From positions 1,364,001 to 1,428,000 of the forward strand of contig NZ_CP047209.1 of NCBI RefSeq assembly GCF_030408755.1: DNA of 64,000 nt. Reading direction: 5' to 3'. Origin of the DNA: Corynebacterium felinum. GTDB taxonomy: Bacteria > Actinomycetota > Actinomycetes > Mycobacteriales > Mycobacteriaceae. The notes under the pieces are model-generated. The model worked only from the letters and a program-made list of their open reading frames with translations, was not told the DNA's origin and searched no databases. The stretch's first letter is position 1; each line of letters begins with the position of its first letter. A program made the translations under genes and the position numbers. Shown piece by piece: positions 1 through 64,000 of the stretch.

Positions 1-175
1 GGGTGGCCTTACGTCTTGTGGGTGCTGATGAGTATTTCTCAGTTTTACAGTGTTTAATCCTGGAATGAAAAGTAAGTTTACTGTGTGGTGGAGCTGTGAA
101 GTTTGATGGAGGCGTTCGAAAAAATTTTTGCATTTTGTCCTGCCATGTTCGATGCGAAAACTACAATCAGTAGCT

Positions 176-1291
176 ATGAAAACTGTTCCCATTCAAATAG
201 CCCTGCCTGAAGATGAATACGCTGATCAGCTTGCGTTCTTAAAAAAGTGGGATGATGGGCCCAAGCCACCGGGCTGGGAACTGACACCCAAAGCGGTCGT
301 GGTGTTTATCTGTGGGGGATCGGGGCTGCGGCTTGAAAATAATCAGCGCATGGATATTGCGCCCAAATTCATTGGGGATCGATCATTGGTCGAACGCTGC
401 GTAGTTACTCTTGCTGGGGCGCGTGGTTTATTGCTGGTCGGTGAACCAGGTACTGCGAAATCCATGCTGAGCGAGCTTCTTTCCGCAGCTATTTGTGGGA
501 CTTCCGCACTCACCGTCCAAGGCAGCGCGGGCACCACCGAAGATCAGCTACGCTACGGCTGGAACTACGGCATGCTGTTAGCCGAAGGCCCCAGTGAAAA
601 AGCACTGGTACCCTCACCTGTATTAAGCGCGATGCGGGCAGGGAAGGTGGCCCGAATTGAAGAAATCACCCGCTGCCAACCCGAAATCCAAGACAGCCTT
701 GTACCCGTGCTGTCTGAGCGTCGAATAGCAGTCCCCGAACTGGGCGACTACAGCGTGCCCGCCCGCGAAGGATTCTGCGTAATCGCAACCGCGAACCTGC
801 GGGATCGTGGCGTGTCCGAAATGTCCGCCGCCCTCAAGCGCCGCTTCAACTTCGAACACGTCGACCCCATTGCCGACAAGAAGGCCGAGGTTGCGCTTGT
901 GAAAAGCCGCACCCAGCGTGCAATCGCCGATGCGCAGGCGCTTATCGACGTCGACGACGCCGTCGTAGACACACTCGTGACCATCTTCAAAGACCTCCGC
1001 AGCGGAATTACTGAAGAAGGCTGGAGCGTGGCGAAACCAACAACAGTGATGTCCACTGCGGAGGCTGTCGCCATTTCCACCTCAATCAGCTTGGCAGCTG
1101 CCTATTTTCCGGATTCGGGTGCGCAGCTCGCCCTGATCCCGGGCCACATTTTGGGTGCGGTGCGCAAAGACGATGAGAAAGATACCGAAAGAATCATCGC
1201 CTACTTCGACAAAGCCATCCAACGCCGCGCGAACGCCAACCCCAACTCGCCGTGGGCTATCTTGTGGGATAACCGCCATGGAATTAGTTAA
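176..1291 (+). CDS. MoxR-type AAA+ ATPase, YehL-like
   Basis: This is an AAA+ ATPase of the MoxR group (371 aa from ATG 176). Family members act as chaperone-like motors that remodel or load partners carrying VWA domains. The P-loop GEPGTAKS is at residues 89-96. A Walker B-like IEEITR segment is near 161-166, with Glu in place of the usual first Asp, followed by the MoxR pattern P-x-I-Q-x-x-L. A sensor-1 type IATANL segment and the arginine-rich LKRRF follow. An N-terminal segment of about 60 residues (DDGPKPPGW) precedes the AAA core and recurs in actinobacterial YehL-like proteins as I remember them. In-frame starts at 128 (TTG) and 152 (ATG) are possible, and none has a good ribosome site. 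The 3' end overlaps the next gene by 14 bases, so the two are one operon with the SWIM gene. ATPase identity is sure; the substrate is unknown. Confidence 0.88.
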   Translation: MKTVPIQIALPEDEYADQLAFLKKWDDGPKPPGWELTPKAVVVFICGGSGLRLENNQRMDIAPKFIGDRSLVERCVVTLAGARGLLLVGEPGTAKSMLSELLSAAICGTSALTVQGSAGTTEDQLRYGWNYGMLLAEGPSEKALVPSPVLSAMRAGKVARIEEITRCQPEIQDSLVPVLSERRIAVPELGDYSVPAREGFCVIATANLRDRGVSEMSAALKRRFNFEHVDPIADKKAEVALVKSRTQRAIADAQALIDVDDAVVDTLVTIFKDLRSGITEEGWSVAKPTTVMSTAEAVAISTSISLAAAYFPDSGAQLALIPGHILGAVRKDDEKDTERIIAYFDKAIQRRANANPNSPWAILWDNRHGIS

Positions 1292-4200
1292 TGAGTTGGA
1301 CTTTAGAAAGGCACTCGCAAGCCTGGGGGACTACCCCTATATCGTGGGGATTAGGCACCACTCGCCGGCATGCGCGCGCATGGTGGTTGAGGCAGCCAAG
1401 GCGCTCAATGTGCAGGCAATTGCGGTGGAACTTCCCGCCGACCTTGCCGATTGCGTGCATTGGATCGCGCATGAGGAAACGAAACCGCCCATAGCTATCG
1501 CCGCTGCGGTGGCTGGGCGTTTAAACTCAGGGGTTTTGTACCCATTTGCAGAATTCTCCCCAGAACTAGCAATCATGCGCTGGGCACTCGCACACAACAT
1601 CCCCATCTATCCCATCGACCTTCCCGTTGGCGCACCCATCGGCACAGCTGCAGGCTTAGAAGAATTGGATGGATTCACAGAGCTTAGTCAAAGTTCAGAG
1701 ATTATCAGCCAAGAAACTTGGGATACCTGTGTGGAAACCCGTGCGGTAGGCCAATCCTGGCAGGCTATCCGCACAGCGGCATTAGCTGTAGGTGTAGCCA
1801 CCCGGCTTGTCGAGCGGCCTGACTTGCGCACATTGCGACGCGAACGCTACATGCGCCATGCGCTGAAATCGGTTCCCGAGCGAACCCTCATTGTGGTGGG
1901 TTCCTACCACTGTAAAGGGCTCCTAGAAGATGACGGTGCCAGCATCGATAGCCTCGCAGACTGTGACACAGTGACCACATCCATCGTTCCCTATTCCTAT
2001 GCGCAATTAGACTCCCGATCCGGCTACGGGGCGGGAATCCGCGACCCTTGGTGGCAGCAAGAAGTGCTGGGCGCAAGCAAAGAGGAAATAACGCAGCTCG
2101 TCTATGAAGTCATGGTGAAAATTACGAGGCAGTTGCGTGCACAAGGCCATTCGGCGGGCACTGGGGAAACCATTGAGGCGGTGCGGGTTGCCTGCGACTT
2201 AGCTGGGCTTCGACAGCTGCCCAGTGTAGGGCGTCGAGAAGTAATTGAAGCAGTGACCACAGTTTTCGCCCACGGTGAAATCATGGGTCGGGGACGCGCC
2301 GTCGCCCGCGCATTAGAAAAAGTGCTGGTGGGAAATGTTTTAGGGAAAGTCGCACCAGGCACACCCACACCAGCGCTGGTGGAAGAAACCAAACGGCAAC
2401 TAGAAAAAGTTAAACTACCTGCCGATATTTCCGCACCCACCAAAACTTTTCGCCTCGACCCCTTCAGCGGGCCGACCGCACTAAAACGCCACGTGCTCTT
2501 AAACCAGCTAAAAGCGCTCAAGATTCCGTACGTGGTGGATAAAACCGTGGGATATAACCGCGGCTTCAAATCGCTAGGCTACAAGGTAAGTTGCACGTGG
2601 AGTCCAAGCGCAGAAACAGCTGTTAATCTCGCGGCAGCGCACGGCGTGACCCTAGCGCAAGCAGTCACCCATCTTCTGTTTGTGCGGCTTCAGGGGATGG
2701 ACCTGACCTTAGAAAAAATGTTGGGCGCACTCGAAACAGCCATCGGCTGTGGCCTCGATTTAGTTGTGCGCCACATTGTGGAGGAGTTGAGTACCTCGTG
2801 GTTGCAGCAACTCAGCCTGCGCCACGCAGTCACGGTAGCTGAAACACTGTCTGGGGTGGTATCTGCCACGGATGCTGGTGCGCTCATGCTGGAAGAATCC
2901 ACGAAAGAACAGTGCGTGGCACTATCCCAAGAGCTCGTGCCTATTATTATCGCCAGCATTGAAGGCATTGCGGGTTCTTCAGACCCGAATGATGCCCGCG
3001 CGTTAGGGCAGCTGATGTCTTTTGGGGGCGAATACGAAGGCGCACTTAATTATGCGCTGAGGCGAATGAAAACTAAAGGTAGCGACCTGATGCAAGGCGC
3101 GGCCTATGCGCTTGCGCCTGAAAGGAATACCTCAGCGATGGTGGGGTCGTGGGTTGATCGTGCCTCAAAGCCGAAACTGATTGGCTTTTTTGCGGCTTTA
3201 GGTTCCGCATGGCCGGAATCACCCCTCCTAGAAGAATTTATCCACAACATTGAGACTCTTCCTGACGCAACATTTGTTGGACACCTCCCGAACTACCGCG
3301 CCGTTTTCGATCACACAAGCCCTGTTGATCGTGAGGCGTTTCTTGATCGACTCGAAGAACGGTTGGGCAGCATTGACACAGAGTTTTCTTCCGGGCTTTC
3401 ACCCGAAGACGCACTGGAATTTGCCCAAAGAGACGCCAACGCGCGCAAGTTGCTTAAAACCCTTGGATTAATGGACTTAAGCTTCGACCCTGCCACCAGG
3501 TGGCGGCTTGTGCTCGGGGCGCAACCCGACCAGCTGGAAGGCAACGCACGCACCATGGCAGCCACCTTGGATGAGCTTTACGGTAGCAGCCCTGAGGAAA
3601 CATTCGGTGGGGATGGCCGGGTGAGAGCGGGGAATAAACCAGGCACCATTTCTACTCGGGAATGGAAGCAAGACATTGAGCTATTATTTGGCGACGAAGG
3701 CGTGCAAGAAATCTTTGCCGATGCCTTAGAAGCAGGGCGCAGTGATGTTGTTGCGCATCTGGATGCCGATTCCGTTGTCCCGAGTGTGGAAACACTGCAA
3801 ACAATCCTCAACATAAAAGGTGCACTCCCTGAAGCGAGGGTGGCGAAACTTCGACCCGTAGTGGAAAAAATTGTCAAAGAACTCAGCGAGCAACTAGCCA
3901 GCCAGATCCGGCCAGCGCTCTCGCAGCTAACCGCAGCCAAGGTGGGGACGAAGAAATCTGCGCGGCTCGCCCTTCCCGCCACAATCCGTGCGAACGTGAA
4001 GAATGTGGTGGAGATTGATGGCCGCCCCAGCATTGTTCCGGTGAATCCGAAGTTTTTCCAAACCCAGAAAAAAATCTCACCGTGGCATGTGATCGTGGTG
4101 GTCGATGTGTCCGGGTCAATGGAACGATCGACAATTTTCGCCGCGATGACCACAGCGATCCTCACCCAGATCCGCACCATGAAAGTCACCTTCATCACCT

Positions 4201-4574
4201 TCGACACAGAAGTGGTGGATTTAAGCGACCATGCTGATGACCCGTTGAGTTTGCTGCTGGAAATTTCTGTCGGCGGAGGCACCAATATTGCTCGGGCGCT
4301 ACGCTATGCGGAAAATCGTGTGAGCAACCCCTCCCGCACAGCAGTGATTCTGGTGACAGATTTTGAGGAATTCGGTCCGACAAACCCCCTGGTGGATGCA
4401 ATCCGACGCCTGCACAGCAGCGGGGTACGACTCATGGGCTGTGCAGCCTTGGATGATTCCGGACAAGCGACTTATAACGAAGCTATTGTTAAACAAGTGG
4501 TCAGCGCAGGTATGCGCGTTGCGCAGGTAACGCCCTTGGAGTTAGCGCGGTGGGTGACGGAGGTACTGAAGTGA
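1278..4574 (+). CDS. DUF5682 - VWA domain fusion protein (YehM+YehP-like)
   Basis: This 1098-aa protein joins two parts that E. coli encodes separately. The N-terminal part (about 1-750) is of the DUF5682/YehM type, opening with the motif GIRHHSP near residue 24 and AVELP near 50, and containing a VVGSYHCKGL motif near 207-216. The C-terminal 160 residues are a von Willebrand A domain with a complete MIDAS signature: DVSGS near residue 943, GGTN and VTDF further on. VWA partners of MoxR ATPases bind a metal ion and serve as adaptor or substrate-presenting subunits. I place the start at ATG 1278, inside the 3' end of the ATPase gene. An in-frame start at 1155 would give a 41-residue low-complexity extension and a long overlap, so it is unlikely. 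Cytoplasmic, with no signal or membrane segment. Biological role unknown. Confidence 0.85.
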   Translation: MELVNELDFRKALASLGDYPYIVGIRHHSPACARMVVEAAKALNVQAIAVELPADLADCVHWIAHEETKPPIAIAAAVAGRLNSGVLYPFAEFSPELAIMRWALAHNIPIYPIDLPVGAPIGTAAGLEELDGFTELSQSSEIISQETWDTCVETRAVGQSWQAIRTAALAVGVATRLVERPDLRTLRRERYMRHALKSVPERTLIVVGSYHCKGLLEDDGASIDSLADCDTVTTSIVPYSYAQLDSRSGYGAGIRDPWWQQEVLGASKEEITQLVYEVMVKITRQLRAQGHSAGTGETIEAVRVACDLAGLRQLPSVGRREVIEAVTTVFAHGEIMGRGRAVARALEKVLVGNVLGKVAPGTPTPALVEETKRQLEKVKLPADISAPTKTFRLDPFSGPTALKRHVLLNQLKALKIPYVVDKTVGYNRGFKSLGYKVSCTWSPSAETAVNLAAAHGVTLAQAVTHLLFVRLQGMDLTLEKMLGALETAIGCGLDLVVRHIVEELSTSWLQQLSLRHAVTVAETLSGVVSATDAGALMLEESTKEQCVALSQELVPIIIASIEGIAGSSDPNDARALGQLMSFGGEYEGALNYALRRMKTKGSDLMQGAAYALAPERNTSAMVGSWVDRASKPKLIGFFAALGSAWPESPLLEEFIHNIETLPDATFVGHLPNYRAVFDHTSPVDREAFLDRLEERLGSIDTEFSSGLSPEDALEFAQRDANARKLLKTLGLMDLSFDPATRWRLVLGAQPDQLEGNARTMAATLDELYGSSPEETFGGDGRVRAGNKPGTISTREWKQDIELLFGDEGVQEIFADALEAGRSDVVAHLDADSVVPSVETLQTILNIKGALPEARVAKLRPVVEKIVKELSEQLASQIRPALSQLTAAKVGTKKSARLALPATIRANVKNVVEIDGRPSIVPVNPKFFQTQKKISPWHVIVVVDVSGSMERSTIFAAMTTAILTQIRTMKVTFITFDTEVVDLSDHADDPLSLLLEISVGGGTNIARALRYAENRVSNPSRTAVILVTDFEEFGPTNPLVDAIRRLHSSGVRLMGCAALDDSGQATYNEAIVKQVVSAGMRVAQVTPLELARWVTEVLK

Positions 4575-6055
4575 CATATCAACTACCACCACAGCTTATT
4601 CATGAGATTGTTAGCGGCTTGCCCACGAGGTTGAAAAAGCGTGCAGAAGCACTCACAGCAGAAAGCAGCTCATGGACCATTAGCCCTGATCCGTTAATCG
4701 TGGTCATTGGATCAAACACGGTCAGCTTCACAGATGGCTCACTCGCCTGCGATTGCCTCCTGTCGCCCAAGTGCGCACACTGCGGTGCGGTCGCTCTCGC
4801 AGCAGACATAGAAGAAACACAAACAGACCAACAGCCTGCACACACAGCTCAAGACACGGGGGAGAACCCGCCTGAAACTACCACGACCCTAACCCAGCAG
4901 GAGGCGCTGAAAGAGGCACACGATCTTATTGCACCAGTGATCAAAGAATTGGTGTTCTACGGAATCCCAGCACTCAACCCGCTGGGATATGCGCAATTAG
5001 TAGCTGCGGTGCACCATGCGCGCACCCACAAACTCCACCGCCTTGAGCGTTCCTTAACCGCCGTGGCTAGGCTGTGGAAGCAATGCCGCACAACACAGGC
5101 GACGGCGAGACCGCGTCGACAAGCACTAGCGCACGCGTTCGGCGCGCTGCTAGAAATCACCCACCTGATCACACACCAACCTTTCAACCCCGCCACCGTT
5201 GGTGTAGCACGACGCGTCTATGCAGAACTAACACCCGGGCGTGACGACGGCATATTCACACCCATATTCGCCGAACCAGTAATCACGGATTCAGGCTTTG
5301 CCGGCGCGGTGGTCACCTTTGCAGATAAAACAGGCACACTGTTCACCGTGGGCAAAACCCCGCCGGGAAACAGCGACACAATCACACGAGTATGGCAAGG
5401 ACCAGTGCAACTAGGCGACATCAATACCTCACTTGCCCAGCTTTCGACCCGCACAGTGATTATCTCCGGCGGAACCGTCAGCGCCGACGGACGCATTGGC
5501 GCAGGGAAAAAGACCCGCGCTGCACAAGGACACGAAGTACTACTCGAACACGTCAGAGCAATCCCCGGTGTCCACTCAGTAACTGGCGAGGTGACTTATG
5601 CCGATTTTGCCAAAGTATCACTAGGGTCTGGGGGTGAATACAGCTTTAGCGCAACGGCACAACGCTGCGGCGTAGCAGGGCTAGTAAGCAAAATCCTGGG
5701 CGAAAAAATCACCCTCATCATCAGCGAAGAAAAAATTCGCGCGATATGGCTCGGGCAGCAACGACTCATCCCCGGACTCGATCTCCGCGGTGCTGATGTG
5801 GCAAAATTTAGTGCCTTCACACAACTAGCAAATATCCACCCCACCCCACACACAATTATCGCCTCGTGGATACAACGCTTCGCACTCCAAGGCAACCGAG
5901 GCATCTGTCACACACAGATAGCACGAGACGTTGAAAAACTCCGCAGCCTCAACGCGCCAACAGCAGCCCAACTCCTTGAACGCCTAGCAACCTGCTACAA
6001 CCAGCACACGGTCACCGCACTAGCGTTTTATGCATCAGCCACAAAGACACAGTAG
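4571..6055 (+). CDS. SWIM zinc-finger protein, YehQ-like
   Basis: A 494-aa protein with a SWIM zinc-finger signature near the N terminus: C60-x-C62-x5-C68-x-H70. SWIM domains bind zinc and mediate DNA or protein contacts. The rest has no motif I recognise; it includes a Thr/Gln/Glu-rich linker around residues 85-115 and a C-terminal region with mixed alpha/beta character. Start choice: GTG 4571 overlaps the stop of the VWA gene in a GTGA junction and is preceded by GGAGG at 4559-4563 with a 7-base gap. The GTG at 4550 lacks such a site. Position and motif match YehQ of the E. coli yehLMPQ set, so it probably works with the ATPase and VWA protein. The molecular function is not known. Confidence 0.82.
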   Translation: MTYQLPPQLIHEIVSGLPTRLKKRAEALTAESSSWTISPDPLIVVIGSNTVSFTDGSLACDCLLSPKCAHCGAVALAADIEETQTDQQPAHTAQDTGENPPETTTTLTQQEALKEAHDLIAPVIKELVFYGIPALNPLGYAQLVAAVHHARTHKLHRLERSLTAVARLWKQCRTTQATARPRRQALAHAFGALLEITHLITHQPFNPATVGVARRVYAELTPGRDDGIFTPIFAEPVITDSGFAGAVVTFADKTGTLFTVGKTPPGNSDTITRVWQGPVQLGDINTSLAQLSTRTVIISGGTVSADGRIGAGKKTRAAQGHEVLLEHVRAIPGVHSVTGEVTYADFAKVSLGSGGEYSFSATAQRCGVAGLVSKILGEKITLIISEEKIRAIWLGQQRLIPGLDLRGADVAKFSAFTQLANIHPTPHTIIASWIQRFALQGNRGICHTQIARDVEKLRSLNAPTAAQLLERLATCYNQHTVTALAFYASATKTQ

Positions 6056-6074
6056 AAAGCTCGTAACTTATCAC

Positions 6075-6109
6075 CCCTCGCCTGTGTGCTGTTTGCACAC
6101 AGGCGAGGG
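6075..6109. terminator. Perfect 15-bp hairpin between convergent operons
   Basis: The arms CCCTCGCCTGTGTGC (6075-6089) and GCACACAGGCGAGGG (6095-6109) are perfectly complementary around a TGTTT loop. The hairpin lies 20 bases after the SWIM gene and about 100 bases after the end of the leftward operon. It has no good T-run on either strand, so it may act as a bidirectional barrier or an imperfect terminator. Confidence 0.6.
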
Positions 6110-6210
6110 CAATACTGATGACAGTGCCCCCTTAGAACCACACTGTCGCACCAGCACACATAGCACCAAAACCTACAACCAACTCAACCCCACTGAAGAA
6201 CACCTAGGCA

Positions 6211-8031
6211 TCATCGGGAGTACAAATACCCAAGATACTCAGGCACCTCATCAAGTTGCGGAAGCGAAAGAGCAAAATCCTCCACTGCCGCAATCTCAGC
6301 AATAATCCCAGCAATCGCAGCAGCCAAAACCTCATCATTCTCAGCGAAAGCAAGGATACTTGTAGGATCATCGAGAAGCAGCTGCGCCTGATTTGGCGTA
6401 CACTCACGCATCTTCTCACTCACCTTCTGATTACGCACCTTCAAATAATGCATACCCGAGGAGGCAAGCTGGTGGAGAGGATGCGGCTGACCCGTTGCCG
6501 TACGCGACAGCGAAATAGGAGTGTTTGAAGCATAATCGAACAGCTGCGTTTCCTCCGCAAACCACGAACCCTCAACCGGACGCCGCACCGGAACCCGATC
6601 AAAACTAGTGAAGTCGAAGCGACCCAACGGACACAACACCACACTGTTTTCCTCAACTTCCCCGCCGAAAACTAAGTTATAATGCAACCCATTATCCGTC
6701 CCCAACGGCGAATCGAGAGTCTCGGACAGGGCAGGAAAAATAAAGCTCTCAAAATTAAACCTGAGATTGCGCGGAGCCTTCTTCCACCCCTGAGGATAAA
6801 AGCTCACACCCGGAAGCTTTCGTGCACGCAACTTCTTATCAAAATCCTTCCACGACACACCATCAGTATCGGGGGAGTGGAAACTAAACACAGGAGTAGT
6901 AGTCAGCTCCCGGAAATTACGGTGATACAACTGCTGCTGCCCAAAAATGCGACCACCCGGCTGACGCGACAACTGTGCACCCGGAGTCAACTCCACATCA
7001 CCAACAAACGCACGCCCATCGAGAAAATAAGAGTCGCAGAAAAACTCATCGAAATCACCCGCACGCTCGGAAAACGGTGTGCAAGTATCAGTACTCGCCC
7101 ACCAATAATAAGGCTCATAAGGATCGTTATACTGCAAGTAAAGATCACCATCGACTGGAATCGCATGCTTAAGATGCTCATGCGCAGGAATCGTATAGGT
7201 TACACGTTCATTCCCATTCAACAGCGTGAGAGTCGAATCAAAAGCCACACCAATCCACGGGAAATTACCAGTCACCGAGGCATCAGGGCCCGCTAATTCC
7301 ACCACTTGTTCAAACTCCGGCCACGTGTACTCGACGAAAGTACCCCGATTTAAACGAGTAGCAAGCTCCAACGCCGGATCGAAAGTAAACATCGTGCGCA
7401 GCGCGCCGGGATTGAGTTCTTTCAGTTCAGGGCGGTTGAGCTGGCTGAAAGAGTTGAGAAAAATCTTCCATGCTATTCCCGAGCCGATAATGCAGTGGTG
7501 GTCTTGTGCTAGCTCATCGAGCTTGTCGACGACCAGTTGCCGCGTCACAGCATTGTCAAGGAGGACGGCAAGGTCGGTTTCGAAAGCATCGTTGAATTCA
7601 GCGTCGAAGCATATTTCGAGCGCTGCGAGCAACGCAGTGCGGGCCTCCCGGTTTTTGACGAGGTGGCGAAGATCGCGGTGATGTTCTTCCAGCCACGGGT
7701 CGAGGCTGATATCTTCGGGGTTGATTTTCCACCCCATTCCTACAGCGGCAAGGGCATCGAGGTAGTCGAGGTGAATATTCGCATTATCTGCGATGCGGAA
7801 AACTCTGCGCGGGCTGGGGGCGATTTTAGCGATAGCCTCAAGCAAGCGCGGATCGGATACGCTCAGATATCCCCAGTCGGCGAGGATGAACTGGTGCTCA
7901 AGCCAGGTAATGAGAATCTTTTTGGTGCCGGTTATCTTAGACCAATAGCCCGTTTCAATGAGATCGTCAATATACAAATCAATGGATATGTACCCTTCGG
8001 CAGCTCGGGCGAAGAACAAGGCATCGTGCAT
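6211..8031 (-). CDS. Paralogue of the central region of the neighbouring 1459-aa protein
   Basis: A 606-aa soluble protein of unknown function. Residues 30-606 align by eye with residues 309-888 of the large protein encoded upstream. Shared landmarks are HLDYLDA, a HRDLR(H/Y)LV segment, RGT(F/L)VEYTWP, and a near-identical C-terminal stretch LxVRNQxVSxKM-R-x-C-T with LAAAIAGII and a final L(G/S)YLY. It stops where the shared region stops, so it looks like a domain duplicate rather than a random truncation. ATG 8031 is preceded on its strand by AAGGA about 10 bases away. It is separated from the large gene by 466 bases and may have its own promoter. No enzymatic motif, signal peptide or membrane segment is visible. 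It is probably a component of the MoxR/VWA/SWIM system that converges on it. Confidence 0.75.
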   Translation of the reverse strand: MHDALFFARAAEGYISIDLYIDDLIETGYWSKITGTKKILITWLEHQFILADWGYLSVSDPRLLEAIAKIAPSPRRVFRIADNANIHLDYLDALAAVGMGWKINPEDISLDPWLEEHHRDLRHLVKNREARTALLAALEICFDAEFNDAFETDLAVLLDNAVTRQLVVDKLDELAQDHHCIIGSGIAWKIFLNSFSQLNRPELKELNPGALRTMFTFDPALELATRLNRGTFVEYTWPEFEQVVELAGPDASVTGNFPWIGVAFDSTLTLLNGNERVTYTIPAHEHLKHAIPVDGDLYLQYNDPYEPYYWWASTDTCTPFSERAGDFDEFFCDSYFLDGRAFVGDVELTPGAQLSRQPGGRIFGQQQLYHRNFRELTTTPVFSFHSPDTDGVSWKDFDKKLRARKLPGVSFYPQGWKKAPRNLRFNFESFIFPALSETLDSPLGTDNGLHYNLVFGGEVEENSVVLCPLGRFDFTSFDRVPVRRPVEGSWFAEETQLFDYASNTPISLSRTATGQPHPLHQLASSGMHYLKVRNQKVSEKMRECTPNQAQLLLDDPTSILAFAENDEVLAAAIAGIIAEIAAVEDFALSLPQLDEVPEYLGYLYSR

Positions 8032-8497
8032 TCGTGGGGTTTCCTTAATCCTTAGTTGTGCAGTGGTGAGGTGAATGTAGTGTTCAGCCTTTCATTGGTG
8101 GGAATTTAGGTGTGGGTTCCCCACAGTGGCAATTGAGGAACTCATTCCAGTACTTCCCCGTGGCTAGCTACTCATCATAATCGGCCAAATCAGCAAATGG
8201 TTGTTGTTTTACTTAAGGTGATTCAGGTGTGTGCTGATAGTTAGTGCACGAAATGTGGCTTGAAATAGCACCCAAGTATTCTTGGCTTGAGACTCACATG
8301 TCATTGATCGTTCACCTGGGTGCAGCACCACGACTAAGACGTGGGGCTTGTCTGGGAGCAATGCAGTACTCACAATTCCTTCGATGAAAGTGGGGGATGA
8401 TCCCCGTGCTCTCGCAGCTATCGTTTCTACCCCTGCTCAAAAGCGCTCAGGTGAGCTACTAGCGGTTATTCACCTGAGTGTTCCACGGCTGATCGCA
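8032..8497. other. 466-base gap inside the leftward gene group
   Basis: There is no convincing gene on either strand. The gap presumably carries the end of the upstream transcript (hairpin at 8446-8478) and a promoter for the 606-aa gene. Short peptides can be read forward around 8230-8480 but without conserved motifs or ribosome sites. I see nothing that proves an insertion-sequence remnant. Confidence 0.4.
8446..8478 (-). terminator. Candidate terminator after the 1459-aa gene
   Basis: The arms CTCAGGTGA (8446-8454) and TCACCTGAG (8470-8478) form a 9-bp stem with a 15-base loop, about 20 bases beyond the stop of the large leftward gene. On the minus strand the stem is followed by CGCTTTTG, a short T-run. 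It may be an intrinsic terminator or attenuator limiting read-through into the 606-aa gene. Confidence 0.45.
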
Positions 8498-11400
8498 TCA
8501 GCGTCGCTGGCGATACCGTTCAGTGGTGAGTTCCTCATAGCCGGGGATATCACCAGAAACGTACCTTTGCCACACCTCCGCAAAAAGATCAGCGTAGGGA
8601 ACGATCGGTGGGCAACCAGCGACAATCGGACGGTTTTTCGCAGACTTCCACAACAGATAATGAGGAGCTTTCCACACCTCCATCGCAGGGCCCGTGTCAG
8701 ATTTTTCCAACCAACCACCCGGCAAGAAAACACTGCGACCGGTGCCTGCACGCTTAGCAGTAACAACAAGGCCCTTATCAACAAGCTCAGCTGCCACCTG
8801 ATCCAACTGCTTCTTCGACCAGCCGTTCCACTTCTTAATAGAGTTATCCATCGGGCGAGTCAAAGCAGCCAACTGCAAGAAATAGCGAGCCGCATCGCTG
8901 CTGAGCCCCAACGTACGCGAGGCCTCAGCAACAACCGCAGGAGCAACAACAGAAGGATCCTCCTTGACCCCTTCCACCACAGAACCCTGCGTGAGATAGT
9001 CAAGCAAGGAATCAAGATAGCCTTCCTTAACCAGCCGCAGAGCATGCTCATCCGGCGTGGACTTTCGCCAAGGGGCATTATCAAAGTCACTGCCCAAAGG
9101 GATATGTGGATCTTCGATCGTGACGTCACACACCTTGCGAATGCGCTCGGCCAAATTACCTGCCGCAACACTCGAAGGCTCAACTGCATGTGCCAGATGA
9201 ATGAAAACAGCAAGCAGCTTCGGGCCATAGTAGCGAAGATGGCTTGGCTCATCGCACACATCGTCTATAAAGTGATGATCCAACGATGTGCGCAAAGAAA
9301 GCGGAATTAAATCCCAGTGTTGCCACTCAAGAGTGATCCATGGCTTACCCCAGAGACGTTGCCAAGCATCAGCCAACGCAGCCACATCGGGCCCAGTACT
9401 AAGAAAATCTTTATGCCACGTCAATGCCAAAAGTCGCCAGCGCTGATCGGGGAGAACACGGCGGGTTATATCATTAAAACTATCAACGTCATTCTTTGAT
9501 ACAGCCAAAACCTCACTGACCTGAGCTGTAGTTTCATTATGGAATGGCATTTCATAATCATGAAGGCCACCGCCAAAAAGCAAAGCCCACACCTGTGGCG
9601 GGAAGGTAGTGACAGCCGCTGCCTGCTCAGCTATTTCGGTAATCGTGGCATTATCCCAACTAGGGCTGAGCTGCCCCGGCGTCGAATGGCGATTGACATG
9701 CCAGGCGAGAATCTCATCAAGGGCTGACTGAAATTCCTCTTTCGGAACAAAAAGCCCATCATCGATAACCTCATACTCCGCCGGTTCAGTGGGTTTTTCC
9801 GATAAATCAGGATTCCAGAAACGGGTATAGCTCGTTGGAGTTCTTTCAACAATCGAGAAATTATCCCACAAAACATCAGGTTCTGCATCCAAAGAATCAG
9901 ATCGCACTGTGACCCTTCGCCATGTGCCAAGCACACCCGAATCCACGCACCAGGTTAAAAACTCATGGTAATGGCGCACTTTTTCCAGCGGAAGACCAGG
10001 GCCTGATAGCCACGCCAGCCACCGCATTTCTTGACCAATAGTATCCCAAAGGAAACGTGCTTCCCACGGCGTACGGAAACTCCCATCGCGCTGCGGTGTA
10101 TTGAGCAACACCGCAGTCTTATACACCGCCTTGACAGAACCTTTCCACGTCTTATGAGGCATGGGATCAGGCGGCTGTGAAATGTTCACCTGTTGCACCG
10201 GTGATTTCTCAAGCGAGGCATACAGGTAGCTTAGAGGCTTCGGCACAGACTTCAGATGTGGAAGATCAATCTGCACACAATAAATTTCACTGATATCGAC
10301 GATAATTCCAGCGATAGCAGCAGCAAGAGTCTCATCGCCTTCCGCGAAATCAAGGATGCGTGTTGGCTCAGAAATAAGCTGTGCAGCTTGTTCCGTCGTG
10401 CATTGACGCATCTTCGTACTCACAGCCTGATTCCGTACCCGCAATTGATGGAACCCAACAGCATTGAGGGTATTCAGCACATGCTTCTTGCCGGTGTGTG
10501 TCAGCGCAGGCGCAATCGCGGTCATGGTTGCAGCATCGCACAGCGCAATAGGCTGTCGCCAAAAATAGTTAGTGTCTAAATACCACACCTGTGCGCCTGG
10601 CTTTTTTAGTGCCCTATAGTTCGCATGCTCGAAATGGAAGGTGCCCAAAGGGCTGACATACACCGATTTTTCTTCGTCGGTGTGAAATGACAATCCAAAA
10701 ATCCGATCACCCGCAACACCCAAAGGAGATTCGCTCGTGCTTGAAGTAACGCGGGTGGCAAAACTGTGCGTGAAATCTAATTCAGCACGAGGATCAACAG
10801 CTGCCGAAAGCTCGGGCACATCCAATCCTGGCAGTGAACCTGTAACCACGTGCGCATGAAAATCTTTGCGTGGGATCTTCTCACCATCAGGAAGGGCAAC
10901 CACAACGGAATCCTCTGAACTACGCACAGCATATACCGGGTTGAAACCAACGTGCGGGCCGGACGGTGCCGTGTTTAACTGCCCTTCGGTAATGGCAGTC
11001 GGGCCAATATACAAAGTTTGGTCGATAACGCTGACGTATTCTTCGACGGAGTGACTGGAGAAATTTTCCGTGATGGTGTGTGCCACACCCTCGGATAGCC
11101 ACATCCATTGATGCTCATTTGCTGAATGATCATAATAGGCATAAAAAACGTCATTATCAGTAGGAATGACTTTGCCGTGGTAGTTGCTTGGCAGCCGGTA
11201 TTTCCGATAATTGTCGCCGTTAAAAGTATGGAGATCCCTTCCGTTTTGCAGACACACCCATGGGTAGGTGGCGGAAATGTGGGTATTTTCCGTCATTATT
11301 TCGGGGGCTTGATCTTCAAATAATGGCCACGTGTATTCCACGAGTGTTCCGCGACGAAGTCGTTCTGCAAGCTCCTCAGCGAGATCAATGTGGAGAATTG

Positions 11401-12877
11401 CTTCGACCAATTCGGAAAAGTGCGTGCGCAACAACGGAGTGTCGAGGTGGCGGCGATGGTTATCAAAATTCTCCCACTGTGCTTTTGACCCACCGGTTAT
11501 AGCACGTTGATCGAGTAGTGCTTGGAGTTTCCATTCCACAACTTTTCGGGTGGGTTCTCCCGCAAGCAATGTTTTCAGATTGTGCTCTAGGGCTTTTGTG
11601 TCCAATCCTTTAACAAGGTCATCACGAATGCTTTCCTGCTCAACCAAATACCGAAGATCGCGGTGCCGTTGACGTAGCCATTCATCAAAACTAAAACGGC
11701 GTTCCCAATGATATTGCGGAGGGATTGGTTTCCAGTCGGTTTGTGCCGCAATGAAAGCATCAAGATAGTCAAGGTGGTACTTAACGCTGATGGTGCGAAT
11801 GGGCACGCCTGTGAGCCTTTCGGTGTTGCCCACGATAGCTTCAAGTAAGTCAGGGTTACTTTCTGCGAAGAACCGCCAGGTGGAATGCCCATGGCTGATG
11901 AGTGAATCTAACCATTGGGCAAACTTATCTGGGTTTGTGCGCAACGGATCCCATAACTTGAGTTTTTGCAATGTGCGCACGTACTCATCGGCATCCCACT
12001 GCTGCGGGATCATGGTGTAAAGGCATTCAGCTAAATTCGGCTGCGTTTTTAAGAGCTCAGGTAGCGCCTTGATAATCTTTTTCAGCAACGTTTCTGAGGA
12101 ACGAGGGAAACTTCGGGTGGGCACATAAGCGGCGATAAAAGAGTGCTCGACTTCGCGCAGGCTCATCCCGAGGTGTTTGCCAATGAAATGGAGGTCTTTA
12201 AAAGCGTTCGCGTAAATGCCGACACCAGCTTTGGCCTGCTCAAGCAGAAGCTGGAAGAAATAATCGTAGGCTTCCTGCGGTTGGCTGCGTGAGAGAGCAT
12301 CGCGAGCTTCTTGGGAAAGAGTTTTAGCACTCACTATGCCTAAGGAAGCAAACTCGGCGAAAGCGTGGGCATGACGTTGCGGATCGATGCTCAGCGAGTG
12401 ATTGCGTTCGGTTTCACGCGCTTTACTGAAAAACTGTTTTGCATAGCTTGTGTTCTCAACGTCGTTGAAAATGCGGGCAATTTCTTCCAAGAAGGTGGGG
12501 AGGAAATGTGGAGCTGAAGCTTGGAGCATGCCAGCGAGTTCGGTGATGTGCTTTCTGACCTTGCTTGGCTCACTTTTTGCTTTTCGACGCGCCCACTCGA
12601 CGTCTTTGACTAAGTTCAGGGCATGCCGTGCGTTTGGGGGATCGCTGAGAATTGCCCATGCGGGAAAACCGATGGCGCGTTTAGGGGTGAAACCTACCTC
12701 TTTGCTGTGTGTTGTGCGTAAGCCGACTGTATCTAAGGCTAAAGTTTCAGCTTCGATCAAAGGCTGGGCAACTAATTTAATCAGTGGTGCGTTTGTGCCT
12801 AGTCCAGTATCAATGCTTAAAGCGACAAGGGGAACATCGTTGGTGCGTGCATGTGTGTGGATTTGTCCAATACTCAT
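8498..12877 (-). CDS. Large three-part protein with C-terminal winged-helix-like region
   Basis: A 1459-aa protein, one of the largest here, with function unknown. I see three parts. Residues 1-300 are helical, with the segment FLPTFLEEIARIF and NTSYAKQFFSKARE-type text that I recall from long actinobacterial proteins annotated only as DNA-binding protein. Residues 309-888 are the region repeated in the 606-aa neighbour. Residues 900-1459 form a third part; within it 1320-1390 resemble a winged helix (LGLSSDAARYFLQL, then a helix, then GRSVFLPGGW). There is no signal peptide, P-loop or membrane helix. The gene starts only 20 bases after the DUF4132-like gene, so the two are co-transcribed. 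Context suggests a partner or effector of the MoxR-VWA-SWIM set; nucleic-acid binding is inference only. Confidence 0.75.
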   Translation of the reverse strand: MSIGQIHTHARTNDVPLVALSIDTGLGTNAPLIKLVAQPLIEAETLALDTVGLRTTHSKEVGFTPKRAIGFPAWAILSDPPNARHALNLVKDVEWARRKAKSEPSKVRKHITELAGMLQASAPHFLPTFLEEIARIFNDVENTSYAKQFFSKARETERNHSLSIDPQRHAHAFAEFASLGIVSAKTLSQEARDALSRSQPQEAYDYFFQLLLEQAKAGVGIYANAFKDLHFIGKHLGMSLREVEHSFIAAYVPTRSFPRSSETLLKKIIKALPELLKTQPNLAECLYTMIPQQWDADEYVRTLQKLKLWDPLRTNPDKFAQWLDSLISHGHSTWRFFAESNPDLLEAIVGNTERLTGVPIRTISVKYHLDYLDAFIAAQTDWKPIPPQYHWERRFSFDEWLRQRHRDLRYLVEQESIRDDLVKGLDTKALEHNLKTLLAGEPTRKVVEWKLQALLDQRAITGGSKAQWENFDNHRRHLDTPLLRTHFSELVEAILHIDLAEELAERLRRGTLVEYTWPLFEDQAPEIMTENTHISATYPWVCLQNGRDLHTFNGDNYRKYRLPSNYHGKVIPTDNDVFYAYYDHSANEHQWMWLSEGVAHTITENFSSHSVEEYVSVIDQTLYIGPTAITEGQLNTAPSGPHVGFNPVYAVRSSEDSVVVALPDGEKIPRKDFHAHVVTGSLPGLDVPELSAAVDPRAELDFTHSFATRVTSSTSESPLGVAGDRIFGLSFHTDEEKSVYVSPLGTFHFEHANYRALKKPGAQVWYLDTNYFWRQPIALCDAATMTAIAPALTHTGKKHVLNTLNAVGFHQLRVRNQAVSTKMRQCTTEQAAQLISEPTRILDFAEGDETLAAAIAGIIVDISEIYCVQIDLPHLKSVPKPLSYLYASLEKSPVQQVNISQPPDPMPHKTWKGSVKAVYKTAVLLNTPQRDGSFRTPWEARFLWDTIGQEMRWLAWLSGPGLPLEKVRHYHEFLTWCVDSGVLGTWRRVTVRSDSLDAEPDVLWDNFSIVERTPTSYTRFWNPDLSEKPTEPAEYEVIDDGLFVPKEEFQSALDEILAWHVNRHSTPGQLSPSWDNATITEIAEQAAAVTTFPPQVWALLFGGGLHDYEMPFHNETTAQVSEVLAVSKNDVDSFNDITRRVLPDQRWRLLALTWHKDFLSTGPDVAALADAWQRLWGKPWITLEWQHWDLIPLSLRTSLDHHFIDDVCDEPSHLRYYGPKLLAVFIHLAHAVEPSSVAAGNLAERIRKVCDVTIEDPHIPLGSDFDNAPWRKSTPDEHALRLVKEGYLDSLLDYLTQGSVVEGVKEDPSVVAPAVVAEASRTLGLSSDAARYFLQLAALTRPMDNSIKKWNGWSKKQLDQVAAELVDKGLVVTAKRAGTGRSVFLPGGWLEKSDTGPAMEVWKAPHYLLWKSAKNRPIVAGCPPIVPYADLFAEVWQRYVSGDIPGYEELTTERYRQRR

Positions 12878-12897
12878 GAGTCTTTAGCCCTCGTCTT

Positions 12898-13734
12898 CTA
12901 TTTTTCTACCTGCATAAATGTATTCGCACATGCGGATTCCTTCACTCCAGGCAATAGGCCCAACATCGTGTGTGTGTGTATTTCAGTATTCGCACTAAAA
13001 AATTTCAAAACTCCCAGATGTGCTTCGCTGAAGGGATCGTAGGCTTCCAGCTCAAGCAGGGCATTGATGCGTTGGCCAGCTTCGTTTACTTCGACGGTGG
13101 CACCATACATATCTGCCTTGAACCCACCATTACGGGCGCGACTAAAAAGATGGGATGCCTGTTCAAAATGTGCATCTTTATAGCGCTGCACATGTTCGCG
13201 CTGCGTTTGTGCATCTGCGGGTTTGTGGTGGATTTCGCGAAACAGTTGGTCAATTCCTTGAGTTGCCCCAAGCTCGGAAGAAAACTCGCGCCAATCCTCA
13301 ATATCGCAAAGAACAGCAGGGTGGGGGATAGTGATGGTCTCAGCGGTGATCTCTACGGATTCTCCGTCAAGATCCGCAACAGCCACACCTGTGTGCCGTA
13401 TATCGCGTAAAAGCCCTACAACTGTGCCATCGGTGATGACAAGGTTGTGCAGATATTTGCGCCAGATTGGGTCTGGCCACAACTGTTGGATCGCAATAAC
13501 AGGGATCGGATGCCCGTGGAGGAACCACTCTGCAACGTTTTGGGCGCATTCTTGATCATGCTGAGTAAGAACAGTGAGCAAACCTGCAAGTCGATCAAAA
13601 GCAGGAGTCTTTTTTGCTTTCGCCGGTACAGATTTTAATACTCTCCCCTTGGCATTGCGGGCTTTAATCTGCCCATCTTCAACTTTCAGAAAGTAGTCTC
13701 CGGCGGGGATCCACCCATCAGCAGAATCAGTCAT
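12898..13734 (-). CDS. Short DUF4132 (MolR/YehI)-like protein
   Basis: A 278-aa protein. The middle and C-terminal half carry the layout I associate with DUF4132, the domain of E. coli MolR and YehI: an aromatic NLVITDGTVVGLLRD stretch near 95-110, then ITIPHPAVL..W near 138-150, then a GIDQLFREIH segment near 170-178, and a mixed region ending LELEAYDPFS. Full-length family members exceed 1000 residues, so this is a compact version, possibly complemented by the adjacent 1459-aa protein. It is the first gene of the leftward operon; the next ATG follows 20 bases later. YehI lies next to yehLMPQ in E. coli, which supports a functional link. The DUF4132 assignment is from memory of the pattern and is moderate. 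Confidence 0.65.
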   Translation of the reverse strand: MTDSADGWIPAGDYFLKVEDGQIKARNAKGRVLKSVPAKAKKTPAFDRLAGLLTVLTQHDQECAQNVAEWFLHGHPIPVIAIQQLWPDPIWRKYLHNLVITDGTVVGLLRDIRHTGVAVADLDGESVEITAETITIPHPAVLCDIEDWREFSSELGATQGIDQLFREIHHKPADAQTQREHVQRYKDAHFEQASHLFSRARNGGFKADMYGATVEVNEAGQRINALLELEAYDPFSEAHLGVLKFFSANTEIHTHTMLGLLPGVKESACANTFMQVEK

Positions 13735-13765
13735 GAACTAAACCTATCCCGAGTTGTTGTGTTGC

Positions 13766-13806
13766 CCCTTATTCACTGGCACCAAGAAATGACAGTGATA
13801 CAAGGG
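13766..13806. promoter_or_regulatory. Imperfect inverted repeat in divergent promoter region
   Basis: CCCTTATTCACTG (13766-13778) faces CAGTGATACAAGGG (13793-13806), matching except for one extra base and one mismatch. It lies about 30-70 bases upstream of the leftward DUF4132 operon start, between divergent genes. It may be an operator or an RNA hairpin; no known regulator site is matched. Confidence 0.3.
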
Positions 13807-14084
13807 CAGTGTTGATCGCTCTACGAGGGTATTTTAGGCAAAGCATCAGAACAATTGTGCCAATATCGCGCAAGCTTGGGTAAAAGTTTGACTATTCTTA
13901 ACCATCTTTAAGCTAGGGGATGGTGGGTGTCGGTTTTATCTCTCTAAAGCCTGGTGAACAACTGGGGCAGGTGCGACTTGCGGCGTGGTTAGTTTTCTTA
14001 TGTTGAGTTGAGCTCGGGTGGGGTTGGGTGATTATTTTCACCCTGAACACTGGCAGGATTGCCCCTTCTCTATATTGGGAAAGT

Positions 14085-14876
14085 ATGGCACGAAATGCGA
14101 TGAAAAACGGGTGGATCACGGATCAGCACGGGTCGTGGGCAATGGGGTTTGCGCCACTTATTTTTGGGCTCGTTCTCGCCCAGCGTCACTGGCTGCATCT
14201 TGCGCTTGTGGGTGCGTGGACTTTCGGGTTTTTCTTCTTCGCGGTGGCTGAGAAGTGGTTGAAGTTTAGATTCAAGCCGCGCTATCGCCCAGCGCTCATC
14301 ACCTATCTGGTTTTAACGAACGTTTTCTGTCTCATTCTCCTTATTGGCGCACCGCATCTTGCATGGTGGGGGCTTGTGTTTGCGCCCTTGGTGGCCCTTT
14401 CTTTTCATCGGGCCTGGCAGAAGCGTGAACGTGAACTTACGTCTCGGCTTGTGGCCATTGCTGCTGCCGCCTTGATTCTTCCGGTAGCGGTGAATCTTCC
14501 CACGAAACTTCCATGGTTTGCCGAAGGGGGAGTAAGCCTGCACGCGTGGTTCTTTACTGCCCTCTTATCTTTGTACTTTGCCACCACGGTTCCACTGGTA
14601 AAAACTCTCATTCGGGAAAGCGGTTCGAAGGCGTGGTTTATTGGATCGGTGACGACTCACCTCCTAGCTTTCGGCATCGTGGCGGTGTTGGGGTGGATTG
14701 GGTATGTGTCCTGGCTGCATGTGATTGTGTGGTTCGCACTTGTTATTCGTGCGTACGCGCTGCCAGTGATTGCGCAGCGTCGTGGCAAACGCTTTAGCCC
14801 ACGCAAGATTGGGCGCTTGGAAATTGTGTTCAGTATTGCAATTTTTGCCACCTTGCCGTTTAATTCTCCGTTCTAG
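14085..14876 (+). CDS. YwiC-like integral membrane protein
   Basis: A membrane protein of about 263 aa with seven to eight hydrophobic segments spread over its length and short basic loops. The N-terminal ITDQHGSWAM motif is the hallmark of the YwiC-like family, whose biochemical role is not established. I chose ATG 14085 because the family begins just before this motif. An in-frame ATG at 14028 adds 19 residues without a ribosome site. A TATATT element at 14071 might be a -10 box. Stand-alone gene, divergent from the DUF4132 operon. Confidence 0.75.
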   Translation: MARNAMKNGWITDQHGSWAMGFAPLIFGLVLAQRHWLHLALVGAWTFGFFFFAVAEKWLKFRFKPRYRPALITYLVLTNVFCLILLIGAPHLAWWGLVFAPLVALSFHRAWQKRERELTSRLVAIAAAALILPVAVNLPTKLPWFAEGGVSLHAWFFTALLSLYFATTVPLVKTLIRESGSKAWFIGSVTTHLLAFGIVAVLGWIGYVSWLHVIVWFALVIRAYALPVIAQRRGKRFSPRKIGRLEIVFSIAIFATLPFNSPF

Positions 14877-15158
14877 TGGGGGGTGATTATCGTGTGGCTG
14901 TGATTGGTGTGAGAGTTGCACGATTGTGCATATGTGTGAGTTTTCGTGAGCGGATCTGTAGTGAGGGTGTAATTGTTCACTCACGGTGGAGATTGAATTA
15001 ATAATATTCATTTCACTTTGATGTATTCGTGCTGCATGGGGCGATTTAACAGACTGCTTAGTCTATTTTATATTTACCGTCCTGTACATACCGGCCTACT
15101 ATGTGGTTCAACCCTTTTGCGTACACACAATCAAAGAAAGTTGAACCCTCAAGTTGCC

Positions 15159-16538
15159 ATGATTATCACTGGATTAATAGTCGGCCTCGTACTCGGCGCA
15201 CTTATGCAACGCGGACGATTCTGCGTCACCGGAATGCTGCGCGATATCTTCCTGACAAAAACGTGGCGCAGTTTCGTCGCCCTCCTTATCGTTATCTCCG
15301 TCCACGCAATCGGGCTTACCGCCTTAGATTCTGCCGGAATAATTTCAACATCAGTCGATACTTTCGCTCCCATTGCTGTGGTGATCGGCGGTTTCATTTT
15401 TGGTCTCGGCATCGTTCTTGCAGGCGGCTGCGCCTCCGGTACGTGGTATCGCTCCGGTGAGGGGCTTGTAGGTTCCTGGGTTGCATTGATTGCCTACGCG
15501 GTAACCTCCGCGGCGATGAAAACTGGTGCGCTGAGCGGTTTTAATGCGTGGCTTCGCGGTTTCACGGTTGATGCCACCACAATTCCTGAAAGCCTTGGTG
15601 TTTCCCCATGGTATTTCGTGATCGGGTTGAGCCTGCTTACTGCTTATGCTGTGGTTAACTACCGCAATCGTGCGAGTAGCCAGGTCAAGGGTGATCTTGG
15701 TGTGCGGGGTTGGCGTCGTCCGCTTCATCAGTACACGGCAGGGTTGCTGATCGGAATCGTTGGTGTGATCGCATGGCCGTTGTCGGGTGCGGCGGGCCGT
15801 GATTCGGGGCTAGGTATTACGGGTCCTTCTGCAAACCTGACGAACTTCATTGTGTCCGGCGATCTGAAATATCTTGACTGGGGTGTGTTGTTGGTGCTCG
15901 GCATTCTGGTTGGCGCGCACTTTTCCGCGCGTGCTGCTGGCGAGTTTCGGGTTCGTGTTCCGGACCCGCAGGCTGCTGTGCGTGCACTCGTTGGCGGCGT
16001 GCTGATGGGCGTGGGCGCATGCTTGGCGGGTGGCTGCACCGTGGGTAACGGCATGGTGGAAACGAGCTTGTTCGGTTACCAGGGTTGGGTTGCATTGCTG
16101 GCTATCGGCCTTGGCGTGGGTGCGGCGGCGAAGCTGTGGCTCAAGCCCACCGCGCAGTCTGTAGCACTGCAGCGCAGCACGGAGGAACAGCCCGTGCGGC
16201 CGGTTGATCATGATCGAATTGCGCGTCAGTATGGCAGTGTTGCCACAGCACCTGTAGCGCTGAAGGTTGCTGCCCCGAGTCAGGCTGGTGTGCGGCAACT
16301 CGCAGCTGGGGTGTATGCGCTTGATACGGTTGGCGCTATCTGCCCGTTTCCGCTTATCGACGCCAAAAATGCGATGAGCCGTCTCGAAGCGGGGGAGAAG
16401 CTTGTGATTGATTTTGATTGCACTCAAGCAACGGACAGTATTCCGCAGTGGGCGGCCGATAATGGGCATAAGATTGAGAATTTCCACCAGACGCAGGCAG
16501 CTGGCTGGCAGTTGACCGTGGTGAAAGGTGAAAACTAA
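15159..16538 (+). CDS. YeeE/YedE-family sulfur transporter fused to a TusA-like domain
   Basis: A polytopic membrane protein (459 aa) of the YeeE/YedE family, which includes thiosulfate importers. Family signatures are QRGRFCVTG near the N terminus, GGCASGTWYRSGEG after the third segment, and GGCTVGNGMVETSL in the second half. The two Cys-containing repeats reflect the duplicated fold. Residues about 386-459 are a soluble TusA-like sulfur-carrier domain with the CPFPL motif (Cys about 395). The fusion suggests that imported sulfur is handed directly to a cytoplasmic carrier cysteine. ATG 15159 begins exactly at the first membrane segment; the in-frame start at 15018 would add a non-conserved 47-residue leader. 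Single-gene unit, ended by the hairpin at 16562. Confidence 0.85.
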   Translation: MIITGLIVGLVLGALMQRGRFCVTGMLRDIFLTKTWRSFVALLIVISVHAIGLTALDSAGIISTSVDTFAPIAVVIGGFIFGLGIVLAGGCASGTWYRSGEGLVGSWVALIAYAVTSAAMKTGALSGFNAWLRGFTVDATTIPESLGVSPWYFVIGLSLLTAYAVVNYRNRASSQVKGDLGVRGWRRPLHQYTAGLLIGIVGVIAWPLSGAAGRDSGLGITGPSANLTNFIVSGDLKYLDWGVLLVLGILVGAHFSARAAGEFRVRVPDPQAAVRALVGGVLMGVGACLAGGCTVGNGMVETSLFGYQGWVALLAIGLGVGAAAKLWLKPTAQSVALQRSTEEQPVRPVDHDRIARQYGSVATAPVALKVAAPSQAGVRQLAAGVYALDTVGAICPFPLIDAKNAMSRLEAGEKLVIDFDCTQATDSIPQWAADNGHKIENFHQTQAAGWQLTVVKGEN

Positions 16539-16561
16539 CAACCAGCTATGTGTGTAGCAAT

Positions 16562-16604
16562 TGCGGGGTGTGCACGCCGAAGGGCTGTGATGCCCCGCAT
16601 TTTT
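16562..16604 (+). terminator. Intrinsic terminator after the YedE-TusA gene
   Basis: A TGCGGGG/CCCCGCA stem (16562-16568 with 16593-16599), a 24-base loop, then TTTTTG. It lies 24 bases after the stop codon. Confidence 0.6.
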
Positions 16605-16641
16605 GTGTTCATTTATAGGTGTTGGGGGCTTGAGTGCACGG

Positions 16642-16830
16642 TGAATAAATGTGTACATAATATGAGGTATATGTGCATTGTGGGGCAAAATATTCCTTTT
16701 CTGTGATCTGTGAACTGTGGAATAAATTGGTATTGACTTGCGTTGATTTGGTGCGGGTGGGGCTGATGAAGAAAAACTTCACCCCCTTAAGTGGCACATA
16801 ATTTACGTCGTTGTGCATAAATGCTAGGAT
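16642..16830 (+). promoter_or_regulatory. argC upstream region with candidate ARG-box-like sites
   Basis: The AT-rich interval before argC contains GTGAATAAATGTGTAC (16641-16656) and TGCATAAATGCT (16814-16825). These resemble half or full ARG boxes bound by ArgR, which is encoded in the same cluster. A CATAAT at 16797 could be a -10 element. AGGA at 16826-16829 is the argC ribosome site. The operator calls rest only on similarity to the TGAAT/TGCAT-type consensus. Confidence 0.4.
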
Positions 16831-16837
16831 TGTCTGC

Positions 16838-17881
16838 ATGTCAATCAAGGTAGCTGTCGCAGGAGCCTCCGGATATGCGGGAGCAGAAATCATTCGACTT
16901 CTGCTCATGCACCCACGCTTTGCTTCGGGGGAATTAGAAATCGGCGCACTCACCGGCGCATCCACCGCAGGGGAGTCTGTCGCCGCGTTGATGCCACATT
17001 TGGTGGGCGTGGCCGACCGAGTGATCGAGCCGACCACCGCAGACACTCTGGCAGGCCACGATGTGGTTTTCCTGGGGTTGCCACATGGGCATTCGGCTGC
17101 CATTGCTGCTCAGTTGGGCGAGTCAGTGTTGGTTATTGACTGCGCAGCTGATTTCCGATTGAAGAATTCGCAGGATTGGGAAGATTTTTATGGCACTGCC
17201 CACGCGGGCACGTGGCCGTATGGTATTCCTGAAATGCCAGGTCAGCGTGAAGCTTTGGCGGGAAGTACTCGTGTAGCCGTTCCTGGTTGTTTCCCCACAG
17301 GGGCAACGCTGGCTATGCTGCCGGCTGTTGCGGCGTCGTTAGTCAAGCCAGAACTGACTTTTGTCTCCATCACCGGTGTCTCAGGTGGCGGGAAGAAGGC
17401 TTCTGTGGGCTTGTTGGGATCTGAGACTATGGGGTCGCTTAAGGCATATAACACCGCTGGTGCGCACCGCCATAACCCGGAAATCACGCAAAACTTGCAG
17501 GCATTTAGCGACGAGGAAATTACGGTGAGTTTTACCCCGGTGCTTGCACCGTTGCCGCGTGGAATTCTCACTACCGCGAGCGCTCCTTTGGCCCCAGGGG
17601 TTACAGCAGCGCAGGCGCGTGAAACCTATTGTGAGTTTTATCAGGATGAGTATTTTGTTCACGTACTTGCGCCCGGCATTCAGCCGCACACGCAAAATAT
17701 TGTGGGGACAAATATGTGCCATCTTCAGGTGGAGGTCGATGAACGAGCAGGACGTCTGTTGGTGACCACTGCCATTGATAATTTATGCAAAGGTACCGCA
17801 GGCGCTGCGGTGCAGTGCATGAATATTGCGCTCGGGTGGGATGAAACCGCAGGTCTTCCCATCAATGGCGTTGCTCCCTAA
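16838..17881 (+). CDS. argC: N-acetyl-gamma-glutamyl-phosphate reductase
   Basis: Reduces N-acetylglutamyl phosphate to N-acetylglutamate semialdehyde with NADPH, the third step from glutamate to arginine. The protein has 347 aa, a normal length. The N-terminal [17 protein letters not shown] is the NADP-binding Rossmann motif. The catalytic cysteine sits in [13 protein letters not shown] near residue 150. Conserved HRHNPE and [12 protein letters not shown] segments follow. ATG 16838 has AGGA eight bases upstream, and the in-frame GTG further upstream is ignored. First gene of the arginine cluster, 89 bases before argJ. Confidence 0.97.
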
Positions 17882-17970
17882 TGCATGCATGTTCGGTTTT
17901 CTTCAAAATTTTCCGCATTATTTCCCAGTGTTTTTCGCACTCGCACTCACGAAAGTAAAGGTCAATTGCA

Positions 17971-19128
17971 ATGATTACAGCTGCTGCTGGTTTTCTCGCC
18001 GCAGGTACCACCGCAGGTATCAAACCCTCCGCAAAACCCGACATGGCGTTGGTCTATAACCAAGGGCCTGATTTTGCTGCGGCCGGTGTGTTTACCCGCA
18101 ACCGAGTTGTTGCCTCGCCCGTCAAGCACAGTCGTGCTGCGCTAGTTGAGGGAAATACAGGGCAGGTGAAGGCTGTGATTTTTAACTCCGGCAACGCGAA
18201 TGCCTGCAATGGTGCGCAGGGGGACCAGGATTGTGCCGACGTCGTCAAGCATGTTGCTTCGCTACTCAACGTCGATTTTTATGATGTTGCTGCCTGCTCA
18301 ACTGGGCTGATCGGCGAACCGCTACCCGTGCCCAAGCTTATCGACGGCGCAACCACCCTCGTTGCTGGTTTGGGCGACCACTCCACCGACGCCGCAGTAG
18401 CGATCATGACCACCGATACAGTGAAAAAAGAAGCACTGTATGAAGGAAACGGGTGGGTGCTCGGGGGCATGGGTAAAGGCGTGGGGATGATGGCGCCAAG
18501 CCTCGCCACCATGCTCGTCTGCCTGACAACCGACGCAGTCGCCACCCCTGAGATGTTGGAGCGTGCGCTGAAGAAAGCAACCGCCACCACCTTCGACACC
18601 CTCGATATCGACGGATCTACCTCCACCAACGATACCGTGATCATAATGTCCTCGGGTGCATCCACAGTACAGGTGACACAAGAAGAACTCGACGCCGCAG
18701 TTTTCGCCGTTTGCGACTCACTAGCAGCACAAATGCAAGCCGACGCCGAAGGTGTGACCAAGCGCGTGACCATCACCGTCACCGGAACCAGTACCGACGA
18801 CATGGCGCGCAATGCTGCACGCACAATCGGGCGCGATCAACTTTTCAAGTGCGCCATGTTTGGCTCCGACCCGAACTGGGGGCGCACACTTGCTGCCGTG
18901 GGTATGGCGGATGCAGACATGAACCCCGATAAAATCTCGGTCTACTTCAACGACCAGCCCGTGTGCATCGACTCTTGCGGTGCCGAAGGTGCCCGCGAGG
19001 TCGACCTCACCGGCACCGATATCGCAGTGCACGTCGACCTCGGCACCGGCGGGGCAGGGCGCGCGACGGTGCGCACCACCGACCTGTCCCTCCAGTATGT
19101 GGATTTCAACTCCGCCTACACCACTTAA
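17971..19128 (+). CDS. argJ: Bifunctional ornithine acetyltransferase / N-acetylglutamate synthase
   Basis: Transfers the acetyl group from N-acetylornithine to glutamate, recycling acetate in the cyclic arginine pathway. Bifunctional members also use acetyl-CoA, but sequence alone does not decide this here. The 385-aa precursor contains the autocleavage region [10 protein letters not shown], whose threonine becomes the N-terminal nucleophile of the beta chain. [18 protein letters not shown] is the conserved segment before the second half, and [15 protein letters not shown] is another family hallmark. An AAGG lies 8-10 bases before ATG 17971. Co-oriented with argC and argB. Confidence 0.96.
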
Positions 19129-19214
19129 AAAGCAGGCGCTGAAGCGAACACGCTGAGCACTTTTCGCCCACAGCTCACCCACCACCACGCACAACACACT
19201 TGTAGGTACTCACC

Positions 19215-20150
19215 ATGACTGATCTTTCCCCACAGAAACGCGCCACCGTTCTTGCCGAAGCCCTGCCCTGGTTACAGCACCTTCGCGACAGGATCGTGGT
19301 AGTCAAGTACGGCGGCAACGCAATGGTCGACGAACAGCTCAAAGCAGCATTCGCCGCAGACATGGTGTTTCTGCGAACCGTCGGAGTAAAACCCGTAGTG
19401 GTCCACGGGGGAGGCCCTCAGATCTCCAGCATGCTTGAGCGGCTTGGCCTCCAAGGCGAATTCAAGGGCGGCTTCAGGGTTACTACTCCGGAAGTGATGG
19501 ACGTCGTGCGCATGGTGCTCTTTGGACAAGTTGGCCGCGACCTCGTGGGGCTTATTAACTCTCACGGCCCCTATGCGGTCGGCACCTCCGGTGAAGATGC
19601 CGGCCTATTCACCGCCGAAAAACGACTCGTGGATGTTGACGGTGAGCGTGTTGATATCGGACTCGTCGGCGACATCGTCAACGTCGATGCCACCAGCTTG
19701 ATGGATATTATCGAAGCAGGCCGAATCCCTGTTGTTTCCACTATTGCGCCAGGTGTGGATGGGGAAGTGTACAACATCAACGCCGATACCGCCGCCGGTG
19801 CGCTCGCCGCAGCGTTGAACGCTGAACGCCTGGTTATTCTCACCAACGTTGAAGGGCTGTACACCAACTGGCCGGACAAAACATCGCTGGTCAGCTCCAC
19901 CTCTGTATCGGAGCTCGCCGAAATTCTCCCGACCTTAGACGCCGGCATGATCCCGAAAATGGAATCCTGCTTGCACGCAGTCGAAGAAGGTGTGCGGGCA
20001 GCGCACGTCATCGACGGGCGTATCGCCCACTCCGTGTTGTTAGAACTACTCACCGAGGGTGGTATCGGAACCATGGTCGTGCGCGATGATGTTGTGGCCG
20101 ATCGCACCTCACCCACCATCTACCGCAGCGCTGAAACGCACGATAACTAA
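19215..20150 (+). CDS. argB: Acetylglutamate kinase
   Basis: Phosphorylates N-acetylglutamate, the usual feedback-regulated step of the cyclic pathway. The protein has 311 aa. Amino-acid-kinase motifs are visible: VVKYGGNAM near residue 30, VHGGGPQIS near 60, and [21 protein letters not shown] near 195. The N-terminal helix (about 1-20) is present, a feature of hexameric arginine-sensitive enzymes, so inhibition by arginine is likely though not shown. Situated between argJ (86-base gap) and argD (39-base gap). Confidence 0.97.
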
Positions 20151-20189
20151 CCCCAATTGCACGCAGCAGAAGAACCGGATACCTCGTTT

Positions 20190-21434
20190 ATGAATACAGA
20201 TACACACGCGCAGCCAGCGGCGGCAGCGCACAAAAGCGCACGTCAGCAGTGGCCCGAAGTCATCATGAACACCTACGGCACCCCGAGCCTTGAGCTTGTC
20301 TCTGGGCGGGGAAGTAGAGTCATTGATGCCCAGGGACGCGAGCATATCGACATGCTTGCTGGCATTGCCGTTAACTCACTAGGGCATGGGCATCCGGTGC
20401 TTATCGACGCCGTGACCACGCAGCTGAACACACTCGGCCACGTCAGCAACCTGTTTGCCTCGCAACCTGTGGTCGATGTTGCCGAAACACTCATCGACCG
20501 CTACTGGGGTACAACCCCAACCCAGCAGCGCGAAGAAACCCGTGTATTCTTCTGCAACTCCGGTGCTGAAGCCAATGAAGCAGCCTTGAAAATCGCGCGG
20601 CTCACAGGGCGCGGACGCATCCTCGCCGCCGAGCACGGATTCCATGGGCGCACCATGGGCGCACTTGCCATGACAGGGCAACCCGATAAACGTCAGCCTT
20701 TTAGCCCGCTACCTCAAGGTGTTGAATTCTTCCCCTATGGGGATCTCGACTACCTTGAGAAACTTATCACCATCAATCCCACTGATGTGGCCATGATTAT
20801 CCTTGAGCCTATCCAAGGTGAAACAGGAGTGATCCCCGCACCAGAAGGATTCCTCAGTGGTATTGCGAAGCTGTGCGCAACCCACACCATCCTTTTCGCC
20901 TGCGATGAAGTACAAACCGGCATTGGGCGCACCGGAGACTTCTTCGGATTCCACCACGAAAATATTCGCCCCGATATTGTCACCATGGCCAAAGGGCTCG
21001 GTGGTGGACTCCCCATCGGTGCGGTTTTAGCACGCGGGCGCGCTGCCACCTTGCTCAGCCCAGGCAAACACGGCACGACCTTCGGCGGAAACCCCATCTC
21101 CTGTGCCGCTGCACGTGCTGTGCTGTCCATCATTGACCAGCCATTCCTTGAAGAAGTCAAGCGCAAAGGTGAGCTTTTAACCCAGTTGCTTGGACAATCC
21201 CCACATATCACCCAGATTCGGGGACGGGGCTTGATGCTTGGAGTGGTGCTACATGCCCCCGTCGCAAAGCAGGCTGTTGCCCACGCTGCAGAACACGGAC
21301 TCATTCTCAACGCACCCAATGAGCATGTCATCCGACTCACCCCACCGCTGGTGATCACAGACGAAGAACTCGCCCAAGCCGCCCACCGACTCTGCGCACT
21401 TATCGACGCCGTAACCAACGATGCCACAGACTAA
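20190..21434 (+). CDS. argD: Acetylornithine aminotransferase
   Basis: A PLP-dependent class III aminotransferase (414 aa) converting N-acetylglutamate semialdehyde to N-acetylornithine; family members often also act in lysine synthesis. Visible motifs are [15 protein letters not shown], the aspartate of [14 protein letters not shown], and the PLP lysine in [21 protein letters not shown] in the same frame at 20157 would add 11 residues. I prefer ATG 20190, although neither start has a strong ribosome site. It lies between argB and argF in one direction, consistent with one transcript. Confidence 0.95.
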
Positions 21435-21479
21435 CCCCCAGACTGCATCACCACTCATCACATGAGGAGAAACACGCCA

Positions 21480-22466
21480 ATGACTAGCCTTGATATCACC
21501 AACCCCATCTGCAACGGGGTACGCCACTTCATCGCCGACGATCACCTTAGCCCCGCCGAGCAAGCAGAAGTACTTGCACTTGCAGCCGAGTTGAAGAAAA
21601 ACCCTTATGCTCAACGCCCCTTGGAAGGACCACAATCAGTAGCAGTACTGTTTGATAAAACCTCCACCCGCACCCGCTTCTCCTTCGAAGCAGGCATTGC
21701 CGAACTCGGGGGTAACCCCATCGTTGTTGAAACTGCCAAAACCCAAATGGGCAAAGGTGAAACCTACCAAGACACCGCAGCCGTGCTGTCACGCATGGTC
21801 ACAGCGATTGTGTGGCGCACCTACGCCCACGCCGGATTCTGGGCCATGGCCGAAACTAGCCGCGTACCCATTATCAACGCACTGTGTGAAGACTTCCATC
21901 CCTGCCAAATCTTGGCAGACCTGCAGACCATCATTGAAAACCTGTGCCCCGACCAAGGGCAAGCAGGGCTTAAGGGGCGCAAAGCCGTGTACCTCGGTGA
22001 CGGCGACAACAACATGGCCAATTCGTATATGCTCGGATTCGCCACAGCAGGCATGGATATTTCCATCATTGCCCCCGAACAGTTCCAGCCAAAAGCCCAG
22101 TTCGTGGAACGCGCACGCACCCGTGCTTTACTCACCGGCGCACAGGTTGTGGTCACCTCTGATCTGAACGAAGTTCACGGCGCTGACGTGGTCATTACCG
22201 ACACGTGGGTATCTATGGGAATGGAAGACGACGGGCTGGATCGCACCACCCCATTTATGCCCTATCAAGTCAACGATGAAATTATGCAGAAGGCTAATAA
22301 AAATGCTATATTTATGCATTGTTTGCCGGCATACCGCGGAAGTGAAGTCACTGCCTCGGTTATCGACGGCCCACAGTCAGTAGTCTTCGATGAAGCAGAG
22401 AACCGACTGCATGCGCAGAAGGCTCTACTCACATGGCTCATCGCACACCAGCCGAAGAATCAGTAG
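21480..22466 (+). CDS. argF: Ornithine carbamoyltransferase
   Basis: Forms citrulline from ornithine and carbamoyl phosphate. The protein has 328 aa. The carbamoyl-phosphate loop STRTR is in [16 protein letters not shown] lies in [14 protein letters not shown], and the ornithine-site motif HCLP is in [16 protein letters not shown] 21480 is preceded by GAGGAG at 21464-21469, about ten bases away. The ATG at 21462 overlaps that site and is rejected. Followed by argR after 21 bases. Confidence 0.97.
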
Positions 22467-22487
22467 AGACAAAAAGAGGAACGAGAA

Positions 22488-22967
22488 TTGAGCAATGCGC
22501 CAATAACCCGCACAGTTCGTCAAGCACTCATTTTGGATCTTCTTGAACAAAACCTTGTCTCCAGCCAAATGCAACTTTCCGAGTTGCTCAAAGACAAAGG
22601 CGTGGAAATAACCCAAGGAACACTGTCGAGGGATCTTGATGAGCTTGGAGCAAAGAAGATCCGCCCCGAAAATGGGCGTGCATTCTATGCGGTCGGCGGG
22701 GTAGAAGAACCCACGTCACCCACCACGGCTGGGACGCGAGAAAAATTGCGCAAAATGCTCGACGATCTCCTTGTCTCCTCCGACTACTCCGGCAACATCG
22801 CAGTGCTGAGAACACCCCCGGGTGCGGCAGCATTCCTTGCAAGTTTCATCGACCGAGTAGGCATGGACGAGGTAGTGGGAACCATCGCAGGCGACGACAC
22901 CGTCTTCGTCCTCGCCCGCGACCCACTCAGCGGAAAAGAACTCGCAGAACTGCTCAGCAGCCGCTAA
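22488..22967 (+). CDS. argR: Arginine repressor ArgR
   Basis: A transcriptional regulator of the ArgR/AhrC family (159 aa) that binds ARG boxes with arginine as co-repressor. The N-terminal half is a winged helix ([10 protein letters not shown] to [16 protein letters not shown]). The C-terminal half is the hexamerisation and arginine-binding domain, with the [15 protein letters not shown] motif. The start is TTG 22488, supported by AGAGGA seven bases upstream. A rare start in a repressor gene probably keeps its level low. Encoded between argF and argG, so it likely regulates its own cluster. Confidence 0.95.
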
Positions 22968-23112
22968 TCCCACTGCACTCGTGCAGACACGCGGTGTGCA
23001 GGCAGCACTGCACCATAACCGAACATCTCAACACATTCCGGATCATCTTCGGAAAACTATCAATCACCATTTACTTCCCAACCCATTGCAACATAAGGAG
23101 CAGATTCCTCCC

Positions 23113-24309
23113 ATGACCAATCGCGTCGTACTCGCATACTCCGGTGGCCTCGACACCTCCGTGGCCATCCCCTACCTAGCAAAAATGACCGGTGGTGAAG
23201 TTGTTGCCGTCTCCCTCGACCTCGGCCAGGGCGGCGAAGACATGGAATCCGTGCGCCAGCGCGCCCTCGACTGCGGTGCCGTGGAATCGGTAGTCATTGA
23301 CGCCAAAGACGAATTCGCCAATGAATACTGCCTGCCTACCATCAAGGCCAATGGCTCCTACATGAAGCAGTACCCACTGCTGTCTGCCATTTCCCGCCCA
23401 CTGATCGTCAAGCACCTCGTCGAAGCAGCAAAAACCTTCGGCGGCACCCACGTCTCCCACGGCTGCACCGGCAAGGGCAACGACCAAGTTCGTTTCGAAG
23501 TAGGCTTCCGTTCCCTAGCGCCAGAACTTGAAATCATCGCACCAGCCCGCGATTACGCGTGGACCCGCGACAAGGCTATCGCGTTCGCTGAGGAGATCAA
23601 CCTCCCGATCGAGCAGTCCACCAAGTCCCCATTCTCCATCGACCAAAACGTCTGGGGTCGCGCCATTGAAACCGGATTCCTGGAGGACCTGTGGAACCCA
23701 CCAACCAAGGACCTCTACGCCTACACCGAAGACCCAGCACTCGGCAACGCACCTGATGAAGTCACCATCACCTTCAAATCCGGTGTCCCAGTTGCCATCG
23801 ACGGTCGCCCAGTAACCGTTCTGGAAGCCATTGAAGAAATGAACCGCCGTGCTGGCGCTCAGGGCGTTGGCCGCCTCGACATGGTTGAAGACCGCCTCGT
23901 GGGCATTAAGTCCCGCGAAGTCTACGAAGCACCAGGTGCGGTAGCGCTGATCACTGCTCACGAAGCACTGGAAGACGTGACCGTTGAGCGCGAACTGGCC
24001 CGCTACAAGCGCCTGATCGACGCACGCTGGTCCGAAGAAGTCTACGATGGCCTGTGGTTCGGCCCCTTGAAGCGTTCGCTCGATGCTTTCATCGACTCCA
24101 CCCAAGAGCACGTCACCGGCGATATCCGCATGGTGCTGCACGCTGGCTCCTGCGTGGTGAACGGCCGCAAGTCCGATCACTCCCTCTACGACTTCAACCT
24201 TGCAACCTACGACACCGGTGATACCTTCGACCAGACCTTGGCTAAGGGCTTCGTGGAACTGCACGGCCTGTCCTCCAAGATCGCAAACCGCCGCGACCGC
24301 GAGGCTTAA
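23113..24309 (+). CDS. argG: Argininosuccinate synthase
   Basis: Condenses citrulline and aspartate with ATP to argininosuccinate. The protein has 398 aa, normal length. The N-terminal [18 protein letters not shown] contains the PP-loop [20 protein letters not shown] and [16 protein letters not shown] are further signatures. ATG 23113 directly precedes the PP-loop, with AAGGAG at 23095-23100. The in-frame upstream start at 22981 would add 44 unrelated residues. Codons are strikingly biased to C/G-ending optimal ones, suggesting high expression. A 145-base leader separates it from argR. Confidence 0.97.
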
Positions 24310-24374
24310 AGTACTTCACGCTTTCCTTCTTCACCACAGACCTAGCGCGTAGCTAGCACGGTAGAAGAAAAAGA

Positions 24375-24415
24375 ACTTCTGGCCCAAGGGGAAAGCATCC
24401 TCTTGGGCCAGAAGT
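24375..24415 (+). terminator. 14-bp hairpin between argG and argH
   Basis: ACTTCTGGCCCAAG (24375-24388) pairs perfectly with CTTGGGCCAGAAGT (24402-24415) around a 13-base loop. No immediate T-run follows; a looser ACTTTATTTTC occurs about 12 bases later. It is either a partial terminator lowering argH expression or an RNA-stabilising element at the 3' end of the argG message. Confidence 0.55.
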
Positions 24416-24509
24416 CTAGGCAACAGACTTTATTTTCAGAATCTAGCTATTTGGCTGTGGCGGCTCATAAGCCGCAGCCGAATCCATGCACGCAGCAACA
24501 CACACGTGA

Positions 24510-25961
<1,452 letters not shown>

Positions 25962-26000
25962 ACGCTCGCTAGGGCATTAAACCCGCGCTGTGAACCACTT

Positions 26001-26044
26001 AAAGGTGGGCGATCCCTCGTAATTGTGAGGGATCGCCCACCTTT
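26001..26044 (+). terminator. Strong hairpin after argH
   Basis: An 18-bp perfect stem, 26001-26018 against 26027-26044, loop GTAATTGT. The stem starts with AAAGGTGGGCG and ends with CGCCCACCTTT. It lies 40 bases after argH and closes the arginine cluster. Confidence 0.8.
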
Positions 26045-26219
26045 GATTGTGGGGGCGCAGCCAGCACCTTCTATCATCCAAACCCCCTAGTATGGAAAGT
26101 GAAGCCTTGAAAAAATAAAGGTAGTGTCAGGCAAGCGTTGTGCCTGTCAGCAGTGCAACACTTTCCCTTCGTCACCCACAGGCGCGTTCGCTTGCATTAT
26201 CAAAGAAAGCAGAACGGTC

Positions 26220-27068
26220 ATGTCGAAGAGAACCCAATTAACACTGAAAAAGCTCAGTTGCATTCTTGGTGCGTTTCTTGCCAGCACCCTCATGGTCGCA
26301 TGTCAGCAAACGCCACCACCTGCCCCAAATCCCACACCTCCTTTAGAAACCAAAACTCCACCTTCAGATGCGCAAGGGTTGAGCGGATCTGCACCGCCTT
26401 CATCACTCGACCCCGGCGATAGCCACAATCTGGCAGATGCCGACGTGACGCATATTGATAGTGTGCGTGCGTTATGGCATTCCGGAGATCTAGCGCCTGG
26501 CTACACTGTTGATCCCGCCACGCAGATTCAGCCCATCGCAGTACGCTGGTGCATGCTGTCCCTTGCTGCAGAAGAGTCTGGAATCTACTCGTGCGTGTCC
26601 ACCGATGAACAGCAAAAAGTGTACAACACCTGCTATGTCGACTTGTCGTGGCCACAGACTGTGCTGTGCCTCGAAGAACCCGATGCAGATGTCTTGATCA
26701 GGGCAACACACGATGGTTCCCCGAAGCGCTTTGAGGGCGAGCACTACCGCATCGCACCGTGGCGAATAACATTAGACAATGGCGCTGAGTGCATATACAC
26801 CCCTGGGTTGGAATTCACGCTCCCAGAACAGGCCATGAATAATGGGTGGAATCCACGCTACGTGTGCGAAGACAGAACGTGGATCTACGAGTTTACTGAC
26901 CTCACCAGTTTTGCAGGCATCGATGATTCCAACCCCCAATGGCGAGCCTCTGTTGGCCCAGCCTATGACAACGGTGAACCACGGCTTGTGGAAAGCCCGA
27001 AACTGTGGTGGACGAATGTTATACGGGCAACGTATGTGGGGTGGTATGACCCCATGGGTGTGGGTTAA
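26220..27068 (+). CDS. Secreted lipoprotein of unknown function
   Basis: A 282-aa predicted lipoprotein. From ATG 26220 the N terminus is basic (MSKRTQLTLKK), then hydrophobic, then a lipobox LMVAC near residue 28. A Pro/Thr-rich linker of about 40 residues follows, typical for actinobacterial surface lipoproteins. The mature part has several cysteines (for example in CMLSLA, YSCVS, TCYVD, VLCLEE, AECIY, YVCED) that could form disulfides. I recognise no catalytic motif. An in-frame start at 26124 would place a non-signal peptide ahead and is rejected. Location between argH and the Trm112-like gene gives no functional hint. Confidence 0.7.
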   Translation: MSKRTQLTLKKLSCILGAFLASTLMVACQQTPPPAPNPTPPLETKTPPSDAQGLSGSAPPSSLDPGDSHNLADADVTHIDSVRALWHSGDLAPGYTVDPATQIQPIAVRWCMLSLAAEESGIYSCVSTDEQQKVYNTCYVDLSWPQTVLCLEEPDADVLIRATHDGSPKRFEGEHYRIAPWRITLDNGAECIYTPGLEFTLPEQAMNNGWNPRYVCEDRTWIYEFTDLTSFAGIDDSNPQWRASVGPAYDNGEPRLVESPKLWWTNVIRATYVGWYDPMGVG

Positions 27069-27147
27069 AAGGACCCGCCACATGCCCTTTGGTGGGTGTG
27101 GCGAAGTATTCGTTAAAAAAGGTGGCAGTGGGGTAGGGTTGAAGGCT

Positions 27148-27330
27148 ATGAGTATTGATCCGAAGTTGCTTGAGGTTTTGGTGTGTCCCCAAGATAAGGG
27201 ACCACTGGAATATAGTGAAAATGAGCAGGTGCTCATCAACTCCCGCCTCGGCATCGCCTATCGGATTGATGAGGGAATTCCGGTCATGCTAATCGACGAA
27301 GCAATCAGCTGGCCTCCTGTAGCTAAATAA
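27148..27330 (+). CDS. Trm112-family small protein (UPF0434)
   Basis: A 60-aa protein of the bacterial Trm112/UPF0434 (YcaR-like) family. It opens MSIDPKLLEVLVCPQDKGPLEY and ends with GIPVMLIDEA, both family hallmarks. Eukaryotic and archaeal Trm112 activates methyltransferases; the bacterial role is unsettled. Only one Cys (CPQDKG) of the usual zinc pair is present, so zinc binding is doubtful. ATG 27148 fits the family start. Upstream of tyrS, separated by a likely terminator. Confidence 0.85.
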   Translation: MSIDPKLLEVLVCPQDKGPLEYSENEQVLINSRLGIAYRIDEGIPVMLIDEAISWPPVAK

Positions 27331-27365
27331 TTTCCTTCAACTCCACGCATCCGTTGTCTGCTTTT

Positions 27366-27401
27366 CGCCACCCATGTACGTCGGTGGCGCATCTCCTTTT
27401 T
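27366..27401 (+). terminator. Terminator between the Trm112-like gene and tyrS
   Basis: CGCCACC (27366-27372) pairs with GGTGGCG (27383-27389), followed by CATCTCCTTTTT. A short but plausible intrinsic terminator 36 bases after the small gene. Confidence 0.5.
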
Positions 27402-27503
27402 AACGCCCAAAGCCTTTTATGGCAAAAGTTTCTCCTCCGGATGCGTGCGAGCTAATTACCCTTTTCCTCTATTGAAATTGTCACACTGACAGAAAAGAAA
27501 ACC

Positions 27504-28763
27504 ATGAATATCATTGACGAATTGAGCTGGCGCGGACTGATCAACCAGTCCACCGATCTGGAAGAACTACGCGATACCTGCGAAAACCCAATCACTGTCT
27601 ACTGCGGTTTCGATCCAACTGGTGCTTCCTTGCACGCCGGTCACCTCGTTCCTTTGGTTATGTTGAAGCGTTTTCAAGACGCTGGTCACCGCATTCTTAC
27701 CCTCGCCGGTGGTGCTACGGGCATGATCGGTGATCCTCGTGATGTGGGGGAGCGGTCAATGCTTTCTGAGGCAGAGGTTGCTCAAAACGTCGAAAGCATC
27801 AAAGAGCAGATTCGTCGTTTTATTGATTACACCGATGGCCGCGCCATCATGGTGAACAATGCGGATTGGTTGGGCAAGATGAGCCTGATCGAATTCTTGC
27901 GTGATTTGGGTAAGAATTTCTCTCTCAACACCATGTTGGATCGTGACACCGTGAAGCGTCGCCTTGAAAGTGACGGCATTTCCTACACTGAGTTTTCGTA
28001 CATGCTGTTGCAGGCTTTCGACTACGTACATCTGAATCGCGAGTTTGACTGCCAGCTGCAAATCGGTGGCGGCGACCAGTGGGGCAATATTGTTTCCGGC
28101 GTTGATTTGAATCGTCGTATGAACCAGAAGAAGGTTCATGCGTTGACTGTTCCTTTGGTGACTGACGCCTCGGGCGCGAAATTCGGTAAGTCGACCGGTG
28201 GTGGAAAACTGTGGCTGGATCCGGAATTGACCAGCCCATACTCCTGGTACCAGTATTTCTTGAATGCTGGCGATTCCGTGGTTATTGATTACTTGCGGTG
28301 GTTCACCTTCCTCAGCCAGGAAGAAATTGCAGGTTACGAGGAGGCTGTGGCGGAGCGGGCTTTCAAGCGTGAAGCTCAGCGTCGTCTCGCGCAGGAGATG
28401 ACTACTCTTGTGCACGGTGCTGAGGCCACGAAGTCTGTGGAGTTGGCTGCCGAAGCTTTGTTCGGCAAGGCCGAGCTTTCAGAGTTAGATGAAAATACTC
28501 TGCGCGGTGCTTTGTCCGAGACCACTATTGCTGAGGTGGGTGCCGAGGACCCACGCACAATTGTGGATTTGCTGGTTGCTGCGGGTCTTGCTGATTCGAA
28601 GGGTGCAGCCCGTCGCACAGTGAAGGAGGGCGGCGCGTACGTGAATAACCAGCGTATTGAGTCGGAAGAGTGGGAGCCTTCCGCTTCTGATTTGTTGCAT
28701 GGTTCCTGGTTAGTGTTGCGTAAGGGCAAGAAGAACTTTGCAGGTGCCCGACTGGGTGCTTAA
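27504..28763 (+). CDS. tyrS: Tyrosyl-tRNA synthetase
   Basis: Class I aminoacyl-tRNA synthetase charging tRNA-Tyr (419 aa). The N-terminal catalytic domain has the HIGH-type motif in [12 protein letters not shown] near residue 45. The KMSKS counterpart is KFGKST near residue 230. A C-terminal S4 RNA-binding domain (about 350-419) recognises the tRNA. ATG 27504 follows an A/G-rich AGAAAAGAAA. Followed 35 bases later by the transporter gene. Confidence 0.97.
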
Positions 28764-28798
28764 AGTTTTCGCTGGATAGGGCTGGTAGATTTCTCTTC

Positions 28799-29698
28799 GT
28801 GAGCTTCTTCTACTTGTCTGCCATTATTCTTGGGGCGGTATGTGGTTGGGTTTTCCCAGCTAGTACCGCCTTTAGTGTCTGTGTGATGCCACTGTTGGCG
28901 GGACTGTTGCTCGCTACCTTTGTGAGCGTTCCGCGCCTTGATTCCTCCATTTTTCCTGCGATGCCGCGACGTTTTCTTCTCGCGTTAGGTATTGCGAACG
29001 GTGTGATTGCCCCCAGTTGTGCGTGGTTGTTGACGCGGCTCCTTGCTGCAGAGAACACGCTGGAACAGGCGGTTTCCTTTGGGGCGCTGTTGGTGTTGCT
29101 TACTCCTTGCGTGGACTATGTGGTGGTTTTTGCCCAAAAAGCGGGTGGGAATGCGGCTCGTTTAGCGTTGGTGACGCCACTGCTATTAGTTGCACAGCTT
29201 ATGATCGTTCCAATTATTGCAGGTCGCAGCGTTGATTCAATGCGTCTGCTGAGTTCGGTGGGGATGCTGATCGTTGTTCCGTTGGGTGCAGCGTGGTTCA
29301 TTCAACGTTATCTTCCTTCGCTGGTGTTGCCGGTTTCACGGGCGATGGATCCGCTGATGGTGGCGGTGTTGTGGGTGATTGCAGCATCGACTGTTCCCCT
29401 TTTATCTCTTCCGGTTTCGGTGTTCGCGTTGTTGGCGTTGGTTTTTGCAAGCTTTGCGACGGCGTCAGGGCTATGCACGTTTGTGCTCGCCAGTGCCCTG
29501 AAAGTGGAGTGGACTGATCGTGTGAACTGTACTTTTTCAGCAATGACGAGAAATTCGCTGGTGATGATGCCCTTGGCTTTAAGTTTTGACAATCCCGTAA
29601 TTCCGGCTGTTTTTGTGTGCCAGACCTTTGTTGAATTGGTTGTTTTGCATGCGACGGTTGGTCTTTTCAGCCGACGGAGTACTGAATCAACCACATGA
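28799..29698 (+). CDS. Bile acid:sodium symporter / arsenite-permease superfamily transporter
   Basis: A 299-aa integral membrane protein with about nine to ten hydrophobic segments covering nearly all of the sequence. The arrangement LLTPCVDYVVVFAQKAGGNAARLALVTPLLL in the middle and MTRNSLVMMPLALSF near residue 250 are typical of the BASS/ACR3 superfamily. Substrate cannot be read from sequence: organic anions or arsenite are both possible. No ars genes are adjacent, which weakens an arsenic role. The start is GTG 28799 with GGG-rich text upstream. Likely transcribed with or just after tyrS. Confidence 0.75.
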   Translation: MSFFYLSAIILGAVCGWVFPASTAFSVCVMPLLAGLLLATFVSVPRLDSSIFPAMPRRFLLALGIANGVIAPSCAWLLTRLLAAENTLEQAVSFGALLVLLTPCVDYVVVFAQKAGGNAARLALVTPLLLVAQLMIVPIIAGRSVDSMRLLSSVGMLIVVPLGAAWFIQRYLPSLVLPVSRAMDPLMVAVLWVIAASTVPLLSLPVSVFALLALVFASFATASGLCTFVLASALKVEWTDRVNCTFSAMTRNSLVMMPLALSFDNPVIPAVFVCQTFVELVVLHATVGLFSRRSTESTT

Positions 29699-29738
29699 TT
29701 GATGAAAACGCCCCGTACTCTTAGATATAACTAAGAGT

Positions 29739-30152
29739 ATGAAGAAACTTCTCAACGCCGCAGCGTTCTATACCGTCCTTGGTCTTCTTGCTGGTGTCTT
29801 CTACCGGGAGTTCACTCGCGCTCAAGATTTTGTGGGACAAACTCGTCTGTCCACCGTGCATACTCACATTCTTGTGTTGGGTATGATTTTCTTCCTTGTG
29901 ATGCTGGCACTGGCTGCCACGCTGAAGATCCACGAGAATAAGAATTTCACCGCATTTTTCTGGACGTACAACTGTGGCGTTGTGTGGACTGCAGCCTTCA
30001 TGACATATAAGGGAATCGCGCAAGTAGAAAATCAAGACTTTGTCATGAGTCCGATGATGGCTGGTTTGTCCGGTATCGGCCACATCATTTTGACGGTGGG
30101 TATCTTCCTGTTGTTCAAGGTTTTGTATAAGCAAGTCAAGATTCACCAGTAG
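29739..30152 (+). CDS. DUF2871 membrane protein
   Basis: A 137-aa membrane protein with four hydrophobic segments (about 1-20, 42-62, 76-92, 108-130). The segment FYREFTRAQDF followed by TRLSTVHTHILVLGM identifies the DUF2871 family, common in Actinobacteria and Firmicutes and without a known role. The HTH-containing second segment holds conserved histidines that could bind metal or haem, which is inference. ATG 29739 is preceded by AAGAGT. A hairpin terminator follows its stop. Confidence 0.8.
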   Translation: MKKLLNAAAFYTVLGLLAGVFYREFTRAQDFVGQTRLSTVHTHILVLGMIFFLVMLALAATLKIHENKNFTAFFWTYNCGVVWTAAFMTYKGIAQVENQDFVMSPMMAGLSGIGHIILTVGIFLLFKVLYKQVKIHQ

Positions 30153-30160
30153 CACTCAAC

Positions 30161-30200
30161 AGCCACCTTCCGCTTCTGTGGAGGTGGCTTTGTTTATTTC
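30161..30200 (+). terminator. Terminator after the DUF2871 gene
   Basis: AGCCACCT (30161-30168) pairs with AGGTGGCT (30182-30189), then TTGTTTATTTC. It separates the gene from the rRNA promoter region. Confidence 0.7.
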
Positions 30201-30345
30201 TTGAAGAACAAATTGCAGTAATAGGGACTTTGACCTGCATGTTTGTGTGTTTGAGAAACTGTGTGTAGATTTATCCGAGTCGCCGCGAGAGCAGCTAGGT
30301 TCCGAAGTCGGGATTGTGGTTGTTGTGGTGGCAGGAGAAAGCTAC

Positions 30346-30374
30346 TTGACAGGGTGTTTATATTCGGTTAAGGT
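30346..30374 (+). promoter_or_regulatory. rRNA operon promoter
   Basis: TTGACA (30346-30351), a 17-base spacer, then TAAGGT (30369-30374). The perfect -35 and good spacing fit a strong housekeeping sigma promoter about 385 bases before the 16S gene. Further promoters upstream are possible but not clear. Confidence 0.65.
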
Positions 30375-30759
30375 TTCTTCTTACCGCTTCCGATGGGTTT
30401 TGGCTTGAGAGGTTGCGGGCGTGTTGTTTGAGAACTCAATAGTGTGCCAATGTACTTTTGTTTTTTGTTTGGGTTGTTGGTTTTGTTGTTTGATGGTGGG
30501 TTTGGCCGGCAAGTGTGGCTTGCTTGTTAAATTTTTTTTTGCTGTTGGATGACGGGATTGATGATTCGATTCTTTGGCCTTCCCCGCTTTTTGCCCCGTC
30601 GGGTTGGGGGAGGTTGTTGTCTTTTTTTGTTTTTTTCAATCATTTTCGCATGGTGCCTGGCTTTTGGGTTGGGTGTTGTGTGGGCTGGTTGTTTGTTTTT
30701 TTGCCGGTTTGGTTGGGCTTTTCACGAGCCTTGGGCAGGAATAGTTTTTGTTCTTGTTT
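30375..30759 (+). other. rRNA leader with antitermination/processing motif
   Basis: A T/G-rich transcribed leader. TTTGAGAACTCAATAGTGTG at 30427-30446 is the conserved actinobacterial pre-rRNA motif; a related copy (GTGAGAACTGTATAGTGG) recurs in the 16S-23S spacer at 32541. No coding gene. Confidence 0.6.
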
Positions 30760-35751
<4,992 letters not shown>

Positions 35752-35860
35752 CCCAAAACAAAACACAAAACACAACAAACAAAACACAACACCGCGTCCA
35801 CTACACAGTCACTGACACAACACAAACACCCCAAAAACACACACAACCCAAAAAAAATGT

Positions 35861-35977
35861 GTCGGTGGTCATAGCGTCGGGGACACGCCCGGTCCCATTC
35901 CGAACCCGGAAGCTAAGCCCGACAGCGCTGATGGTACTGCAAACGGGAGTTTGTGGGAGAGTAAGACACCGCCGACC
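35861..35977 (+). rRNA. 5S ribosomal RNA
   Basis: A 117-base 5S rRNA. The terminal helix pairs GTCGGTGGT at the start with ACACCGCCGAC at the end. CCGAACCCGGAAGCTAAG is the conserved loop B/C text. It follows the 23S gene by about 110 A/C-rich bases. Confidence 0.95.
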
Positions 35978-36000
35978 AAAAACTTCAAAGTGCAACGAGA

Positions 36001-36057
36001 AAGCGTGATGTATTGATAATGAGGTAACAACCTTTATCAATACATCACGCTTTTTCC
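36001..36057 (+). terminator. rRNA operon terminator
   Basis: A 19-bp perfect stem (36001-36019 with 36034-36052; AAGCGTGATG... / ...CATCACGCTT), a 14-base loop and a T-run TTTTTCC. Strong intrinsic terminator 24 bases after 5S. Confidence 0.88.
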
Positions 36058-36081
36058 TTTTCTCAATTAAATTAGGACATC

Positions 36082-37344
36082 ATGACAGAACACAACAGCT
36101 TTGAATCACGTGGAAACCGTCAGGGCGGTTCCAATCGTCGCGACGGACAACGTCGCGATGGCTACGATCGTCGTAGCAACAACGATGATCGTCGGGGTGA
36201 AGGCCGGGGTGGATTCGGACGTCGTGATGACAACAACGACCGTCGCGACAACCGCCGTGACGGCGAGCGCCGTTCCTACGGTGATCGTGGTCGCGATGGA
36301 GATCGTCGTTCTTATGGTGACCGTGGTCGTGACGGGGATCGTCGCTCCTTTGGTAATCGTCACAGTGACGGTGAACGCCGCTCCTACGGTGACCGTGGTC
36401 GCGATGGGGATCGTCGCTCATTCGGCGACCGTGATCGTAACCGCGACGGGGATCGTCGTTCCTATGGCAACCGCGATGGTGGCGACCGTCGTCGGGACGG
36501 GGATCGTCGCTCATTCGGTGATCGTGATCGTCGGGACAGCCGTCGCGATGACCGCCGTGACAATGGCGGCCGCGGTGATGATCGTCGTCACGCAAATCGT
36601 GCCGGCTCCGATCGTGGCGAGAACCGTAACATGAGCCACGCACAACGCCCAGGCTACCGCGAAGAACGCTTGAACAAGCGTCTCAACGAACCCGATCTGC
36701 CCAGCGACATCGATGTCAAGGATCTCGACCCGCTAGTTCTGCAAGACCTCAAAGTGCTGTCCAAAGACAACGCCAGCGCCACAGCCAAGCACATGATCAT
36801 GGCTGCAACCTGGCTTGCCGACGACCCTCAACTAGCACTGCGCCACGCACGCGCCGCTAAAGACCGCGCCGGACGCATCGCAGTTGTCCGCGAAACCTGC
36901 GGCATCGCTGCCTACCATGCAGGCGAATGGAAAGAAGCACTCTCCGAATTGCGTGCAGCACGCCGCATGTCCGGCGGCCCAGGCCTCATCGCAGTTATGG
37001 TCGACTGCCTACGCGGACTAGGCCAGCCACAAAAAGCCCTCGAACTCGCACGCGAAGAAGGAACTGAGGGCCTCGATCGGGAAACCCAAATCGAACTCGC
37101 CATCGTCGTCGCCGGCGCACGCCAAGACCTAGGCCAATTCGACTCCGCTGTAACAACCCTAGAACAGCAAAACCCCGACGGCACCAAGATTCACCCATCC
37201 TACGCGCGACTGTCTTATGCATATGCTGATACGCTTGCCGCAGCAGGGCGCATCGACGACGCCCGCACCTGGTTCACCCACGCAGCAGCACAGGACGAAG
37301 ACGGGATTCTCGACGCCGATGAGCGTCTGCGCGAATTAGGCTAG
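36082..37344 (+). CDS. TPR protein with disordered RDGDRRS-repeat N-terminal region
   Basis: A 420-aa protein in two parts. Residues 1-190 are extremely rich in Arg, Asp, Gly and Ser, built around a 12-residue unit DG(D/E)RRS(Y/F)G(D/N)RGR repeated seven times at about residues 60-148, and should be disordered. Residues 190-420 are helical with TPR-like repeats (ALRHARAAKDR, ALSELRAARRM, ALELAREEG). The position before HAD-tlyA-nadK-recN matches M. tuberculosis Rv1691, a TPR protein lacking such a long tail. Mixed-charge RGG/RD tails often bind RNA or form condensates, so a ribosome-related role beside the rRNA operon is conceivable but unproven. ATG 36082 follows the rRNA terminator and an ATTAGGAC ribosome site. 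Confidence 0.82.
   Translation: MTEHNSFESRGNRQGGSNRRDGQRRDGYDRRSNNDDRRGEGRGGFGRRDDNNDRRDNRRDGERRSYGDRGRDGDRRSYGDRGRDGDRRSFGNRHSDGERRSYGDRGRDGDRRSFGDRDRNRDGDRRSYGNRDGGDRRRDGDRRSFGDRDRRDSRRDDRRDNGGRGDDRRHANRAGSDRGENRNMSHAQRPGYREERLNKRLNEPDLPSDIDVKDLDPLVLQDLKVLSKDNASATAKHMIMAATWLADDPQLALRHARAAKDRAGRIAVVRETCGIAAYHAGEWKEALSELRAARRMSGGPGLIAVMVDCLRGLGQPQKALELAREEGTEGLDRETQIELAIVVAGARQDLGQFDSAVTTLEQQNPDGTKIHPSYARLSYAYADTLAAAGRIDDARTWFTHAAAQDEDGILDADERLRELG
36259..36525 (+). repeat. In-frame 36-base coding repeats
   Basis: About seven imperfect copies of a 36-base unit (core text GATCGTCG(T/C)TC(T/A)TA(T/C)GG), encoding the 12-residue RDGDRRSYGDRG period. Copies share codon choices, suggesting recent expansion by slippage or recombination. 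Not a CRISPR array: units are contiguous, in frame and without unique spacers. Confidence 0.8.
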
Positions 37345-37357
37345 TACACTAAAACGC

Positions 37358-38353
37358 ATGACAATTTGCGTACTTGACCTCTACGACAGCCTACTGTTCG
37401 ACCTCGACGGAACCGTCTGGGAAGGCGGTAGGCTGTTGCCGCATGCAGCAGAACTGATCAACACCACCACGCTGCCCGTCATGTACATCACCAACAATGC
37501 CTCCAGGCACCCACGAGCAGTCGCAGACATGCTCACCACCATGAGCATCCCCACCACAGAACAGCAAGTACTCACCAGCGCACAAGCCGCCATCCTCATG
37601 GCAGCGCAGCACCTCAACCCAGGCGACAGCATCTACGTAGTAGGCACAGATTCCTTTAAAGATCTCGTGCGTGAAGCCGGATTTAACGTCGCAACTTCAG
37701 CCGACGATAACCCCAAAGCAGTACTTCACGGGCACAACCCGGAAACTGGTTGGGCACAGCTCTCCGAAGCAGCACTCGCCATCCAGCGTGGGGCACGCTA
37801 CTTCGCCTCCAATCTTGATTCCACCCTCCCGATGGAGCGTGGCTTCATGGTTGGCAACGGATCGATGGTCCAAGCAGTCATCCACGCAACAGGCGTAACC
37901 CCGAGCAGTGCTGGCAAGCCTGCAGCCGCCATGTTCCACACAGCAGCAGGCGCACTCAACTCTGTCAAGCCACTCGCAGTTGGCGATCGCCTCGACACTG
38001 ATATCGCAGGCGGCGTAGCAGCAGGATACGACACCTTCCACCTGCTCACAGGCGTATCTAAGCACTGGTCACTCGTTCATGCACCTTGTGAGCATCGCCC
38101 AACCTATATTGCTGAAAATCTAGCGGACATCCATGCCGAACCAACTCAGCTATCCCCGAGCGCACAAGGAGAATTCCACGCGCATCGTAATGGTGACACG
38201 ATCACCTTAAGCGGCGGTACAGACGATTCGACGAGCGCCCACGCATTACGCACTGTACTTGCACAGGCTTGGACCCAACCAGAAGCATTCGACGGCACCA
38301 TCGAAGCACAAAGCGAACATGCACATCGAGCGCTTCAAGGATGGCTCCCATGA
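37358..38353 (+). CDS. HAD-superfamily IIA hydrolase
   Basis: A phosphatase-type HAD hydrolase of the NagD/IIA subgroup (331 aa). The nucleophile motif is DLDGTVWEGG near residue 16, motif II is ITNNASRHP near 44, and motif IV is AVGDRLDTDIAGGVAAGYD near 208. Subfamily members dephosphorylate sugar phosphates, pyridoxal phosphate or 2-phosphoglycolate. The C-terminal 60 residues are an extra non-catalytic segment. Fourteen bases after the TPR gene, and its stop overlaps the next small ATG, so part of the operon corresponding to Rv1691-Rv1697. Confidence 0.88.
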   Translation: MTICVLDLYDSLLFDLDGTVWEGGRLLPHAAELINTTTLPVMYITNNASRHPRAVADMLTTMSIPTTEQQVLTSAQAAILMAAQHLNPGDSIYVVGTDSFKDLVREAGFNVATSADDNPKAVLHGHNPETGWAQLSEAALAIQRGARYFASNLDSTLPMERGFMVGNGSMVQAVIHATGVTPSSAGKPAAAMFHTAAGALNSVKPLAVGDRLDTDIAGGVAAGYDTFHLLTGVSKHWSLVHAPCEHRPTYIAENLADIHAEPTQLSPSAQGEFHAHRNGDTITLSGGTDDSTSAHALRTVLAQAWTQPEAFDGTIEAQSEHAHRALQGWLP

Positions 38354-38508
38354 CCAGCCCCAAACCCCACGATGTGCGCCAGGTTCCGCTACCTGAAGAA
38401 ATCACAGCACAATTTAATTCCATTCTTGACCAAGAAACTTCCACCCTCGCGGAGCAAACCCAGCAACTTCAAGCCGCGCACGAGGTGCTCCGTCGAGCAC
38501 TGAACTAG
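38350..38508 (+). CDS. Small conserved-position protein
   Basis: A 52-aa protein starting in an ATGA overlap with the HAD gene stop. It is hydrophilic and mostly helical, with a heptad-like C-terminal stretch (LAEQTQQLQAAHEVLRRAL) that could form a coiled coil. A short gene occupies the same place (Rv1693) in mycobacteria. Function unknown. An alternative ATG at 38341 adds three residues. Confidence 0.65.
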   Translation: MTSPKPHDVRQVPLPEEITAQFNSILDQETSTLAEQTQQLQAAHEVLRRALN

Positions 38509-38532
38509 ACACAAGGACACACCACAGTACCC

Positions 38533-39357
38533 ATGGCAGCCACACGCAAACGACTCGATGCCGAACTCGTCCGCCGCAAAATCGCCCGATCTAGGGAACA
38601 CGCCACCGAACTGATCCGAAACAACCAAGTATTCGTCGCCGGCATTCTCGCAACCAAGCCCGCCACCCAAGTCACCCCAGAGGTCTCCATCCGCGTCGAC
38701 GTCTCAGCTGTCGACGATTGGGCATCGCGTGGTGCACATAAACTGCTAGGCGCACTTGAGGCTTTCGAACCACTCGGGCTGAACCTCGCCGACAAAAAAG
38801 TTCTGGATGCTGGGGCATCCACCGGTGGTTTCACCGACGTGCTTTTGCGCAGGGGAGCTCGCGAAGTCGTTGCAGTTGATGTTGGTTATGGGCAGTTGAT
38901 CTGGCGATTGCAAAACGACGACCGCGTGATGGTACTGGACCGCACGAACATTCGTCACCTCACACCTGAAATGTGCGCGGGGCCGTGCGACGCCATGGTG
39001 GGTGACCTGTCCTTCATCTCTTTGAAACTTACCTTGCCAGCCATTGTGGAGTCCATGGCTGAAGGTGCTGATCTTCTTCCTATGGTGAAACCGCAATTCG
39101 AGGTGGGCAAAGACCGCCTAGGTTCGGGCGGGGTGGTGCGTTCACCGCAGTTACGCGAAGATGTCACTATCGAAGTTGCACAGTTCGCCCAAACACTTGG
39201 CCTATCCTTAAAAGCAGTAGTTGCATCACCGCTGCCTGGACCATCGGGGAATGTCGAGTTCTTCCTGTGGTTGGTTAAAGATGGTGGTGCTGCACACGCT
39301 AGTGCTGAAGAAATCCAACGTATGGTGCATCGCGCCGTGGTGGAAGGACCCCAATAA
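38533..39357 (+). CDS. tlyA: rRNA 2'-O-methyltransferase TlyA
   Basis: The 274-aa protein joins an N-terminal S4 RNA-binding domain (1-60) to an FtsJ-like SAM methyltransferase. Motifs are RGAHKLLGALE near 64, the SAM loop DAGASTGGFTDVLL near 93, and KPQFEVGKDRLGSGG near 185. In mycobacteria TlyA methylates ribose in both 16S (helix 44) and 23S (helix 69) rRNA and governs capreomycin sensitivity. Its stop overlaps the nadK start (TAATG). Confidence 0.92.
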   Translation: MAATRKRLDAELVRRKIARSREHATELIRNNQVFVAGILATKPATQVTPEVSIRVDVSAVDDWASRGAHKLLGALEAFEPLGLNLADKKVLDAGASTGGFTDVLLRRGAREVVAVDVGYGQLIWRLQNDDRVMVLDRTNIRHLTPEMCAGPCDAMVGDLSFISLKLTLPAIVESMAEGADLLPMVKPQFEVGKDRLGSGGVVRSPQLREDVTIEVAQFAQTLGLSLKAVVASPLPGPSGNVEFFLWLVKDGGAAHASAEEIQRMVHRAVVEGPQ

Positions 39358-40310
39358 TGCCGCATTCCGAACACCCCCGGGAAGTATTACTCGTACCCCA
39401 CACCGGGCGGAAATCAAACGTGGCCACCGCGGCACTTGCTGCCGAGCTGCTGAGCGACGCCGGGATTCGAGTCCGAATCCTTGTTAATGAACACGACACC
39501 ATCGTGGCAGCTCACCCCATCCTTTCGCTGTTTCCCACGGTCAAGCACGGGCCCGAGGCTGTCGATGGTGTGGACTTTGTCTTCGTCATGGGTGGCGATG
39601 GCACATTCTTGCGAGCCGCAGACCTTGCGCACTTCGCTGACTTACCCGTTTTGGGTATTAATTTAGGCCACATTGGCTTTTTGGCGGAATGGGAGAAAGA
39701 TTCCCTCGACGAGGCAGTCTCCCGCGTGATTAGCGGTGAGTTCCGAATCGAAGAACGGATGACAATTTCAGTGGAAGCACACGGCCCCGATGGGGAATTG
39801 CTAGGTGTTGGCTGGGCTTTGAATGAAGTGAGTGTGGAAAACCTCACTCGCTCTGGTGTGTTGGACGCCATCTTGGATATTGATGGTCGCCCCGTGAGCG
39901 CTTTTGGTTGCGATGGCGTCATTATTTCGACGCCGACGGGTTCTACTGCCTATGCTTTTTCGGCCGGCGGGCCAGTGCTGTGGCCAGAACTGGATGCCAT
40001 TTTGGTTGTTCCGAATAATGCGCATGCCTTGTTTACTAAACCACTGGTTGTCAGCCCATCGTCGACGGTGGCTGTGGAGTCGCGGCCATCATCGTTTCCC
40101 GCGCGGGCGGTCATGGATGGTTTCCGCTCGTTGAACCTTCCGCCCGGTGCGCGGGTGGAGGTCACTCGTGGAGATCGCAGCATCAAATGGGTTCGATTGG
40201 ATGAGCGCCCTTTTACCGATCGTTTGGTGTCAAAGCTGCAGCTTCCTGTGGAAGGGTGGCGTGGCCCGATGAAAAAGCGGACTGGGGAAACTACCACGAG
40301 CGATAATTAG
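39357..40310 (+). CDS. nadK: NAD kinase
   Basis: Phosphorylates NAD to NADP (317 aa). The signature GGDGTFLRAADLA is near residue 79, followed by GINLGHIGFLAEWE near 100 and the second-domain CDGVIISTPTGSTAYAFSAGGP near 182. Start ATG 39357 shares a base with the tlyA stop, so translation is coupled. The C-terminal 40 residues are basic. A terminator follows. Confidence 0.95.
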   Translation: MPHSEHPREVLLVPHTGRKSNVATAALAAELLSDAGIRVRILVNEHDTIVAAHPILSLFPTVKHGPEAVDGVDFVFVMGGDGTFLRAADLAHFADLPVLGINLGHIGFLAEWEKDSLDEAVSRVISGEFRIEERMTISVEAHGPDGELLGVGWALNEVSVENLTRSGVLDAILDIDGRPVSAFGCDGVIISTPTGSTAYAFSAGGPVLWPELDAILVVPNNAHALFTKPLVVSPSSTVAVESRPSSFPARAVMDGFRSLNLPPGARVEVTRGDRSIKWVRLDERPFTDRLVSKLQLPVEGWRGPMKKRTGETTTSDN

Positions 40311-40348
40311 GTGCCCGTATTTGTTGGTGGGGCACCACAGTAGTTTTT
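40310..40348 (+). terminator. Terminator between nadK and recN
   Basis: GGTGCCC (40310-40316) pairs with GGGCACC (40330-40336), a 13-base loop, then ACAGTAGTTTTTC. It suggests that recN has its own promoter; no LexA-type palindrome was seen in the remaining 80 bases. Confidence 0.5.
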
Positions 40349-40426
40349 CTTAATACAGCCTTTGGTGGCGGGGGAAAATTCACAAAGTTTCGCACATTTG
40401 TGTGAGTGTTGGCTATGATTGAGTGC

Positions 40427-42166
40427 ATGCTCGCCGATATTGCGATTGAAAACCTTGGTGTTATTCCTCACGCCACAGTGGAATTAAGTGAAGGCTTGAC
40501 CGTACTCACCGGTGAAACCGGCGCTGGTAAAACTATGCTTGTCACTGGCCTTCGCCTGTTAGTGGGTGGGCGTGCTGATGCTAGTCGAGTACGCACTGGT
40601 GCAGCCCAAGCAGCTGTGGAGGGGCGTTTTGTTCTCAGTGGTTTGGAGGAGCATACAGCCCAAGCTGCTGCAGCTATTGCCGAGTCTGCTGGGGGTAGTG
40701 CAGATGAGAACGGTGAGTTTATCGCATCGCGTATCGTCAGCTCCTCAGGTCGCTCGAAAGCATATCTTGGGGGTCGGGCGGTACCGGCGGCGGTTTTGGG
40801 GGAGTTTTCTTCTGAGCTTTTAACAATCCATGGTCAGAATGATCAGTTGCGCTTGTTGGCACCGGAACAGCAGTTGTCGGCCTTGGATCGGTTGGATCCG
40901 AAGGTGAGCCAGCTGTTGGAGAAATATAAGGTGGCTTACCAGCAGTGGCGCACGTTGGCGCAAGATTTGGCGCAGCGTACGAAATCGCGGCGTGAGTTAG
41001 CCCAAGAGGCGGATCGCCTTGATTTTGCTATTGAGGAAATCAGTTCGATTGATCCGCAGTCGGGTGAGGATGCTCATCTGCAAACGTTGATTCGTCGGCT
41101 TCAAGACGTTGATGATCTCAAACAACAGGCCGTGGGCGCTTTGGGGGCCATTGATGGTGTGGGTGGTTTGGCTGATTTCGGTGGCGCTGAAGGCGAGGAT
41201 GTCTCCTGTGCCTCCGATTTATTGGGTCAGGCAGTATCAGCGGTTCGAGGTAGCCAAGATCCAGCGTTAGCCGAGATTGCTCAGCGTCTTGAGCATATTA
41301 CGAGTGAGCTGGGTGAAATTTCAGCGGAGCTGGGGAGTTTTATTAGTGCTTTACCTTCAGATCCTGAGGAGTTAGAAAAGCTTTTGCAGCGTCAGCAGGA
41401 TTTGAAGGGGCTGACGCGCAAGTATGCTCCTGATATTGATGGGGTTTTGGCGTGGCTGGCGAAGGCAGTGGCGAAGCGAAAGACTATTGATATTTCTCCT
41501 GAGGCGTTGGAGGAATTGAAAAAGAGCGTGGCTGCTGCGGAAAAGAAGATGCTCAGCGCTGGTCGTGCGTTGTCGAAGGCGCGTGCGGCTGCGGCGGAGT
41601 CGTTGGCGGCACAGGTGTCTGAGGAGCTTCATGGTTTGGCCATGCCGAAGGCGCAGTTGAGTGTGCGGATAACTCCGATAGAGCCGTCGGCGATGGGCTT
41701 GGATGAGGTGGAGTTTTTGCTTGCGCCGAATGCCAAGGCGCAGCCGCGTCCGTTGGCGTCGTCGGCTTCGGGTGGTGAGCTGTCGCGTGTGATGTTGGCG
41801 TTGGAAGTGATTCTTTCGGCCGCTACGCAGGGCACTACATTGGTGTTTGATGAGGTTGATGCTGGTGTTGGTGGCTTGGCTGCGGTGGAGATTGGGCGTC
41901 GTCTAGCTCGGCTGGCGCGCAACAATCAGGTGATTGTGGTGACTCACTTGCCGCAGGTTGCAGCGTATGCGGATGTGCATGTGCATGTGTCGAAGGAGGT
42001 GTCGGAGGAGTCTGTGACTTCTGGTGTGGTGCAGCTTTCTACTGAGCGTAGGGTTGAGGAGTTGTCGCGGATGCTTGCGGGGCTGGAGGATACGGATACT
42101 GGCCGTGCTCACGCGAAGGAGTTGTTGGAGAAGGCGCAACAGGAGGTTGCTGCAATGCGCGTTTAG
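40427..42166 (+). CDS. recN: DNA repair protein RecN
   Basis: An SMC-like ATPase for double-strand-break repair (579 aa). The Walker A GETGAGKTML is near residue 30, the ABC signature ASGGELSRVMLAL near 450, and Walker B LVFDEVDAGVGG near 475. A coiled-coil arm lies between about residues 150 and 380. I take ATG 40427 because the family begins MLADIAI; in-frame ATGs at 40406 and 40415 are alternatives. The nadK-recN-steA order is as in mycobacteria. Confidence 0.94.
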   Translation: MLADIAIENLGVIPHATVELSEGLTVLTGETGAGKTMLVTGLRLLVGGRADASRVRTGAAQAAVEGRFVLSGLEEHTAQAAAAIAESAGGSADENGEFIASRIVSSSGRSKAYLGGRAVPAAVLGEFSSELLTIHGQNDQLRLLAPEQQLSALDRLDPKVSQLLEKYKVAYQQWRTLAQDLAQRTKSRRELAQEADRLDFAIEEISSIDPQSGEDAHLQTLIRRLQDVDDLKQQAVGALGAIDGVGGLADFGGAEGEDVSCASDLLGQAVSAVRGSQDPALAEIAQRLEHITSELGEISAELGSFISALPSDPEELEKLLQRQQDLKGLTRKYAPDIDGVLAWLAKAVAKRKTIDISPEALEELKKSVAAAEKKMLSAGRALSKARAAAAESLAAQVSEELHGLAMPKAQLSVRITPIEPSAMGLDEVEFLLAPNAKAQPRPLASSASGGELSRVMLALEVILSAATQGTTLVFDEVDAGVGGLAAVEIGRRLARLARNNQVIVVTHLPQVAAYADVHVHVSKEVSEESVTSGVVQLSTERRVEELSRMLAGLEDTDTGRAHAKELLEKAQQEVAAMRV

Positions 42167-42346
42167 GTGGATGCTTACTCATGTTTCGTCCGTACCGCGT
42201 TCTTATCGTGGAGGCTGTACTGCCGTGATGTGGGGTCGGCTGTGTGTGGCTGTGGTGGGGTAGTTGATCAGAAGCTGAAAGAAAACTTGGGGGTTTTTCT
42301 GCGTGGCTACCAATGTGAGCGGGTTTTTCTCGACACAATAGGGCAC

Positions 42347-43546
42347 ATGAGTCTGTTCTCTCGTTCTTCTGATCTTCCTGGTTTGCATGGTGCAACTCGC
42401 GACCTTTCCGCTTCGGGTAAAGGTATGAAGCGTCTGTCGGCTGGTGATATTGCGGTTGTGGATGCCCCGGATATTTCGCGGGGTTTTGCGCAGCGACTCA
42501 TTGATGCCAAGCCTGCGGCGGTGGTCAATACTGGTCTTTTTAGTACTGGTACGATCCCGAATTTCGGCCCGCAGTTGCTTCTCGACGCCGGCATTATGCT
42601 GGTGGAGGGCGTCGGCGCTGATGTGTGGTTGCCGTTGAAGGATGGGAAGAAGGGCCGGCTGACTGATGAGGGTCAGCTGTTTTATGGGGAGAAGCTGATT
42701 GCTTCCGGCCATGTGCTCACCAGTGGTGATGCCCAGGTGGCTTTTGAGGATGCCCAGCAGCATTTGGTGGACTATATGGAGGCGTTTTTTGGAAACACTA
42801 TCCAGTTCATTCATTCTGAGTCGCCGTTGCTGATTGATGGTTTGGGGGTGCCTGATGTTGCCCATGAGTTGTTGGGTAAGAAGGTGCTGGTGGTAAGCCC
42901 GGGGGTGGGGCATAAGGAGCAGGTGAAGAATTTGCGCCATTTCATTCGGGAGTATGAGCCGGTGATTGTGGGTGTGGATTCTGCTGCGGATTCCTTGGTG
43001 GAATTGGGTTATAAGCCTGATTTTATTGTTGGTGATCCGGCAGGTATTGGTGCTGATGCGCTTCGGAGTGGGGCGCGTGTGGTGCTGCCTGCTGCTCCTG
43101 ATGGTCATGCTGTGGGCTTGGAGCGTATTCAGGATTTGGGTATTGGTGCGATGACGTTCCCGTCGGCTGTGGAGTCGGCGACGGATTTGGCGTTGCTGTT
43201 GGCTGACTACCATGATGCTGAGATCGTGGTGAATGCTGGCGCACCGGTAGATTTGGATTCGTTGTTTGCCCAAGCGTCAAGTGCCAGCCCCTCGGCTTTG
43301 TTGGCGCGTATGAAGTTGGGGCCGCGGCTGGTTGATGCCGATGCTATTGCCAAGTTGTATTTTGTCCGTGGTGGCGGCAATTTGGGTTGGCTGTGGGTTC
43401 TGCTTGGCGTGTTTGTGTTGGCCGCAACGGTGATTGTGATTGCTGGTTTTGGTGGGCAGGGGTCGTTTACGGACAATTTGATTGATACGTGGAATAACAT
43501 TGCCCTGACTTTCCAAGGGTTGTTCCGGGACTTGTTGAGCAGCTAG
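42347..43546 (+). CDS. steA: SteA-like septation protein
   Basis: A 399-aa homologue of the SteA (cg1603/Rv1697) family, reported in corynebacteria as a cytokinetic-ring protein that affects septal peptidoglycan hydrolysis. It has a thiamine-pyrophosphokinase-like domain (GVDSAADSLVELGYKPDFIVGDP near residue 230) but lacks a clear catalytic set. One transmembrane helix lies at about 345-370 (LGWLWVLLGVFVLAATVIVIAGF). The first plausible start is ATG 42347; the reading frame is open back to 42167 but the added residues are not family-like. Works with SteB encoded next. Confidence 0.85.
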   Translation: MSLFSRSSDLPGLHGATRDLSASGKGMKRLSAGDIAVVDAPDISRGFAQRLIDAKPAAVVNTGLFSTGTIPNFGPQLLLDAGIMLVEGVGADVWLPLKDGKKGRLTDEGQLFYGEKLIASGHVLTSGDAQVAFEDAQQHLVDYMEAFFGNTIQFIHSESPLLIDGLGVPDVAHELLGKKVLVVSPGVGHKEQVKNLRHFIREYEPVIVGVDSAADSLVELGYKPDFIVGDPAGIGADALRSGARVVLPAAPDGHAVGLERIQDLGIGAMTFPSAVESATDLALLLADYHDAEIVVNAGAPVDLDSLFAQASSASPSALLARMKLGPRLVDADAIAKLYFVRGGGNLGWLWVLLGVFVLAATVIVIAGFGGQGSFTDNLIDTWNNIALTFQGLFRDLLSS

Positions 43547-43569
43547 TACGTTTTTCCTAAGGAGCAAAG

Positions 43570-44529
43570 ATGAAAAAGGGACGCGGAAGTACACTCTTTT
43601 CGGGGTTGACTGTGGGCGTGGCTGTTGGCATTGTCGCGGGAACGTTTGTGTTGGCCCCAAATTTGCCAGGTGGAAGTACTCAACAGGTGGAGGTGTTAAC
43701 TAAGGAGCGGGATCGAGCCCGTGAGGATGTTGACATTGCCTTAGCGCAGGCAACGAGTGCTGATTCGATCGTATCCAGTTTCGCTGGTTCGGCGATCCAC
43801 GATGCTCTCAAGGATCTGTCTGTAGTCGTGTTGCATTCGGCGGATGCGGATGCGAAGGATGTGGATGATCTTCGTGAAATGGTGAAGTCGGCTGGTGCGA
43901 AAGACGCTGGTGTGATTGCGTTGAAGCGGAATTTCTTCCACCAAGATGGTGCCGATAGTTTGAAAAATACTGTTGCTTTAACTCTCCCGGCAGGCGCGCA
44001 GTTGAGTGAACATAAGCTTGATCCAGGTACTCATGCTGGTGAGGCTTTGCAGGCTGCTTTGCTCAAGAAGGAGTCGCAGGAAGGCTCTGAGGAAAGGAAA
44101 CCGGGTGCCTCACCAGAGGATCGGGCTATTGTGCTTGGTGCTTTGAAAGAAGCGGGATTTGTCGATTACACCGACGGTAGTGTTACTGAGGCTGATGCTG
44201 TGATCATGGTTGTCGGCGATGAGCATGGAACGAAGGGGCACAACTTTGTGCCCACCACCCAGGTGGCATTTGTTGAGGCGTTGGCATCAAAGGGGGATCC
44301 GGTCGTTGTGGCTGGTCGTGTGCGTACCGCTGCGGAAACGGGTGTGATTGGGTTGATTCGTGGCGATGAGACGCTGCGTGAGAAGGTGTCGACCGTTGAT
44401 TCGGTGAATCGTATGTGGGGGCAGATGGCAACGGTGTTGGCGTTGAAAGAAAAGGTTGATGGCGGTTCCGGCGCATACGGTGCTGCTGCTAGTGCGGATG
44501 CGGCCTCGCCTGCGCCGAAGGTGGGCTAA
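43570..44529 (+). CDS. steB: SteB / MctB-like cell-envelope protein
   Basis: A 319-aa protein with an N-terminal membrane anchor (about 10-30) and a mainly extracytoplasmic body. It matches the Rv1698 family, described as MctB (copper efflux porin) in mycobacteria and as SteB, partner of SteA, in corynebacteria. A coiled-coil segment (EVLTKERDRAREDVDIA) follows the anchor. The C terminus is Ala/Ser/Pro-rich. ATG 43570 has AAGGAG eight bases upstream. Its stop overlaps the Nudix start. The two published roles conflict and sequence cannot decide. Confidence 0.82.
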   Translation: MKKGRGSTLFSGLTVGVAVGIVAGTFVLAPNLPGGSTQQVEVLTKERDRAREDVDIALAQATSADSIVSSFAGSAIHDALKDLSVVVLHSADADAKDVDDLREMVKSAGAKDAGVIALKRNFFHQDGADSLKNTVALTLPAGAQLSEHKLDPGTHAGEALQAALLKKESQEGSEERKPGASPEDRAIVLGALKEAGFVDYTDGSVTEADAVIMVVGDEHGTKGHNFVPTTQVAFVEALASKGDPVVVAGRVRTAAETGVIGLIRGDETLREKVSTVDSVNRMWGQMATVLALKEKVDGGSGAYGAAASADAASPAPKVG

Positions 44530-45179
44530 TGGGTGCGCATGATTTTCAGGTCGTTTCTTCCGAGCTGCTTCATGACGCCCCCATTCTGGCGCTGCGTCGC
44601 GATGAGGTAGTCATGCCGGGGGGTTCCATTGCCTCGCGCGAAGTGGTGGAGCATTTCGGTGCCGTTGCGGTTGTTGCTTTTGATGGCGAGAAGATTGCGC
44701 TTGTTCGCCAATACCGTCGCGCCTGTGGCTTGAGGCTGTGGGAATTGCCTGCTGGTTTGTTGGATTTCGCAAACGAGCCGGAGCTCACCTGTGCGCAGCG
44801 CGAATTGGAAGAGGAAGCAGGTGTGCAAGCTCAGCAGTGGTCTGTGCTGTGTGATCTGATAACCAGCCCTGGTTTTTGTGATGAGGCCGTGCGGGTGTTT
44901 TTAGCGCAAGATCTTGCCCACGTTGCTATCCCTGAGGCTAGTGATGAGGAAGCGGACATGGATCGGACGTGGGTGTCACTCGATGATGCGGTGTCCATGG
45001 TTTTGTCGGGTGAGATTCATAACTCGATCGCTATTGCGGGCATCATGTCGGCGTGGCAGGTTATATACAACGGGCACAAGGCGCGAGAGTGTGCGCAGCC
45101 TTTCGCGATCAGACCAACGGCCTTGGCGCGGCGTCGACAAGCTGAAGGCTTAGACAAGGACATGAAGAAGCGCCCGTGA
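44529..45179 (+). CDS. Nudix hydrolase, ADP-ribose pyrophosphatase type
   Basis: A 216-aa Nudix enzyme. The catalytic box is at about 77-99 and ends [18 protein letters not shown] just before it is typical of ADP-ribose pyrophosphatases. A C-terminal basic tail of 20 residues is present. It starts in a TAATG overlap with steB and ends in a GTGA overlap with xerD, so the three genes are translationally coupled. In mycobacteria and C. glutamicum pyrG lies between the steB and Nudix genes; here it is absent. Confidence 0.88.
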
Positions 45180-46090
45180 ACACCCCGCAGCAGGCAGCGC
45201 AGCTGTGGCTTACCCACCTTGCTGTGGAAAAAGGGTTGAGCTTAAACACGCTGAGCAACTATCGACGCGACGTGAACCGCTACCTCCAGTGGCTTGAGGA
45301 AGCACAGATTAGTGATGTGCGTGATGTGCAAAGCCTCGATTTAGAAAAATATGTTGCAGACATGCGTCGCGGTTTTGCCGGGGCGCCACTGAGTGCCTCC
45401 TCGGCGGCGCGGGCGCTGAGCGTTGCCCGCGGTCTGCATAAATTTTGTCTGTTTGAGGGGCTCGTTGATACCGACGTGGCGGCGGAAGTGTCGCCGCCGG
45501 CGCAAAGTAAGCATCTGCCCGATACCTTAAGCATTGAGGAAGTTGCAGCGCTTATCGACGCCATCCCCAGCGGGGAGCATGCAACGCCGAGTGATCTTCG
45601 TGACCGCGCCTTAATAGAATTGCTCTACGGCACGGGTGCACGTATCAGCGAAATTACCAGTCTTGTGGTGGACGATTGCACGGATTGCGAAGGTGTGCTC
45701 AGCATTCGCGGTAAGGGAAATAAGCAACGCATTGTGCCCGTAGGACGGCAGGCGCTGCGCGCTGTGGAAACCTATCTTGTGCGCGGCAGGCCGAGTTTAT
45801 CGCGCGGACAATCGCACGCCTTGTTCCTTAATAAGCGTGGGGGTGAGTTGTCGCGCCAGTCAGCCTGGGCGATTATTAAAACTGCGGCGCAGCGCGCAGG
45901 TATTGAGAAAGAGATTTCCCCGCACACACTTCGCCACAGCTTTGCAACGCATATGCTGCAAGGCGGCGCGGATGTCAGGGTGGTTCAAGAATTGTTGGGG
46001 CATGCCTCTGTGACCACCACCCAGATTTATACGCATGTGTCGGCGGAGAATCTGCGTAGCGTGTGGCTGAGCTCGCATCCGCGTAATTAG
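45176..46090 (+). CDS. xerD: Tyrosine recombinase XerD
   Basis: Site-specific recombinase resolving chromosome dimers at dif with XerC (304 aa). The N-terminal SAM-like domain spans 1-95. Catalytic residues are visible: Arg in GTGARISEI near 160, [12 protein letters not shown] (His and Arg) near 252, [13 protein letters not shown] with the second His and the Tyr nucleophile near 285. Start GTG 45176 overlaps the Nudix stop. Chromosomal gene in its conserved place, not a phage integrase. Confidence 0.93.
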
Positions 46091-46417
46091 TAGCAAAGTG
46101 TGACTGTGGCCGTGTGTCGGCGGAGTGGATGCTGTGAGTGCGGCAAGGGTGTTTCCTTGACATTGTTGCTATCGGCGTGTTTGTGCACACGCTTGTGCCA
46201 CTTTGGTTTTATGGTGGCTATAGGCAAACGTACCGGCGTAAAATAACACTGTTGTGATTTCACAATATGTGAGGAAACTGCGAAGTAAACCACCGTTGCG
46301 CCTTAATGCTTTCACTGTCTGCTTTAATCGCGAAGCTCTGGGAGATGGCAGGGGTGTAGGTGTTTTCGGGCGGGGGTCTTCAGGAGACGTAATTCAACGA
46401 AAATCAAGGAAGAGGGA
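46091..46417 (+). promoter_or_regulatory. parA upstream region with a palindrome
   Basis: A 327-base gap with no gene seen. TTGTGA-TT-TCACAA (46252-46265) is a perfect palindrome. Its 2-base centre differs from the 6-base centre of GlxR/CRP sites, so the cognate regulator is unclear. AAGGAAGAGGG (46406-46416) is the ribosome site of the next gene. Confidence 0.4.
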
Positions 46418-47296
46418 TTGACAGTGGCTGAGAAAGGTCTTTTTCCGACCTCTGATCCAAAGGTTGGTTTAACTGGTCGTCCCTTGAGGCAGTTTCCGGA
46501 GCCGAAGCCATTAGACAAGCACGGTCCCGCCAGGATTATTGCAATGTGCAACCAAAAGGGCGGGGTAGGTAAAACCACCTCCACGATCAACCTCGGTGCG
46601 TGTCTTGCTGAGGCGGGCCGTCGAGTGTTGTTGGTGGATTTGGACCCACAAGGTGCACTATCGGCGGGGCTGGGGGTACCTTTCGATGAGCTGGATGTCA
46701 CGGTATATAACCTGATGGTGGATCAGCGTACGTCGATTCACCAAGCGATCCATAAGACTGGTGTTCCTGGTTTAGATTTGGTGCCGGCGAATATTGATTT
46801 GTCGGCCGCTGAGATTCAGCTGGTGAATGAGGTCGGTCGCGAGCAAACGTTGGCGCGTGCGCTGCGCCCTGTGATGAAGGATTACGATTACATCATTTTA
46901 GATTGCCAGCCTTCATTAGGGCTGCTTACAGTGAACGCTTTGGCCTGTGCTCATGGTGTGATCATTCCGATGGAATGTGAGTATTTCTCGTTGCGCGGTT
47001 TGGCGTTGCTCAACGATACGGTGTCGAAGGTGCGCGATCGTTTGAATTTTAATTTGGAGATCATTGGTATTTTGGTCACCATGTTTGATCGTCGTACCAC
47101 GCACGCGCGTGAGGTGATGTCGCGGGTGGTTGAGGTGTTTGAAGATCGCGTGTTTGACACCGTGATTACGCGCACGGTTCGTTTCCCAGAAACGTCGGTG
47201 GCTGGCGAGTCGATTATTACGTGGGCTCCGTCCTCGGCTGGTGCGCAGCAGTATCGTCAGTTGGCGCGTGAGGTTATTGAGCGCACGAACGGCTAA
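46418..47296 (+). CDS. ParA-family ATPase (Soj-like, scpA-linked)
   Basis: A deviant-Walker ATPase (292 aa) of the ParA/Soj type. KGGVGKTTSTINL is the P-loop near residue 46; VDLDPQGAL and DYIILDCQPSLG follow. It corresponds to Rv1708, the ParA paralogue placed before scpA rather than the origin-proximal parA, so a role in chromosome segregation or positioning is likely. The start is TTG 46418 or GTG 46424; both have a fitting purine-rich site. Its stop abuts the scpA ATG directly. Confidence 0.9.
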   Translation: MTVAEKGLFPTSDPKVGLTGRPLRQFPEPKPLDKHGPARIIAMCNQKGGVGKTTSTINLGACLAEAGRRVLLVDLDPQGALSAGLGVPFDELDVTVYNLMVDQRTSIHQAIHKTGVPGLDLVPANIDLSAAEIQLVNEVGREQTLARALRPVMKDYDYIILDCQPSLGLLTVNALACAHGVIIPMECEYFSLRGLALLNDTVSKVRDRLNFNLEIIGILVTMFDRRTTHAREVMSRVVEVFEDRVFDTVITRTVRFPETSVAGESIITWAPSSAGAQQYRQLAREVIERTNG

Positions 47297-48121
47297 ATGA
47301 GCGAGCTTTCCACGCATGATGATGCAATTCAGCCGGAGATTACTGGTTTTCGTATTGTCTTAAATAATTTTCAAGGCCCTTTTGATCTTTTGTTGCAGCT
47401 GATTAGCTCGAAGAAGATGGATGTCACTGAGGTTGCCTTGGCTCAGGTGACCGATGATTTTGTGGCGTATACCAAGCAGTTGGGTGAGTTTTCGAGTTTG
47501 GATGAAACCACCGAGTTTTTGGTTGTGGCGGCCACGTTGTTGGATTTGAAAGCTGCGCGTTTGCTTCCTCATGGTTCGGTGGATAGTGAAGCTGATCTGG
47601 AGTTTTTGGAGGCGCGTGATCTGCTGTTTGCTCGGTTGTTGCAGTATCGGGCATATAAGCAGGTGGCTGATTTGTTTGCTGTGTGGCAGGCGGGGGCTAG
47701 GCTACGGTATCCGCGGGCGGTGGGGATGGAGCCGCGGTTTGCCCAGTTGTTACCTGAAGTGGATTTGGGGCATGATTCGGAAAGTTTTGCTCAGTTGGCG
47801 GCGGGTGTTTTTCGCCCGAAGCCCCCTGAATTGGTGGGCACTGCCCATATTCACCAGGTTGCGGTTTCGGTGCCGGAGCAGGCTGGTCGTGTGCTGGATT
47901 TGTTGCGTGTTGTCGGTGCCGGTGAGTGGTTGACGTTCTCAGCGTTGGTGCAGGATTGTACTGTGTCGATGCAGGTTGTGGGCCGTTTTTTGGCGCTGCT
48001 TGAATTGTATAAAGCGCAGGCGGTGAAGTTGGAGCAGCAGGAGTCGTTGGGTCAGTTGCGTGTGTGTTGGACGGGCGTGGAGGTAGATCCGGCGGTGGTT
48101 GCGGCTGCAACTTGGGAGTAG
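47297..48121 (+). CDS. scpA: Segregation and condensation protein ScpA
   Basis: The kleisin subunit of the SMC-ScpAB condensin (274 aa). The N-terminal FQGPFDLLLQLISSKKMDVTEVAL and FLVVAATLLDLKAARLLP are family hallmarks; the C-terminal winged helix (about 200-274) binds the SMC head. The ATG follows the parA stop with no gap. Its usual partner gene scpB is not next to it but 7.2 kb downstream. Confidence 0.95.
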   Translation: MSELSTHDDAIQPEITGFRIVLNNFQGPFDLLLQLISSKKMDVTEVALAQVTDDFVAYTKQLGEFSSLDETTEFLVVAATLLDLKAARLLPHGSVDSEADLEFLEARDLLFARLLQYRAYKQVADLFAVWQAGARLRYPRAVGMEPRFAQLLPEVDLGHDSESFAQLAAGVFRPKPPELVGTAHIHQVAVSVPEQAGRVLDLLRVVGAGEWLTFSALVQDCTVSMQVVGRFLALLELYKAQAVKLEQQESLGQLRVCWTGVEVDPAVVAAATWE

Positions 48122-48197
48122 CTTGCTAAGCTTCTAAGCGTAGCTGTGGTTGCGTTGTGTGGAAGTGCTTGTGATCCAAAAAAGAGGGGTGTGTGCC

Positions 48198-48800
48198 GTG
48201 GGTATTGTGGTTGTGTCTGGTTTGGCATCGGGTGTAGGTAAGACGACGGCGGCGGCGGCGATTGTGCGGGTGTTGCAGGATCGGGGGCGGGATGTGATTC
48301 CTGTGAAGGTGGCGCGTTTGCGTACCAGTACTACGTTGGATATTGGCACGATTGAGAAGTTGACGGGGATTAAGGGTGAGGATTTTTCTGATGCTTTAGA
48401 TCCGATTGCTGTTGTCAAGCAGCTTTCCGACGCCGGCAAGACGGTGGTTGTTGAAGGCTCTGGTGGGTTGAGTGTGCCGTTGTTAGGTGAGGATACGATT
48501 GCGCATATTGCGGCGAAGTTGGATGCGCCTTTAGTGGTTGTGTCTGGAATGGATGACGAGGCTGTCAAGGTTGCTACTCAGGCGGTGCATTTTGCCCACG
48601 CCTGTGGGGCCAGTGTTGAGGGGTTGTTGGGTGGAAAGTTGCCGGCCGGTGCAGATTTGCGGACGCGGCTGATTTTGATGGAGGTGGCGAATGCGACGGG
48701 GGTTCCGTTCATTGGCAGTTTGAATGATGGGGTGGGTTCTTTAGGTGCTGAGGCTTTTGCTGAGGCCACGCAGACGATTTTCTTGCCTGAGCATTGGTAG
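48198..48800 (+). CDS. Divergent BioD-like dethiobiotin synthetase paralogue
   Basis: A 200-aa P-loop protein of the dethiobiotin synthetase family. SGLASGVGKTT (7-17) replaces the canonical GTNTDVGKT, losing the T-D pair, and VKVARLRT replaces KPIQTG, so substrate contacts differ. VVEGSGGLSVPL near 90 matches the family VEGAGGL motif. A canonical bioD lies 4 kb away. It may be a weaker BioD, or an enzyme with altered substrate. I favour GTG 48198 with GAGGGG upstream; the frame is open from 48150. It reads toward the transporter gene, and a shared hairpin separates them. Confidence 0.75.
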   Translation: MGIVVVSGLASGVGKTTAAAAIVRVLQDRGRDVIPVKVARLRTSTTLDIGTIEKLTGIKGEDFSDALDPIAVVKQLSDAGKTVVVEGSGGLSVPLLGEDTIAHIAAKLDAPLVVVSGMDDEAVKVATQAVHFAHACGASVEGLLGGKLPAGADLRTRLILMEVANATGVPFIGSLNDGVGSLGAEAFAEATQTIFLPEHW

Positions 48801-48818
48801 TGTGGGCACAATTGTCAA

Positions 48819-48855
48819 AGGCCGCAGGGAAACCTTGAGGGATCCTGCGGCCTTA
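48819..48855. terminator. Bidirectional terminator between convergent genes
   Basis: AAGGCCGCAGG (48819-48829) pairs perfectly with CCTGCGGCCTT (48845-48855), 15-base loop. It lies 18 bases after the BioD-like gene and 12 bases after the leftward transporter gene. Confidence 0.7.
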
Positions 48856-48867
48856 AGCGTGTTTGTG

Positions 48868-50418
48868 TTAAGTGAGGCGTTGGTGGAGGATTCGGCCGAA
48901 GATCAAGGTGATCAGGCCGATGATCAGGGCGGATATTCCGCAGGTGAGGAAGTAGGTGATTTCTGCCTGAGGGTTTTCCGGGTCGTAGAAGCGGGATATG
49001 GTGCCTGCGAGTGATGTGCCGATGGCCATGGTGAGGAAGAACAGTGCGGAGAATTGGGTGCGGTAGGCTTGAGGGGCGTGTTCGGCGGTGGCTGCCATGC
49101 CGACTGGGCCGCAGAGGAGTTCGCCGATGGCGGCGATCCAGACGGCGAAGGCGAAGATGATAAAGGGGGTGGTGTTGTTAGCGCCGCCTGCGAAGGGGAT
49201 GAAGACGAAGAAGCTCAGTGAGGCGATCATGACGCCGAGGGAGAGTTTGGTGGTTGGTTGTGGGTTTTTGCTGCCGAGTTTGGCCCAAAGAAAGGTGAGT
49301 AGGAGGGCGAAGGTGATCACGAAGAAGGGGTTGAGTGATTGGGTCCAGGCTGCGGGGATTTCGAAGCCGAAGAGCATGCGGTTGAGTCTGATGTCGGAGT
49401 AGACAGCTAGAACGCCGTAGGTTTGGTTCATGATTGCCCAGAAGCAGGCGGAGGCGAAGAAGAGGGGGAGGAAGGCGATGACTTTGCGACGTTCTACCGT
49501 GGTGGTTTTGGGGGAACGAATGATGACAACCAGCAGGATAAGTGCGGCAAGGCAGGTGACGATGAGCAGGGAGAAGGCGAGGTCAGCGGGCTGGATTGTT
49601 CCAGTGGCGGCCATAGTGACGACTCCGCTGAAGATCACGGTGCCACAGCTGAAGATGAAGATGGCATAGGTGGTGTTGATGGGGTTTGCTGGTTGTGTAA
49701 TGGTGGTGCGAATGTCGGGGTCGAGCGCGTCGATCATTCTGCGACGGAGGCTTATATACGAGATCATGCCGATGATCATGAGTGCGGCGGCGGCTAAGAA
49801 CCCGTGGTGGAAGCTGTAGGCTTGGGCAAGCCATCCGGTGATTAGTGGGCCTAGGATGGCGACGATTTGGATTCCGAGGTAGAAGAATTGGAAGCCGGTT
49901 TCGCGGGCGTTGTGGGAGTCTTCGCGGTAGACCGCGCCGAGGATAGTGATCGCGGCTGTTTTCAGCGAGCCGGAGCCGACTGCGATAAGGCTAAGCCCGA
50001 GGGCGAGTCCGATAACTGGGTGTGGGGCAAGCGAGAGGATGAGATGTCCTGCGACTAGTAGGCCTGCACCTATCAGCAGTGTTCTTTCGGGGCCGAGGAT
50101 GCGGTCGGCGACCCAGCCGCCGGCGAAGGTGCACAGATACACGAGGGCGCCGTATGCGCCGATGAGTGCGGTGGCATGTGATTTGTCGATGCCGATGCCG
50201 CCTTCGCTGACGCTGTAGTACAGGTAGAAGGCGAGGATGGCTTGCATTCCGTAGAAGCTGAACCGTTCCCATGCTTCGATGCTGACGAGATTGAAGGTTG
50301 CGAGTGGATGTTCGGCATGAACTGTGGTCATAAGGTTGCGTGGTGTCGATGGTGTAGGTGGGGTGTGGGGGCGGTCCGCCACCGCTGTACGCTGTTCAAG
50401 TTTGGTCATATATGGCAT
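48868..50418 (-). CDS. POT/PTR family proton-coupled peptide transporter
   Basis: A 516-aa MFS-type transporter with 12-14 hydrophobic segments. ERFSFYGMQAILAFYLYY is the PTR family signature near residue 49; a second signature-like region (KSHATALIGAYGALVYLCTFAGGWVAD) follows. Family members import di- and tripeptides with protons (DtpT-like); some carry other small solutes. The start is ATG 50418 or ATG 50409. It is divergent from bioA and shares the 157-base promoter region and a palindrome with it, which hints at co-regulation with biotin genes. Confidence 0.88.
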   Translation of the reverse strand: MPYMTKLEQRTAVADRPHTPPTPSTPRNLMTTVHAEHPLATFNLVSIEAWERFSFYGMQAILAFYLYYSVSEGGIGIDKSHATALIGAYGALVYLCTFAGGWVADRILGPERTLLIGAGLLVAGHLILSLAPHPVIGLALGLSLIAVGSGSLKTAAITILGAVYREDSHNARETGFQFFYLGIQIVAILGPLITGWLAQAYSFHHGFLAAAALMIIGMISYISLRRRMIDALDPDIRTTITQPANPINTTYAIFIFSCGTVIFSGVVTMAATGTIQPADLAFSLLIVTCLAALILLVVIIRSPKTTTVERRKVIAFLPLFFASACFWAIMNQTYGVLAVYSDIRLNRMLFGFEIPAAWTQSLNPFFVITFALLLTFLWAKLGSKNPQPTTKLSLGVMIASLSFFVFIPFAGGANNTTPFIIFAFAVWIAAIGELLCGPVGMAATAEHAPQAYRTQFSALFFLTMAIGTSLAGTISRFYDPENPQAEITYFLTCGISALIIGLITLIFGRILHQRLT

Positions 50419-50464
50419 TATTCCTTGAAAAAGATGTCATGTGACGCTTTTAGGCTAAAATTTC

Positions 50465-50479
50465 TTGAATAGTGTTCAA
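50465..50479. promoter_or_regulatory. BioQ-like palindrome in the transporter/bioA divergent promoter
   Basis: TTGAATAGTGTTCAA has perfect 5-base arms around TAGTG. The core TGAAT-AGT-GTTCA resembles the TGAAC-N3-GTTAC operator described for the TetR-type biotin repressor BioQ of C. glutamicum. A TTGACA at 50488-50493 could be a -35 element for bioA. No BioQ gene is in the window. Confidence 0.45.
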
Positions 50480-50575
50480 AAATTGCTTTGACAAGGCAAC
50501 ATAACCAAAAAAATCCTACCTATCGGCGTGGCACACCTTCATGCCACCACTTCGTGTTAAGAATCGCAGCAACCA

Positions 50576-51994
50576 ATGACCCCACACTCGTACCAGAATC
50601 CACATAGCACCCACCTTGCTTCATCACCAGCAACGCCTGAAGAAATCGACCAGCTGGTCCATTTCGACCAAGCGCACATTTGGCATCCCTACAGCCCCAC
50701 CCCGGCGCGCGTTGATCCGGTGATCATTGATCGCACGGAAGGCGCGTATTTGGTCTGTGCTGATGGGCGAAGATTGATTGATGGGATGAGTTCGTGGTGG
50801 GCTGCGGCTCATGGGCATAGCCATCCGCGTTTGGTTGCTGCTGCGCAGGCGCAGATTGCGAAGATGAGCCATGTGATGTTTGGTGGTTTGAGTCATGCCC
50901 CAGCGGTGTCGGCCGCAAAGGTGTTGCTGGAGTTGATTGCCCAGGACTTTGCTCAGGCGCGCGCTGCCGGGCGCGGTCGTGCGGATGCAGGTGAGTCGCT
51001 GGCGGCGTCGACACGCACTTTGCTGCTGGAGAAGGTGTTTTTCGCCGATTCTGGGTCGGTTGCGGTCGAGGTGGCGATGAAGATGGCGTTGCAGTATCAG
51101 CGGGGTAGGGGAAAGCCTGAGCGCAAGCGTTTTCTGACATGGCGGCGTGGCTATCACGGTGATACGTTTGCGGCAATGTCTGTCTGCGATCCCGATGGGG
51201 GCATGCATGCGATGTGGACAGGGGTGATTGCTGATCACGTGTTTGCGCCCGCACCTCCACGACGGGGAAGTAGTGCGGCGCAGATCGCCGACTATGTAGC
51301 GGTAGTGCTCGATCTCATCAGCCCAGATATTGCAGGTTTGATCGTGGAACCGAAAGTCCAAGGCGCAGGCGGAATGCTGTTTCATGACGATGCATTGTTG
51401 GTTGAGTTGCGCGCACTGTGCGACGAGCATGAGCTGGTGTTCATCGCCGATGAGATCGCAACTGGCTTTGGGCGCACAGGCACGCTGTTTGCCACCACCT
51501 CAGCGGGCGTGATGCCGGACATCATGTGCGTGGGCAAGGCGCTCACGGGCGGTTTCATGTCGCTAGCAGCCACGGTGGCAACATCGACAATCGCCCGCGT
51601 GATCGATACTCCCGCTGGGGGTGGGGCGCTGATGCATGGCCCGACATTTATGGCTAACCCGCTTGCTTGTGCTGTTGCCGCCGAGTCCATGTCCATGATC
51701 CAGGAAGGGCAGTGGCGAGACGATGTTGCCCGCATTGAACAGGCATTATCCGCAGGGCTTGCGCATTTGCGCCAGCATCCACGGGTTGCGGATGTGCGGG
51801 TACTCGGCGCGATCGGGGTCGTTGAGCTTATCGACGCCGTCGACATGCAGCACGCAACAACCACCACCTGCGCGCACGGGGTGTGGCTACGCCCCTTCGG
51901 GCGACTGGTCTATACCATGCCCCCATATTGCGCCACCAACGACGAAGTTGCACGCATCTGCACCGCCATCACAGCAATTGTCGACGGGCCTTAA
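50576..51994 (+). CDS. bioA: Adenosylmethionine-8-amino-7-oxononanoate aminotransferase
   Basis: A PLP enzyme converting KAPA to DAPA in biotin synthesis (472 aa). Signatures: IWHPYSP near residue 35, GMSSWWAAAHGHSHP near 70, ADSGSVAVEVAMKMALQYQRG near 157, FIADEIATGFGRTG near 290, and the PLP lysine in CVGKALTGGFM near 322. It is about 40 residues longer than E. coli BioA, partly from an N-terminal extension and an Ala/Arg/Gly-rich insert (about 128-145) before the ADSGS motif. ATG 50576. Followed by bioD. Confidence 0.93.
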   Translation: MTPHSYQNPHSTHLASSPATPEEIDQLVHFDQAHIWHPYSPTPARVDPVIIDRTEGAYLVCADGRRLIDGMSSWWAAAHGHSHPRLVAAAQAQIAKMSHVMFGGLSHAPAVSAAKVLLELIAQDFAQARAAGRGRADAGESLAASTRTLLLEKVFFADSGSVAVEVAMKMALQYQRGRGKPERKRFLTWRRGYHGDTFAAMSVCDPDGGMHAMWTGVIADHVFAPAPPRRGSSAAQIADYVAVVLDLISPDIAGLIVEPKVQGAGGMLFHDDALLVELRALCDEHELVFIADEIATGFGRTGTLFATTSAGVMPDIMCVGKALTGGFMSLAATVATSTIARVIDTPAGGGALMHGPTFMANPLACAVAAESMSMIQEGQWRDDVARIEQALSAGLAHLRQHPRVADVRVLGAIGVVELIDAVDMQHATTTTCAHGVWLRPFGRLVYTMPPYCATNDEVARICTAITAIVDGP

Positions 51995-52093
51995 CGCCTG
52001 CGCCTTTAAAAAACACAGGCTGAACACTCACACACTCCAGCCACACACTCCAGCCACACACTTCTGCACCCTCCCCACAGAAAGACCCCATTG

Positions 52094-52837
52094 ATGATCA
52101 TCGCCATAACCGGAACCAACACCGATGTCGGCAAAACCATTGCCACCGCCGCACTTGCTGCCGAACTATCCCACCGCGGACACCACGTTGACATCATCAA
52201 ACCCATCCAAACCGGGGAAGCAGAAGGGGCAGGCGATATCTACACCATCGAGCAACTCACAGGCATAAAAGGTCACGAACTCATCCGCTACCCCGAACCC
52301 CTAGCACCGAACCTTGCCGCGCGCCGGGCTGCTATGCCCATGCTGACTGCTCAAGAGGTGGCGCAGCGTATTGGTGTGTTCCATGACCAGGCCGTAGCTC
52401 AACATGCTGGTACGGGTAAGTTGCCGCCCGTGGTGTTGGTGGAAGGTGCAGGCGGGTTGCTCGTTCGGATTAACGAGCAAGAAAATTTCGCAGATGTGGT
52501 GCGACTCTTAGGTTGCGGGCTGATTGTGGTGACCTCCCTGGGATTAGGTTCACTGAATGCGGCTGAACTTACTGTTGAGGCGGCGAACGCACGTGGGATT
52601 GACGTGCTCGGCATTATCGGCGGGAGTATCAGTAGTAAGCCGGATCTGGCAACCACCCTGAATCTTGAGGAACTGCCGCGTATTACCAAGCGGCCATTTT
52701 TCGGTGCCTTGCCTGAGGGGCTAGGTGGCAATGCAGATTCGCACGAGTATTATTCACACATCACTCGGCCTCGGTTGCGCGGGCATGTGGATCTAGCGGA
52801 ACTTTTTGCCCATATTGATAAAGAATCCACTGACTAG
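52094..52837 (+). CDS. bioD: Dethiobiotin synthetase
   Basis: Carboxylates DAPA to dethiobiotin using ATP and CO2 (247 aa). Canonical motifs are all present: GTNTDVGKT (7-15), KPIQTGE near 37, VEGAGGLLVRI near 115. It lies 99 bases after bioA, in the same direction. ATG 52094 is preferred over the adjacent TTG 52091. Neither bioB nor bioF is in the window, so the pathway here covers only KAPA to dethiobiotin; many corynebacteria lack bioF and need biotin or a precursor. Confidence 0.95.
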   Translation: MIIAITGTNTDVGKTIATAALAAELSHRGHHVDIIKPIQTGEAEGAGDIYTIEQLTGIKGHELIRYPEPLAPNLAARRAAMPMLTAQEVAQRIGVFHDQAVAQHAGTGKLPPVVLVEGAGGLLVRINEQENFADVVRLLGCGLIVVTSLGLGSLNAAELTVEAANARGIDVLGIIGGSISSKPDLATTLNLEELPRITKRPFFGALPEGLGGNADSHEYYSHITRPRLRGHVDLAELFAHIDKESTD

Positions 52838-53741
52838 TGCTGAGTAATACCCCCCAGCGACTATTAATCGAGCCACATCGCGAGTATCACGCCCGTGTTG
52901 GATTGTGGATGCAAGCCCACGCACACGGGAGCGAGGGGGTTTATAAAAGAGTGGTTTGGGACCATGAAAATCACGCTGATTTTAAACACGTTCGTGCTTG
53001 TATGTTTTGTCACAATGGGTAACCCGAAAGTTTCGACCACGAGCTACTCGCACGATCACCAGGGCACGTAGTGAAAAACTAGGACTGCCTTCGTAGCATG
53101 CAGTTTGGCGAGCGTAACCTTCAACCGCATATTTCGTTGGGTATGGAAGTCGGATCGCCTCGCAGGTACGTGGCGTTGAGCGCATTCGATCTGTGATCGT
53201 GTGTGCATATCTAGCACTGTGCTTAGTAGCGGTAGGGGGCTTTGGAAATATAAGAGAAATATTAATTCGACATAGAGCAAGTGCTACCTGTAAAACCGCA
53301 GGTCAATTTTTCACTTGTGTGCTGAAAGTCGAATCAGTATTTTTGAATCAATCCCCACCTATTCATAGGCATACTGTTCGGTCGAGGTGCGCAAGCCTTT
53401 TCCTGCCCAATCACGTCGATCATGTTTTAGTGCCCTGTCGGTTCCCGCGCTTTCTGGTCACGATGTTTTTTTCTTGATGAGAAAACCCCTACTGACTCGA
53501 CTTTCAGCGAAGAGGTGAGAGCTGCGAGTGGGTGTGTTCACACTCAAGTGCTGCTAACTGCGCCCTGCCATTGAGCTGATAGCCAGCCACCGATTGTGTG
53601 CTGTGCGCTGTGGGGGAACCCAGTTCCGGAATTCAATCCGGCAACAGGTATAGTCACTTGCGTGAACTGAAGTTGAATATTGTTGATTTCGCACGCGTTT
53701 GATTCACCAACCAACAATGCGAAAATAAGGGGACATTGCGC
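52838..53741. other. 0.9-kb region without a recognisable gene
   Basis: No reading frame on either strand has family motifs. Short hydrophobic peptides can be read, for example 52964-53071 (35 aa, MKITLILNTFVLVCFV start) and 53193-53477 (94 aa, starting MIVCAYLALCLVAVGGFG). These look like pieces of a decayed membrane or secreted protein or chance frames. AAGGGG at 53727 belongs to the next gene. Confidence 0.45.
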
Positions 53742-55328
53742 ATGGAAATAATGATCGCGCTCATAGGGCTACTCTTCGCCACCGTCATCATGGTGGCAAT
53801 CGGCGACCGAACCGGCCTCCCATGGCCCGCACTGCTGACAATACTCGCAGGTGGCGCGATCTTAATCCCCGGGATTCCCGACATTCCCATACCCCCAGAA
53901 CTCATGCTGCCCATCTTCATCCCACCACTATTGTGGGCACTCGTGCGACGCACCAGCTGGGCTGCAATCCGACGCAACTGGCGCGAAGTGATCCTGCTTG
54001 CCTTCATCCTCACCGTCGTGAGCGCATTCGCAGTAGGATTCAGCGCGTACTTGCTAATCCCCACGCTCTCCCTGGCGGGGGCAATGATGATCGGCGCAGC
54101 CATCGCACCCACTGACCCCGTTGCAGTCGACGCTGTGGCAGAACCCGCCGGTGTACCACGCAGGTTATCGAACACCCTCCAAAACGAAGGGCTGTTTAAC
54201 GACGCCGCTTCCATCGTCGTCTTCAACCTTGCACTCGGGGTGATCGTGAAAAACGAAACCCCAAACTGGTGGTCGGCAATCCTCACCCTCATCTACTCCG
54301 CAGGAGCTGCGGTCATCGTCGGCTGGATCATTGGATTCGTGGCAGCAAAACTCACCGACTGGATGAGCTCATCAGTCTCCCGCAACGCCTTTACCTGGAT
54401 CATCCCCTTCGCAACCTACCTCGGGGCCGAAGCCATTCACGCCTCCGGCGTCGTCGCCATCGTATTCGCAGCCATCGAATTTAACTCCCGGGTCAATATC
54501 GGTGCCGAAGACCGCCTATCCGGCACCGCCTTCTGGCAAATCGTGGAACTACTGTTCACCGGCATGGCCTTTGGACTTATCGGTATGACCGTACGCCAAG
54601 CCATCGACGAAGTCGGCCGCGAACTGCTCGAAGCAGTCTGGGTAGGCATTGTGCTCTCAGTCGTTGCCATCGTAGTACGACTGACCTGGTTCTACATCCA
54701 ATACAAAGTCAACTGTCGCACGCAACGCAAAACCGGTTCGCCTTTAAGGCTCCAAGAAGTACTGTTGCTCAGTTGGGCAGGCATGCGCGGACTGATCACC
54801 CTCGCTTTGGTTATGTCTATCCCTGCCTCCACCAACTTCGCCCTCTACCGCGAACTTCCCGTTATCGCCCTCATCGTTTTGGTGATTACCATGGTGATCC
54901 CAGGGCTCTCCTTGCCATGGCTGATGAAAAAACTCAGCCTCGATGCAGGCCCAGACGCATTCGGCGATATTGCCCGCGAACAACTCGTCGCCCGCGCCCG
55001 CACCGCGGCCCGTTCAACCATGATGAGCCACATCGATGAGCTCCCACAAGAAAAAATGCAGGCACTTTTAACCCGCTTCGAAGAAACCATCCACTTCGAA
55101 GATGAAGACGAAGACCACATGAGCCCCGAAGCACGCCGCGAAATGCTGCGCCAACACGCCCAAAAGATGGCCAGCATCCACCTCGAAGCCCTCAAAGCCG
55201 CCCAACGCGAACTGCTCAACGCACGAAAAGAACGCGACGTCGACCCCGCCATCCTCGATGAAGTACTCTTCGACGTCGACCAGCAAATCTTAGGCGTGAA
55301 AAAAGGCATCTACGGAAAGACCAGCTAA
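53742..55328 (+). CDS. CPA1-type Na+/H+ antiporter
   Basis: A 528-aa monovalent cation/proton antiporter of the CPA1 (NhaP/NHE) family. It has 11-12 membrane segments in residues 1-395, with the ion-site motifs APTDPVAVDAV near 127, NEGLFNDAASIVVF near 150, and SWAGMRGLITLAL near 345. A charged cytoplasmic C-terminal region of about 130 residues (EDEDEDHMSPEARREM and a coiled coil) is probably regulatory. ATG 53742 follows AAGGGG by nine bases; the TTG at 53736 is rejected. Its stop is six bases before scpB, so scpB is likely co-transcribed with it. Confidence 0.9.
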   Translation: MEIMIALIGLLFATVIMVAIGDRTGLPWPALLTILAGGAILIPGIPDIPIPPELMLPIFIPPLLWALVRRTSWAAIRRNWREVILLAFILTVVSAFAVGFSAYLLIPTLSLAGAMMIGAAIAPTDPVAVDAVAEPAGVPRRLSNTLQNEGLFNDAASIVVFNLALGVIVKNETPNWWSAILTLIYSAGAAVIVGWIIGFVAAKLTDWMSSSVSRNAFTWIIPFATYLGAEAIHASGVVAIVFAAIEFNSRVNIGAEDRLSGTAFWQIVELLFTGMAFGLIGMTVRQAIDEVGRELLEAVWVGIVLSVVAIVVRLTWFYIQYKVNCRTQRKTGSPLRLQEVLLLSWAGMRGLITLALVMSIPASTNFALYRELPVIALIVLVITMVIPGLSLPWLMKKLSLDAGPDAFGDIAREQLVARARTAARSTMMSHIDELPQEKMQALLTRFEETIHFEDEDEDHMSPEARREMLRQHAQKMASIHLEALKAAQRELLNARKERDVDPAILDEVLFDVDQQILGVKKGIYGKTS

Positions 55329-55334
55329 ACCGCC

Positions 55335-55898
55335 ATGTACGCCCCACTTGAACCGGTGAGCACACTGCGCTCACGCCTTGAATCCATCCTGCTCGTCATC
55401 GACAACCCCGCCCCAGCCAGCGCACTCGCGCACGCACTGGAAGTCGCCGAACACGACGTCGAAACGCTGCTAAAGCAGATGCAAGACGAACTCAACGAAC
55501 GCGGCAGTGGCATCGACCTGCGCTACAGCGACGGCGGATGGCGCTACTACACGCGCCAAGAAAACGCCGTCGCAGTAGAAAAATTCCTCCTCGACGGCAG
55601 CCACACCAAACTCTCCCGTGCAGCACTCGAAACACTCGCCATCATCGCCTACCGGCAACCAGCCACCCGCGCCCAAGTCGCCGCCGTACGCGGAGTCAAC
55701 GTTGATGGTGTCATGCGCACACTTGCACTGCGCGGACTCATTCGCGAAGTCGACACAGAAGCACACACTGGGGCGCACCGCTTTGAAACAACCGAACTAT
55801 TCCTCGAACAACTCGGCATCGACTCCCTCGACCGCCTACCTGATCTCGCCCCACTGCTGCCCGATATCGACCACATCGACGAATTCGACGTGAACTGA
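55335..55898 (+). CDS. scpB: Segregation and condensation protein ScpB
   Basis: Binds the middle of ScpA in the SMC condensin (187 aa). Two winged helices make up the protein; FLLDGSHTKLSRAALETLAIIAYRQPATRAQVAAVRGVN near residue 80 is the family signature. ATG 55335 is six bases after the antiporter stop. The scpA gene is 7.2 kb upstream instead of adjacent, while the downstream order rluB-cmk-der is conserved. Confidence 0.95.
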   Translation: MYAPLEPVSTLRSRLESILLVIDNPAPASALAHALEVAEHDVETLLKQMQDELNERGSGIDLRYSDGGWRYYTRQENAVAVEKFLLDGSHTKLSRAALETLAIIAYRQPATRAQVAAVRGVNVDGVMRTLALRGLIREVDTEAHTGAHRFETTELFLEQLGIDSLDRLPDLAPLLPDIDHIDEFDVN

Positions 55899-56054
55899 CA
55901 CACCCCCCACTACAGGGAGCGACTGAGCATCACCACTTGCGCATTCACGCACAACGAGAACACCTGAAAGCGCATGCTTTATTAGCGATTTCATAAAAAC
56001 TCAACTAGAGTGGTGATGTTTTATAACCGCATATTTTTTTAAAGAAGGACTTTC

Positions 56055-57023
56055 ATGTCTAGAACCGCTCGCCGAGACGGCACACCGGAAAACAATCGCT
56101 CCTACGCGAAAGCCCGCCCACAACGTGGCGGCCAGGGAGCTAAGAACCTGAACAAGCGGGGCAAAGCCGCTGCCGGAAAACCGGAAAAACAACAACGTAA
56201 ACAGCGCGACTCTGAAATTCTGCTCTCGAACGCACGCCCCGCAAAACGCCAGCACGTCGCACCACGTGCCACCAATGAGCAGGAGCAAGGCGAACTGATC
56301 CGCCTGCAAAAAGTACTTGCTAAAGCAGGCGTTGCCTCGCGCCGCCACGCAGAAATCCTCATTGACGCAGGTCGCGTGGAAGTCAACGGCAAAATCATCA
56401 TGGAACAAGGCACCAGGGTCAACCCTAATACCGATGTCATCCGTGTCGATGGTGTGCGCGTCAACGTCAACGAAAAGAACCAATACTTCGTGCTCAACAA
56501 GCCCCGCGGCTTGCACTCCACCATGAGTGACGAACTCGGACGCCCCTGCATCGGCGACATCATTTCCGAACGCATCGCCTCCGGTCAGCGCCTGTTCCAC
56601 GTCGGCCGCCTCGACGCCGACACCGAAGGCCTGCTGCTTTTGACCAACGACGGGGAACTCGCCAACCGCTTGATGCACCCGAAGTACGAAGTGTCGAAAA
56701 CCTACCTAGCAACCGTGCTCGGCGAAGCCGACCGCGCACTGATCAAGCAGCTGCGTGACGGCATTGAACTCGACGACGGGCCGGCGAAAGCCGACTACGT
56801 GCAGATCATCGACACCTACCAAGGCAAGTCGCTGATCCGCGTTGAACTCCACGAAGGCCGCAAGCACATCGTCCGCCGCATGCTCAAAGCAGCAGGCTAC
56901 CCAGTTCAAGCACTGGTACGCACCAAACTGCACACCGTGCAGCTGGGTGAACAAAAGCCAGGCACCATACGCGCCTTGAACGATATGGAGCTGACCAGCC
57001 TGTACAAGGCGGTGGATATGTAA
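56055..57023 (+). CDS. rluB: 23S rRNA pseudouridine synthase RluB-type
   Basis: An RsuA/RluB-family pseudouridine synthase (322 aa). Residues 1-80 are a Lys/Arg/Gly-rich basic extension. An S4 domain (LIRLQKVLAKAGVASRRHAEILI) follows at 81-140. The catalytic Asp is in GRLDADTEGLLLLTND near 192; RKHIVRRMLKAAGYPV is the C-terminal motif. AAGAAGGA precedes ATG 56055. The stop overlaps the cmk ATG (TAATG). Matches Rv1711 by place; whether it acts on 23S position 2605 is by family analogy. Confidence 0.92.
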   Translation: MSRTARRDGTPENNRSYAKARPQRGGQGAKNLNKRGKAAAGKPEKQQRKQRDSEILLSNARPAKRQHVAPRATNEQEQGELIRLQKVLAKAGVASRRHAEILIDAGRVEVNGKIIMEQGTRVNPNTDVIRVDGVRVNVNEKNQYFVLNKPRGLHSTMSDELGRPCIGDIISERIASGQRLFHVGRLDADTEGLLLLTNDGELANRLMHPKYEVSKTYLATVLGEADRALIKQLRDGIELDDGPAKADYVQIIDTYQGKSLIRVELHEGRKHIVRRMLKAAGYPVQALVRTKLHTVQLGEQKPGTIRALNDMELTSLYKAVDM

Positions 57024-57739
57024 TGAACCCAAACGCAGTATCCAACCAACCAAACGGCGGACTCATCGTCGCCGTCGATGGTCCTTCCGGTGCCGGTAAA
57101 TCCACCGTGTGCCGCGCAGTGGCCGCACATTTTGGTGCAAAATATCTCGATACCGGCGCGATGTATCGAGTAGCAACCCTGCACGTACTCCGCCAGGGGA
57201 TCGACCCGACCGACGCGCAGGCTGTAGCGAAAGCAACCGCAGATTTGCCGCTGGAAGTCAACGACGATCCGCATGCTAAAACTGTGCTACTCGCAGGTGA
57301 CGACGTATCCAGTGAAATCCGTGGCCGAGACGTCACCCAGAACGTGTCCGCAGTCTCTGCCGTGGGCGAGGTACGCGAAAACCTCGTTGCCTTGCAGCGT
57401 CGACTCGCCACGCAAGCGCACCGCTGCGTGCTCGACGGCCGTGATATTGGCACCGTGGTGCTTGTCGACGCCCCAGTCAAGGTTTTCTTAACCGCTACTG
57501 CGCAGGTGCGTGCCCAACGCCGCTACGACCAGGACATGGCCGCAGGGCGCAGTGTGTCATTCGACGATGTGCTTCAAGATGTGATCCGCCGCGATGAACT
57601 CGATTCGAATCGTGCGATTTCCCCACTTCGTCCTGCCGAAGACGCCACTGTTGTTGATACCTCCAACCTCAGCCTGGACGAGGTTATCCAAACCCTTATT
57701 ACGCTGGTGGAAAACTCTGGCGCCGAAAAGGAGAACTAA
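57023..57739 (+). CDS. cmk: Cytidylate kinase
   Basis: Phosphorylates CMP and dCMP (238 aa). P-loop [15 protein letters not shown] near residue 20; [15 protein letters not shown] near 43; [20 protein letters not shown] near 140; a lid region RRYDQDM. The ATG overlaps the rluB stop by one base and der follows after five bases, giving a coupled rluB-cmk-der operon. Confidence 0.95.
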
Positions 57740-57744
57740 AACTC

Positions 57745-59445
57745 ATGGCTATACATACACATCCTGAAAACCACCCGCACGACAACGACGAGAACGAAAC
57801 CGTTTTCGTCTACCACACCAACACTGGTGAAGTTCGCGCGGAAGAAGCCTTCATCGAAGAAGACGTCGTTGTTGCCGGTGGCGGCTATGCTTCCCGCGAT
57901 TTCAACGCGGAAGACTTTAACTACGACTTCGACGCTGAGGATAATGCCGACGCTGAGTTTGACGACGACGAGTGGGAAGACGGCGACGAAACATTCGTCT
58001 ACTTCACCGAGGACGGCGAATTCGATGAATCTGGTTTCGCTGACCCCGATTTCGGCGAAGGCTATTCCGATGAGGATTGGGAAGAAGTTGAGCGTGCGTT
58101 CGGCTTCGAACGTGATGGGCACATCCGTGAAAAGCTGTGCACTGTTGCAATTGTCGGCCGCCCTAACGTGGGTAAATCCACCCTTGTTAACCGCTTTATT
58201 GGTCGCCGTGAGGCGGTTGTCGAAGATTTCCCTGGCGTGACCCGCGACCGTATTTCTTATCTTGCAGACTGGGGCGGACAGCGCTTCTGGGTGCAAGATA
58301 CTGGTGGCTGGGATCCAAACGTGAAGGGCATCCACGGCGCTATTGCCCGCCAAGCTGAAGTAGCCATGGAAACCGCTGATGTCATTGTTATGGTTGTTGA
58401 CACCAAGGTCGGCATTACTGAGACTGACGCGGTAATGGCTCGGAAGCTTCAGCGTGCGGAAGTACCGGTGATTTTGGTGGCGAACAAGTTCGACTCCGAC
58501 ACCATGTATGCCGATATGGCGGAATTCTATGCGCTGGGTCTGGGTGATCCGTGGCCAGTGTCTGCACAGCACGGCCGTGGCGGTGCGGACGTATTGGATA
58601 AGATCCTTGCATCCTTCCCCGAAGAACCTCGTGATTCCTCCATCACCGAAGGCCCACGCCGAGTCGCGTTGGTGGGTAAGCCCAATGTGGGTAAGTCCTC
58701 GCTGCTGAACAAGATCGTCGGCGAAGAACGTTCTGTGGTTGATAACGTCGCTGGCACCACCGTGGATCCTGTCGATTCCATTGTGAAGCTGGAAAACAAC
58801 CTGTGGAAGTTTGTTGATACCGCGGGTCTGCGTAAGAAGGTGAAGACAGCCTCTGGCCACGAGTACTATGCTTCCTTGCGTACCCGCAGTGCCATTGATG
58901 CTGCTGAAATCTGCATCTTCATGATCGATTGTTCGCAACCTGTTTCCGAGCAGGATCAGCGTGTGCTCAACATGATCCTCGAAGCCGGTAAGGCACTTGT
59001 GCTTGTGTTTAACAAGTGGGACTTGATGGATGATGATCGTCGCTGGGAGCTGGAGCGTGAAATCGAGCAGCAGCTGGCGCACATTCCTTGGGTAACACGC
59101 ATCAATATTTCGGCGAAGACCGGTCGTGCGTTGCAGCGCCTTGAGCCTTATATGCTTCAGGCTCTGGAGAGCTGGGATAAGCGTGTGACTACCGGCCAGT
59201 TGAACAACTGGTTGCGTGCAGTGATTGCACAAAACCCACCACCAATGAAGGGTGGACGTGTTCCTCGCGTGCTCTTTGCTACCCAGGCCTCGACGCGCCC
59301 ACCAGTGATTGTTTTGTTCACCACTGGTTTCTTGGATGCTGGTTACCGCCGTTACTTGGAGCGGAAGTTCCGTGAGTCCTTCGGCTTCGAGGGGTCACCT
59401 GTGCGCATTGCTGTGCGTGTGCGTGAGCGCCGCACCCGCAAGTAA
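57745..59445 (+). CDS. der: Ribosome-associated GTPase Der (EngA)
   Basis: A double-GTPase required for 50S subunit assembly (566 aa). Residues 1-130 are a very acidic extension (many Asp and Glu, such as [22 protein letters not shown]) not in E. coli Der. The first G domain starts with [12 protein letters not shown] near 135, the second with [12 protein letters not shown] near 307; NKFD and NKWD are the base-specificity motifs. A KH-like domain (about 480-566) ends in basic [15 protein letters not shown] precedes ATG 57745. Confidence 0.95.
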
Positions 59446-59499
59446 CACATCCTGTGCGTGAGTACCTCGATGTCCTAAAACAACTCTGACATCTTTTTA

Positions 59500-59565
59500 C
59501 CCCCGTGTGCCACGTGGCTGAGGATTTTACATTTGCCTCGTCACTGGTCACACGGGGGCGTTTTT
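59500..59565 (+). terminator. Terminator after der
   Basis: CCCCCGTGTG (59500-59509) pairs with CACACGGGGG (59549-59558), followed by CGTTTTT. The 39-base loop contains a small GCCACGTGGC palindrome. From here to 59703 no gene is seen. Confidence 0.65.
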
Positions 59566-59703
59566 CTCCCTTAAGCCCATTTTTATTCACCTCCAAGAAG
59601 AAGTGGGTGCCGGGGAAACAATCAAAGGAAGCGGTGACGAACTGCTTTTCACGGAAGGTCCGCACGAGACGAGAGCGTGCATTCAGGTTGTGCCTCGGAG
59701 AAC

Positions 59704-60477
59704 CTAAATTTTGAAGTCGTGGGGTTGGGTGTGTTCATCGACTGAATGCGCGGGGGAAGATGGGCTGTGCTCTGTGTTTGTTTCCCCAGCTATTTCAGGG
59801 GTAAGAGAATGCCTACCGGTGGGGTGGTGAATATCGTGCGGGAAGGTCTGCTCCTCAGGAGCTCGGTGTGCCGCCTGGGTGGATTCTTGCCCGCTAGGGG
59901 CATCTTGTGACTCAAAGGATTGAGAAGTGCTGCGAGTAGAACGGTAGTTTTTTAAGACCCGGATTGCGTTAATAATCACAAGGATGAGAAAACTACCAAT
60001 CCCGATGCTATAAAACACCTGTTTAGCAGTTCCTGCATAAAAACCAAACGCGAGGGCGGTAGTGGGTAGTTCCGGATAGCTGCGAAGGATAATAACAATC
60101 GCGATATTTTCGATGTAGTCCAACAACCCTGCCGCTAATGGTGTCAGTGTGAGCAGAGACAACACAAAGTGCCGCCACCGGAGACGATCGCTTAAAGCCT
60201 TGATGCCGAGCGTATAAGCTGAGCCGGCAAGAAGGGGGTAAAGGAAATCCAGGGGGAGTTGGCGGTGGAGATAATAGGTTCGCCCCGCCTCGCCGAGGGA
60301 TTTAAGGAGTGCCTGGGCTGATTCGGGGCGGAAATTCTGTGGTGCCAGATCGAACATGGATTGACCGCCAGCTATCACAGTAAGCGTGGGTAGGGTTGTG
60401 TAGAGCATAGTGAAATACACTGCGAATGCACTGATGAGCAAAATGATGACCGTGCGTCTGTGGGTGAGTGTATTCAT
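59704..60477 (-). CDS. Membrane protein of unknown function
   Basis: A 257-aa protein with about four hydrophobic segments (near 12-35, 75-95, 105-130, 155-180). The last 75 residues are hydrophilic, His/Pro/Ser/Thr/Glu-rich and probably cytoplasmic and disordered. I recognise no family. ATG 60477 is chosen because the preceding in-frame residues give no sensible start site. It follows the methyltransferase gene on the same strand with a 54-base gap, so they may be co-transcribed. Confidence 0.65.
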   Translation of the reverse strand: MNTLTHRRTVIILLISAFAVYFTMLYTTLPTLTVIAGGQSMFDLAPQNFRPESAQALLKSLGEAGRTYYLHRQLPLDFLYPLLAGSAYTLGIKALSDRLRWRHFVLSLLTLTPLAAGLLDYIENIAIVIILRSYPELPTTALAFGFYAGTAKQVFYSIGIGSFLILVIINAIRVLKNYRSTRSTSQSFESQDAPSGQESTQAAHRAPEEQTFPHDIHHPTGRHSLTPEIAGETNTEHSPSSPAHSVDEHTQPHDFKI

Positions 60478-60531
60478 AACACATAAGCGTAATGAGAACA
60501 CACACACCCGTCCATAGTTATTTTGAAAATA

Positions 60532-61398
60532 TCAGGATTTTTTCAGAACAAACCCATCCACGCGATAGGGTAGTTGGACTGCGACGTTTGGCTTCAGGTT
60601 GAGATGATCATACAGGTACCAATTGAGATTTTGTGTCACTTTAGCTCGGGTTTTTTCATTCGACCGAAGCCAATAAGAACGGGTATGTGTCAAACGGTGG
60701 ATTTCTTCTGGGGTGATGGATTGTTGCCACGTTGAACGCAAAATCTTATCAATCCGCCACGGTGTGTCGATCTGGGGGAGGAACCCTTCTTTCAATGTGT
60801 CACCGGAGTGCATGATGCGCGAGAGCCGATGAACCCACGGGATCGACACATCGAGGGTATTCCACACCAAGAGCACTTCCGCAGTGTCGGTGGTAATGCG
60901 GTCAAGTTCAATGCTTGCAGCAGTCGGGTCAACCCAGTGCCAGGTTTGGGCTATGGTCACGGCGTCGAAAAGCGAGTGAGCGCATGCAGTATGTTCTGCT
61001 GTTGCTTGCCACGCTGGTACCTGGGGCAGGTGAGTGCGCAAGGTTGCCACCATGTCTTTGCTGGGGTCGAGGGCGTATACCTGCTCAAAGTTGGGGTGGG
61101 TGGCAAGCAAAATGGTGAGTTTACCTGTGCCAGCGCCGATGTCTAAGACTTTCCGCGCTGGTGAAAGAAGACTCAGCACATCTTGGGGATAACTCGGGCG
61201 AATATCGTGGTAGTTTTCAGCACCTGTGTGAAACGCTGTGGCGGATATGCCGCGGTGAGTACTGTCGGCAAATTTAGGGACGTTGCGTTGGGAAACGCGT
61301 GGGATGTGGCTCGGTGAGGACGCGTTGATTGCATCAGCCTCGATGTGTGAGAGATCAACGCCTAACTGTGCTGCCTGCGGGGTAGATTCTTTGCGCAT
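60532..61398 (-). CDS. Class I SAM-dependent methyltransferase
   Basis: A 288-aa methyltransferase of the Methyltransf_11 type. Motif I VLDIGAGTGKLTILLA is near residue 83, the acidic loop end ALDPSKDM near 108, and QTWHWVD near 151. FHTGAENYHDIRPSYP ahead of motif I is typical of a family of small-molecule or unassigned methyltransferases. The substrate cannot be inferred. ATG 61398 is preferred over an in-frame GTG at 61428, which lacks a ribosome site. Confidence 0.82.
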   Translation of the reverse strand: MRKESTPQAAQLGVDLSHIEADAINASSPSHIPRVSQRNVPKFADSTHRGISATAFHTGAENYHDIRPSYPQDVLSLLSPARKVLDIGAGTGKLTILLATHPNFEQVYALDPSKDMVATLRTHLPQVPAWQATAEHTACAHSLFDAVTIAQTWHWVDPTAASIELDRITTDTAEVLLVWNTLDVSIPWVHRLSRIMHSGDTLKEGFLPQIDTPWRIDKILRSTWQQSITPEEIHRLTHTRSYWLRSNEKTRAKVTQNLNWYLYDHLNLKPNVAVQLPYRVDGFVLKKS

Positions 61399-61428
61399 GA
61401 TGATTGTTAAGTGTAGTTCAGGTAGCAC

Positions 61429-61809
61429 GAGGAGCAGTATGTGTGTGCGAAGAATAATAAGTGGTGCATAGCGTCAACGCATACTATGCATTATCTGCGG
61501 TTGGGTAGGTATCGGAAACTGTGCAGGTATTGCAACATTTCTGCCTGCGTGTGAGACGGTAAGTGTCACAAAGAATGAGAAATGAGATATTAAGGACAGC
61601 GTCTAGCTTGAAATAATATTGCCTATATTTCAATAAAAGCTATTCAAATCTAGCAACTTTGAGCGATTTTCTTGCGAATGTTTGATCACATGGCGGATAT
61701 GTGCATAATTTGCGCTGGTTCTTCAGTATTATTCACGTTCAATGTCAATGGCGGGGAACTTGGGCAATGATTATGTACAAGTTTTCCATTATTTAAAAAG
61801 GAATTGCGC
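61429..61809 (+). promoter_or_regulatory. AT-rich upstream region of the ABC importer with two dyads
   Basis: A 381-base gap between divergent genes. TTGAAATA (61608-61615) faces TATTTCAA (61626-61633), and CACAT-N7-ATGTG lies at 61687-61703. Both could be operators. AAGGA at 61798-61802 is the ribosome site of the lipoprotein gene. No gene seen. Confidence 0.4.
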
Positions 61810-62802
61810 ATGTTTGTTCAGCGTTCACGGAAGCTGGTTGCAGCTTTTGCTCTTTCTGCTTTAACTCTGGTGGGCTGCAGCTCCACTGATGGTGGAGATA
61901 AGCAAGCTACGAAGAAGTCTTCGGATTCTACCTACAGCATTGGTATTAATCAGCTGGTTCAGCACCCTGCCTTGGATGCGGCAACTGAGGGGTTCAAGCA
62001 AGCCTTTGAGCAGGCCGGTGTTGAGGTGTCGTTCACTGAGCACAATGCGAACGGTGAGCAGGCGACAGCATTGACGATTGCGCAGCAATTCGCTGGACAG
62101 GATTTGGATATGGTCTTGGCGGTAGCAACCCCAGCTGCCCAGGCGACCGCGCAGGCGATTACCGATATCCCTGTGCTGTTTACAGCGGTAACAGATCCTT
62201 TGGCTGCGGAGCTGGTGGCGAGCAATGATGCCCCGGGTGGCAATGTGACTGGTACCTCTGATGCGGCACCGATCGATGACCAGCTGAAGCTGCTCAAGCA
62301 GATCGTTCCTGATGCGAAAAAGGTGGGCATTGTCTACGCCTCCGGTGAGGTGAATTCGCAGGTGCAGGTGGATGCGGCGAAGAAAGCTGCCCCAGGCGTT
62401 GGCCTGGAGATCACAACCCAGACGGTGTCTACTGTGACTGAGATCCAGCAGGCTGTTGAGGCGTTGGGTGATGTGGATGCTATTTATGTGCCGACTGATA
62501 ACTTGATTGTTTCCGGTATTGCTTCGCTGGTGCAGGTTGCTGAGGCGAAGAAGATTCCTGTGATTGGTGCTGAGGGCGGCACTGTTGAGGGTGGCGCTAT
62601 TGCAACGTTGGGTATTGATTACAAGAAGTTGGGTAAGCAAACTGGTGAGATGGCGCTGCGTATTCTCAAGGATGGTGCTGATCCTGCGTCGATGAAGGTA
62701 GAGACGGCTACTGAGTTCACCTACATTGTCAATGAAGAAGCAGCCAAGGCTCAGGGTGTGACTATTCCGCAGGAGATTCTTGATCAGGCTGAGCGCGTAT
62801 GA
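61810..62802 (+). CDS. ABC importer substrate-binding lipoprotein (TrpX-like)
   Basis: A 330-aa extracytoplasmic binding protein. The N-terminal signal ends in the lipobox LVGCS (Cys near residue 23). The body matches the ABC_sub_bind family that includes TrpX-type proteins: IGINQLVQHPALDAATEGFKQAF, LFTAVTDPLAAELV, and IYVPTDNLIVSGI with PVIGAEGGTVEGGAIATLGIDY. TrpX homologues bind aromatic amino acids, but ligand identity cannot be told here. ATG 61810 has AAGGA seven bases upstream; the TTG at 61804 is too close to it. Its TGA overlaps the permease ATG. Confidence 0.88.
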   Translation: MFVQRSRKLVAAFALSALTLVGCSSTDGGDKQATKKSSDSTYSIGINQLVQHPALDAATEGFKQAFEQAGVEVSFTEHNANGEQATALTIAQQFAGQDLDMVLAVATPAAQATAQAITDIPVLFTAVTDPLAAELVASNDAPGGNVTGTSDAAPIDDQLKLLKQIVPDAKKVGIVYASGEVNSQVQVDAAKKAAPGVGLEITTQTVSTVTEIQQAVEALGDVDAIYVPTDNLIVSGIASLVQVAEAKKIPVIGAEGGTVEGGAIATLGIDYKKLGKQTGEMALRILKDGADPASMKVETATEFTYIVNEEAAKAQGVTIPQEILDQAERV

Positions 62803-63683
62803 TCGGCGCAGTTGAGCTAGGTCTTATTTATGGTGTGATGGCACTGGGGGTGTTCCTTACCTTCCGAGTGTTGAATTTCCCCGATCTGACGGTTGATGGA
62901 AGTTTCACCACTGGTGCCGCTACCGCAGCAATTGCTATTGCTTCCGGCTGGAATCCATTTCTTGCCACCGCATGCGGTTTTGCCACAGGGTTTATCGCCG
63001 GCATTGTCACTGGTGTGTTGCATACCAAGGGCAAGATTGATGGTTTGCTCGCGGGTATTTTGACCATGATCGCACTGTGGTCGATTAACCTGCGCATCAT
63101 GGGTGGCGCGAATGTTCCTTTGCTGCGTGCGCAGACAGTGTTGAGTCCGCTCAAAGACGCGAAGCTGTTAGGCACGTGGGCATCGGTTGCGCTGCTAATT
63201 GTCGTGGTGGTCGTTGCCGTAGCTATTGTGACGTGGTTTTTGAATACTGATGTGGGCCTTTCTATTCGCGCAACAGGCGACAATGGCCCAATGATTACCT
63301 CCTTTGGTGTGTCTACTGATTTCACGAAGACACTGACCTTGGGACTATCCAACGGTTTCGTCGGTATGTGCGGTGGCTTGGTTGCCCAGTATCAAGGTTT
63401 TGCTGATATCTCTATGGGTATTGGTTTGATTCTGATTGGTTTGGCATCAGTGATTATGGGCCAAGCTATCGTGGGCACCAAACGACTGTGGGTTGCTGTC
63501 ATTGCGGTGACGTTCGGCGCTGTACTGTACCGAATCATTATTTTCCTCGCACTGTCGGTGGGCCTCAACCCAAATGATATGCGTGCTGTAACAGCAGTAC
63601 TGGTGATCATTGCCCTTATTGTCCCTCGCTGGAAAGCGATGATGTCACGATCCTCAGCTGCGCTTGTGAAGAAAGGTACATAG
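62799..63683 (+). CDS. ABC importer permease (TrpY-like)
   Basis: A 294-aa membrane permease of the BPD_transp_2 (branched-chain amino acid/TrpY) group with eight to nine hydrophobic segments. The segments VLNFPDLTVDGSFTTGAA and ATGDNGPMITSFGVS are characteristic. ATG 62799 overlaps the stop of the binding-protein gene (ATGA), and the ATPase gene starts three bases after its stop, so all three are one operon. Confidence 0.9.
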   Translation: MIGAVELGLIYGVMALGVFLTFRVLNFPDLTVDGSFTTGAATAAIAIASGWNPFLATACGFATGFIAGIVTGVLHTKGKIDGLLAGILTMIALWSINLRIMGGANVPLLRAQTVLSPLKDAKLLGTWASVALLIVVVVVAVAIVTWFLNTDVGLSIRATGDNGPMITSFGVSTDFTKTLTLGLSNGFVGMCGGLVAQYQGFADISMGIGLILIGLASVIMGQAIVGTKRLWVAVIAVTFGAVLYRIIIFLALSVGLNPNDMRAVTAVLVIIALIVPRWKAMMSRSSAALVKKGT

Positions 63684-63686
63684 GTT

Positions 63687-64000
63687 ATGTTGACGATTAC
63701 GGATGTGCGCAAGACTTTCTTCCCCGGCACAATTAACGAACGCAAAGCACTGCAGGGCCTTAGCATCGACTTGCAGGAGGGCGACTTTGTTACCATCATC
63801 GGGTCGAATGGTGCGGGAAAGTCCACCATTTTAAATGCGATTGCTGGTCGCCTGTTCATCGATTCGGGATCTATCGAGATCGATGGCACGAATGTGAATA
63901 AGCTTGCCGAGCATAAACGGGCACGATACATTGGCCGCGTATTCCAGGACCCACTCGCAGGCACCGCCCCGAACCTGACTATTGAGGAGAATCTCTCCTT
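63687..64000 (+). CDS. ABC importer ATPase, 3' end outside the window
   Basis: The first 104 codons of an ABC ATPase. Walker A GSNGAGKST is near residue 39 and the Q-loop FQDP near 89. The signature and Walker B lie beyond the window end. It starts three bases after the permease stop. The gene is cut by the window, not truncated biologically as far as can be seen. Confidence 0.9.
   Translation, partial: MLTITDVRKTFFPGTINERKALQGLSIDLQEGDFVTIIGSNGAGKSTILNAIAGRLFIDSGSIEIDGTNVNKLAEHKRARYIGRVFQDPLAGTAPNLTIEENLS

Follow-up and report, generated by a model that had tools for sequence, protein, structure and literature searches.

A six-gene locus of Corynebacterium felinum as a candidate MoxR-VWA machine with a putative DUF5682 hydrolase and duplicated P1459 proteins

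Introduction

Given that a rightward MoxR/DUF5682-VWA/SWIM gene group in Corynebacterium felinum converges on a leftward group encoding a DUF4132 protein and two larger proteins, we questioned whether the six genes constitute one system, as the first-pass annotation had proposed, and what such a system might do. We know of no interaction, activity or phenotype for it. The window analysed here is the whole stretch of 64,000 nucleotides, and our ORF analysis of its positions 176-13,734 confirmed six genes in the two converging groups.

Results

The rightward group (plus strand) opens with a YehL-like MoxR-type AAA+ ATPase (176..1291; ATG at 176 within a frame open from 128), followed by a DUF5682-VWA fusion (1278..4574; likely start ATG 1278, overlapping the MoxR gene by 14 nt) and a SWIM-type zinc-finger protein (4550..6055), whose gene overlaps that of the fusion by 25 nt. 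Upstream of the MoxR gene, ~0.3 kb before its start, lies the end of a type I-G-like CRISPR-Cas locus. On the minus strand lie a short DUF4132 protein of 278 aa (12898..13734; Pfam 1.1e-26), a 1459-aa protein, hereafter P1459 (8498..12877), whose gene is separated from the DUF4132 gene by 20 nt, and a 606-aa protein (6211..8031). Searches of Pfam, NCBIfam and PADLOC at E<=0.001 assigned no family to the SWIM, 606-aa or 1459-aa proteins, PDB sequence searches returned matches that were VWA-type or at chance level, and a promoter and terminator scan of 5900-8600 gave nothing above shuffled sequences. The leftward trio described earlier is present, with two amendments: the DUF4132 protein is the product of the 278-aa gene, and the 606-aa protein is a P1459 paralogue rather than a gene type of its own.

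This reassignment follows from BLASTP, which aligned the 606-aa protein with P1459 residues 297-887 at 33% identity (E 1e-72), and from the P1459 profile, on which it covers positions 287-894; judged from these alignments, it is a detached copy of the P1459 middle, comprising the helical and propeller-like module. Comparable genes were found at two other loci (L018 and L026). The middle of P1459 is predicted, at the edge of significance, to be beta-propeller-like (~residues 509-820; 10418..11353, minus strand). Tandem duplication of P1459 is frequent among relatives, the ends being conserved while the middle varies: across 20 same-locus copy pairs, the ends were mostly 50-80% identical and the middle mostly 30-50%. 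Homology between P1459 and YehI was also considered and is not supported, as profile comparison detected none.

We assessed whether the two groups belong together from their linkage in relatives. Of the 51 relatives' loci with at least 6 kb of downstream sequence, 45 combine P1459 with genes for MoxR, DUF5682 and SWIM proteins on a single strand, and DUF4132 is present at 65 of the 66 with at least 1 kb of upstream sequence. Gene order in relatives is co-directional, one of them residing on an annotated Streptomyces megaplasmid. P1459 was found in 24 of 201 same-genus genomes, 17 of which also carry DUF5682 and 7 of which do not, with 2 further genomes carrying DUF5682 only (Fisher 2.7e-17, uncorrected for kinship); this co-occurrence holds even where the copies listed are tens of kb apart. 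All seven P1459 genomes in a phylum sample of 296 have a DUF5682 gene within ~5 kb of P1459, and since five of the seven come from a single family whose members almost all carry DUF5682, it is the nearness that constitutes the evidence for these five. Streptomycetaceae carry DUF5682 in 147/150 genomes and P1459 in 76/150, which renders co-occurrence there uninformative. Collectively, the linkage and the same-genus co-occurrence support the proposal of one six-gene system; the leftward genes proved neither common without MoxR, VWA or SWIM partners nor randomly linked, the exceptions being four genomes (G370, G428, G468 and G305) that have full-length P1459 but lack a DUF5682 match. In a few genomes the left group stands without the right one. 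Among MoxR-DUF5682-VWA regions without P1459, a long DUF4132 protein and a YehQ-like SWIM protein are both present in L155, L159, L161 and E. coli and both absent from L151-L154 and L156-L158, a both-or-neither pattern that fits an add-on module.

The suggested parallel with the E. coli yeh cluster was borne out at the level of profiles, which match YehL, YehM, YehP and the YehI C-terminus, and YehQ weakly. The MoxR protein matches Pfam AAA_5 (1e-38), and its profile retrieved YehL at 5.1e-132; against the bpMoxR model PF20030 it scores 22.1 bits, below the cut-off of 27. Its P-loop, GEPGTAKS (nt 440-463, plus strand), is found in 59 of 67 homologous ORFs and in YehL, the other eight ORFs, all from L010-L017, having GVPGTAKT. 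The profiles of the fusion protein match YehM (1.7e-91) and YehP (8.9e-76). Profile-profile comparison of the short DUF4132 protein with YehI-type proteins (probability 98.9, E 3e-17) marks it as clearly a homologue of the YehI C-terminus. The SWIM zinc finger is defined as CxCx(n)CxH, which CDCLLSPKCAH (nt 4748-4780, plus strand) fits, with spacing identical in 51 of 52 homologous ORFs and in YehQ. Against the Pfam SWIM model the window protein has no match at E<=10, whereas YehQ matches at 1.2e-7, so the SWIM label is owed to the motif and not to a Pfam match; its profile finds YehQ weakly (E 4.2e-4 overall, 8.9e-5 for the best stretch, HH probability 7%).

Closer inspection of the fusion protein distinguishes an alpha/beta N-terminal domain, a helical region and a CoxE-type VWA domain. 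Its Pfam matches are DUF5682 (6.9e-114) and VWA_CoxE (8.5e-48, 163.1 bits against a cut-off of 26.4; residues 914-1134 of 1139, 3894..4556, plus strand), the latter containing a MIDAS-type DVSGS (nt 4104-4118, plus strand). An AlphaFold2 model (pLDDT 82.7) yielded fold matches to VWA structures, including the NorD VWA, in lists that the VWA domain fills and that barely sample the other parts. The N-terminal domain carries five plus-strand motifs invariant across 37 fused proteins, namely GxRHHxP (1347-1367), ExP (within 1425-1436), FSPE (1554-1565), RExxM (within 1836-1853) and GxxH (1899-1910), and this set (1347..1910) may form a putative metal-dependent hydrolase site.

TraB/GumN proteins, of the Tiki superfamily, have a catalytic role, and the DUF5682 N-terminus shows a weak resemblance to these hydrolases in its motifs. 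Both have a GxxH close to the start, an E on the following strand, R(N/E)xx(W/M) and lastly a second GxxH, in that order, whereas overall the sequences have no significant match. A wider DUF5682 profile in local mode gave a weak TraB match at RExxM..GxxH (HH probability 12-13%, P 0.0022, 26 columns), compared with P of at least 0.22 for five control profiles; a narrower profile with different alignment options gave no TraB match, and a Pfam scan of four DUF5682 N-termini returned no TraB-like match at E<=10. A search for TraB in 43 genomes found none, so plasmid matches served as the TraB relatives, and a YbaP protein search returned close relatives only. The literature searched, with subscription papers mostly outside its scope, contained no paper on DUF5682, and earlier descriptions may exist.

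We then evaluated the defence context, using PADLOC (E<=1e-15) on 136 of 160 flanking ORFs from 43 relatives' loci, obtained by crude gene calling, the ORFs of the last loci in the set being left aside. The flanks gave 8 families with 11 member matches (AriA 2, SspA 2, DndA 2, AbiLi, mad3, SoFic, mad2 and DrmC). Control ORFs (136, from 37 regions mostly of the same genomes, at fixed contig 1 places rather than random ones) gave 26 families, the matches listed including many single-match PD-T4-6 models, mad3 (2), mad6, MkoA and REase_II. Family names in the flanks are somewhat more defence-specific than those in the controls. As one protein may match several models, which were not told apart, the claim is limited: defence families show no clear enrichment in the flanks over controls. 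A second, uncontrolled set (103 of 123 ORFs, 18 of 20 same-genus loci), which overlaps the first in its loci and counts among its ORFs one or more genes of the system itself (L103's YehQ-like gene being one), gave mad3 (2), AbiLi (1) and AriA (1).

Comparison with known systems

The E. coli cluster yehI-yehL-yehM-yehP-yehQ presents DUF4132, MoxR, DUF5682, VWA and SWIM in the same order, and differs in three respects: the cluster proteins tested have no P1459 match, DUF4132 forms the C-terminus of the large YehI rather than a separate 278-aa gene product, and DUF5682 and VWA, fused in the window, are on separate genes. The available part of Kaur et al. 2020 (PMC7159879) describes MoxR-vWA ternary systems, among which the beta-propeller class in particular shares with the window MoxR, VWA, a further large component, a propeller (in the window, predicted only) and the P-loop GxxxTAKS. 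There the propeller lies C-terminal to the VWA, whereas the window VWA ends its protein and the propeller-like part resides in P1459; DUF5682, SWIM and DUF4132 also set the window apart, and the accessible portion of that text mentions no SWIM, YehL, MolR, DUF4132, WGR or DUF5682. NorQ-NorD and CoxD-CoxE likewise pair MoxR with a CoxE-type VWA partner, with the NorD VWA among our structural matches, while the window adds DUF5682, DUF4132, SWIM and P1459.

Discussion

On balance, we lean towards reading the six genes as one MoxR-VWA machine in which a putative DUF5682 hydrolase is driven by the ATPase and steered by duplicated recognition proteins. By analogy with NorQ-NorD and other MoxR-VWA pairs, MoxR would assemble into a ring powered by ATP and bind the VWA domain via the MIDAS site of the latter, thereby switching or delivering the fused DUF5682, possibly a metal-dependent hydrolase. 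DUF4132, SWIM and P1459 would constitute the add-on recognition module, P1459 docking by its conserved ends and binding targets by its variable propeller-like middle, with diversity arising through tandem duplication and the splitting off or loss of the middle. The trigger would most likely be a foreign or damaged molecule, in conflict or a stress response. Every kind of part except P1459 has a relative in the yeh cluster, that of YehQ being weak.

That the two groups are merely unrelated neighbouring operons is very improbable: the convergent orientation in the window and the few genomes in which P1459 comes without any DUF5682 match would suit this, yet relatives show one-strand linkage and co-occurrence. 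A more serious contender, which we regard as plausible and still short of probable, is an anti-phage or anti-plasmid conflict system in which P1459 variants sense invader products, MoxR-VWA sets a threshold and DUF5682 is the effector. The patchy spread of P1459 within the genus, its tandem copies with divergent middles, the CRISPR-Cas locus adjoining MoxR and the presence of relatives' P1459-type loci on Streptomyces megaplasmids are all consistent with such a role. The GxxxTAKS P-loop, which the available part of Kaur et al. 2020 (PMC7159879) reports in two MoxR-vWA conflict classes, points the same way; however, E. coli YehL has it too, so the variant is not specific to conflict systems. 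Also arguing against conflict, none of the six proteins has a PADLOC match at E<=0.001, defence families are not clearly more frequent in relatives' flanks than in control regions, and of 22 pattern matches in viral contigs none was a P1459 relative.

The near-universal presence of DUF5682 in Streptomycetaceae suggests that the core fits housekeeping better than conflict, and together with the VWA_CoxE domain and the NorD fold match it would suit a chaperone for maturation or cofactor insertion of the NorQ-NorD or CoxD-CoxE type, in which DUF5682 and P1459 would serve as adaptors or clients. We consider this possible and rather doubtful, as the one annotated operon examined has no metalloenzyme gene and we would hardly expect a chaperone of this kind to come with duplicated copies of a protein, here P1459, whose middles vary. 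A machine for the DNA-damage or general stress response seems unlikely to us, its support coming from Deinococcus radiodurans, in which, according to the part of the source available (PMC8533742), the DdrO regulon includes a DUF4132 gene (drA0166, putatively sharing an operon with drA0165) and the level of the drA0166 product increases after mitomycin C.

Returning to the single-machine reading, we offer a bolder form of it quite tentatively: the locus could represent a third Yeh-type MoxR-VWA architecture in which P1459 copies are interchangeable recognition subunits, the propeller being swappable, lost or encoded apart, and one ATPase and one DUF5682 hydrolase would serve several of them, even distant ones, as a modular innate immunity of Actinomycetota. 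The analysis gives P1459, a large uncharacterised family, a defined partner set and connects a widespread operon of actinobacteria with an E. coli cluster that is so far unstudied. It also points to residues and modules open to testing, namely the propeller-like module, the VWA site and the His/Glu motifs of DUF5682. Should the recognition interpretation be right, a modular MoxR-driven sensing machine would join the known repertoire.

Gene layout and neighbours

The six open reading frames lie in two converging groups, at the positions that the first-pass annotation had given them. The right-hand group, on the forward strand, is tightly packed, with the MoxR gene (176-1291) overlapping the DUF5682-VWA fusion (1278-4574) by 14 nt and the fusion overlapping the SWIM gene (4550-6055) by 25 nt. 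After 155 nt it meets the reverse-strand left-hand group, which reads DUF4132 (12898-13734), a 20 nt gap, the gene for a 1459-aa protein, here P1459 (8498-12877), a 466 nt gap and the gene for a 606-aa protein (6211-8031). Pfam families were assigned to MoxR (AAA_5), the fusion (DUF5682 plus VWA_CoxE) and the short left-hand protein (DUF4132), and none at E≤0.001 to the SWIM, 1459-aa and 606-aa proteins. The SWIM call is based on the motif CDCLLSPKCAH; E. coli YehQ has its spacing, as do 51 of the 52 homologous ORFs. P1459 shares 97% identity with a protein from a Corynebacterium MAG, and we take the host to be a Corynebacterium.

Beyond the system, 14028-22466 holds a YwiC-like gene, sulfur transport/TusA genes and probable arginine biosynthesis genes (semialdehyde dehydrogenase, ArgJ, amino acid kinase, aminotransferase and OTCase). 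The stretch immediately upstream of the window carries a CRISPR-Cas locus, type I-G-like, that reads away from the MoxR gene (2684-11840 of the fetched locus L093, where window base 1 is position 12001). It comprises Cas3g, Cas5-6g-like, Cas7g and Cas6-like genes and an array in which 32 repeat-spacer units follow one another every 61 nt, with one spacer present twice. The last gene of this locus starts ~0.3 kb upstream of MoxR, and the whole lies between the six-gene system and a gene for phenylalanyl-tRNA synthetase beta.

Linkage of the two groups in relatives

We scanned genome contigs with a P1459 profile; of 492 confirmed matches, the 80 best gave 74 distinct loci, some sharing one genome. 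Where at least 6 kb followed the last P1459 (51 loci), MoxR, DUF5682 and SWIM were found together in 45, each time on one strand, and MoxR lay within 3 kb of a P1459 in 43; the loci lacking MoxR were L019, L021, L022, L024, L047 and L076. DUF4132 was present in all but one (L061) of the 66 loci with at least 1 kb ahead of the first P1459. The usual order, seen in Streptomyces, Saccharothrix, Micromonospora, Actinomyces and others, is DUF4132, one to several P1459, MoxR, DUF5682-VWA and SWIM, and four same-genus loci (L059, L094, L099 and L101) run MoxR, DUF5682-VWA, SWIM, DUF4132 and P1459 in a single direction. Because relatives' loci run in one direction, the convergent arrangement is best explained by inversion of the window's left-hand group. 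These counts uphold the proposal that both arms belong to one system, which we judge to be real and related to, yet distinct from, the E. coli yeh cluster; we found no earlier description of it in the literature searched.

Across 201 same-genus genomes, P1459 occurred in 24 and DUF5682 in 19 (both in 17, P1459 alone in 7, DUF5682 alone in 2; Fisher 2.7e-17, uncorrected for kinship). Three P1459-only genomes carry a full-length copy (G370, G428 and G468); the others are G396, where a stop breaks the copy, G400 and G424, with fragments only, and G427, which is 53% complete. DUF4132 adjoins P1459 in G370, G428 and G305. Linkage can be loose in some genomes, the listed P1459 copies lying ~50 kb (G334) and ~150 kb (G507) from DUF5682, with two candidates scored per genome, so that nearer copies may exist. 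In a phylum sample of 296 genomes, DUF5682 lay within ~5 kb of P1459 in all 7 P1459 genomes; DUF4132 was found in 15, DUF5682 in 21 and both in 12. Among 13 genomes with a partnerless or incomplete P1459 locus, which overlap with the genus sample, 10 have DUF5682 in the genome, and none was found in those of L019, L024 (only 1.6 Mb) and L058. A repeat search with a window-type profile, run without a positive control, gave no match in six genomes.

Comparison with the yeh cluster

Profiles derived from these loci matched E. coli YehL (5.1e-132), YehM (1.7e-91), YehP (8.9e-76), the YehI C-terminus (6.9e-13) and YehQ (4.2e-4), and the P1459 profile matched none of the five. Profile-profile comparison confirmed homology of DUF4132 to YehI-type proteins (probability 98.9%) and found none between P1459 and YehI.

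MoxR-DUF5682-VWA loci fall into three architectures. Architecture A is MoxR, DUF5682 and VWA (L151-L154, L156-L158), with no DUF4132 or SWIM found within ~7 kb each side at limited sensitivity; B, the Yeh type, has a long DUF4132 and a YehQ-like SWIM (E. coli, L155, L159, L161); C, the window type, has a short DUF4132 and P1459. DUF5682 of any kind occurs in 147 of 150 Streptomycetaceae. The MoxR P-loop is GEPGTAKS in 59 of 67 ORFs and GVPGTAKT in eight, every one from L010-L017, loci fetched around DUF5682 genes not fused to VWA. A further distant DUF5682 form, a 1430-aa frame in L160, has VWA and MoxR differently ordered.

P1459 and DUF5682 domains

The 606-aa protein matches P1459 residues 297-887 (33% identity, E 1e-72) and is a copy of part of P1459. 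Detached middles occur in L018 (661 aa, profile positions 268-894) and L026 (701 aa, 194-895), and P1459 copies that lack the predicted propeller-like part in L018 (1041 aa, adjoining the 661-aa gene), L028 and L034, so the middle behaves like a module; the L018 pair (18773-24504) resembles one split gene. Nine of the 74 fetched loci, like the window, carry more than one P1459 ORF of 600 aa or longer. Streptomycetaceae frames of ~660-700 aa match only the C-terminal third of P1459, in G182 (C19:287866-289512) and similarly in G555, G570, G580 and G586.

In 37 fused proteins, R26, H27, H28, P30, E51, P53, F93-E96, D114, R188, E189, M192, G208 and H211 of DUF5682 are invariant (numbering of the 1098-aa model). 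The motif order GxxH, E, RExxM, GxxH is similar to that of TraB/Tiki-type hydrolases. At the second motif pair a TraB profile scored 31 (P 0.0022), against at most 17.7 for five control profiles; the first pair was aligned only further down the ranking (P 0.078). Since the HH probability was only 12-13%, we treat this likeness as a lead. An AlphaFold2 model of DUF5682-VWA (pLDDT 82.7) runs from an alpha/beta domain through helices to the VWA, and fold searches with it returned lists filled by VWA matches, including the NorD VWA.

Possible functions

A role in biological conflict is suggested by the patchy distribution, P1459 duplication, occurrence on Streptomyces megaplasmids and, at a single locus, the adjacent CRISPR-Cas; however, none of the proteins had a PADLOC match, and relatives' flanks lack a clear excess of defence genes. 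With evidence on both sides, we rank this reading close to that of a chaperone. A stress role is hinted at by a DUF4132 gene that belongs to the D. radiodurans DdrO regulon (PMC8533742). Pairs of MoxR and a CoxE-type VWA are an established kind of ATP-driven remodelling machine (PMC7159879). In the system described here, MoxR would act on the VWA domain and, through it, on DUF5682, and P1459 may recognise something variable.
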